In this document: positions 1 to 34,428 of the stretch, one piece after another
Layout: each line of letters opens with the position of its first letter
Numbering within the stretch: the first letter of the stretch is position 1
NCBI GenBank assembly: GCA_947476195.1
Contig: CANJPT010000044.1
Span: 1-34,428, forward strand
DNA length: 34,428 bases
From: Lewinellaceae bacterium
Lineage (GTDB): Bacteria; Bacteroidota; Bacteroidia; Chitinophagales; Saprospiraceae
Reading direction: 5' to 3'
Program-made: the position numbers and the translations under genes
Notes under the pieces: model-generated
Seen by the model: the letters and a program-made list of their open reading frames with translations, nothing else
Database searches by the model: none
What the model was told of the DNA's origin: nothing

Positions 1-816
1 AAACTGATTGGCATCCAACTGATTTATTTAAATAAACGCCGAACGGAACTCACCCGACGACTGGCGGCTGCGCAACAGTTTTTGGCAGATTACCAGAAAA
101 AATACGATGCCCGTGATGCGACTGCGTTGGATCTCAACAAGGCCCGCCACCAGCTCGTCAATCTTCAAGCCGAACTGAAACTTTTAGAGGCGGAAGCCAG
201 CGAACACTTCACCAAATTGGCAGCACTGAACGGTGGTATAGCAACCACAGTCACTGACACAATTTATCCGATTGCGACAGGTTTGCCTGTTTTTGATACA
301 TTGGAACAGACCATCGAAGCGAGCGACCCAACTTTGCAATTTTTGCAGACACAAAAGCAAGTGGGCGACGCACAAGTATCCCTGACCAAAGCATTAAACC
401 TGCCAAAAATGGAAGCAGGGTATCATTATCAAGGTATTTTAGGGCAACAATTTCACGGCCTTCACGTCGGCTTGAGCATACCACTTTGGGAAAATAAAAA
501 TCGCGTGGCGTATCAGCAATTGCAAACGGCTTTTTACGCAGGGCAGATTGAGGAGCATCGCACGGAGCATTATTACGAAATAAAAAGGCTCTACGAAAAG
601 TACCAAAACCTCGGCGTCAGTCTGGAGGAATATCGGCAAAACTTGTTGTCGCTCAACAATCTTGACCTGCTCAATAAAGCCTTGCAAGCCGGGCAAATCA
701 CTACGTTAGAATACTTCGTGGAAAAATCCCTTCTGTACGAAAGCCGCGACCGGCTACTGGAATTGGAGCGGGAAGTGGCCGAGGTGCTGACGGAATTGTA
801 CAAATATCAATTGTAA
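1..816 (+). CDS. TolC/CzcC-like outer-membrane efflux protein, C-terminal part (5' end outside window)
   Basis: The reading frame is open from base 1 to the stop at 816, so this is the C-terminal ~271 residues of a longer gene whose start lies upstream. The protein is rich in long amphipathic helices (Leu/Gln/Glu heptads). It carries the TolC-family repeat ending in a 'GxxxxLEYFVEKSLLYESRDRLLELE' type helix and a beta-strand stretch around 'LHVGLSIPLWENKNR', as in the second half of outer-membrane efflux proteins. Its expected role is the outer-membrane channel of a tripartite metal or drug exporter. A P-type ATPase follows 101 bp downstream and two RND systems lie further on, so heavy-metal export is the likely context. 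Substrate cannot be read from this fragment. An internal TTG at 82 is possible but is not the real start. Confidence 0.8.
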   Translation, partial: KLIGIQLIYLNKRRTELTRRLAAAQQFLADYQKKYDARDATALDLNKARHQLVNLQAELKLLEAEASEHFTKLAALNGGIATTVTDTIYPIATGLPVFDTLEQTIEASDPTLQFLQTQKQVGDAQVSLTKALNLPKMEAGYHYQGILGQQFHGLHVGLSIPLWENKNRVAYQQLQTAFYAGQIEEHRTEHYYEIKRLYEKYQNLGVSLEEYRQNLLSLNNLDLLNKALQAGQITTLEYFVEKSLLYESRDRLLELEREVAEVLTELYKYQL

Positions 817-824
817 ATGATTGT

Positions 825-885
825 AAGAAAGAAGTGCAGGCGCAACACGTTTCTGGCAAAATGGACTGGCCTGTACTTCTTTCTT
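825..885. repeat. Long inverted repeat, 17-bp arms, between TolC and ATPase genes
   Basis: Arms at 825-841 and 869-885 are complementary over 17 positions; the single mismatch is a G-U pair in RNA. The loop is 27 bases. The right arm is T-rich and runs into TTTAATA, so it may end or attenuate transcription coming from the TolC gene. It lies wholly in the gap before the ATPase ATG at 918. A terminator, an mRNA-stabilising hairpin and a remnant of a small inverted-repeat element are all possible. Confidence 0.55.
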
Positions 886-917
886 TAATACTATCGTACT
901 TGATTAAATACCTAACT

Positions 918-2762
918 ATGACCTTTTCACAAACATTTTTTTCACGCCAATTTCTCTGGGAAATTGTCCGTATTCTTACGGTAGGGATAGCCAGTCTGTT
1001 ATTCTATTTCGACCTTATTCCATTGCCTGTTTTATTAACGGCTATGGCTTTCGGTCTTTATTCGCTGGTTAAAATTGCGGTGTTAGATTTAGTAAAAGAA
1101 AGAAAAATAGGTACTGAATTATTTATCACAGTAGCGGTGATTGTATCCGTACTCGGCAAAGAATATTTAGCGGGTTCGGTGGTGCTGATGATTATTCTGA
1201 TCGCTGAATATATTGCCAGTGCCAGCGGGGAAAGAGCCAGAGAATCTATCAAAGCATTGATAGGCTCTGTACCGAAAACAGCATTGATAAAGAAAGGTGG
1301 TCTTGAAGAAAGAGTACAAATCAATGATTTGAAGATCGGTGATATTGTATTGGTGAAAGCGGGAGAAAAAATTCCGGTTGATGGAAAAGTAATTGAAGGC
1401 TCCGGCTCCGTAAACCAAGCACCCATCACAGGAGAAAGCGTACCGGAAGAAAAGAAAGTAGGAACTCCTGTATTTGCGGGAACCATCCTGGAATTGGGTG
1501 CGCTCGATATAGAAATGACCAAGGCTGGAAAAGACACCGTTTTTTCCCGCATCATTTCTTTAGTGGAAGATGCAGAGAGTCAGCAAGCGCCCATTGAAAA
1601 GTTTACCGATAAAGTGGCTGGCTACTTGATTCCCGTAGTGTTCATTTTTGTAGCTGCGGTGTACTTCTATACCCGCGATGTCAAATTGGTAATTGCGTTG
1701 ATGATTTTTACATCTCCAGCCGAACTCGGTTTGGCTACGCCATTAGTAACCATTGCCGCCATCGCCCGCGCTGCGAGAGAAGGCATTCTCGTAAAAGGCG
1801 GTCTATTTCTGGAAGAACTTGCTAAAGTAACGACCATAGTTTTCGACAAAACGGGGACATTGACAGTTGGCAGTCCAACGGTGAACAGAGTACGAGTGAT
1901 CGACAGTGCTTATACGGAAGAGCAAATTATAGAACTCGCTGCCATAGCCGATAAACGCTCCAGCCATCCATTGGCAAAGGCTATTTTAAGCCACGCAGAT
2001 CGGTCTAAAATCAGTTATGAGGAACCGGAAGACTTTGCAGTTATTATAGGGCGTGGTGTAAAAGCAATGGCACAGAATCGGTCGATTTTGCTGGGAAATA
2101 TGGAACTTATGGAAGAGAATAACATTGATACATCACCCACGCTTGACAATAGCACCGATACAATCCTTTATCTGGCAGTAAACAATAAACTGGCAGGTCT
2201 CTTTTATATTTCAGATGCTATCCGTGAAGGCGCGAAGGAAATGGTGGAAGGTCTTAGAAAAAGCGGCATTCGGAACATCATAATGCTCACAGGCGATAAT
2301 CCTGAAACGGCCCGGCATGTGGCGGAGAAAGTAGGTATAACGGAGTTTAAAGCAGATTTACTACCTGAAGATAAGATCAATGCAATCAAAGAAATGCAGG
2401 CAGGTGGAACAAAAGTGGCTATGGTCGGCGACGGTATTAACGATGCACCGGCCTTGATGCAGGCCAATGTTGGGATTGCAATGGGCGCAATGGGCACCGA
2501 AGCGGCAATGGAAGCGGCGGATATTGTACTGATGCAAGACAATCTGGAAAAAATCGCCCGCGCCCGCGCCATCAGCAAAAGAGCTTTTCGCACAATCAAG
2601 GAAAACATCTTTGTTGGAGTCGGAGTTGTGCACGTCATAGGCATTACCCTGGTTTTATTGAGAATTATTGGACCGGTGCAGGCGGCTGCTATTCACTTGC
2701 TCCCTGACACCTTGGTTTTCATCAATTCTATCAAACTGCTCCGAATTAAAATTGAAGACTGA
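918..2762 (+). CDS. P1B-type (heavy-metal) P-type ATPase with SPA in place of CPC
   Basis: An inner-membrane cation pump of 614 aa from the ATG at 918; a GTG at 834 in the same frame only adds an unlikely leader. It has no N-terminal HMA or Cys metal-binding domain. Visible P-type motifs are TGES in the actuator domain, DKTGT with phosphorylated Asp about residue 310, SSHPLAKA (the P1B HP motif), MLTGDNPETA and GDGINDAP. The expected CPC in the transmembrane metal site reads SPAELGLATP (Ser266-Pro267-Ala268), so both cysteines are missing. The last transmembrane helix reads HLLPDTLVFIN where zinc/cadmium pumps usually have a HEGGT-like motif. The fold is certain, but neither Cu(I) nor Zn/Cd can be assigned from the usual signatures. 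It follows the TolC-like gene by 101 bp containing an inverted repeat. Confidence 0.9.
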   Translation: MTFSQTFFSRQFLWEIVRILTVGIASLLFYFDLIPLPVLLTAMAFGLYSLVKIAVLDLVKERKIGTELFITVAVIVSVLGKEYLAGSVVLMIILIAEYIASASGERARESIKALIGSVPKTALIKKGGLEERVQINDLKIGDIVLVKAGEKIPVDGKVIEGSGSVNQAPITGESVPEEKKVGTPVFAGTILELGALDIEMTKAGKDTVFSRIISLVEDAESQQAPIEKFTDKVAGYLIPVVFIFVAAVYFYTRDVKLVIALMIFTSPAELGLATPLVTIAAIARAAREGILVKGGLFLEELAKVTTIVFDKTGTLTVGSPTVNRVRVIDSAYTEEQIIELAAIADKRSSHPLAKAILSHADRSKISYEEPEDFAVIIGRGVKAMAQNRSILLGNMELMEENNIDTSPTLDNSTDTILYLAVNNKLAGLFYISDAIREGAKEMVEGLRKSGIRNIIMLTGDNPETARHVAEKVGITEFKADLLPEDKINAIKEMQAGGTKVAMVGDGINDAPALMQANVGIAMGAMGTEAAMEAADIVLMQDNLEKIARARAISKRAFRTIKENIFVGVGVVHVIGITLVLLRIIGPVQAAAIHLLPDTLVFINSIKLLRIKIED

Positions 2763-2798
2763 AAATTGTGTGTACTGCTGTTATAGAACAGTGAAGTG

Positions 2799-2816
2799 CC
2801 CGCCGATGCAGGCGGG
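2799..2816. other. GC-rich hairpin after the ATPase gene
   Basis: CCCGCC-GATGCA-GGCGGG forms a perfect 6-bp stem with a 6-base loop, 37 bp after the ATPase stop. No T-run follows directly. A second, weaker hairpin (GTTGTT at 2828-2833 with AACAAC at 2845-2850) is followed by TAATTTTTTA and could be the terminator proper. This separates the ATPase transcript from operon 1. Confidence 0.4.
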
Positions 2817-2885
2817 TGGGAAGGATTGTTGTTGACTGACCCAAAACAACTAATTTTTTAAAACAGCGTTTAACACGGGTTTACT

Positions 2886-2893
2886 TACCTTTG
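2886..2893 (+). promoter_or_regulatory. Bacteroidota-type -7 box (TACCTTTG) for the first Cys-rich gene
   Basis: TACCTTTG matches the Bacteroidota -7 consensus TAnnTTTG and ends 9 bases before the ATG at 2903. That predicts a very short or absent 5' leader. The paralogous gene at 9713 has TACCTTTA at exactly the same distance. I see no clear TTTG -33 element about 20 bp upstream, so this remains tentative. Confidence 0.4.
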
Positions 2894-2902
2894 CCACGCT
2901 TT

Positions 2903-3295
2903 ATGAAATTCCACCTCGCCATATTCCTCCTGTTTGCCTCCCTCGTTGCCCTGCCAACGGGGGTAGCCCAAGCTTGTGGCGATGTCAAAGTTAATCAAGA
3001 GCAAAAAACAACCGATTCACAAACCACCGATGAACATTGCGCATCCGTCAGTGATGATTGCGTAGATACCCACCCCGGCCAGGATTGTCCGCCTGACACA
3101 GATGATTGCGGGCATTGCCACTGCCCAGGCTGCGGCACAAGCGGCGGTATGACCTATACCGGGTTTTTTAAAAATACTTTTACTGAACTGCCCGCTCCTG
3201 ATTGGTCGTATGATCGTCGTGCTGCCAATTTCTGTTATAATGTGCCCAGCACCTCGGCGCATCTGAGCACTCTTTTCCAGCCTCCTCGGGCGTGA
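2903..3295 (+). CDS. Cys-rich small exported protein preceding metal-efflux operon 1
   Basis: A 130-aa protein from the ATG at 2903 (an upstream TTG at 2891 is unlikely). It has a Sec signal peptide (MKFHLAIFLLFASLVALP...AQA) and then an acidic, Cys-rich mature part. The core is a dense DCGHCHCPGCG cluster preceded by DCPPDTDDC, so it is likely to bind a soft metal in the periplasm or envelope. The C-terminus SAHLxxLFQPPRA is shared with the paralogue at 9713-10099. Position and size resemble the small Cys-rich proteins found just before CusA/TolC genes in Bacteroidota (DUF6660-like), but I cannot confirm the family by eye. It is the first gene of operon 1, 102 bp before the RND-TolC fusion. 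Confidence 0.65.
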   Translation: MKFHLAIFLLFASLVALPTGVAQACGDVKVNQEQKTTDSQTTDEHCASVSDDCVDTHPGQDCPPDTDDCGHCHCPGCGTSGGMTYTGFFKNTFTELPAPDWSYDRRAANFCYNVPSTSAHLSTLFQPPRA

Positions 3296-3397
3296 ATTAG
3301 CCTTTCCCGTTTTTTGATTTTTCAAAAACGAACACTGTAAGTCAAGCACTTGCGGTGCATCTCTCATTTGGCTTTAATTCACTATCCTGCAACAGGC

Positions 3398-6300
3398 ATG
3401 ATCAATCGAATCATTCATTTTTCCATTCACAACAAGTTCGTGATAGGCATCGGCACACTCGCACTCATTGCGGCGGGTGTGTGGTCGTTCACCAAGCTGC
3501 CCATAGACGCGGTTCCCGACATCACAAACAATCAGGTGCAAATCATCACGCTCTCACCCACACTAGCAACAGCGGAAGTAGAGCAATATATCAGCGCTCC
3601 CATTGAAATCGCTGCCAAAACTATCCCCGATCTCGTTGAACTCCGTTCCATCAGCCGCTTCGGGCTGAGCGTGGTAACGGTCGTTTTTGACGAGGATAAA
3701 GACATCTGGCTTGCCCGGCAGCAAATCACTGAAAAACTAAAGGAGGTGGAGGAAAACCTGCCCGCCGGGGTCGGCACACCCGAACTGGCACCAGTCTCAA
3801 CTGGTTTAGGAGAGGTATATCAATATGTTGTAGAGCCAAAACCAGGCTACGAAAGCAAGTACAACGCCATGGATCTGCGCACCATCCAAGACTGGATCGT
3901 GAAACGTCAATTGGCAGGTATCCCTGGTGTGGCTGAAATCAACAGCATGGGCGGTTTGCTCAAACAGTACGAGGTGGCCGTGGACCCGCAGCGGCTCAAC
4001 GCCGCCGGGCTGACCATCAGCGACGTGTTCTCGGCCCTCGAAAACAGCAACCAGAACACCGGGGGCGCATACATCGAACGTAACAGCCAGTTCTATTTTA
4101 TTCGTGGCGAAGGCGTGACGCGCTCGCTCGATGATCTGCAACGCATCGTTGTCACTCCTTCGGCAGGAGCCGGAGCTGGCTCGCCGCGCACCATCGGCGA
4201 TATTGCCGAAGTGGGCTTTGGCAGTGCAACCCGGTATGGCGCGGTTACCGAAAACGGTAAGGGCGAAGTGGTTACGGGCATCGTGATGATGCTTAAAGGC
4301 TACAACTCATCCGCCGTAGTCGCCAGCGTGAAGGAACGGCTGGCGCAAGTGCAAAAATCGCTGCCAGAAGGGGTACAAGTCCGCGCATTCCTTGACCGGG
4401 CGGCATTGGTGGAACGCACGATAGACACGGTAAAGCGCAATCTTATTGAAGGAGCGTTAATTGTCATCTTCATCTTGGTGCTGTTGGTCGGCAATTTCAG
4501 GGCGGGTTTGGTCATCGCTTCAGTCATTCCTTTGGCCATGCTTTTTGCTTTGTGGATGATGCACTTGTTTGGCGTTTCTGCCAATCTTATGTCGCTCGGA
4601 GCCATTGACTTTGGCCTTATTGTGGACGGAGCAGTCATCATCGTGGAGGCTACCCTATATTATTTTCATACGCATTTCAAGCCCCCTGCGGGAAGCAAGT
4701 TCGTGCAGCTCACGCAGGAGCAAATGGACGAGAGCGTTTACAAATCTGCCAGCAGTATCATGCGCTCGTCGGTGTTTGGGGTCATCATTATCCTCATCGT
4801 GTATCTTCCGTTGTTGGCACTCGTAGGCATTGAAGGCAAGATGTTCCGTCCGATGGCACAAACGGTGTCTTTTGCCTTGGTAGGTGCTTTGTTGCTGTCT
4901 TTGACTTATGTGCCGATGGTTAGCGCCCTGTTTTTTAGCAAAAAAATTGACAACCGAATAACCCTTGCAGACCGCATCATGGCGGCTTGTCAGCGTGTTT
5001 ACAATCCCGTGCTTGAAGGTGCATTGCGTATCCCAAAGACAGTGATTGTCATCGTACTTGGTTTGTTCCTGATCGCTATTTTCTTCTTCTCAAGACTGGG
5101 TGGCGAGTTCATCCCGCAGTTGGACGAAGGTGATCTGGCGCTCGAAAGCAGTTTCCCACAGGGTACTTCGCTCACTCAAGTTATCGAAGGGTACAAGTTG
5201 ATTGAAGGCACATTAATGAAAAACTTCCCCGACGAGGTGGAAGGCATCGTTACTAAAATCGGAGCAGCGGAAATCCCCACCGACCCTATGCCCATGAGTG
5301 CGGGCGACGTGACCATCCTGCTCAAAGACAAGGAAGAATGGAAAGTAACCGATAATAAAGCTGAGCTGGTTGAAATGATGGAAGAGAAACTGCGAGGCAT
5401 ACCAGGTGCCAACATTGAATTTTCACAACCCATCGAGTTGCGTTTCAACGAACTGATGACCGGCTCGAAAGGGGATGTGGCCGTGAAAATCTATGGTGAA
5501 AACCTCGATACCCTGGCAGCGAAAGCAGCGGAAGCCGACCGTTTGATAAAAACCGTCTCGGGGGTTAGCAGTAAAGTGGAACAGACCCTTGGCCTGCCGC
5601 AAATCAACGTCCAGTACAACTACGCAAAACTTGCACAATATGGTTTGCATGTGAAAGATGTAAACACCGTGCTCAGTTCTGCCTTTGCCGGGGCGGTGGC
5701 TGGGGTTGTCTACGAGGACGGAAAGCGTTTCGACCTTGCAGTACGTCTCACCAAAAACAATCGCCAGGACATCGAGGACGTGCGCAACCTTCTCATCAGT
5801 ACAGACAACGCAGGGCAAAATGTTCCGCTCGGAGAAATCGCCAGCATAGAATACCGTACTTCCCCCGCGCAAATCAGCCGTGACAATGCCAATCGTCGCA
5901 TAGTAATCGGTGTGAACCTCCTTGGCGGACGCGATGTGGAAAGTGCGGTCAGCGATATCCAGGGAAAACTTGCCAGTTTGAAACTACCTCCCGGATATTT
6001 TATCACCTACGGCGGTCAGTTTGAGAACCTAAAAGCCGCTAAAGCACGTCTCGGTGTTGCTGTGCCACTGGCACTCGTGCTCATTATTGTTTTACTGTAT
6101 TTCGCTTTTAATTCCATTAAAGAAAGTCTTTTGATTTTCACCGCCGTGCCGCTTTCGGCCATCGGTGGTGTGTTCGCGCTGATGCTGCGCGGAATGCCTT
6201 TCTCTATTTCAGCAGGGGTAGGCTTTATCGCACTGTTTGGCGTGGCCGTGCTCAATGGAATCGTATTGATAGCCTATTTCAATCAATTGGAAAAATCGGG

Positions 6301-7750
6301 CGTGACCGATGTTTTGGAACGCATTCATAAAGGCACTAAAGTTCGACTCCGCCCGGTGCTGATGACAGCAGCAGTGGCCTCGCTTGGCTTTTTGCCGATG
6401 GCCATGTCTACCGGTGCTGGTGCGGAAGTGCAGCGACCTCTGGCGACTGTTGTTATCGGGGGGTTGCTGACCGCTACCTTACTCACACTTATTGTACTGC
6501 CCGTGCTGTACAGCCTGTTTTTCAAACGTACCAGGTTTTTAAAACATGGCGTCTCAGCCACAACGGTACTGGTGATGGCATTTTTTCTTTTTGGACAAAA
6601 TGTCCAAGCCCAAACCACGCTTACTGAGCAACAGGCTATCGAGATGTTGGAAAAAAACCATCCCGCGCTGCAAGCTGCGGGGCTTCGGGTGACACAGCAA
6701 CAGACGCTTTCGGGTGCAGTCAAAATTTGGGAACCTGGCCAGATTTTTAACAACATCGCCGCTGACCCGGATTTAGGAATGTTTGGCACGACCAGTCTGG
6801 GCGTAAGTCAGACTTTTCCATCAGGAAAAGTCACCCGTGCCAACCGTCAACTCAATGCCCAAAACATTCGGCAAAGCCAGGCTGGGTTGCAACTCACGCG
6901 CCGCGAACTGGTGCGTCAAGTCCGCGAAAACTTCCAGCATATAGGGTATTTGCAAAGTAGAATCACACTTTTGGCCAGGCTAGATAGCGTGTATCAAAAC
7001 TTCAACGCGGTGGCGGATGCCCGCTACCGTACCGGGGACGCTTCACAGGCCGAAAAACTCGCTGTGCAGGATCGAGCCGCTCAAATCCGGTTACAAATTG
7101 AAACCGCACGTCGCGAAATTGTATCCGACCAATTTGCGCTCGGTCAATTGCTGGGTTTGGGGCGATCGGTGCAGGCAATTACTGAGCCTTTGAAGGTTAC
7201 CGGGTTTTCGCTGGCCGATTCTACAAGGTTGGTGAACTCTGCTTACGCGCTGTATGCCCAAAGTGCAATAGGACTAGCGGAGGCGCAAAAGAAGGTACAG
7301 CAAGCCTTACTCGCGCCTACATTTTCGGCAGGCTTGTTCGGTCAATATCTCGGCAACGGGGATGTTTATCCTGGCTGGCAACTCGGGCTTAGTGTGCCTT
7401 TGTTCAAAAAAGCGCAGCAAAAGCAAGTACAAGCCGCAGGTATTGGAATACAGGTGGCGCAATCGGAATACGAAAACGCGCTACTGGATCAACAAACCCG
7501 GCTGACTGCTTCTGTTTTTGAGTTTCAGAAATTTGAGTCTCTCACCGCTTACTATGATCAGCAAGGGAAGATGGTGGCCAGTGAATTACTTCGCAGCGGT
7601 GCGCTCAACTATCAACAGGGTGAAATCGGATACTTCGAGTATGTGCTGAACCTCGATCAAGCCCTGCAAATTGAATCGCAGTATCTGGAAAACCTCTTGC
7701 AACGTAATCTGATAGCAATTGAAATTCAGTATTTGACGAATCAAAACTAA
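3398..7750 (+). CDS. CusA/CzcA-family RND heavy-metal efflux pump fused to a TolC-like domain
   Basis: A 1450-aa protein from the ATG at 3398 (MINRIIHFSI, the standard RND start). Residues 1-1040 are a heavy-metal RND pump: first transmembrane helix, paired periplasmic domains, and the proton-relay motif DFGLIVDGAV (Asp404 and Asp410). A GMPFSISAGVGFIALFGVAV helix lies in the second half. After a basic linker (KRTRFLKHG), residues 1055-1071 form a hydrophobic stretch ending VQAQ that looks like a signal peptide. Residues 1072-1450 are a TolC-like outer-membrane channel. Such fusions occur in Bacteroidota. At the site where CusA has a copper-binding Met after 'TDP', I see Ala (from-memory alignment), so copper is not proven. 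The adaptor gene follows 82 bp downstream. Confidence 0.93.
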   Translation: MINRIIHFSIHNKFVIGIGTLALIAAGVWSFTKLPIDAVPDITNNQVQIITLSPTLATAEVEQYISAPIEIAAKTIPDLVELRSISRFGLSVVTVVFDEDKDIWLARQQITEKLKEVEENLPAGVGTPELAPVSTGLGEVYQYVVEPKPGYESKYNAMDLRTIQDWIVKRQLAGIPGVAEINSMGGLLKQYEVAVDPQRLNAAGLTISDVFSALENSNQNTGGAYIERNSQFYFIRGEGVTRSLDDLQRIVVTPSAGAGAGSPRTIGDIAEVGFGSATRYGAVTENGKGEVVTGIVMMLKGYNSSAVVASVKERLAQVQKSLPEGVQVRAFLDRAALVERTIDTVKRNLIEGALIVIFILVLLVGNFRAGLVIASVIPLAMLFALWMMHLFGVSANLMSLGAIDFGLIVDGAVIIVEATLYYFHTHFKPPAGSKFVQLTQEQMDESVYKSASSIMRSSVFGVIIILIVYLPLLALVGIEGKMFRPMAQTVSFALVGALLLSLTYVPMVSALFFSKKIDNRITLADRIMAACQRVYNPVLEGALRIPKTVIVIVLGLFLIAIFFFSRLGGEFIPQLDEGDLALESSFPQGTSLTQVIEGYKLIEGTLMKNFPDEVEGIVTKIGAAEIPTDPMPMSAGDVTILLKDKEEWKVTDNKAELVEMMEEKLRGIPGANIEFSQPIELRFNELMTGSKGDVAVKIYGENLDTLAAKAAEADRLIKTVSGVSSKVEQTLGLPQINVQYNYAKLAQYGLHVKDVNTVLSSAFAGAVAGVVYEDGKRFDLAVRLTKNNRQDIEDVRNLLISTDNAGQNVPLGEIASIEYRTSPAQISRDNANRRIVIGVNLLGGRDVESAVSDIQGKLASLKLPPGYFITYGGQFENLKAAKARLGVAVPLALVLIIVLLYFAFNSIKESLLIFTAVPLSAIGGVFALMLRGMPFSISAGVGFIALFGVAVLNGIVLIAYFNQLEKSGVTDVLERIHKGTKVRLRPVLMTAAVASLGFLPMAMSTGAGAEVQRPLATVVIGGLLTATLLTLIVLPVLYSLFFKRTRFLKHGVSATTVLVMAFFLFGQNVQAQTTLTEQQAIEMLEKNHPALQAAGLRVTQQQTLSGAVKIWEPGQIFNNIAADPDLGMFGTTSLGVSQTFPSGKVTRANRQLNAQNIRQSQAGLQLTRRELVRQVRENFQHIGYLQSRITLLARLDSVYQNFNAVADARYRTGDASQAEKLAVQDRAAQIRLQIETARREIVSDQFALGQLLGLGRSVQAITEPLKVTGFSLADSTRLVNSAYALYAQSAIGLAEAQKKVQQALLAPTFSAGLFGQYLGNGDVYPGWQLGLSVPLFKKAQQKQVQAAGIGIQVAQSEYENALLDQQTRLTASVFEFQKFESLTAYYDQQGKMVASELLRSGALNYQQGEIGYFEYVLNLDQALQIESQYLENLLQRNLIAIEIQYLTNQN

Positions 7751-7832
7751 GCTGGTCGCAAGACCGAATCTGGAAGCCCTTTTAATTTGCCAAATTTCAG
7801 AAACCATTTCTAATTCATTCAAATTCAAGAAA

Positions 7833-9077
7833 ATGAAAAATAGCAAGCATCTTTTTTTGCTGATCCTGCTTTCCATTACTACACTGTTTTGGACAGCCTG
7901 TGGCGGCGAACACAAACCCGGTGATGGACACAATCATGGCGCGGAAGAAACCACCGCCGAGGGTGAACACGCGGAAGGTGAAGAACATGGGGAACATGCC
8001 GAAAGCTCGCTTGAACTCACCGCCGAGCAGATGAATAACGTCGGTGTTGAACTCGGGACTATCTCGCGCCAAAACCTCAGCGACGTGATAAAAGTGAACG
8101 GAGAACTGGATGTTCACAGCCAGCACATAGCCACGGTGAGCGCCTTTACTGATGGCATTGTGACGCAAATGCGGGTCGCGCTCAATGCCCACGTCAATAA
8201 AGGTGCCGTAGTGGCTGTATTGCGAAAATCTGACCTGATTGACCTACAGCAAGAATATTTAGCAGGAAAAAATCAACTCGTGTATGCTGAGCAGGAGTAC
8301 CAGCGCTACAAGGATTTGAAGGAAGCGAACGCAACGGCTACCAAAAATTTTCAGAAAGCCGAGTCAGAATTGCGCTCATTGCAAACCAACTTGAAAGCTT
8401 GGGAAGCCAAACTCCGCCAAATGCAAATCAACCCTGCCACACTCACAGCGGACAATCTGAAAACTGACATCGTGCTTACTGCACCGATTTCCGGAACGGT
8501 TACACGTCTGAATGTCAATGTGGGCGCAGCGCTCAGTGTAGGTACTTCGGTTGCAGACGTCGTGGATTTTTCAAAAATTCATACCGACTTTTTTGTGTTT
8601 GAAAAGGATGTGCAAAAAGTGAAAGTCGGGCAAAAAATATCCTTCAATTTCCCGTCTAATCCACAGCAAGTTTATTCCGCTACCATCAAGGGCATGGATA
8701 AAGCGCTTGACCCGGAGAAAAAAGCATTACGCATTCACGCCGATATTGATCGGACAGGTGCGGTGCCCAGTGGTGGCTTCACTGATGGAACCTATGTGGA
8801 AGGTCGGATCGAACTTAGTGGCAAAGGTGTAGACGCACTACCCAAAGATGCATTGGTAAAAGACGGTACTCAGGATTTTATCCTTGTGGTAGAAGAAAAG
8901 GAGGCAAGTGGTAACATCCGCTTCAAAAAAGTGCCGGTGACGGTGGGGGCGATGAATGATGCCTTTGTAGAAGTGAAGCCACTGGAAACTTTACCAGCCG
9001 GGACACAAGTGGTGCTGAAAGGCGCTTTTTTCGTAGCTGCGCAGGGGAAAGTGGGAGAAGATGGGCACGGGCATTAG
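7833..9077 (+). CDS. RND periplasmic adaptor (CusB/CzcB-like) lipoprotein
   Basis: A 414-aa membrane-fusion protein that should bridge the RND pump to the outer-membrane channel. Residues 1-23 are a lipoprotein signal with lipobox ending TAC (Cys23). Residues about 28-60 are His/Glu-rich (HKPGDGHNHG, EGEHAEGEEHGEHAE) and could capture metal. The HlyD-type core follows: a barrel-sandwich half (TDGIVTQMRVALNAHVNKGA), an alpha-helical hairpin (residues ~130-205), the second half (VLTAPISGTVTRLNVNVGA) and a beta-barrel region ending in a His-containing tail. It lies between the RND-TolC fusion and the Cys-rich copper protein in the same direction, so it is the partner of the fusion pump. Confidence 0.92.
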   Translation: MKNSKHLFLLILLSITTLFWTACGGEHKPGDGHNHGAEETTAEGEHAEGEEHGEHAESSLELTAEQMNNVGVELGTISRQNLSDVIKVNGELDVHSQHIATVSAFTDGIVTQMRVALNAHVNKGAVVAVLRKSDLIDLQQEYLAGKNQLVYAEQEYQRYKDLKEANATATKNFQKAESELRSLQTNLKAWEAKLRQMQINPATLTADNLKTDIVLTAPISGTVTRLNVNVGAALSVGTSVADVVDFSKIHTDFFVFEKDVQKVKVGQKISFNFPSNPQQVYSATIKGMDKALDPEKKALRIHADIDRTGAVPSGGFTDGTYVEGRIELSGKGVDALPKDALVKDGTQDFILVVEEKEASGNIRFKKVPVTVGAMNDAFVEVKPLETLPAGTQVVLKGAFFVAAQGKVGEDGHGH

Positions 9078-9133
9078 TCATAAAAACACCTGATTACGGT
9101 TAGTCAATTATTTCACTTTTAATTTAAACAAAC

Positions 9134-9505
9134 ATGGAACATTCACAAATGCAACATCACCATTCCGGGCACAAACATGGAGCGTTGATCCAACAGCTCC
9201 TTGATTGCGCAGCCGCCTGTGAAAACTGTGCCGCGTCTTGCCTGGACGAGCCGGATGTTACGGCTATGGCTCATTGTATTGAACTGGACCGGGACTGTGC
9301 AGACTTATGCTTCTTGGGAGCCAAGCTGTTGATTCGGGACAGTGAGTTTGGTCACGAATTTTTGGCCCTCTGCGAAAAAGCATGCCGCCATTGCGCCGAT
9401 GAATGCGGAAAACACCAGCATGAACATTGTAAAAAATGTGCCGAAGTCTGCCAAAAATGTGCCGAAGCATGTCATGCGCATCACGGCAATATTGAATTGA
9501 GTTAG
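9134..9505 (+). CDS. Four-helix-bundle copper-binding protein (Csp/DUF326-like)
   Basis: A 123-aa protein with 16 cysteines arranged in CxxC/CxxxC steps along predicted helices (for example CAAACENCAASC, CEKACRHCADEC, CKKCAEVCQKCAEAC). This is the pattern of the copper storage proteins Csp1/Csp3 and DUF326, where Cys residues line the core of a four-helix bundle and hold many Cu(I) ions. The N-terminus (HHHSGHKHG) is His-rich and there is no signal peptide, so a cytosolic Csp3-like store is expected. It sits 56 bp after the adaptor gene and is the best evidence that copper is a substrate of operon 1. Family assignment is strong; stoichiometry and metal are inferred. Confidence 0.88.
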   Translation: MEHSQMQHHHSGHKHGALIQQLLDCAAACENCAASCLDEPDVTAMAHCIELDRDCADLCFLGAKLLIRDSEFGHEFLALCEKACRHCADECGKHQHEHCKKCAEVCQKCAEACHAHHGNIELS

Positions 9506-9519
9506 GTAACTGTCTTGTT

Positions 9520-9558
9520 GCAAGGGGGCGGCGATCAGAGGTCGCCGTTCCCGCTTGC
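9520..9558. other. Extended hairpin after the Csp-like gene
   Basis: GCAAG (9520-9524) pairs with CTTGC (9554-9558), and inside it GGG with CCC and GGCGA with TCGCC, around a short loop. It sits 15 bp after the stop codon at the end of operon 1. No T-run follows (the next bases are A-rich), so it is a weak terminator candidate or a 3'-end stabilising structure. Confidence 0.4.
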
Positions 9559-9695
9559 AAAATAAAAAATGGTGAAAATAAGTGCCTGTCATACAGATGA
9601 TTAAAAATTATTAAACTGATATAATTTAAATAAAAAGTGAATAGATATCTGGGCGATTTTGAACAAAAAAAGTGAAAAGGTGTTAACCCCTTCCA

Positions 9696-9703
9696 TACCT
9701 TTA
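9696..9703 (+). promoter_or_regulatory. -7-like box (TACCTTTA) for the second Cys-rich gene
   Basis: TACCTTTA is one base from TAnnTTTG and lies 9 bases before the ATG at 9713, the same spacing as TACCTTTG before the paralogue at 2903. Conservation of motif and spacing between the two copies supports a promoter with a very short leader. A -33 element is not obvious. Confidence 0.35.
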
Positions 9704-9712
9704 CCTCGAATC

Positions 9713-10099
9713 ATGAAATTCAGCCTCGTCATATTGCTTCTGCTCCTTACCTATCTCGTTGCGTTGCCAACAGATACGTTACGGGCGTGCGGCAGTGGAG
9801 GGGAGTGCCAGAAGACAGTATCATCAAACGCGAATGGCGAACAAGTTGCTGCATTTGGCGAGCCTTGTGTAGAAAACTCACCGTGTAACGATTGCCCTCC
9901 CGATTCAGATGGTTGTGGGCATTGTCACTGTCCCGACTGCGGGACAACAGGCGCACACACTGGCTTTTGTAAAAATACTTCCAATGAAGTGTTTCCAGCT
10001 CGCGCATGGCTCCACTCAGCCCGAGCTGTCAATTTCTATTATAAAGCGCCCAACTCCTCGGCGCACCTGACGGCACTTTTCCAGCCGCCACGGGTATGA
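9713..10099 (+). CDS. Cys-rich small exported protein, paralogue, start of operon 2
   Basis: A 128-aa protein from the ATG at 9713 (the frame is open from 9659 but the signal peptide starts here). It has a Sec signal peptide (MKFSLVILLLLLTYLVALP) and an acidic Cys-rich region with DCPPDSDGCGHCHCPDCGT. The C-terminus SAHLTALFQPPRV matches the copy at 2903-3295. It shares the Cys cluster almost residue for residue with that copy but diverges between signal and cluster. The non-coding DNA after its stop is also similar to that after the first copy, showing that a whole segment was duplicated. It probably binds metal in the envelope; function is not established. Confidence 0.65.
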   Translation: MKFSLVILLLLLTYLVALPTDTLRACGSGGECQKTVSSNANGEQVAAFGEPCVENSPCNDCPPDSDGCGHCHCPDCGTTGAHTGFCKNTSNEVFPARAWLHSARAVNFYYKAPNSSAHLTALFQPPRV

Positions 10100-10199
10100 A
10101 TTAGCCCTTCCCATTTTTGATTCTTCAAAATGAACACTGTGAGCCAATCGCTTACGGTGCGCTCCCTATTTGGCTACATTCATTATCCCTGCAACAGGT

Positions 10200-11474
10200 A
10201 TGAACCATAGAAATAATTCTTTCCCTGTTTACCCTCTGTACTTTCAAAACAGTAGGCTTTTACACTCAATTAGGCCCTTTGTGACCATATTGCTTGGACT
10301 TACCTGTTTTGTATTTGCGGGGAATGCGGTCGCGCAAACTGCACTTACAGAACAACAGGCCATTGAAATGCTGATAAAGCATCCGGCACTTCAAGCTGCT
10401 ACGCTCCGCGTAACGCAATATCAAACACTGGGCGGTGCAGTAAAACCTTGGGAGCCGACCCAGTTCTTCAACAATATAGCTGCTGACCCGGACTTGGGAA
10501 TGTTCGGCACAACGAGCTTTGGCGTAAATCAGGCTTTTCCTTCCGGTAAAAATGTTCGCGCCAATCGCCAACTAAATACTCAGAACATTCGCCAAAGCCA
10601 GGCACAATCCCTGTTGACTCAGCAGGATTTGGTGCGACAAGTAAAAGAGAAATATCAACGGTTGGGTTATCTGCAAATCAAAATTATCCTTTTTGCTCGC
10701 CTCGACAGTATCTATCAAAACTTAAACGCTGTAGCTGATACGCGCTATCGTACCGGGGATGTTTCACAGACCGAAAAGTTCGCTGTTCAGGACAAAGCCG
10801 CTCAAATCCGGTTACAAATTGAGACCGCTCGCAATGAGATTGTTTCCGGTCAATTTGCGCTGGGTCAACTACTGGGCTTGGGCCAGCAGGTTAAGGCTGT
10901 TGTTGATCCATTGACTGCAACAGGGTTTTCAATGGCAGATTCTACGCGATTAACCAGTTCGGCATACTCCATATATGCTCAAAGTGTCGTCGGTGTAGCT
11001 CAGGGGCAACAGGCTGTGCAACAGTCCGCACTTGCGCCAACTTTTTCGGCAGGAGTGTTTGGTCAATATTTGGGAAATGGCGCAGTATATCCAGGCTGGC
11101 AGTTAGGGTTAAATGTGCCTTTATTCAAAAAAGCACAGCAAAAGCAGGTTGAAGCAGCCTGTATTGGTGTGCAAATAGCGCAGTCAGAATATCAGAACGC
11201 TTTGCTTACCCAACAAACCCGGCTGACCGCCGCTGTTTTTGAATTCCAACGCTTTGAACTACTCACAAACTATTACATACGACAAGGCAAAACGATTGCT
11301 GACGAGCTGTTGCGCAGCAGTGTACTGAACTATCAGCAAGGTGAGATTGGGTATATAGAACATGTCCAAAACCTTGACCAAGCCTTACAAATTGAAATGC
11401 AATATTTGGAGAACCTGTTGCAAAAGAATCTGGCAGGCGTAGAAATTCAGTTTTTAACGAATCGGAACCAATAG
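10200..11474 (+). CDS. TolC-like outer-membrane efflux protein (stand-alone, derived from an RND-TolC fusion)
   Basis: A 424-aa protein from the ATG at 10200. The mature part matches the TolC half of the fusion protein (residues 1072-1450) along its whole length, including AADPDLGMFGTTS, QFALGQLLGLG, GQYLGNG and LNYQQGEIGY. The signal is residues ~27-46, ending AVAQ. Unusually, the ~26 residues before the signal (FPVYPLYFQNSRLL) resemble the end of the RND domain in the fusion (LPVLYSLFFKRTRFL), and the bases around the ATG resemble those around the fusion's ATG. This suggests that an RND-TolC gene lost its RND part in frame. It forms the channel of operon 2. The HMA gene follows 64 bp downstream. 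Confidence 0.9.
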   Translation: MNHRNNSFPVYPLYFQNSRLLHSIRPFVTILLGLTCFVFAGNAVAQTALTEQQAIEMLIKHPALQAATLRVTQYQTLGGAVKPWEPTQFFNNIAADPDLGMFGTTSFGVNQAFPSGKNVRANRQLNTQNIRQSQAQSLLTQQDLVRQVKEKYQRLGYLQIKIILFARLDSIYQNLNAVADTRYRTGDVSQTEKFAVQDKAAQIRLQIETARNEIVSGQFALGQLLGLGQQVKAVVDPLTATGFSMADSTRLTSSAYSIYAQSVVGVAQGQQAVQQSALAPTFSAGVFGQYLGNGAVYPGWQLGLNVPLFKKAQQKQVEAACIGVQIAQSEYQNALLTQQTRLTAAVFEFQRFELLTNYYIRQGKTIADELLRSSVLNYQQGEIGYIEHVQNLDQALQIEMQYLENLLQKNLAGVEIQFLTNRNQ

Positions 11475-11538
11475 GCCGGAATTCAGACTTGACCATCACA
11501 CATCCACTCATATTTTCAACTTAAACATTTTCTCAATC

Positions 11539-11892
11539 ATGAAAAAAATTCAATTCGTTTTCTCGCTTGTCGCTTTGTCCTTTGTCGCTTTGTCCTGCGG
11601 GCAGGAAAAGAATGGCACTGCTTTGTCCCTAACAACCGAAATTTTTTGTGACCACTGTCAGGATTGCGATTCCTGTAAGGGAAGGGTGGAAAAAGCACTA
11701 CGTTCAACTGAAGGCATTAACTCGGCAGAGATGAAAGTGGCCGAAAAGAAAATTGCTGTGACGTATGATCCGGCCAAAATCAACGAGCAGCAAATCAAAA
11801 CGGCTATAGCCAAAACAGGGTTTGCAGCAGGAGACATGGCGGCAGACCCTGCTGCCTATGACAATCTGGATGATTGCTGTAAGAAAAAGTAA
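11539..11892 (+). CDS. HMA-domain metal-binding lipoprotein
   Basis: A 117-aa protein with a lipoprotein signal ending ALSC (Cys20) and one heavy-metal-associated (HMA/CopZ/MerP-like) domain at residues ~30-100. The metal loop is enlarged, CDHCQDCDSCKGRVE, instead of the usual MxCxxC, and a second cluster, DDCCKKK, ends the protein. The domain keeps the ferredoxin-like pattern (GINSAEMKVAEKKIAVTYDPAKI, then IKTAIAKTGF). As a lipid-anchored periplasmic protein between the channel and pump genes, it probably delivers a soft metal such as Cu(I) or Hg(II) to the RND pump. The signal peptide contains a 12-base repeat (11569-11580, 11584-11595), a likely replication-slippage duplication. Confidence 0.85.
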   Translation: MKKIQFVFSLVALSFVALSCGQEKNGTALSLTTEIFCDHCQDCDSCKGRVEKALRSTEGINSAEMKVAEKKIAVTYDPAKINEQQIKTAIAKTGFAAGDMAADPAAYDNLDDCCKKK

Positions 11893-11903
11893 AGATGGTA
11901 TGT

Positions 11904-11932
11904 AGCGGGCGGCGCATGGTGTGTCGCCCGCT
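11904..11932. other. Intercistronic hairpin before the RND gene
   Basis: AGCGGGCG (11904-11911) pairs perfectly with CGCCCGCT (11925-11932) around a 13-base loop, in the 74-bp gap between the HMA and RND genes. No T-run follows, so it more likely stabilises or divides the operon mRNA than ends it. Confidence 0.45.
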
Positions 11933-11966
11933 GATGGTAAGTTGAAAATTCTAAAGCACATTATTC

Positions 11967-14900
11967 ATGATTGACCAGATTATTAAATTCTCCATTCAAC
12001 ATAAGATGGTTGTGGGACTGTTTGTCCTGGGTCTTATAGGTTGGGGCAGCTATTCGCTTGCACACCTGCCTATGGATGCCTTACCTGACATCACCAATAA
12101 CCAGGTGCAGGTGATTACGCTCGCACCAACGCTTGCTTCGCAAGAAGTAGAGCAATATGTAACCGCACCCATTGAAGCGGCTTGCGCCAACCTACCGGAC
12201 ATCATTGAAATGCGATCTATTTCCAGACTTGGGCTTTCGGTTATCACCATCGTTTTTAAAGATGAAATGAATCTCTATGAAGCCAGGCAATTGGTGAACG
12301 AACGGTTAAAAGAAGCCGAAGAACATATTCCAAAGGATGTAGGAAGTCCTGACCTGGCACCTGCCTCTACCGGCTTGAGTGATATTTACCAGTATGTGCT
12401 GCACACAAAGCCGGGGTACGACTCCCTTTATTCAGATATGGAATTGCGAACCATTCAGGATTGGATAGTCAAAAGACAGCTCTTAAGTGTGCCGGGAATT
12501 GCGGAGATCAATACGTTGGGCGGACACCTTAAACAGTATGAAATTGCTGTGGATGCCCAACAGCTTAAGGCCATGAATGTGACCATTCAAGAAGTATTTG
12601 AGGCACTTGAGAAGAACAATGAGAGTACGGGAGGCAGTTATATCGAAAAAGGGCCTAATTCCTATTTTATTCGTGGAATGGGTATGGTGGAAAATCTACA
12701 TGATATTGAAGCCATTGTAGTTAAGCAAACCGAAGGTGTTCCCATATTGGTACGCAATATTGCCAAAGTGCAGTATGGAAATGCGAACCGTTACGGGGCG
12801 GCTACACGTAACGGAGAAGGTGAAGTCGTGGTAGGCGTGGTCATGATGCGGAAAGGACAAAATTCGGCAGAAGTAGCGCAGGGGGTCAAGGAACGGGTAG
12901 AAATTATCAAAAAGTCCCTGCCGGAAGGAGTCATCATTGAGCCCTTTCTCGACCGTAGCGACTTGGTTGGGCGTGCCATTCAAACCGTCAGTACCAACCT
13001 TGCAGAAGGTGGTTTGATCGTGGTATTTATTCTGGTCTTATTTCTGGGTAATCTTCGGGCAGGTATGGTAGTTGCCTCGGTTATTCCGCTCGCGATGCTT
13101 TTTGCGCTTGGGATGATGCGCATGTTTGGTGTTTCGGGTAACCTGATGAGCCTGGGTGCAATTGACTTCGGTCTTATTGTGGATGGCGCGGTCATCATTG
13201 TCGAAAGTATCGTTCACCGTATCACAAGTAATACTTTAACGGGCAGGAATCGGCTCACACAAGTCGAAATGGATGAAGAGGTGTATGAAGCCTCCTCTCG
13301 TATCCGAACGTCTGCGGCCTTTGGAGAAATCATTATTCTCATTGTGTATTTGCCTATTTTGACGCTTACTGGTATTGAAGGGAAGATGTTTGGCCCAATG
13401 GCTCAAACCGTATCCTTTGCCATATTGGGTGCGTTTTTGCTTTCGCTGACCTACGTGCCAATGATGTCAGCCTTCTTTCTGAGTAAAAAAACGGTTCATA
13501 AGCGCAACATCTCAGACCGGATGATGGACTTGTTTCAGCGTGCCTATAATCCGCTGATTCATTTCGCACTGCGCCGGAAAATGGCTGTTGTGTTTACTTC
13601 AATAGTTTTATTTATAGGTAGCCTGATTTTGTTTTCGCGAATGGGGGGCGAATTTATCCCGACCCTCGAAGAGGGTGACCTCGCTTTGAATACCCGCATA
13701 ATGGCAGGTAGTTCGCTCACGCAAAATATCGCCATCCTTACAAGGCTCGAAGGAATGATAAGGTCGAAATTCCCGGAGGTAAAAGAAGTGGTATCCCGGA
13801 TCGGCGCGTCAGAAATACCGACCGATCCAATGTCGGTTGAAGTAGCTGATATAATTGTGGTATTGAAAGACAAAAAAGAGTGGACTTCTGCTAAGACCCG
13901 CGATGAGTTGGCAGATAAAATAAAAAAGGAAATCTCTAACCTGCCTGGAGTGAGTCTTGAAGTATCGCAGCCTATTCAGCTGCGCTTCAATGAGCTAATG
14001 ACTGGAGTACGTTCGGACGTAGCGATTAAAATTTTTGGCGATGACCTGGAGTTACTTGCACAAAAAGGAAGTGAAGCTATCCGGATCATTGAAAACATTC
14101 CTGGCATTGCCGACCTCAAAGCAGAACAGGTAACCGGCTTGCCACAGATTTCCGTGAAGTACAACCGGGAACAAATCGCACAATATGGTTTGAGCATTGA
14201 CGACATTAACCGGACGCTCCGAACCGCTTTTGCAGGGGAGGTAGCAGGGGTTGTTTTTGAAGGGGAAAAACGTTTTGATATGGTGGTTCGATTGGGTAAA
14301 GAACTCCGCTCAGATATTGACGACATTCGAAATCTGTCTATTCCAATTCCTGGAGGCGCACAAATTCCATTGAACCAGTTGGCAAAAATTGATTTTGGGG
14401 CAGCGCCCATGCAGATTTCACGGGACGACGGACGGCGACGTATGACCCTCGGTCTGAATGTCCGCAATCGCGATGTGCAATCGGTAGTAGAAGAAATCAA
14501 ATTGAAATTGGATAAAGAGCTTCAGCTGCCGCCTGGTTATTACCTGACTTACGGCGGACAGTTTGAAAATTTGATCGAAGCCAATAAACGGTTGATGATC
14601 GCCGTACCTGTGGCACTCTTACTGATTTTGGTACTGCTGTATTTTACGTTCAATTCTCTGCGGCATACACTCCTGATATTTTCAGCTATCCCACTTTCAG
14701 CCATCGGCGGCGTACTGGCTTTATGGTTGCGCGGAATGCCCTTCAGCATTTCGGCAGGAGTTGGGTTTATTGCCTTGTTCGGCGTGGCAGTGCTGAATGG
14801 TATCGTTTTGATTGCCTATTTCGACCAACTAAAAAAGGAGGGTATCACCGATATTAAAGAGAGGGTACTTACGGGTACGCGTGTCCGGCTCCGACCTGTA

Positions 14901-15104
14901 CTGATGACAGCCGCAGTGGCTTCGCTGGGCTTCTTACCCATGGCACTTTCTAACTCAGCGGGTGCAGAAGTACAACGGCCTCTGGCAACAGTGGTCATTG
15001 GCGGATTGATTTCTGCCACACTCCTTACGCTGTTGGTTTTACCAACACTTTACATGCTCTTCTCCGGGGAGAAAAAATCGCACACATTTTCAACTGAAAA
15101 ATAA
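11967..15104 (+). CDS. CusA/CzcA-family RND heavy-metal efflux pump
   Basis: A 1045-aa inner-membrane proton-driven pump of normal length, without a TolC fusion. It shows the canonical start (MIDQIIKFSIQHKMVVG), LPDITNNQVQ, the proton-relay helix DFGLIVDGAVIIVES, the duplicated membrane half with GMPFSISAGVGFIALFGVAV, and RLRPVLMTAAVASLGFLPMA. It is clearly paralogous to residues 1-1040 of the fusion at 3398. At the copper-Met position after 'TDP' it has Val rather than Met (from-memory alignment), so Zn/Co/Cd or Cu/Ag cannot be decided. The adaptor gene begins 6 bp after the stop, indicating co-translation. It is the pump of operon 2, using the TolC at 10200 as its channel. Confidence 0.93.
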   Translation: MIDQIIKFSIQHKMVVGLFVLGLIGWGSYSLAHLPMDALPDITNNQVQVITLAPTLASQEVEQYVTAPIEAACANLPDIIEMRSISRLGLSVITIVFKDEMNLYEARQLVNERLKEAEEHIPKDVGSPDLAPASTGLSDIYQYVLHTKPGYDSLYSDMELRTIQDWIVKRQLLSVPGIAEINTLGGHLKQYEIAVDAQQLKAMNVTIQEVFEALEKNNESTGGSYIEKGPNSYFIRGMGMVENLHDIEAIVVKQTEGVPILVRNIAKVQYGNANRYGAATRNGEGEVVVGVVMMRKGQNSAEVAQGVKERVEIIKKSLPEGVIIEPFLDRSDLVGRAIQTVSTNLAEGGLIVVFILVLFLGNLRAGMVVASVIPLAMLFALGMMRMFGVSGNLMSLGAIDFGLIVDGAVIIVESIVHRITSNTLTGRNRLTQVEMDEEVYEASSRIRTSAAFGEIIILIVYLPILTLTGIEGKMFGPMAQTVSFAILGAFLLSLTYVPMMSAFFLSKKTVHKRNISDRMMDLFQRAYNPLIHFALRRKMAVVFTSIVLFIGSLILFSRMGGEFIPTLEEGDLALNTRIMAGSSLTQNIAILTRLEGMIRSKFPEVKEVVSRIGASEIPTDPMSVEVADIIVVLKDKKEWTSAKTRDELADKIKKEISNLPGVSLEVSQPIQLRFNELMTGVRSDVAIKIFGDDLELLAQKGSEAIRIIENIPGIADLKAEQVTGLPQISVKYNREQIAQYGLSIDDINRTLRTAFAGEVAGVVFEGEKRFDMVVRLGKELRSDIDDIRNLSIPIPGGAQIPLNQLAKIDFGAAPMQISRDDGRRRMTLGLNVRNRDVQSVVEEIKLKLDKELQLPPGYYLTYGGQFENLIEANKRLMIAVPVALLLILVLLYFTFNSLRHTLLIFSAIPLSAIGGVLALWLRGMPFSISAGVGFIALFGVAVLNGIVLIAYFDQLKKEGITDIKERVLTGTRVRLRPVLMTAAVASLGFLPMALSNSAGAEVQRPLATVVIGGLISATLLTLLVLPTLYMLFSGEKKSHTFSTEK

Positions 15105-15110
15105 ATTAGG

Positions 15111-16403
15111 ATGAAAAAGGAAATTTCAATCTCAGTATTCGCCCTGTTTATAGGGTTCTATACATTTACTTCATGCAATCAGGCTGCACCGGCGGAAGAG
15201 GCAGAAGCCATTCCCAAACATGCCCATAAAGACACCATTGAGGAAGAAGTGAATGATCTGGTCATTACATCCCGGCAGTTCAAAGCCGCCGGGATCGAAT
15301 TGGGGAAACTTGGAACAACCAGCCTTACGGGAAGTATCAAAGTATCCGGCCAACTTGAAGTGCCGCCGCAAAATAAAGCAGGCATATCAGCCTATGTGGG
15401 TGGCATCATTAAATCTATTCAAGTGGCAGCAGGTAGTTATGTAAGGAAAGGCCAAACCGTAATGACACTTGAACACCCTGACTTTTTGAAACTTCAGGAG
15501 GAATACACCAGTACCAAGGGGAATCTGGTTTTTCTGGAACAGGATTACCAACGAAAGAAAGAACTGTTAGCAGCAAATGCGACACCTCAAAAGGCTTTTC
15601 AAGAGGCTGAATCAAGGTACAATGTTGAAAAAGGGCGCTTGGCATCACTTGCCAACCAACTGTCTATGTTGGGCATTTCAATTACCGAATTGAACAAAGG
15701 CAAAATTACCAACGTGCTGGCTTTGCGGTCGCCCATCCATGGCTATATCACGCAAGTGCATGGTAGTATCGGTGCGTACGCCGAACCCAACAAGATGCTT
15801 TTTGAAGTAGTGGACAATTCCAATATTCTGGTGCGCCTCGATGTGTACGAACGGGATTTTTACAAAATCAAAAAAGGACAGAAAATCAGCATCTTACTAC
15901 CCAATCAGGACAATGCCGAAATCGAAGGACGAATTGTGACCCTCGGCAAAGCGATGGACAATATGACCAAATCTATCGCGGTGTATGCTGAGATACGCAA
16001 CAACAAACGCCAAGACCTGATACCGGGCATTTTTGTGAACGCATTCATCTATGTGGATGGTCACGCTGCTGCTGTCGTACCTACTGAAACAGTCGTTCGT
16101 TCCGGCGAAAAGCAATACGTTTTTATGGTCAATGACGAGTTGTGCAGCAAGCCGAATGTACCGGGCAAAGACCCACACACGGTCAAAGATGCAGCCGGGA
16201 ATACCATACCGCTTGCTTACAGAATGATAGAAGTAAAAACGGGCGCGGAAGGTACAGGGGTGGTAGAGATCAATCCTGCACAAGAAATTAAGCCAACAGA
16301 CCAATTGGTCGTAAAAGGGGCTTATTTCCTGATGTCAGCTTTGAAAAGTGGCGAGACAGTTGGGTGCTGCGCCCCAGCAGAGGAAGAGGGGAAGAAGGAG
16401 TAA
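15111..16403 (+). CDS. RND periplasmic adaptor (CusB/CzcB-like) lipoprotein, operon 2
   Basis: A 430-aa membrane-fusion protein beginning 6 bp after the RND gene. It has a lipoprotein signal with lipobox FTSC (Cys22). The HlyD-type architecture is visible: barrel-sandwich half (VGGIIKSIQVAAGSYVRKGQ), helical hairpin (~residues 120-190), second half (ALRSPIHGYITQVHGSIGAY) and beta-barrel (LVRLDVYERDFYKIKKGQKI). The C-terminus ends GCCAPAEEEGKKE, a double-Cys tail not seen in the operon 1 adaptor, and a region near residue 345 (CSKPNVPGKDPH) also carries Cys and His. These could bind metal. A rho-independent terminator follows, so this is the last gene of operon 2. Confidence 0.92.
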   Translation: MKKEISISVFALFIGFYTFTSCNQAAPAEEAEAIPKHAHKDTIEEEVNDLVITSRQFKAAGIELGKLGTTSLTGSIKVSGQLEVPPQNKAGISAYVGGIIKSIQVAAGSYVRKGQTVMTLEHPDFLKLQEEYTSTKGNLVFLEQDYQRKKELLAANATPQKAFQEAESRYNVEKGRLASLANQLSMLGISITELNKGKITNVLALRSPIHGYITQVHGSIGAYAEPNKMLFEVVDNSNILVRLDVYERDFYKIKKGQKISILLPNQDNAEIEGRIVTLGKAMDNMTKSIAVYAEIRNNKRQDLIPGIFVNAFIYVDGHAAAVVPTETVVRSGEKQYVFMVNDELCSKPNVPGKDPHTVKDAAGNTIPLAYRMIEVKTGAEGTGVVEINPAQEIKPTDQLVVKGAYFLMSALKSGETVGCCAPAEEEGKKE

Positions 16404-16413
16404 TTTATAATCA

Positions 16414-16440
16414 GAGTGGCCTCCCACTCGCTTCTTTTTT
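16414..16440 (+). terminator. Rho-independent terminator of operon 2
   Basis: GAGTGG (16414-16419) and CCACTC (16424-16429) form a perfect 6-bp stem with a CCTC loop, followed by GCTTCTTTTTT. It lies 11 bp after the adaptor stop and 25 bp before the next ATG, so the downstream ATPase needs readthrough or its own promoter. Confidence 0.7.
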
Positions 16441-16464
16441 AACGCGGGTAGGCTTAACCAAAAT

Positions 16465-18528
16465 ATGCAATTTAAAGATATGAATAGCCAGCTGACTCCT
16501 CAACACGTCCACACCTACGACGCGCAAGGCCGAATGACCTGCTGCACACTCGAAGAAAAAATTCAGGTTAAATCTGGTCCGCCGCAATTGCAGCCGCATA
16601 GTGACGATGATGGTCACGACCACGACCATGAGGGCGAAGTGGCACATAGCCCCTGGCGTGAATACCTGCCCGCCATTATAAGTTTTGCGCTATTGCTGGC
16701 TGGCATCGCACTTGAATATTGGTTAAAAGCCGATTGGTTTACAGGATGGATACGCTTAGTGTGGTACCTGGCCGCCTACTTACCCGTCGGTCTGCCCGTG
16801 CTGAAAGAAGCGCTTGGAGCCATCGGGAAGGGGGAAGTTTTCACTGAATTTTTGCTGATGAGCATCGCCACTGTCGGTGCATTCGCCATTGGAGAATACC
16901 CCGAAGGTGTGGCCGTGATGCTGTTCTATGCAGTCGGGGAATTGTTCCAGACCGCTGCGGTGCGCCGCGCCAAAGGCAATATCAAAGCCTTGCTCGACGT
17001 GCGTCCCGATCAGGCTACCGTACTGCGCGATGGACAATTTCAGGAAGTAAAACCTGAAACGGTAGGGGTTGGAGACACTATCCGAGTCAAGCCAGGTGAA
17101 CGTGTACCGCTGGATGGAACATTGCTGGGTGAGTCATCTGCGTCCTTCGACACTGCTGCGCTCACTGGAGAGAGCAAGCCCCGCAGCATCGCCGCAGGCG
17201 AGTCGGTACTGGCTGGAATGGTGAGCTCCGAAAGCGTAGTGGAAGTGAAAGTGACCAAGCCATTTGGCGAAAGCAGCATCGCCCGAATTCTTGAGTTAGT
17301 ACAAAACGCTACGGCACGCAAAGCACCTACGGAGTTGTTCATCCGCAAGTTTGCCAAAGTGTATACCCCGATTGTGGTTTTGCTGGCGGTATTGCTCATT
17401 GTCGTGCCGTACTTCACCGTACCGGATTATGTGTTCCGTGATTGGCTTTACCGTGCGCTTATTTTCCTCGTCATTTCATGCCCGTGTGCGCTGGTCATAT
17501 CTATCCCACTCGGTTATTTTGGCGGAATCGGTGCGGCCTCCCGACAGGGCATTTTGTTCAAAGGCTCTAATTTCCTGGACCTGATGACAAAGGTTACGAC
17601 GGTCGTAATGGACAAAACCGGGACGCTGACGCATGGCGTTTTCAAGGTGCAAAAAATTGAAAGCGACGGAGTTGAAAAGAATGAGCTGCTGATTTTGGCT
17701 GCTGCGCTGGAGCAGCATTCCACTCACCCGGTGGCTAAGGCTCTCCTGCTCTATGCGGACGAACAAAAGTTGGATTGGAAAAAAGCGACCGTCGCCGAGG
17801 TAAAAGAAATTGCCGGGCATGGCTTGACCGGGCAAGTGAATGGAAAGCTGGTAATGGTCGGTAATACCAAGCTGCTTGAGAAATTCAAGATCGCTTACCC
17901 ACCCACGCTGGATGCAGAAGTAGACACGATTGCCGTGGTAGCCGTTGGCAATAAATATGTTGGCTTCATCACTATAGCTGACGAGATAAAACCTGATGCA
18001 GTTGACACCATTAAGCGCCTGCATTCCGCCGGAGTGCGCGAACTGGTGATGCTCTCCGGAGATAAGGACACAGTGGTACAGAAGGTCATCGCTACACTAG
18101 GGATCGAAAAAGGCTTTGGCGATCTGCTGCCTGAAGATAAAGTGAAAAAAGTGGAAGAACTGAAACGGGAGAACCCCAGTAGTACCATCGCTTTCATGGG
18201 TGATGGTCTCAACGACGCCCCGGTGCTTGCTGCTGCCGATGTTGGAATCGCTATGGGCGGTCTCGGCTCCGATGCAGCCATCGAAACGGCTGATGTGGTC
18301 ATCCAGAACGATGAGCCTTCAAAAGTGGCGACTGCTATTGCCATTGGGAGGGCTACCCGACGGGTGGTGTGGCAGAATATTGGGTTTGCCTTTGGAGTCA
18401 AAATCATCGTGCTGATACTCGGTGCGGGTGGCTTGGCTACGATGTGGGAAGCAGTTTTTGCGGACGTGGGCGTGGCGTTATTGGCAATTTTGAACGCGGT
18501 TCGGGTGCAAAGGATGAAGTTTTCATAA
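16465..18528 (+). CDS. Zn2+/Cd2+/Pb2+-type P1B ATPase (ZntA/CadA-like)
   Basis: A 687-aa metal-export ATPase. The N-terminus has a Cys pair (MTCC, residues 24-27) and a His/Asp-rich stretch (HSDDDGHDHDHEGE) instead of a full HMA domain. Catalytic motifs are complete: CPC in the membrane (Cys339-Pro-Cys341), TGES, DKTGT (Asp383), STHPVAKA, MLSGDKD and GDGLNDAP. The His-rich N-terminus and the ISIPLGYFGGIGAASRQGI region after CPC fit the zinc/cadmium/lead branch rather than Cu(I), though this is inferred. An in-frame ATG at 16480 is an alternative start. It follows the operon 2 terminator. Compare the ATPase at 918, which lacks the CPC cysteines. Confidence 0.92.
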   Translation: MQFKDMNSQLTPQHVHTYDAQGRMTCCTLEEKIQVKSGPPQLQPHSDDDGHDHDHEGEVAHSPWREYLPAIISFALLLAGIALEYWLKADWFTGWIRLVWYLAAYLPVGLPVLKEALGAIGKGEVFTEFLLMSIATVGAFAIGEYPEGVAVMLFYAVGELFQTAAVRRAKGNIKALLDVRPDQATVLRDGQFQEVKPETVGVGDTIRVKPGERVPLDGTLLGESSASFDTAALTGESKPRSIAAGESVLAGMVSSESVVEVKVTKPFGESSIARILELVQNATARKAPTELFIRKFAKVYTPIVVLLAVLLIVVPYFTVPDYVFRDWLYRALIFLVISCPCALVISIPLGYFGGIGAASRQGILFKGSNFLDLMTKVTTVVMDKTGTLTHGVFKVQKIESDGVEKNELLILAAALEQHSTHPVAKALLLYADEQKLDWKKATVAEVKEIAGHGLTGQVNGKLVMVGNTKLLEKFKIAYPPTLDAEVDTIAVVAVGNKYVGFITIADEIKPDAVDTIKRLHSAGVRELVMLSGDKDTVVQKVIATLGIEKGFGDLLPEDKVKKVEELKRENPSSTIAFMGDGLNDAPVLAAADVGIAMGGLGSDAAIETADVVIQNDEPSKVATAIAIGRATRRVVWQNIGFAFGVKIIVLILGAGGLATMWEAVFADVGVALLAILNAVRVQRMKFS

Positions 18529-18754
18529 AAATATTTTTTTTACATAACTCTATGATTATCAAACTACTACTGTTTGGTTATTAGATTAAATTTCCAACCT
18601 CATGTCAGTTCCTCCGATGATGCTAATCATTACCTTCCTTCCAATTACTCCCTAATTTTGCATCCTCTTAAAAATTGGTTGATTTGCCTGCGTTTTGGAT
18701 TTTGGGTGATTATACAGAAGCAAAATGTAGGAAGGAGACTTAAAAATGGTTATT
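18529..18754. other. Non-coding gap with a possible promoter for the PepSY-like gene
   Basis: The gap starts with a T-rich run (TATTTTTTTTTAC) after the ATPase stop but has no convincing stem for a terminator. TAATTTTG at 18653-18660 matches the -7 consensus TAnnTTTG and would give a leader of about 90 bases. GGAAGGAG about 18730-18737 resembles a Shine-Dalgarno site before the ATG at 18746, unusual in this window. I see no gene here. Confidence 0.35.
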
Positions 18755-19672
18755 ATGAAAAATCTAATTATTGCCATTATCGGGCTGGGGTTGGTATGGT
18801 TCTATTTTTCCTGCAAAAAGGAAAATGTACCACCTACTTCTAATGAAGAAACACTGATTGAGCAAATTATTGCAGCACCAAACGTTGAGGCGCTGGGCAT
18901 CGCAAATTTGCCTCCTGCCATTCTCATCTATGTGAAACAAAATCATGCGCCTTTCGACATTGAAATGGCTTTCCATGCTTCCGATTTGGGTTATGAAACA
19001 ATTCTTGAAAATGGGCTTTGTCTTTTCTTTGGCATGAATGGCAATCATCTCAACCACAATGGCATGCATGACGATGAGAACAACCATCACGGCATTGGCG
19101 AGAACCATTGCATGATGGGTGACACCCTCAATGCTGCTGACCTGCCCCAAGCTGCCCTTGACTATATCGCAGGAAACTATGCAGGCAACACGGCTGTGAC
19201 GGTGGTGGTTAAGCCCAGCGGTAAATTGGGGGTTGAGTTGAGTAACGGAACCATACTGATCTTCACACCTGGCGGCGTTTTTATCAAAGTCTGCGACAGT
19301 AATGGTGGAACAGGTCATCACCATGTACACGGGACCAATGGTGGCCCCGGCTGGCATTGCGATCCTAGCGGAACAATGGGTGGTCACCATGGCGGAATGG
19401 GTCACGGACATGGAAATCATGGCGGAATGGGTGGTCATCATGGTGGCATGGGCAATCAGCCTGGCCCGAATGAAATCTGCTGGGGCGGCACGGGGATTCC
19501 TGTGGACAGTCTTCCGGCGGTCATCATCAGTTATGTGAGCGCCAACCACCCGGACGCAACCGTGGCACATGCCATGCAAACCTTCGGAAGAAAGTATTTC
19601 CTTCGCTTGTCAGACTGTGCCCGATTGGTTTTTGATGAAAATGGGAACATACTTTTTGACAGTGGAGATTGA
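18755..19672 (+). CDS. PepSY-like repeat lipoprotein with His/Gly/Met-rich linker
   Basis: A 305-aa protein from the ATG at 18755; the ATG at 18746 adds three residues and is closer to the GGAAGGAG site. The signal ends FSCKKE, a lipobox. Three divergent copies of a PepSY-like unit (DUF2874 type) are visible, starting at ANLPPAILIYVKQNH, ADLPQAALDYIAGNY and DSLPAVIISYVSANHP. Between the second and third lies a linker of HG/GM repeats (GGHHGGMGHGHGNHGGMG). A shorter His/Asn/Met-rich stretch separates the first two. The linkers should bind Cu, Ni or Zn on the periplasmic face. The place at the end of the metal island supports a role in metal buffering. Known PepSY-like proteins of Bacteroidota lack such linkers, as far as I recall. 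Confidence 0.7.
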   Translation: MKNLIIAIIGLGLVWFYFSCKKENVPPTSNEETLIEQIIAAPNVEALGIANLPPAILIYVKQNHAPFDIEMAFHASDLGYETILENGLCLFFGMNGNHLNHNGMHDDENNHHGIGENHCMMGDTLNAADLPQAALDYIAGNYAGNTAVTVVVKPSGKLGVELSNGTILIFTPGGVFIKVCDSNGGTGHHHVHGTNGGPGWHCDPSGTMGGHHGGMGHGHGNHGGMGGHHGGMGNQPGPNEICWGGTGIPVDSLPAVIISYVSANHPDATVAHAMQTFGRKYFLRLSDCARLVFDENGNILFDSGD

Positions 19673-19742
19673 AAATGGAATTATTAACTTGCCTATTCAG
19701 TGGGGAGAATCTCACCAAAAAAAAATTAATTTTGCATCAGTA

Positions 19743-19770
19743 AGAACCCGCCACTCGCGGGTTCTTTTTT
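19743..19770 (+). terminator. Strong rho-independent terminator
   Basis: AGAACCCGC (19743-19751) and GCGGGTTCT (19757-19765) form a perfect 9-bp stem with a CACTC loop, and the T-run continues to 19770. It lies 70 bp after the PepSY-like stop and only 8 bp before the first possible ATG of the next gene. A TAATTTTG box at 19727-19734 lies just before it, so it might instead act as an attenuator of the downstream gene. Confidence 0.85.
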
Positions 19771-19796
19771 GTTAACAAATGGGTTTAATCAGCAAT

Positions 19797-20126
19797 ATGG
19801 CTACCACAAAATCAATCCTCATTTTTGTGCTTGCAGGTCTCTTCGAGATTGCAGGCGGCTACCTTGTTTGGCTCTGGTTAAAAGAGAGTAAACCAGCCTG
19901 GTACGGACTTTTGGGTGGGCTTATCTTAGCCCTTTATGGCGTTGTAGCCACTTGGCAGAATGCTAGTTTTACAAAAGTTTATGTGGTGTACGGTGGGGTC
20001 TTCATTATCATTTCACTTTTATGGGGTTCCTTAATAGACGGGTTTAAACCAGACAAATATGACGTTCTTGGTGGAATTATTACCCTGTTAGGCATTACAA
20101 TCATCTACTATGCTCCAAGATCATAA
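19797..20126 (+). CDS. YnfA/UPF0060-family small membrane protein
   Basis: A 109-aa protein from the ATG at 19797 (an ATG at 19779 is also in frame). It has four transmembrane helices and the family patterns LAGLFEIAGGYLVWLWL, GGLILALYGVVATWQ, VYVVYGGVFIIISLLWG and DVLGGIITLLGITIIYYAPR. YnfA belongs to the small multidrug-resistance-like superfamily and is thought to export small compounds; some members are reported near metal or arsenic resistance genes. Here it follows the metal island behind a strong terminator and precedes a small lipoprotein gene by 42 bp. Membership is clear; substrate is unknown. Confidence 0.88.
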   Translation: MATTKSILIFVLAGLFEIAGGYLVWLWLKESKPAWYGLLGGLILALYGVVATWQNASFTKVYVVYGGVFIIISLLWGSLIDGFKPDKYDVLGGIITLLGITIIYYAPRS

Positions 20127-20168
20127 TAAGATTATCAACCAACTTGACAATTCAAAATCACTTTTAAA

Positions 20169-20603
20169 ATGCGAATCCTCACCATCTGTATGCTGGCATC
20201 AATTCTGTTGCTCTCCTGCAAGCAAAAACAACAGAACGACGCATTAACGGTCAGCCAGTCTTTTGACAAATTGAATGTCGTCAATACTGAAAAGGAAATC
20301 GCCTGCAAACTGACCACACCGGAATTGGAGGCCCGAAAAGCAGGTGCCGTCGACGAGTTGAAAAAGAAAATCCTTGAAACCGTGGAGACCGTGAACGGCT
20401 ACGCTTTTCGATTTGCAGGCTCTGACGAAACACTCGGCCAACTCATGGTTTTCATCCAGGCTGAACGTCAGTGCTGTAGTTTTTTTACTTTCAAACTCGG
20501 TATTCAAGACCCGGAAAGCCCAATTTGGCTGGAAATTTCTGGGGCATCGGGGGCTAAAGAATTTGTCAAAGATGAATTAAAACTAAGCACTGCTATCCAA
20601 TGA
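20169..20603 (+). CDS. Small lipoprotein with ERQCCSFF motif, metal-resistance associated
   Basis: A 144-aa protein with a lipoprotein signal (lipobox LLSC, Cys17). The mature part has EARKAGAVDELKKKI, a helix, then YAFRFAGSDETLGQL and a conserved-looking ERQCCSFFTFKL with adjacent cysteines, then IWLEISGASGAKEFVKDEL. I recognise the layout from small uncharacterised proteins next to mercury or heavy-metal resistance genes but cannot name the family. The CC pair and an earlier Cys (IACKL) could bind a soft metal. Its stop overlaps the ATG of the DUF3703 gene by 4 bases (ATGA), so the two are translationally coupled. Confidence 0.6.
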   Translation: MRILTICMLASILLLSCKQKQQNDALTVSQSFDKLNVVNTEKEIACKLTTPELEARKAGAVDELKKKILETVETVNGYAFRFAGSDETLGQLMVFIQAERQCCSFFTFKLGIQDPESPIWLEISGASGAKEFVKDELKLSTAIQ

Positions 20604-20965
20604 GATTCTATTGGACAATGCCTCAAGGCTTAAAAGCGCACTACCGTCGAGAACTGGATTTATACAAATTGGAGTTCGCGCGACAGGACTTTCCACACGC
20701 TTGGCAGCACCTCGAACGTGCCCACATCTTGGCGCAAGCATGGCCGCGCGAGCACTCGTATGTACACTGGCGAATGCTGTTGTTTGGCATTCACATCAAA
20801 AGCGGGCACGAAATTCTGGGACAAATTCCCCGTTTATTGGTGGGCGGGGTAAAATCATTCGTGGGTAAAATACCAGTGGGCAACACGGGCGGTGCAAATG
20901 TGCCGCCATTGCAGCCGATGGAAATACCAGGGGATTTGGAGACACTTTTGGATGCGTATAGGTGA
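20600..20965 (+). CDS. DUF3703 family protein
   Basis: A 121-aa protein matching the DUF3703 pattern: AWQHLERAHILAQ, HSYVHWRMLLFGIHIKS, EILGQIPRLLVGG, GKIPVGNTGGANV and MEIPGDLE. It has no signal peptide, so it is probably cytosolic or membrane-associated. The biochemical role is unknown; members often sit in metal or mercury resistance regions. The start overlaps the stop of the preceding lipoprotein gene (ATGA). The stop is 8 bp from the convergent stop of the hydroxylase fusion gene, with no visible terminator between them. Confidence 0.82.
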   Translation: MRFYWTMPQGLKAHYRRELDLYKLEFARQDFPHAWQHLERAHILAQAWPREHSYVHWRMLLFGIHIKSGHEILGQIPRLLVGGVKSFVGKIPVGNTGGANVPPLQPMEIPGDLETLLDAYR

Positions 20966-20973
20966 ATGCCATC

Positions 20974-22185
20974 TCACTGCGTCCGCGTCCATGTCTGCGT
21001 TCGCCAAAATATTCCCCAATAACCCCTCACTTTTAACGTGTTGACATCTTCCAGCCAAATTACGCTTCGATAAGTTGTACCATTTCCAGGGTCAAGAATA
21101 TGGCCTCCTGTCCATTTTTTACCGTCTTTTTTAAAATCCCAGAGGAAATTCATACCCACAATTTTGGCATTTTTTCTTTCCCCGGAACATTTCGTGCAGA
21201 CAGGCTCGGGTTGTTCGCAGGGTTGAAGAAACAATTGAGAAACCTTGCCTTCAAGCATACCGTTCTTTTCTTCGATTTGTACAATGGAACGTGTGTTGCC
21301 GCTCTTGTCATCCACTGTTTTCCAAGTGCCAACTGGCGACTGTGCAGAAGCCACATTGTTCAGCAAAAGTACTCCGAACAATATATTAATTGCCCGCGCT
21401 GATTTGGGGTTTCCAGATTCTTTTTCTCGCGCGGTCACTTCCTCGAAAGTTTCCTGATACTTCGGATGTTCTGTGCCGAACCATTTATCCCACCAAGTGA
21501 AGTAAAGGCCGAAGTTGTGGTTGAAATGTTTGTGATGCAGGTCGTGGTGTGTGGTGGTGGTATGCCAATTAAGCCAACGGTTGTTCAGAAAATTTTTGGA
21601 CAAAAACTCGATGCCGAGGTGTCCCTGCACATTACGGATTATCATGTAAATGAGGAATATGAATAACGCCAGTTCATGCGCTGGAATGGTAAAAACGATG
21701 AGTACAAAAATCCCTGCCTCAATGACTGCCTCAATGGGATGAAAGGAATAGGCTGCCCAAGGCGAAGGGTTGGTCGAACGGTGATGCACAAGGTGGACGT
21801 GCCGGAAGATTATCGGATTGTGCATCAGTCGGTGTGTCCAGTAAAACCAGGCATCGTGCAGTAAAATCATCAGGGCTATACTTAGGACAAACCACACTCC
21901 GCCCCATTGCTCGAAGTTGTCGTACATAAGCGTAAACCCTGCGCTTTTCAAACGCATAATTCCTAAACCAATAAGGGCAAAAATGAAAACGGTACTCATT
22001 GAGTAGCCGAATTCGAGCCACATACTTTTCGCTTCAGGTGACTTTTTCTGGATGATTCGATGCTGCCATTTTTTGGAATAAATAATCCAAAAAACAAGGT
22101 ATGCCGCACCTGCTACCAAAAAATAGCGGAGAAAATCGGTGAACAAAACGTACGGAAAGAGTTCTGAGAAAGAAAGGTTTTGCAT
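20974..22185 (-). CDS. Fatty-acid hydroxylase/sterol-desaturase fused to a DUF2147 domain
   Basis: A 403-aa protein from the ATG at 22185; upstream in-frame codons are unlikely. Residues 1-255 are a membrane di-iron hydroxylase: His boxes HDAWFYWTHRLMH (110-122), HLVHH (131-135) and HTTTTHHDLHHKH (208-220), with several transmembrane helices. Such enzymes hydroxylate or desaturate fatty acids, sphingolipids or carotenoids. Residues 263-281 are a hydrophobic signal-like segment ending ASAQ. Residues ~284-403 match DUF2147 (VGTWKTVDDKSGNTRS, a CxxC pair, GGHILDPGNGTTYRS, RGYWG). DUF2147 proteins are normally separate and exported. The fusion would put an enzyme in the inner membrane and a DUF2147 domain in the periplasm, or be split by a peptidase. 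The gene lies 103 bp downstream of the AraC gene. Confidence 0.85.
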   Translation of the reverse strand: MQNLSFSELFPYVLFTDFLRYFLVAGAAYLVFWIIYSKKWQHRIIQKKSPEAKSMWLEFGYSMSTVFIFALIGLGIMRLKSAGFTLMYDNFEQWGGVWFVLSIALMILLHDAWFYWTHRLMHNPIIFRHVHLVHHRSTNPSPWAAYSFHPIEAVIEAGIFVLIVFTIPAHELALFIFLIYMIIRNVQGHLGIEFLSKNFLNNRWLNWHTTTTHHDLHHKHFNHNFGLYFTWWDKWFGTEHPKYQETFEEVTAREKESGNPKSARAINILFGVLLLNNVASAQSPVGTWKTVDDKSGNTRSIVQIEEKNGMLEGKVSQLFLQPCEQPEPVCTKCSGERKNAKIVGMNFLWDFKKDGKKWTGGHILDPGNGTTYRSVIWLEDVNTLKVRGYWGIFWRTQTWTRTQ

Positions 22186-22209
22186 AAGACAGTAGTTGAA
22201 TTTGTGGGG

Positions 22210-22237
22210 CAAAACTACCGTCGAGCATAAGGTGCAA
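22210..22237 (-). promoter_or_regulatory. Possible promoter for the hydroxylase-DUF2147 gene
   Basis: On the minus strand TAGTTTTG (22217 to 22210) fits the -7 consensus TAnnTTTG, and a TTG (22237-22235) lies 17 bp upstream, slightly short of the usual 19-21 bp. The ATG at 22185 would be about 20 bases from the transcription start. Confidence 0.35.
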
Positions 22238-22288
22238 TCCACTTGAAACTGAAAAATGGATATGGATTTTGAAATCAAGGAGGATTTG

Positions 22289-23329
22289 TCAGCTCATTTT
22301 TGACCGTCGCCATTCCGTCGGGGTCATGCCCGTCGTGTCTTTGAATGCTTTGTTGAACGGGGCGAGCGAGGCATAGCCCAGATCATACACAATTTCAAGA
22401 ATGGTCAAATCCCGCTGCTGTGGATTGGACAGCACAGAACAGGCTTCCCGCACTCGGTAACTGTTAAGGTAATCGTTGAAATTTCGATGGCCAAGGTGTT
22501 GGTTGATAGCCTGGCGCAAACGGTACTCTTTAACCTCCATCTTTTCGGCAAGTTGGCTAATGGTCAATCCCTCTGTGCGCCAGTACTTTTGCGTATCCAT
22601 TAAATTGGAAAGTTGCGCAAGCAAGCGTTCGTCCACCTCCAGGGTAGTAATTGGCACTCGGGTAGGTTTTTCATTTTCCGGGAAAAAACCTGGCTTCAAC
22701 GACAGCAATCGCAGCGAGAAAAAAACGGTCAGTCCGAATATGAAGGCTTTTTGTGCAGCATTCAGGATCGGCGGTGGCGCTGTGCCCCGAAGCGACACTT
22801 CCGAAAGCACCGTGATAGCCATTAACCCTGCGGTGGTTATGATGAAAATTGTGCGAAAATGTAATCGAGAAAGCACCAAATCCGCCTCACGGTTGCGGGC
22901 TGCTTCGAGAATGCCCAACACTATGAACGTTAGGGAAACAAGTTGGATCAACCATTCAAATAGGATTTGAATACCCTCTTGGAGCGGCAAATACGGCTGC
23001 TGGAAAAATGCGAGGTAATGTATCCCGGCCATTGCAGCCAACAGCCACCCGAACGACCGCCGCCACTGATAACCGTCGTCGAAAAGCGACTTGCTAAAAA
23101 GCCAAAATGCTACCGGGGCAAGAAAGGGCAACATCAACAGGGGGAAGAAAATCGCCGGATAATTCTTCATGGGCGACCAGTCTGCCAACAGATACCCTAC
23201 TATACACCATCCGAATAATTGGATGGGAATAGTGTTTTGTTGATTGCCTTTATTCCTCCAGAATAACCCTAAAAGCAGCAGAATTTGGCCAATGGTTGCG
23301 AAGCGAAGGATGTCAGTGAGGTAGGTCAT
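22289..23329 (-). CDS. Membrane-anchored AraC-family transcriptional regulator
   Basis: A 346-aa regulator from the ATG at 23329. Residues ~1-205 contain seven or so transmembrane helices, typical of Bacteroidota 'membrane AraC' proteins, which sense an unknown signal. Residues ~245-346 are the AraC DNA-binding domain with two helix-turn-helix units (LRQAINQHLGHRNFNDYLN, then ILEIVYDLGYASLAPFNKAFK) and the closing TGMTPTEWRR. It is divergent from the Crp/Fnr gene and 103 bp upstream of the hydroxylase fusion, which it may control. A -7-like TACTTTTG (23342 to 23335) lies only 5 bases before its ATG, predicting a near-leaderless transcript. Confidence 0.88.
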   Translation of the reverse strand: MTYLTDILRFATIGQILLLLGLFWRNKGNQQNTIPIQLFGWCIVGYLLADWSPMKNYPAIFFPLLMLPFLAPVAFWLFSKSLFDDGYQWRRSFGWLLAAMAGIHYLAFFQQPYLPLQEGIQILFEWLIQLVSLTFIVLGILEAARNREADLVLSRLHFRTIFIITTAGLMAITVLSEVSLRGTAPPPILNAAQKAFIFGLTVFFSLRLLSLKPGFFPENEKPTRVPITTLEVDERLLAQLSNLMDTQKYWRTEGLTISQLAEKMEVKEYRLRQAINQHLGHRNFNDYLNSYRVREACSVLSNPQQRDLTILEIVYDLGYASLAPFNKAFKDTTGMTPTEWRRSKMS

Positions 23330-23334
23330 GGAGT

Positions 23335-23342
23335 CAAAAGTA
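23335..23342 (-). promoter_or_regulatory. -7-like box directly before the AraC gene start
   Basis: Read on the minus strand the bases are TACTTTTG, matching TAnnTTTG, 5 bases before the AraC ATG. No -33 element is evident about 20 bp upstream. It is similar in style to the boxes before the two Cys-rich genes. Confidence 0.3.
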
Positions 23343-23429
23343 GATGAGATTCCTAAAATGAACACTGTATTTAAGCCAGGTGCCATCTCTAACCATTACT
23401 TTTCGGGCGAACTATTTCTGGGCTGGCGT

Positions 23430-23993
23430 ATGACTCTCCTCTTTCGTTACTTCGACCAATACAAAACCCTGTCAGACGCTGCAAAGAAAGCCATTCAGGG
23501 CATCAGCACTACCCACACCATCAAGAAAGGCCGTGACCTGCAACCTATTGGCCACACTTGCCGGACTATCTACTTTATCAACCGAGGCATGGCGCGTATC
23601 TACTATTTCAAAGACGACAATGATGTCACGGAGTGCTTTGCGTTTGAAAATCAAATTATTGCACGGGTAGAGAGCCTATTCAGCGGCAAACCTTCCCGAA
23701 AGGGAATACAGATGTTGGAAGCATCGGAAGTCGTCGCCATCAATGCTACCCAGTTGTTCCGGCTCTACGATACTTTTCCAGACATTGAGCGATTGTTCCG
23801 AAAAATCTTTGAGGCAGGATATGTTGAAACGGTCAATCGCCTCGAAAGCTTGCAATTTCACAGTGCAGAAGAACGATACCGCGATTTGCTGCAAACTTCG
23901 CCTGACATCCTCAAAAGAGTGCCGCTCAAACTCATTGCCTCCTACCTTGGCATCACACCTGTGAGCCTCAGCCGAATAAGGGCGCATCACTGA
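23430..23993 (+). CDS. Crp/Fnr-family transcriptional regulator
   Basis: A 187-aa protein from the ATG at 23430 (MTLLFRYFDQYKTLSD). An earlier in-frame ATG at 23328 would overlap the AraC start and is unlikely. It has a cyclic-nucleotide-binding beta-barrel (residues ~25-115, with KGRDLQPIGHTCRTIYFINRGMARIYYFKDD) and a C-terminal winged helix (ILKRVPLKLIASYLGITPVSLSRIR). This is the common Bacteroidota Crp-like subtype of about 190 aa; no Fnr cysteine cluster is present, so oxygen sensing is not expected. It is divergent from the AraC gene and 53 bp before the MFS gene, which may be its target. Confidence 0.87.
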   Translation: MTLLFRYFDQYKTLSDAAKKAIQGISTTHTIKKGRDLQPIGHTCRTIYFINRGMARIYYFKDDNDVTECFAFENQIIARVESLFSGKPSRKGIQMLEASEVVAINATQLFRLYDTFPDIERLFRKIFEAGYVETVNRLESLQFHSAEERYRDLLQTSPDILKRVPLKLIASYLGITPVSLSRIRAHH

Positions 23994-24046
23994 TTTCTTA
24001 TCATTTGTAAAGAATTGCCACATTGCGAAGCGGTCACCTTTGCAGG

Positions 24047-25309
24047 GTGAAAGAAATACAACTCGGCCTTCGCGCCAATCTCTCCCAATTTGTGCTTTTG
24101 GTCATCATCAATGCCTTTGTGGGCGGCATGGTGGGCATGGAACGCAGCATATTACCGCAGCTGGCTGAAGCTGAATTTGGCATTGCTGCTAAGACGGCGG
24201 TGTTGTCCTTCATCGTGGCGTTCGGTATTACAAAAGCATTTGCCAACCTGTTTACCGGCGTTTTGGCCAACCGCTTAGGGCGCAAGCGGCTGTTGCTCCT
24301 GGGATGGGTCTTAGGGTTGCCCGTTCCTTTCCTACTGATGTTCGCGCCGACCTGGGGCTGGATAATTGCCGCCAACGTATTGCTCGGTGCGCATCAAGGC
24401 TTTGCATGGTCGGCTACGGTAGTGATGAAAATAGACCTCGCAGGCGACCGCGACCGGGGACTGGCAATGGGTTTGAATGAGTTTGCGGGATACCTCGCCG
24501 TTGCGCTGGCAGCCTTCTCTACCGGGTGGCTGGCAGCCGAATATGGGTTGCGGCCCTATCCGTTTTACCTCGGTGTGGTTTTGTCAGTGCTTGGTTTTTT
24601 CTCCACTTGGTTGCTGGTAAAAGATACCCACGCCCATGTAACAGCAGAAGCGGCAACCAGTAAAGTTGCGCGACTGCCCAATATTTTTCACGACACGAGT
24701 TGGCGACATCGAAACCTCGGTTCTGTGACTATCACAGGACTGGTGAATAATCTGAATGACGGGATGGTTTGGGGGCTACTCCCCATTTTTCTACTTCAGA
24801 AGGGTTTTTCATTGCATGAAATCGGCATTTTGGCTGCTGTGTACCCGGCGGTTTGGGGTATAGGGCAATTGTTCAGCGGACGGCTGTCCGATTGGGTTTG
24901 CAAAAAAGACCTTTTGTTGTGGGGGATGCTGATGCAAGGGTTGGCCTTACTTGGTTTGGCGATGGCAGGTAGTTTTGTCTTTTTTGTCTTGCTGCTGGCG
25001 CTGCTCGGCTGGGGTACTGCGATGGTGTACCCGACATTCCTGGCTTCGATTGCCGAAAACACGCATCCGTTTGACCGGGCCAAAAGCCTTGGTGTGTTTC
25101 GGTTCTGGCGCGATATGGGTTACGCGGTCGGGGCCTTGTTCACTGGAATTTTAGCGGATTCATTTGGGATTCCGGTAGCTATCATCGCTGTCGGTTTGTT
25201 GACTTTGGCAACTGGAATTTGGGCTGATTATCGGATGCGTTGTCGAACGGAACATCCAACTATTTGGGTATGGCTTCGTCAAAAAAGGACTGTACAGTCG
25301 GAGCCTTAA
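24047..25309 (+). CDS. MFS-family permease
   Basis: About 420 aa with 12 hydrophobic helices. The MFS signature lies between helices 2 and 3 (GVLANRLGRKRLLLLGWVLG) and an echo lies in the second half (GRLSDWVCKKDLLLWGM). A GTG at 24047 is the best start; the frame continues upstream to a TTG at 24023. A CACCTTTG (24035-24042) sits 4 bases before the GTG and is one base from the -7 consensus, so the message may be leaderless. Substrate is unknown. It follows the Crp gene and precedes an unknown membrane gene by 27 bp. Confidence 0.85.
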   Translation: MKEIQLGLRANLSQFVLLVIINAFVGGMVGMERSILPQLAEAEFGIAAKTAVLSFIVAFGITKAFANLFTGVLANRLGRKRLLLLGWVLGLPVPFLLMFAPTWGWIIAANVLLGAHQGFAWSATVVMKIDLAGDRDRGLAMGLNEFAGYLAVALAAFSTGWLAAEYGLRPYPFYLGVVLSVLGFFSTWLLVKDTHAHVTAEAATSKVARLPNIFHDTSWRHRNLGSVTITGLVNNLNDGMVWGLLPIFLLQKGFSLHEIGILAAVYPAVWGIGQLFSGRLSDWVCKKDLLLWGMLMQGLALLGLAMAGSFVFFVLLLALLGWGTAMVYPTFLASIAENTHPFDRAKSLGVFRFWRDMGYAVGALFTGILADSFGIPVAIIAVGLLTLATGIWADYRMRCRTEHPTIWVWLRQKRTVQSEP

Positions 25310-25336
25310 AGTAGGAGAACTTAAATCTTTAAAATT

Positions 25337-26020
25337 ATGAGACAATCAACTTTCAACCTTCGCTTTACAAGCATCTTGTTATTGATGGGTACTGTTATGG
25401 TTAATCTTGGATTTTTGGTTCGCCCGGTGCAATTGCAAGATTCATTTGACTTGCCCGCTTTTATCCAGGCACACGAAAATCAGACTATCTGGATTTGGTC
25501 ATTCCGCTTCCTTGTTTTCGGATTGTTCATGGAAGTAATGGGATTGGCGGCTTTAAAAAGTCTTTTCAGGCAATCGGAAGCGGACACGGTTATCAGCACC
25601 GGAATATTGGTTTCCACATTCGCCCTTATGGTCACTGCCCTTGCAGAAGGCTACTACATGCACATGGGGGCTTGGGCTGGTTGGAAGGTTTCGACACTTG
25701 AACCGTCCCTCCAAACCCCATTCTTGCAAACCCTTGAGGTCACCCGCGAATGGGTTGTATGCCTGACGAGGATGGGCTATATGTTTTTTTGTATGGGTCT
25801 GGTTGGAGTTGGTTGGGGATTAATTCGTACTTCTTTTTTCCCAAAATGGCTGGGAATTTATGCTTTGACACTGGGAATTATCGGCATTATGGTCATGCTG
25901 GTTTTTGATTCGCGAACCGATCTGTATGTTCCTGTGCGTTGGGGGATTTCGATTTTTTTCTTTTTGACGGGATGGTTATTGCTCACCACAAAACAGCCGA
26001 ACGATGGAAAGATACAGTGA
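25337..26020 (+). CDS. Unknown integral membrane protein, ~6 transmembrane helices
   Basis: A 227-aa protein that I do not recognise. Hydrophobic segments are visible at about residues 10-28, 50-72, 85-105, 145-165, 170-192 and 200-218. The loop between helices 1 and 2 is Gln/Asp/His-containing, and motifs such as EGYYMHMGAWAGW and YVPVRWGISIFFFLTGW stand out. It resembles small membrane proteins of the DUF4386 style in layout only. Its 3' end overlaps the next hydroxylase gene by 17 bases, so the two are probably co-translated and may act together on lipids. Confidence 0.6.
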   Translation: MRQSTFNLRFTSILLLMGTVMVNLGFLVRPVQLQDSFDLPAFIQAHENQTIWIWSFRFLVFGLFMEVMGLAALKSLFRQSEADTVISTGILVSTFALMVTALAEGYYMHMGAWAGWKVSTLEPSLQTPFLQTLEVTREWVVCLTRMGYMFFCMGLVGVGWGLIRTSFFPKWLGIYALTLGIIGIMVMLVFDSRTDLYVPVRWGISIFFFLTGWLLLTTKQPNDGKIQ

Positions 26021-26879
26021 TCTTTTTGTGAATAGTTTTCGCGGCTACGCAGCATACTTGTGGCAAGAAATTTTGCATCCACATTGGGGTAATTACTTCT
26101 ATTGGCTCATCGCCATTTCTCTGATGGTGTACGCACTCGAATTGTTTTTCCCCTGGCGAAAAAACCAACCTGCTTTTCGTCAGGATTTCTGGCTCGACGG
26201 GTTTTATATGTTTTTCAATTTCTTCCTTTTTTCACTGGTCGGATATGCTGCTGTTTCGAGCGTGGCAGTTCAAGCTTTTAATGACTTTTTGGCTTCGGCT
26301 TTTGGTATCCGCAATCTCGTAGCAATTAACGTCTCTGCCTGGCCGCATTGGGCGCAATTGCTGACTCTGTTTTTGATTCGCGATTTTATCCAATGGAACA
26401 TACATCGGCTGCTGCATTATGTGCCGTGGCTATGGAAATTCCATAAGGTACACCACTCCGTGACACAAATGGGGTTTGCTGCCCACCTGCGCTACCATTT
26501 CATGGAGAACATCGTTTATAGAACCATCGAGTATTTACCGCTGGCCATGATTGGCTTTGGTATCCAGGATTTTATTCTGGTGCATCTGTTTGCGATTACT
26601 ATTGGACATCTCAACCATGCCAACTTTTACTTGCCGTTGGGTCCACTTCGTTACCTGCTCAACAGCCCGCAAATGCATATCTGGCATCACTCAAAGGAAT
26701 TGCCAGAAGGCAGTCGTGGTGTAAACTATGGCATAACGCTCAGCCTTTGGGACTACCTTTTTGGAACGGTGTGGATTCCACGTGATGGTCGCGACATTGA
26801 GTTGGGGTTCCCAAATGTAGAGCAGTTCCCAAAAGGATTTTTTGGCCAAGAAGTGTTGCCATTTTTTAGGAGAAAATAA
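26004..26879 (+). CDS. Sterol-desaturase/fatty-acid-hydroxylase family membrane enzyme
   Basis: A 291-aa membrane di-iron enzyme. Transmembrane helices lie around residues 30-48 and 68-90. The His boxes are HRLLHYVPWLWKFHKVHH and then MHIWHH, with RDFIQWNIH before the first. It would use O2 and reductant to hydroxylate or desaturate a lipid. It is distinct from the hydroxylase at 20974, which has a different His spacing and a DUF2147 tail. The gene starts 17 bases inside the preceding membrane gene. A perfect inverted repeat follows its stop. Confidence 0.85.
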   Translation: MERYSDLFVNSFRGYAAYLWQEILHPHWGNYFYWLIAISLMVYALELFFPWRKNQPAFRQDFWLDGFYMFFNFFLFSLVGYAAVSSVAVQAFNDFLASAFGIRNLVAINVSAWPHWAQLLTLFLIRDFIQWNIHRLLHYVPWLWKFHKVHHSVTQMGFAAHLRYHFMENIVYRTIEYLPLAMIGFGIQDFILVHLFAITIGHLNHANFYLPLGPLRYLLNSPQMHIWHHSKELPEGSRGVNYGITLSLWDYLFGTVWIPRDGRDIELGFPNVEQFPKGFFGQEVLPFFRRK

Positions 26880-26881
26880 TT

Positions 26882-26905
26882 GCTTGGTGATTCTAATCAC
26901 CAAGC
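26882..26905. repeat. Perfect inverted repeat after the hydroxylase gene
   Basis: GCTTGGTGATT (26882-26892) is followed by CT and its exact complement AATCACCAAGC (26895-26905). The 11-bp stem with a tiny loop could mark the 3' end of the hydroxylase transcript, but no T-run follows. It could also be a protein-binding palindrome upstream of the DsrE gene. Confidence 0.5.
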
Positions 26906-26970
26906 TACAGTTATCGTCATCATCAATTTGCAGGGCAATTACCAGCAACTTTGTCAAAATTAATTGGCTG

Positions 26971-27324
26971 ATGAAAATCCTGTTTATAATTAACGAAGCC
27001 CCATACGGCAACGAAAAAATGTACAATGCGCTTCGCTTGGCGCATCAATTGAACAAAAACGACCCCGCAAATGAAATTTGTGTTTTCTTGATTGCGGATG
27101 CTGTTACGGCAGCGTTAGATGGTCAGGAAACCCCCAATGGATATTACAACGTTGGCCGAATGCTCAAACTTGTTTTGAACCATGGTGGAACGGTTAAACT
27201 TTGTGGCAGCTGTACACAAGCACGGGGATTATCCAGTTTAACTCTTGTAGAAGGTTGTGAAATCAGTGACATGCAAACTTTGGCGATCTTGACAACGGAG
27301 AGTGACCGTGTTTTGGTGTTTTAA
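26971..27324 (+). CDS. DsrE-family protein
   Basis: A 117-aa protein from the ATG at 26971 (MKILFIINEAPYGNEKMYNAL); the frame is open further upstream but that part is not protein-like. It has the DsrE/DsrF/TusD (YchN-like) alpha/beta layout, with a conserved Cys loop CGSCTQARGL late in the sequence. Members relay or bind sulfur via this Cys, often as hexamers. No dsr or tus genes are nearby, so here it is a stand-alone member, perhaps tied to thiol or metal stress. Its stop faces the metalloprotease gene's stop about 90 bp away. Confidence 0.85.
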   Translation: MKILFIINEAPYGNEKMYNALRLAHQLNKNDPANEICVFLIADAVTAALDGQETPNGYYNVGRMLKLVLNHGGTVKLCGSCTQARGLSSLTLVEGCEISDMQTLAILTTESDRVLVF

Positions 27325-27412
27325 ACCTGTAAAGTGCCTTTGATCGGGAGGGGACTGACAACTACGTCAATCCATGCGAGTGGAATAACTGTTGGTAATT
27401 AGCATCACCCAA

Positions 27413-28543
27413 TCAATTTGGATTTATCAAATGCATCTCTTCAACCTTCTTTTGTTCCCATTTGAAGAATGAATTGTAGTCATTCCAATAATGCGTCCAA
27501 GCTTCATTTAGAGCTTTGAAGATAAAGCCGTTTTGATTTGTAGCGATGTTGCAGTGAATACCTACCACTGCTTTAAAACCGAACAATGCGCATTCTCGCA
27601 AAAGTTCAGTTGGATAAGCAAATGAATGTAATGTATTTTTCTGTCGTGTCAGAACCCCTTGGACTTCCTGCCATTTTTTTTCAATTGAATCTTTTTGGGA
27701 CTGTAGTTGCATATATTCGAGCACATATAATATCACTTGCATTCTTGCTTCATCATTTGGATGTGTTGATTTTGAATGTAAAGGCACTTCAAATGGGTTG
27801 CTGCCACGTTTCATGGCCAAGTGTATATGCGCCCATCCATAGGCGGCTCCTGCTGTACATACTCCGAAAATATCACAGAAAAATTCAATCAACCAATTGA
27901 TCCAGTTTTTCTTCCACGCCTCATAATTGGGTACGGAGCCGCTGTTATTTATACGCTGGTCTTCCAAAATTACCCGGTCAAAATGGCCGGAGACAACATT
28001 GTAGAATGCTTTGGCACGCTCCTGAAATAAATTTATCCGATCATCATTTTCAGTCCAAAACAGTGGATGAGCAAGTTCATGGTACAGATCAGGAAGATGC
28101 AGGAGAAAATCACACTCCAGTAATGGGACGCACAAAAGATTGAATTGGGGGTAAATCTGATAATAGTTAGTAGACAGAGCAGAGACTGTTGGCGGAACAG
28201 GAATGGGGTAATTAATTTCCTTACAAATTTGTTGTACGAATTTGTTAATTTTTATATCGTCATCATTATGTCTACTGATGGCAGATACGGCAACATTCTC
28301 AATTATATCAATTTCCCAAATAATGTTTTTTAGGTCTCTTAATCTGGCCGATTGATTGAGGGGAACCTGATACACTGGTGCAGAGTAAAGGTCATTCAAA
28401 AGTGAGATTTTATCGTTGATCAATTTCAAGCACCCATGTGCAAGTACCTGAAAATGAAGGGGTGGCGGAGTAGGGAAGCGGGTTTTTAGGCGTTTAGCTC
28501 GTTCGATTGTTTCTGCAATGATGGCCTCCAAATAATGTTGCAT
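27413..28543 (-). CDS. HExxH (gluzincin-like) zinc metalloprotease, last gene of the Argonaute operon
   Basis: A 376-aa protein from the ATG at 28543 (a TTG two codons earlier is possible). It is mainly helical and has no signal peptide, so it acts in the cytosol. The zinc site is YHELAH (HExxH at residues 155-159), followed 61 residues later by EFFCD (ExxxD, residues 220-224), the likely third ligand of a gluzincin fold, and by STHPNDEAR (residues 259-267), which resembles the HP..R motif of M48-type peptidases. I do not recognise a named family. The gene starts 28 bp after the small gene in the same direction. Argonaute operons I know do not contain a protease. It could be an effector, or a regulator that cleaves the XRE repressor in the ImmA/ImmR manner. 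Confidence 0.7.
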   Translation of the reverse strand: MQHYLEAIIAETIERAKRLKTRFPTPPPLHFQVLAHGCLKLINDKISLLNDLYSAPVYQVPLNQSARLRDLKNIIWEIDIIENVAVSAISRHNDDDIKINKFVQQICKEINYPIPVPPTVSALSTNYYQIYPQFNLLCVPLLECDFLLHLPDLYHELAHPLFWTENDDRINLFQERAKAFYNVVSGHFDRVILEDQRINNSGSVPNYEAWKKNWINWLIEFFCDIFGVCTAGAAYGWAHIHLAMKRGSNPFEVPLHSKSTHPNDEARMQVILYVLEYMQLQSQKDSIEKKWQEVQGVLTRQKNTLHSFAYPTELLRECALFGFKAVVGIHCNIATNQNGFIFKALNEAWTHYWNDYNSFFKWEQKKVEEMHLINPN

Positions 28544-28571
28544 ATGCAAGCTTGGGTTGGGGATTCAATAA

Positions 28572-28955
28572 TTAGCCGTTAAATCGCATACGCGAATAAG
28601 CATTGGTACATTCTTCATTTAGAGCTTCAGCCAGCAATGTGAGTTTTTGGAGCACCTCTGGGTTTGTTCCCATTTTACGGTCAAAGTGGGATGTCAAATC
28701 ATGAAGAAACACCTCCGAGGTTTGACTCCGCAAATGCTTTTTAAGATAGCTCTGAATAATTTGTGCTACCATTTGAATTTGGAAACTCATACTCGATGGG
28801 TCGGACAATTGATGCAAAAAAGTTTGCAACTCTTCTGCCGATTCTGGTGAAACAGCGGTTGAATCGTAGTTAGCTTCCACCAAAAACCGATTGAGGATTC
28901 CCAGATACTTGCTGGAAACGTCATATATGTTAGAATTTAGGCCTACATCACTCAT
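28572..28955 (-). CDS. Small helical protein of unknown function in the Argonaute operon
   Basis: A 127-aa protein that I do not recognise. It is predicted almost entirely helical, acidic at the N-terminus, with SPESAEELQTFLHQL, FQIQMVAQIIQSYLKKHL and LQKLTLLAEALNEE as amphipathic helices. It has no signal or transmembrane segment. It begins 5 bp after the Argonaute stop and ends 28 bp before the protease ATG, so its expression is tied to both. A physical adaptor between Argonaute and the protease, or an inhibitor of the protease, would fit, but neither can be shown from sequence. Confidence 0.55.
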   Translation of the reverse strand: MSDVGLNSNIYDVSSKYLGILNRFLVEANYDSTAVSPESAEELQTFLHQLSDPSSMSFQIQMVAQIIQSYLKKHLRSQTSEVFLHDLTSHFDRKMGTNPEVLQKLTLLAEALNEECTNAYSRMRFNG

Positions 28956-28960
28956 AATTG

Positions 28961-31396
28961 TCAGATTTGAAAAAGTTCGTTTTGAATGATATTGTCAAGT
29001 TCGTTGTCCTCATCTTCCCATCCGAGACTTTGGTGCTCATCCTCGTCATACTCGCTTGCATGATCGCGCAATCGATTGTCGAGCAGTTTTGTAGTTATGG
29101 GTAACCGAGAACAAAAATCTGGTTTGGTAAAAGCAAGGGTGGAAAGGTAAAATAAGTCTCGCAATGCCTCTTCGAATACCAAATTGCCCGAAACGAACCG
29201 GATACACAATGGCTTTGATGTACCGGGTGTGCGAAACTCAGAGCCCGTTGTACAGAGGTAAGCCAATCGGGTCTCGGGTAAATACCAAGTTCCAATGGCT
29301 GGATTATTATAGGATTCTCGATTTCTGTCCCGGTCAAACCAGGGCTGAATTAACCGTACCGGAGTCATAGATGTTTTGGCGATTTCCAAAATGGTGACAG
29401 TCGCATCGTTCGCCAGATAGCCTTCTTTCTTTAGGCGTTTTTCAGCGGTGGATATGCCATCCTCCTCCGTGTCGAAAATGCGCCCATCACGGTGGATGAC
29501 CACAGTTTTCAAAGGTTGATTCTTATTAAATTTCCATTCCTCTACGACCTGTTCATAAATGATCTGCTTAATGTTATCTTTAGTTAGTTTTTCGTGTTGC
29601 TTCGACTGGACCATTTCCGTCCGAAGGTAGCGGCAATATTTGTCTACCATTACAAATCCGGCAAGGTGGTTTTTCACGTCAATGCCTATGGTCAAATCAG
29701 CATTCAATGGAGTATTAAGCCGGAACGGAAACTTGTTGTTTAGCAACAGAACTTTGGTCAGCGCCACATTTTGAACGTACCCACGGTATTTGCCTGCTGA
29801 TCCTTCCCGCAAGCGATATTCCGTTTTTCCTTCGTGGGTGCGCTCCTCCCGAAAGCAGGAAGTAATGGTTGAGGTATGAATGATAGAAACGTGAATGTTG
29901 GATTTATAAAGTTCACGAGTGATAAGCGCGGCCAAACGATCATGCTTTCGCAGCGCCTTCCCGTCGTTTGGGATCATTACTACAGCATGGGCCTTGAACC
30001 TGTCCTGCACTTTGGCTTTCACGGCGTCCACAATACGATTACCGACCTCGACATACGTGGCGTGGCGTGAAGGATGATTCTCATACCACTCACATTGCGG
30101 GTCGAATGTGCCCCATCGGTACATTTTCTGTACTTGCTGTTGCAGGTCGCTTTTGAATTTCCTTCCCACCGTATCAAAAACAGAGCGCGGTAAAAACAAA
30201 TATTGCGGTCCGAGCTCGGTTTGTTCTGGTTTTAAAAATCCCGTTTTGCCATCTGTGAGTTTATCCATTCGGGCCTTGGCAAACAGGTTTGGTTTGAAGT
30301 TATAATCACGTAAACGCAGTTCAATAGAGTCGCCTAAAACAAATTCAGGAAAGTCAAATCTGGGTAATTGGAGACGCAATGGGGTTTTCCTAATGCTCAG
30401 GCTTTTCGATCCAAAGCTAATATTTTGAAGAAATTCGTGTACAAACCAGCCGGATTTCTCAAGCCTGACACTTGGTGGCAAAATAGACTGCTGGTGATTC
30501 GCTGCCGCTGCCGGATCGTTGGTACTAAAGACTTCAAAACAAAGACCAGCTGGGACTGCACGAGTATCTTTACTTGAGGTGTGGTAAATCAATACTGAAG
30601 CATCTTCCGGTAGGTTTGCCAGAGCAGACGGATGGTTGCCAGGAGTTCTTTCCCGAACGGCCTCGTGTAAGGATACTTGGCGATTTAATACAGGGTCATC
30701 ATAAATATATCCTGACGCTGTCATGTCACTCCATTCATCCAGACGCAATTCGTACCAGTGATCGCCGAAAGGATAAAAAACAATTTTCCCTTTGTAATCT
30801 CGATCAAAAACGGGCTTGGTCAGATAAGTCGGGAGTGGTTGATCTGAAGCATATTTTTTTGTCACGTCTACACAAATTCCCCAGTCTTTTCCCAAATCAA
30901 TTACGCGAACAATAAATCCAGTGAATGTGGCTACGCCATTTTGCTTCTCGGATTTTTTCAAGAAAAACGGATGCCCAGCTTTAGGTTGCCACAACTGAGC
31001 TTGTTTCGTCAATTGGCCCTGCAAACTGAATTGGAGAAAGCGTTGACAGATTACCCGCGTGTTTTCATTGGTGCTGGAAAAGTCCAGTTGCTCCACCATG
31101 CCGGTATCATGAAAATAAAGAAGGTTACCTCCGCGACGAGGATATTCATTCGGCACTTTACCGATGATGTCGGCTTCGTTACGCGTCACAAGTAATGCTG
31201 CATCCTCTCGGACAATCACCGTCACAGGATGCCTTAGTTTTTGGCTCAATCGCTTTATCAGTGTCTGACGGTCCTGTTGGAAGGACGGCGAATCAGGCAG
31301 TAGGCCACCAATTTTGAACAGGCGATATTCTGCGCTGAGTTCAAGAGTGTTCCCAATCAAAAAGATTGGGCTGACGTTCAGTCGGTTTTTGTTCAT
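28961..31396 (-). CDS. Long prokaryotic Argonaute (pAgo) with intact catalytic residues
   Basis: An 811-aa protein. The N-terminal/PAZ-like half (residues ~1-400) includes GFIVRVIDLGKDWGICVDVT (~160-179) and a HWYELRLDE segment. The MID region (~470-510) has AVVMIPNDGKALRKHDRLAA. The PIWI domain (~565-780) shows IGIDV (Asp573), HEKL (Glu602, probable glutamate finger), VIHRDGR (Asp637) and ITTKLLDNR (Asp773). That is a full DEDD set, so it should cleave nucleic acid. The C-terminus (SEYDEDEHQS) is acidic. Guide and target types cannot be told from sequence. The start overlaps the nuclease gene by 56 bp. pAgos are defence proteins against plasmids and phages; a Cas4-like nuclease partner is known for some long pAgos. 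Confidence 0.93.
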   Translation of the reverse strand: MNKNRLNVSPIFLIGNTLELSAEYRLFKIGGLLPDSPSFQQDRQTLIKRLSQKLRHPVTVIVREDAALLVTRNEADIIGKVPNEYPRRGGNLLYFHDTGMVEQLDFSSTNENTRVICQRFLQFSLQGQLTKQAQLWQPKAGHPFFLKKSEKQNGVATFTGFIVRVIDLGKDWGICVDVTKKYASDQPLPTYLTKPVFDRDYKGKIVFYPFGDHWYELRLDEWSDMTASGYIYDDPVLNRQVSLHEAVRERTPGNHPSALANLPEDASVLIYHTSSKDTRAVPAGLCFEVFSTNDPAAAANHQQSILPPSVRLEKSGWFVHEFLQNISFGSKSLSIRKTPLRLQLPRFDFPEFVLGDSIELRLRDYNFKPNLFAKARMDKLTDGKTGFLKPEQTELGPQYLFLPRSVFDTVGRKFKSDLQQQVQKMYRWGTFDPQCEWYENHPSRHATYVEVGNRIVDAVKAKVQDRFKAHAVVMIPNDGKALRKHDRLAALITRELYKSNIHVSIIHTSTITSCFREERTHEGKTEYRLREGSAGKYRGYVQNVALTKVLLLNNKFPFRLNTPLNADLTIGIDVKNHLAGFVMVDKYCRYLRTEMVQSKQHEKLTKDNIKQIIYEQVVEEWKFNKNQPLKTVVIHRDGRIFDTEEDGISTAEKRLKKEGYLANDATVTILEIAKTSMTPVRLIQPWFDRDRNRESYNNPAIGTWYLPETRLAYLCTTGSEFRTPGTSKPLCIRFVSGNLVFEEALRDLFYLSTLAFTKPDFCSRLPITTKLLDNRLRDHASEYDEDEHQSLGWEDEDNELDNIIQNELFQI

Positions 31397-32324
31397 GATT
31401 ACAAATTTTTCTGAATGAACAGGTTAAGCAATTTTCGGGGTCGTCGGTTTGTTCGAGGTCTTGCAAGTCGTCAAAGTTGTAGGAATCTTCAGAGCCCGCA
31501 AGTTGGAGCCTGTATGCGCCTTCGATGATGAATTCTCTCGTCTGATTAAGATAGTCTTCTGTTACAGGATAATACCGCAAGTCATTTTTCAGTAATTGAT
31601 ATTCAACGAGCCGGTAATCTGTCAGGAGAAATTTTTTCCAATTGGCTCGTTGGCGGTTTTGCGGCAACGTTAGGTGTAGACCCAATGCATACACCAATAG
31701 TTGCTGATTATATCTTTTGACCGGTTCAGCGTGTACTTTCCAGTCAACAATTAATGGGGCTTGCCCCTTGGAATACACGATTAGATCGGGAGTGCCAATT
31801 ATGGAGAAGCCTTCGAGTTTATAGTTCAATGTTCTTTGAGCATCGAGGTGTTCAGCACTGCGGAGCATTTCTACAAAAGGCTCATTCTGGAAAAAGTTTG
31901 TCAAGGCAATTTCGATATCTAACCAAGCCCCATCCAGTTGCTCTTCGCTAAGTGGTATATCGTATTCATGTTCGAGCAATGGGGAAAACTCTTCAGGCAA
32001 ATGACTCTTTTTATTGTCTGCATCACGGTATTCGTGATTTTGAGAAAAGCGCAATCTTTTTTCAAAAAGCCTAAGCGCAACTTCTAAAGCATCATCAAGT
32101 GTAAATCGCTGCTTTTGGTTGAAGGCTATTACCATTTCGTTGCTTAACACATCATCCACCAGTTGGCCACGCCACGAAGCCAATGTTCGTAAATGTGATA
32201 GCATCGTGATTTCACGACGGTATGGATCATTTTTCACATTGCCACTTTTTGCTTTGGTCATGAAGTACCATTGCAATTGACACTTTTGAAAAGTGCGGTA
32301 GCCGCTGATTGAGAAAGCTTTCAT
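31341..32324 (-). CDS. Cas4/RecB-like PD-(D/E)XK nuclease with Fe-S cysteine set
   Basis: A 327-aa cytosolic nuclease. The catalytic core reads IIGTPDLIV (Asp180), IVDWK (Asp194 and Lys196) and QQLLVYALGL (Gln208 and Tyr212), the PD-(D/E)XK plus QxxxY layout of RecB, AddB and Cas4. One Cys near the N-terminus (Cys15, in FQKCQLQWYF) and three near the C-terminus (Cys299, Cys302, Cys308; CX2CX5C) match the four-Cys iron-sulfur clamp of Cas4/AddB. Position 57 has Asp where many RecB nucleases have His. The start overlaps the XRE stop by 4 bases (ATGA), and its 3' end overlaps the Argonaute start by 56 bp. It may process guides or destroy invader DNA; I infer this from the pairing. Confidence 0.88.
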   Translation of the reverse strand: MKAFSISGYRTFQKCQLQWYFMTKAKSGNVKNDPYRREITMLSHLRTLASWRGQLVDDVLSNEMVIAFNQKQRFTLDDALEVALRLFEKRLRFSQNHEYRDADNKKSHLPEEFSPLLEHEYDIPLSEEQLDGAWLDIEIALTNFFQNEPFVEMLRSAEHLDAQRTLNYKLEGFSIIGTPDLIVYSKGQAPLIVDWKVHAEPVKRYNQQLLVYALGLHLTLPQNRQRANWKKFLLTDYRLVEYQLLKNDLRYYPVTEDYLNQTREFIIEGAYRLQLAGSEDSYNFDDLQDLEQTDDPENCLTCSFRKICNHEQKPTERQPNLFDWEHS

Positions 32325-32662
32325 TTTCTTCGATTTCGGATAAATTTGAGGTAATCCAAGAGTTCCAATTCTTCTTCATCCGTCACAGCACCCAACCGTC
32401 CGTGTGCGGCGATTGGTTCTGTACTTTCTACCATTCCATTGTTTTGCGGCACGGGATACCCTACTTTTTCCATGAGCGTTTCATATGACACATCGTACAA
32501 CTGGGCGAGTTTGTAAAGGTTAAGCGGAGAGGGTTGTTTCACCTTTCCCGTTTCCAACTGGCTGAGGTAGGCGTTGGAAATCTCGGTCTGTTTTTCAACC
32601 TCGCGCAGTGTTAGGTTTTTGGCTTCTCGGAGGGCTTTGATGTAAGTGCCGTAGTTAGACAT
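32321..32662 (-). CDS. XRE-family helix-turn-helix regulator of the Argonaute operon
   Basis: A 113-aa protein with a Cro/CI-type HTH at residues ~7-63 (LREAKNLTLREVEKQTEISNAYLSQLE). A Pro-rich link leads to a C-terminal acidic-then-basic helix (TDEEELELLDYLKFIRNRRK). It is the first gene of the operon, overlapping the nuclease start by 4 bases. Just upstream is a Bacteroidota promoter flanked by two 20-bp operator-like repeats, which it probably binds to repress its own operon. Regulators of this layout also pair with HExxH proteases (ImmR/ImmA), and one is encoded at the far end of this operon. Confidence 0.88.
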   Translation of the reverse strand: MSNYGTYIKALREAKNLTLREVEKQTEISNAYLSQLETGKVKQPSPLNLYKLAQLYDVSYETLMEKVGYPVPQNNGMVESTEPIAAHGRLGAVTDEEELELLDYLKFIRNRRK

Positions 32663-32680
32663 ATCGCGATTGTTGAATCA

Positions 32681-32732
32681 TTGCTAAGTTTGTCGAGCAA
32701 AGATATAGATCATTGCTAGGTTTAGCAAGCAA
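32681..32732. promoter_or_regulatory. Two operator-like 20-bp repeats upstream of the XRE gene
   Basis: TTGCTAAGTTTGTCGAGCAA (32681-32700) and TTGCTAGGTTTAGCAAGCAA (32713-32732) match at 16 of 20 positions. Both are bounded by TTGCT and AGCAA half-sites, and both are preceded by ATCA. Starts are 32 bp apart, about three helical turns, so two dimers could bind the same face. The second contains a perfect TTGCTA-GGTT-TAGCAA palindrome. One copy overlaps the -33 element and the other covers the start of transcription. Confidence 0.65.
32698..32728 (-). promoter_or_regulatory. Promoter of the XRE-nuclease-Argonaute-protease operon
   Basis: On the minus strand TATCTTTG (32705 to 32698) is an exact TAnnTTTG -7 box. 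A TTG -33 element (32728 to 32726) lies 20 bp upstream, the spacing expected in Bacteroidota. Transcription should start about 7 bases downstream, leaving a leader of some 30 bases before the ATG at 32662. Confidence 0.6.
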
Positions 32733-33271
32733 TATTTAAAAAAATTTTAGCCTGGACCAAAATGTGAGTGATTATCGAATGATGGATTTGTTTTCGATAG
32801 ATGATTAAGCTGTGGAGCACAGCAAACATTGGTGCAACTCGCACCACATTTAGCGGCAGCCTGTAGCAAAAAATTTAACCTACTGCATTCGATCCAGCCG
32901 ACATTAGAGATGAAACATGAAACCTATAGAAGATGTCCCAAATATTAAAAGGGTACGGGGGTAGGCACCCTGAAATGCCAGGAGGCGGGGGTATATATAG
33001 TTGGTGGGGGGGCGGGGGCGGTATTCTGAAGAGGTGTCTTAGCCCATCCATATCTCGCGAACACTTTTTTTGCCTTAGACCCCTTCGAAAATTTCAAGTT
33101 TGCTTCAATTACAAATCATCGAAGGGTCCTAACAACCGAGTTTGAGGAATGAGAATTAAACCAATGATCCAAACGACAATTGGACGCTTCGGCAACAAGG
33201 GATGCAATTCAGCAGATTAGCACTGGTCATTTGGTTGTTGAAAAATAAAACTGCACGGTAGGTGCCTTCAA
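32733..33271. other. Non-coding stretch with hairpins and a G-rich block
   Basis: About 540 bp between the Argonaute operon promoter and the recombinase with no convincing gene. It contains two neighbouring perfect hairpins, GCTGTG-GAG-CACAGC (32809-32823) and TGGTGC-AACTC-GCACCA (32830-32846). A block with G-runs lies at 32957-32961, 32987-32991, 33006-33012 and 33014-33018. An inverted repeat CCCTTCGA (33081-33088)/TCGAAGGG (33119-33126) follows. A 70-codon frame at 32933 is low-complexity and not protein-like. The stretch could hold an attachment site or a small RNA. Confidence 0.5.
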
Positions 33272-34428
33272 TTAAATGAGGTTCTGGTTGGCTGCTTCAA
33301 TCACCTCGTTATCAAAACTTTTCAAGTAGGTCTGTGTGATTGATTCCGATTCATGTCCCAAAGCTTCGCTGATGATCGCGACCGGCACACCACTGTTTTT
33401 CAAAACAGTAGCGTACGTGTGGCGGGCTACATAGGTGGTCAAAGGAATATCCAGACCAGAAAGCGTTGCGATTTGTTTCAGGCTTTTGTTGATGCAGCCC
33501 GTCATTTTGTGAATCCGGTTATCAATCTGTACGGGTGAAAGGTGCTTGGTCCGATCCAGAATTGGAAAAATGTAGTCTTCTGTGTTGCCGCCTGTATGGG
33601 TATGGTATCGCTCCATGATTTTTACGGCAGGCTCCATAAGTTTAATATTAAAGCCTTTTCCGGTTTTAGCCCGAATGTAATAAATCCGGTCTTGCTTGAG
33701 GTTCGACCAGCGTAGCATGGCAATATCAGTAAGATTTATGCCCTGCACGAAATAGCTGAACATGAAAACATCCTGAGCCAATTGTGCTCTGGAATCTTCG
33801 GATAAATCCAGGGCAGCAATCCTTTGAATTTCGGCCTTGCTGATTGCTCTTTTGCGTGTATCGGTATCGAATTTTGAAATTTTAAAGTCCCGAAAAGGGT
33901 AATGGGTCAACGAGACAAGTTTTTCTTGAACGGCTTTGTTGTACAATGATCTAAGGGTGCGGAAGTACACCGAAATGGAAGTTTCCAAAAGACCTTGACT
34001 GCGCAAATGTGTCTCAAACCGATTCAGGAAGTTGAGGTCAATATCTGAGAACAGTAAGGTTTTAATTTTGGGTTGGAAGGTTTTCAAAGCCCGGAACGTA
34101 TCACGATACACATTGGCGTTTCCTACTTTTTTCTGTATGACCAAGCGTTGAATATACTCGCTGAAGAATGCGAGTACATCCGTTTTCCCTTTGGGCTTGT
34201 GAACAGCGGTTAAGAGGCTTTCTGATGAAAACTCTTTCTCGTTCATTTTCAAGTCCAAAACCTGCGTCTGCAATTCACTCACCCGTTTTTGAACAATCGC
34301 TTCGATTTTCAATTTTTCCGGATGGTTTCGCTTGGGGGTGCATTTTTTGAAATCCCATTGATCCGGGTGACAACTCAACCCGAGCGCCTCATATTTGCGT
34401 TTGCCGTCCTTGGTGACAACCAACATCA
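33272..34428 (-). CDS. Tyrosine recombinase/integrase, Bacteroidota type (N-terminus outside window)
   Basis: At least 384 residues, open at the window's right edge, so the start is missing. It has an N-terminal Arm/SAM-like DNA-binding part (DVLAFFSEYIQRLVIQKK) and a catalytic domain. Visible catalytic motifs are YVARHTYAT (Arg of box II), LGHESESITQTYL with the His and the nucleophilic Tyr, and a Lys in the beta-hairpin (IRAKTGKGF). The usual Arg of box I is replaced: the site reads YFVQGINLTDIAML where TGxR is expected, as in a group of Bacteroidota recombinases including IntDOT relatives. It lies 610 bp upstream of the Argonaute operon on the same strand and suggests that the module is on an integrated mobile element. 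Confidence 0.88.
   Translation of the reverse strand, partial: MLVVTKDGKRKYEALGLSCHPDQWDFKKCTPKRNHPEKLKIEAIVQKRVSELQTQVLDLKMNEKEFSSESLLTAVHKPKGKTDVLAFFSEYIQRLVIQKKVGNANVYRDTFRALKTFQPKIKTLLFSDIDLNFLNRFETHLRSQGLLETSISVYFRTLRSLYNKAVQEKLVSLTHYPFRDFKISKFDTDTRKRAISKAEIQRIAALDLSEDSRAQLAQDVFMFSYFVQGINLTDIAMLRWSNLKQDRIYYIRAKTGKGFNIKLMEPAVKIMERYHTHTGGNTEDYIFPILDRTKHLSPVQIDNRIHKMTGCINKSLKQIATLSGLDIPLTTYVARHTYATVLKNSGVPVAIISEALGHESESITQTYLKSFDNEVIEAANQNLI

Follow-up and report, generated by a model that had tools for sequence, protein, structure and literature searches.

A candidate metallopeptidase and a small helical protein are near-constant members of D-R Argonaute operons and may form a proteolytic switch

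The most constant parts of a five-gene operon containing a prokaryotic Argonaute (pAgo) are a candidate M48-like metallopeptidase and the small helical protein encoded next to it. The operon was analysed in a 34,428-nucleotide stretch from a Lewinellaceae bacterium (the window), and its genes were counted in 66 distinct loci of protease relatives with enough upstream DNA. The small gene lies directly upstream of the protease gene in all 66 loci, the pAgo is present in 61 and a full-length nuclease in 59. The original prediction had described the two proteins as parts added to a defence system; they are, instead, kept together with the regulator where the pAgo is absent. The presumed immune system may have a protein-cutting step. 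We propose, with a probability of about 0.45, a self-regulated, three-layer defence operon, in which peptidase and small protein would act as a switch removing the operon's own regulator.

Five open reading frames were located on the minus strand between positions 27413 and 32662, with the spacing originally described. A gene for an XRE/HTH_3 regulator of 113 aa (32321..32662; Pfam HTH_3, 8e-14) overlaps by 4 bp that of a Cas4-like PD-(D/E)XK nuclease of 327 aa (31341..32324; PADLOC Aga_Cas4-like_Nuc, 4.2e-99; Pfam PDDEXK_1, 1.1e-12), which overlaps by 56 bp the gene of a long catalytic pAgo of 811 aa (28961..31396; PADLOC pAgo_II, 5.9e-234). After a gap of 5 bp follows the small protein of 127 aa (28572..28955), recognised by its structure model and by its position upstream of the protease. 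The protease gene (27413..28549) encodes 378 aa from a TTG at 28549, or 376 aa from an ATG at 28543; the 28-bp gap reported before it is true for the ATG, and measures 22 bp from the TTG. The five genes had been placed behind one promoter: a conserved operator pair is found only before the XRE gene, but scanning the region for generic promoters gave 9 sites against a shuffle mean of 11.3, so that a single transcript is what we infer. An integrase-like gene, seen by eye at 33272-34426, adjoins the operon.

The DEDD set predicted for the pAgo (D573, E602, D637, D773) is identical in 63 out of 63 aligned full-length pAgos, the window's included. The protein matches the solved structures 7r8f, 7r8h and 7r8k (E 2e-97 to 4e-97), which by our own reading of PMC9360449 are those of PliAgo, and stands at 36% with the pAgo of an R. 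slithyformis plasmid. Judged by its tetrad, its kinship with PliAgo and RslAgo and an operon with nuclease and HTH genes, the predicted pAgo belongs to the PliAgo group of the D-R class. D-R Argonautes are presented in PMC9360449 as a separate class, strictly DNA-guided and RNA-cutting, whose biological role is left open; DNA-guided cleavage of RNA only is reported for RslAgo and three others, D-R cleavage being known for RslAgo and PnyAgo. The earlier view of the pAgo as a defender against plasmids and phages was modified accordingly, its kin being cutters of RNA with an open role. Its pairing with a Cas4-like nuclease in one operon is borne out. The four Fe-S cysteines of the nuclease (Cys15, 299, 302, 308) are found in 61 out of 61 aligned proteins, the window's included, and the PD-(D/E)XK core residues D180, D194 and K196 are kept in 98% of the aligned rows; residues were counted from alignment columns, a too narrow pattern having caught 23 of the 61. 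Core and cysteines identify the predicted nuclease as Cas4-like, of the Fe-S type.

The motifs HExxH and ExxxD, expected in the last gene, were found as HELAH at residues 157-161, numbered from the TTG (28067..28081, minus strand), and as E222-D226 (27872..27886, minus strand); a third one, HPxxxxR, was added at H263-P264..R269 (27743..27763, minus strand). They are invariant in alignments of 61 and 57 rows, and all three are kept in 73 out of 73 proteases, a set which contains near-copy pairs, while protease identity drops to 18%. HExxH, ExxxD and HPxxxxR, in this order, are the motif set of M48 peptidases, and an alignment with 25 M48 proteins, which show the same set, places each motif of the protease opposite its counterpart. 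The protease profile matches M48, and none of 150 column shuffles matched equally well. The window's protease reaches the curated cut-off of no Pfam family, and Pfam M48 was touched by only one of 57 family members (E 0.011); since the Pfam M48 cut-off is not reached, the protein is named M48-like rather than M48. Pfam M78 gave no match for the window's protease and is not among the 25 families listed for the 57 members; hhalign against 11 usable M78 proteins, obtained from 11 of 25 M78 loci, gave an E of 0.6, in a comparison of little power, as the M48-M78 control also stood at 0.81. Membership in the M78 (ImmA/CapP) family is supported by neither Pfam nor hhalign, and the protease profiles point to M48, not to M78 (ImmA/IrrE/CapP). 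The structure model (pLDDT 95.7) is mostly helical, and Foldseek found no match to it in PDB or BFVD at E 0.001. A phage search with the window's protease returned no relative, nor did P0001 or A1 when viral contigs were searched. The last gene is thus described as encoding a candidate metallopeptidase, with a presumed peptidase activity. The small protein is modelled as five helices (pLDDT 92.9), with no family over cut-off among Pfam and PADLOC profiles and no PDB match at E 0.001; weak Pfam matches (DPC2, 0.0017, and others) vary between members and were taken as due to chance.

The small gene was detected by profile in 65 of the 66 loci; in L021, where the profile had missed it, it was set as present by hand, from position and alignment. 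Before the final count 7 near-copies were merged at 97% identity; L048, L058, L072, L076, L077 and L090 (contig ends), L095 (a decayed copy) and the window itself were left out. A full-length nuclease is missing from 7 loci, one of which, L056, is truncated by a contig end. The searches that gathered the loci used one peptide pattern and a protease alignment drawn almost wholly from pAgo loci (12 of its 13 rows), a bias that has probably left pAgo-free proteases under-represented. Surveys starting from the pAgo covered 395 Bacteroidota genomes and plasmids: in the 395 genomes the pAgo was found in 7, the protease in 8 and both in 7 (Fisher, 2.8e-14). The same survey also lists G338, with about 100 residues interrupted by stops. 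Distances between pAgos co-vary with those between proteases (r 0.91 and 0.95 in two groups); the correlation is 0.90 for protease and small protein, and 0.62 for protease and XRE. The dN/dS ratios of the five genes against two relatives range between 0.05 and 0.16; the ratio for L067 against L071 was disregarded, since only a few changes underlie it. Gene order and strand are shared across many phyla, and five loci are on plasmids. Co-occurrence, co-inheritance and dN/dS indicate a gene cluster beyond chance. Protease and small protein belong to one co-inherited pAgo operon, as predicted; the absence of both genes beside all related pAgos, named as the contrary outcome, is the opposite of what was observed.

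On the protease tree, at least four branches contain loci that lack pAgo and retain regulator, small protein and protease. The small protein-protease pair has an HTH regulator with it whichever of the three pAgo types is present, and also in six out of six pAgo-less loci (L017, L035, L065, L067, L071, L074); in five of the genomes concerned no other such pAgo is found, and one has a separate system of the third type. A nuclease stub remains in L067 and L071, given which some of the trios may be decaying. One locus carries a GIY-YIG nuclease.

An XRE of the same family as the window's is present in 41 of the 66 loci. The window's XRE matches PADLOC capH (1.5e-10), possibly through general HTH likeness, and its C-terminal tail is conserved in the alignment, approximately as R-G-x-x-T-x-E-E-E-x-x-L-x-x-Y-L-x-F-x-R. 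An 18-bp operator precedes the XRE in 40 of 43 loci, where about one would be expected; the 43 include the window and the near-copy pairs L034/L078 and L067/L071, three near-copies having been dropped. A scan of the window's genome with TGCTYGNNAAAYYTAGCA, allowing at most one mismatch, produced only two matches, both at the operon promoter: TGCTTGCTAAACCTAGCA (32714..32731, minus strand) and, 32 bp from it and directly before the XRE start, TGCTCGACAAACTTAGCA (32682..32699, minus strand). These twin sites are putative operators, from which the XRE may repress its own promoter. The XREs of L161 and L063, 41-48% identical to operon XREs, tail included, adjoin genes for M78 (CapP-type) peptidases (M78, 25.1 and 21.0 bits, cut-off 22), and the L161 XRE is preceded by an operator letter-identical to that of several pAgo loci. 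The operator match in G426 lies before a second XRE, beside an M78 gene, and is hence not the pAgo system's own site. In sigma-type loci a second protein carries an XRE-like HTH (hhalign E 3.7e-4, probability 36%) and a tail resembling that of the XRE, 3 of 200 shuffles being as good; the likeness of tails between groups is only suggestive.

In the proposed scheme, a control layer would consist of the XRE, repressing the operon from twin operators over the promoter; a nucleic-acid layer of the Cas4-like nuclease and the D-R Argonaute, by which matching RNA would be cut with short DNA guides; and a proteolytic layer of the inseparable helical-bundle protein and M48-like metallopeptidase. Infection or DNA damage would give rise to short single-stranded DNA, which, directly or as Argonaute-bound guide, would activate the peptidase-small-protein pair; the pair would then cut the C-terminal part of the HTH regulator, and the lifting of repression would lead to bulk production of nuclease and Argonaute. 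Pairs of an ssDNA-activated peptidase and an HTH repressor are known controllers of immune and stress operons (PMC13373217, PMC10904395). The scheme resembles CapH+CapP and DdrO/PprI (IrrE), where an HTH repressor and an HExxH peptidase likewise share one immune or stress locus (PMC13373217, PMC10904395), and the DNA guides of D-R pAgos make ssDNA a plausible trigger; here, in contrast, the peptidase matches M48 rather than M78, has a constant helical partner and is encoded by the last gene, most distant from the promoter, and its cleavage of the XRE is a proposal.

The switch is favoured by the near-constant composition and co-varying distances of the operon, by the co-occurrence of pAgo and protease in the 395 genomes, by the HTH regulator accompanying the pair in all pAgo types and all pAgo-less loci, by an operator conserved among loci and confined to the operon promoter in the window's genome, by the known ssDNA-activated pairs, by the second protein of sigma-type loci and by the XRE kin adjoining M78 genes; this last result raised its probability from 0.40 to 0.45, and somewhat lowered that of an effector role, which had stood at about one in three. 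According to this alternative, the small protein restrains the peptidase or brings it to the Argonaute, and recognition of target RNA frees it to cut host or invader proteins in the manner of abortive infection, the trio of regulator, small protein and peptidase being toxin-antitoxin-like. Trios without pAgo in separate branches are expected of an addictive pair, and in pAgo loci the small gene separates the pAgo gene from that of the peptidase; the inseparability of the two genes and their tight co-variation with the pAgo are consistent with it, too. Loci with only the trio would control just themselves, for which a stand-alone toxin-like unit fits better than a switch. The weaker protease-XRE correlation also speaks against the switch, although the XRE is short, as do a peptidase that stays constant while the regulator changes (XRE, or sigma factor and HTH protein), that is last in the operon, away from the regulator, and that lacks a match to M78, to which the peptidases of the known pairs belong. 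The conserved tail also occurs on XREs that accompany a different peptidase, and its role may be limited to dimerisation; moreover, L062 has only an apparent XRE remnant, and no regulator adjoins L013. An effector role, on the other hand, lacks a visible sensor in the trio, and may be superfluous where the pAgo is itself catalytic; the nuclease stubs suggest that some trios may be decaying, and the XRE kinship with CapH-type pairs points to the switch. We regard the effector as possible, though doubtful; the data agree slightly better with a cut in the regulator encoded by the operon itself than with the originally suggested proteolysis triggered by target recognition.

The peptidase could also mature or turn over the operon's pAgo or nuclease, limiting toxicity or releasing them from a bound state. 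The tight operon and the closest co-variation, among pAgo, small protein, nuclease and peptidase, agree with this reading, which leaves the pair at loci free of pAgo and nuclease unexplained and appears unlikely. Slightly more unlikely is a protein of zinc-peptidase ancestry that would cut no protein and have another task, such as scaffolding or nucleic-acid binding: the mostly helical fold, the lack of Foldseek matches to solved structures and the single Pfam M48 contact are in its favour, but the three motifs persist at low identity and the M48 profile match beats all column shuffles. That both genes are mere passengers of a mobile defence island, unlinked to the pAgo, might be imagined from the neighbouring integrase-like gene and the plasmid loci; it is nearly refuted by the counts, and constant order and strand, co-inheritance and low dN/dS also speak against it.

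D-R pAgo operons have been described with a nuclease and either an HTH protein (group 1) or a sigma factor (group 2), in the PliAgo and PnyAgo groups (Lisitskaya et al. 2022, PMC9360449), with the same pAgo class and upstream nuclease as in the window. Runella slithyformis (L010) and Pedobacter nyackensis (L079), matched by species to pAgos studied there, both have the small gene and the peptidase at their loci. The main text of PMC9360449 names nuclease and HTH or sigma genes and contains no occurrence of 'protease', while its operon figure or supplement may draw unnamed genes; literature searches returned no paper describing a pAgo with a metalloprotease. In Hachiman/AVAST nuclease-protease pairs a protease is similarly recruited to an antiviral operon with a nuclease, but is trypsin-like and activates an MBL nuclease (PMC12799240); in the text available of that paper 'metalloprotease' does not occur and 'argonaute' is just in the reference list. 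Long-B pAgo systems also combine a pAgo with partner genes, but their pAgos are catalytically inactive, with separate effectors, and no peptidase partner is mentioned in the available text (PMC10620215). The Calp system of type III CRISPR (CalpL protease, CalpT, CalpS) joins guided RNA targeting, a protease and a transcriptional response, as sigma-type loci suggest here, but its protease is Lon-type and activated by a cyclic nucleotide, and the window's operon has no visible cyclase. Calp components reportedly act in sigma/anti-sigma roles.

The near-constant peptidase and its partner offer concrete handles on D-R Argonaute function, such as a substrate, an operator and removable single genes, and biochemical tests are within reach because RslAgo and PnyAgo have already been purified by others. 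Should the peptidase answer to guide DNA or target recognition, Argonautes would join CRISPR and CBASS in steering proteolysis. The trio without Argonaute is a candidate stand-alone system. A more tentative idea, which we hold improbable rather than probable, is that regulator, helical adaptor and M48-like peptidase form an independent proteolytic switch, or an independent immune unit, and represent a new family, to which RNA-cutting Argonaute and nuclease would be exchangeable sensors; if true, proteolysis would for the first time be the output of Argonaute systems, namely the D-R ones.

Three more operator-like sites in the KSB1 genome, none of them at a plausible gene start, were set aside, and five identical operator matches in G433 appear to belong to a single repeated element.

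The five minus-strand ORFs at 27413-32662, their overlaps and the motifs described for them in the original prediction all agree with a re-reading of ORFs and motifs; only the last gene leaves a choice of start codon, ATG at 28543 or TTG at 28549. The source genome (4.76 Mb in 224 contigs, with the window at positions 1-34428 of contig C44) contains a single PIWI match, which falls inside the window. PADLOC labelled the pAgo as pAgo_II (5.9e-234) and the nuclease as Aga_Cas4-like_Nuc (4.2e-99), while the 127-aa small protein and the protease had no PADLOC entry and matched no Pfam or NCBIfam family above cut-off. The GC content of the operon (43.3%, vs 47.6% for the part of the window to its left), together with a tyrosine-recombinase-like gene recognized by eye directly upstream (33272-34426, minus strand), suggests mobility. 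Judged by eye from ORF starts, the stretch at 3350-18528 resembles a heavy-metal resistance cluster, with a pair of large RND-type efflux genes (1466 aa and 1045 aa) and their neighbours.

The genes for the small protein and the protease are core parts of the operon. A sample of 395 Bacteroidota genomes was searched for protease and pAgo: the protease was found in 8 and the pAgo, by profile, in 7, a single-sequence search returning the same 7 (one over partial length) plus a fragment with stops in genome G338. The two occur together in 7 genomes (Fisher p = 2.8e-14), and in all of these, window included, the order nuclease-pAgo-small gene-protease is kept; the small gene of locus L021 was identified by position and alignment. 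Six plasmid records matched the window pAgo (P0001); the match in the sixth, from the archaeon Salinigranum, covers just 29% of the query. All 5 records that carry the protease have the nuclease, pAgo and small gene ahead of it. The protease alignment, run over 84,980 species genomes, produced 87 candidate stretches, 68 of them relatives. With the addition of 12 earlier loci, merging of near-copies and exclusion of contig ends and one decayed copy, 66 distinct loci were obtained, assigned by record title to Bacteroidota, Chloroflexota, Planctomycetota, Pseudomonadota, Acidobacteriota, Cyanobacteriota, Nitrospirota and others. The neighbourhood count proposed with the original prediction, which saw both genes as added parts of one defence system, was run from these protease relatives and shows both to belong to the operon, not as added parts but as its most constant ones: the small gene is present in 66/66 loci (65 by profile), always adjoining the protease gene, pAgo in 61, a full-length nuclease in 59 and XRE in 41.

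Pairwise distances of pAgo and protease are correlated both in group 1, where the regulator is XRE (0.91, 33 loci), and in a set of 22 loci (0.95), namely those of group 2 (P. nyackensis and its relatives) together with L013 and L062, where XRE gives no strong match; permuted values reached 0.40 at most. Correlations of XRE with the other operon proteins are lower (0.55-0.66). dN/dS between the window and loci L033 and L030 is 0.05-0.16 in all five genes. At L062 an apparently decayed remnant (4096-4357), with a C-terminal tail legible by eye, replaces XRE, and nuclease, pAgo, small gene and protease are full-length ORFs. A decayed protease copy is found in a Chryseobacterium genome (L095:7763-8546); the other four operon genes were not found in the sequenced stretch examined.

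Among solved structures, the 7r8 entries lie closest to the window pAgo (E 2e-97 to 4e-97); the structure table labels them only 'Argonaute', and from PMC9360449 we read them as PliAgo. Runella slithyformis DSM 19594 carries a plasmid that encodes a relative 36% identical to the window pAgo. According to the main text of PMC9360449, RslAgo (Runella slithyformis), PliAgo, PnyAgo and HpeAgo cut RNA with DNA guides (D-R pAgos), DNA cleavage being weak and confined to PnyAgo after long incubation, and their operons are of two types, with nuclease and HTH or nuclease and sigma factor. The word 'protease' does not occur in that main text, nor do 'protease' or 'peptidase' in that of PMC6299218, a survey of pAgos from 2018. 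No description of a metalloprotease partner of pAgo was found among the titles and abstract openings listed by the searches; 'undescribed' is provisional, since these covered a minority of subscription papers and hardly any preprints.

The sequence TGCT-N10-AGCA lies upstream of XRE in 40 of 43 group 1 loci, with near-matches seen by eye in the other three (L039, L060, L064). These loci hold 56 such sites, one within coding letters, against a mean of 0.97 and a maximum of 5 in 200 shuffles. Sixteen loci have two sites, spaced 32 bp or 18-20 bp in the pairs read, which by eye overlie promoter-like letters. In the genome of the window, TGCTYGNNAAAYYTAGCA with at most one mismatch occurs exactly twice, both times at the operon (control pattern, 0). 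Eleven further genomes were searched with a related exact operator pattern: it matched at the system itself in six (G424, G427, G428, G429, G431, G432; three additional matches lie elsewhere in G424), once in G426, before a second XRE, and in five copies of a repeat in G433, and was not found in G425, G430 and the sigma-type G434. In group 2 a sigma factor (one member scanned with Pfam, Sigma70_r4_2 9.2e-9) is accompanied by another protein, roughly 200 aa long, a portion of which aligns to the helix-turn-helix of XRE (hhalign E 3.7e-4, probability 36%, without shuffle control). GTAACC-N4-6-(C/G)ATA precedes the sigma gene in 15/18 of its loci and a CATT variant, by eye, in the remaining 3; across 580,940 bases of these loci (both strands) the pattern occurs 23 times, the 15 among them. 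L021 and L159, the latter from a KSB1 genome, make up a third type, which is more remote. It comes with an XRE of its own, nuclease, pAgo and protease, plus a small gene that has diverged and was recognized by its position and by eye; both members show, by eye, GAGTTGAC...CAACTCAACA.

HExxH, ExxxD and HPxxxxR are present in all 73 full-length proteases and do not vary in the alignments of 61 and 57 rows, with identity to the window protease as low as 18%. The structure model is confident (pLDDT 95.7) and mostly helical, and had no Foldseek match at E 0.001 in PDB or BFVD. Against a profile of 25 M48 peptidases from related genomes, the three motifs of the protease core align in order (E 1.9e-4, probability 22%); default settings gave E 1.1e-4, probability 56% and score 35.7, compared with a maximum of 23.1 over 150 column shuffles, 11.7 for the reversed profile and 16-19 for four unrelated profiles. 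M48 and M78 are kin families. The protease scored E 0.6 against M78, and only the positive M48 result carries weight, because the M48-M78 control also scored poorly (E 0.81). The Pfam M48 model reaches one of 57 members (E 0.011); the protease is hence termed M48-like here and not assigned to M48. The small protein is confidently modelled as a five-helix bundle (pLDDT 92.9), its sequence being poorly conserved over 58 rows except for the start and two positions near the end. At L058 (419-2764) the protease is fused to an extra region of about 400 aa with HEFLH, a second HExxH-like stretch, and DYDAD; the piece scanned had no Pfam family above cut-off.

Some loci lack the Argonaute, with the reserve that MAG contigs may be misassembled or incomplete. 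In L035, L065 and L074, the last with its protease truncated at a contig end, XRE, small gene and protease follow each other with no intervening gene. Two related bins, L067 and L071, have XRE, a 109-aa ORF matching the nuclease start, small gene and protease. L017 (5202-8819) has sigma, an HTH protein, small gene and protease, the usual place of nuclease and pAgo, between HTH protein and small gene, being occupied by a protein called GIY-YIG-type from the annotation of relatives, which no family model matches; a protein-kinase gene follows the protease. On a protease tree built by a quick method, pAgo absence needs five changes, at least four forced by starred branches, counts that do not tell gain from loss; in L067/L071 loss is favoured because the nuclease stub remains. 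In five of the six genomes a genome search revealed no other such pAgo; the sixth (KSB1) has a separate third-type system.

Relatives of the operon XRE are also found beside M78 peptidases. The genome of L044 has a second XRE (L161:9581-10021), which is 42-47% identical to pAgo-operon XREs, tail included, and overlaps an M78 peptidase gene (25.1 bits, cut-off 22); this XRE is preceded by TGCTTGACAAACTTAGCA, identical letters standing before the XREs of L053, L067, L069 and L070. A second XRE at L063 (46-48% identity, with tail) is followed by a HELGH gene with a marginal M78 match (21.0 bits, cut-off 22). At L057 the M78 gene is clear, yet the pair counts little because its XRE shows just distant similarity (24-29% over 76-78 residues). 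A script listing of nine second XREs has an adjoining HExxH gene in two, L044 and L057; the L063 pair falls outside its rule and was seen on separate inspection. As a lead rather than proof, resting on two cases both near pAgo systems, the pAgo-operon XRE may belong to a family partnered elsewhere with CapP-type genes, its partner in pAgo operons seeming to be the M48-like peptidase with the small protein.

We prefer a proteolytic switch, in which XRE would repress the operon and the peptidase, presumably active, would cut with the small protein the operon's own regulator. A toxin-like pair, in which the peptidase would be an effector restrained by the small protein, comes a close second: a trio of regulator, small protein and protease controlling nothing but itself is natural for such a pair and odd for a switch. 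The switch is preferred because the regulator accompanies small protein and protease in 6/6 pAgo-less loci, because the putative operators are conserved in so many loci, because close kin of XRE adjoin CapP-type peptidase genes, and because pairing an HTH repressor with a HExxH peptidase, with ssDNA as trigger, is an established design (PMC13373217, PMC10904395). This trigger, ssDNA, is also the material used as guide by D-R Argonautes.

ThiF/E1-like genes lie within about 8 kb of the system at about 10 distinct loci of several phyla (L010, L012, L017, L034/L078, L044, L055, L057, L062, L063, L090; three confirmed as ThiF), several also with multiubiquitin, E2-like or DUF6527 genes; the set, which leaves out a weak L038 match, may include generic ThiF relatives. 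The three XRE and M78 pairs, CapH+CapP-like (L161:8677-10021, L063:2447-3982, L057:132-1342), each lie near a ThiF/E1-like gene as well as a D-R pAgo system. On the Runella plasmid (L010:14912-20069) a very long 'serine protease' gene adjoins an MBL-fold gene, resembling the nuclease-protease pairs of PMC12799240.
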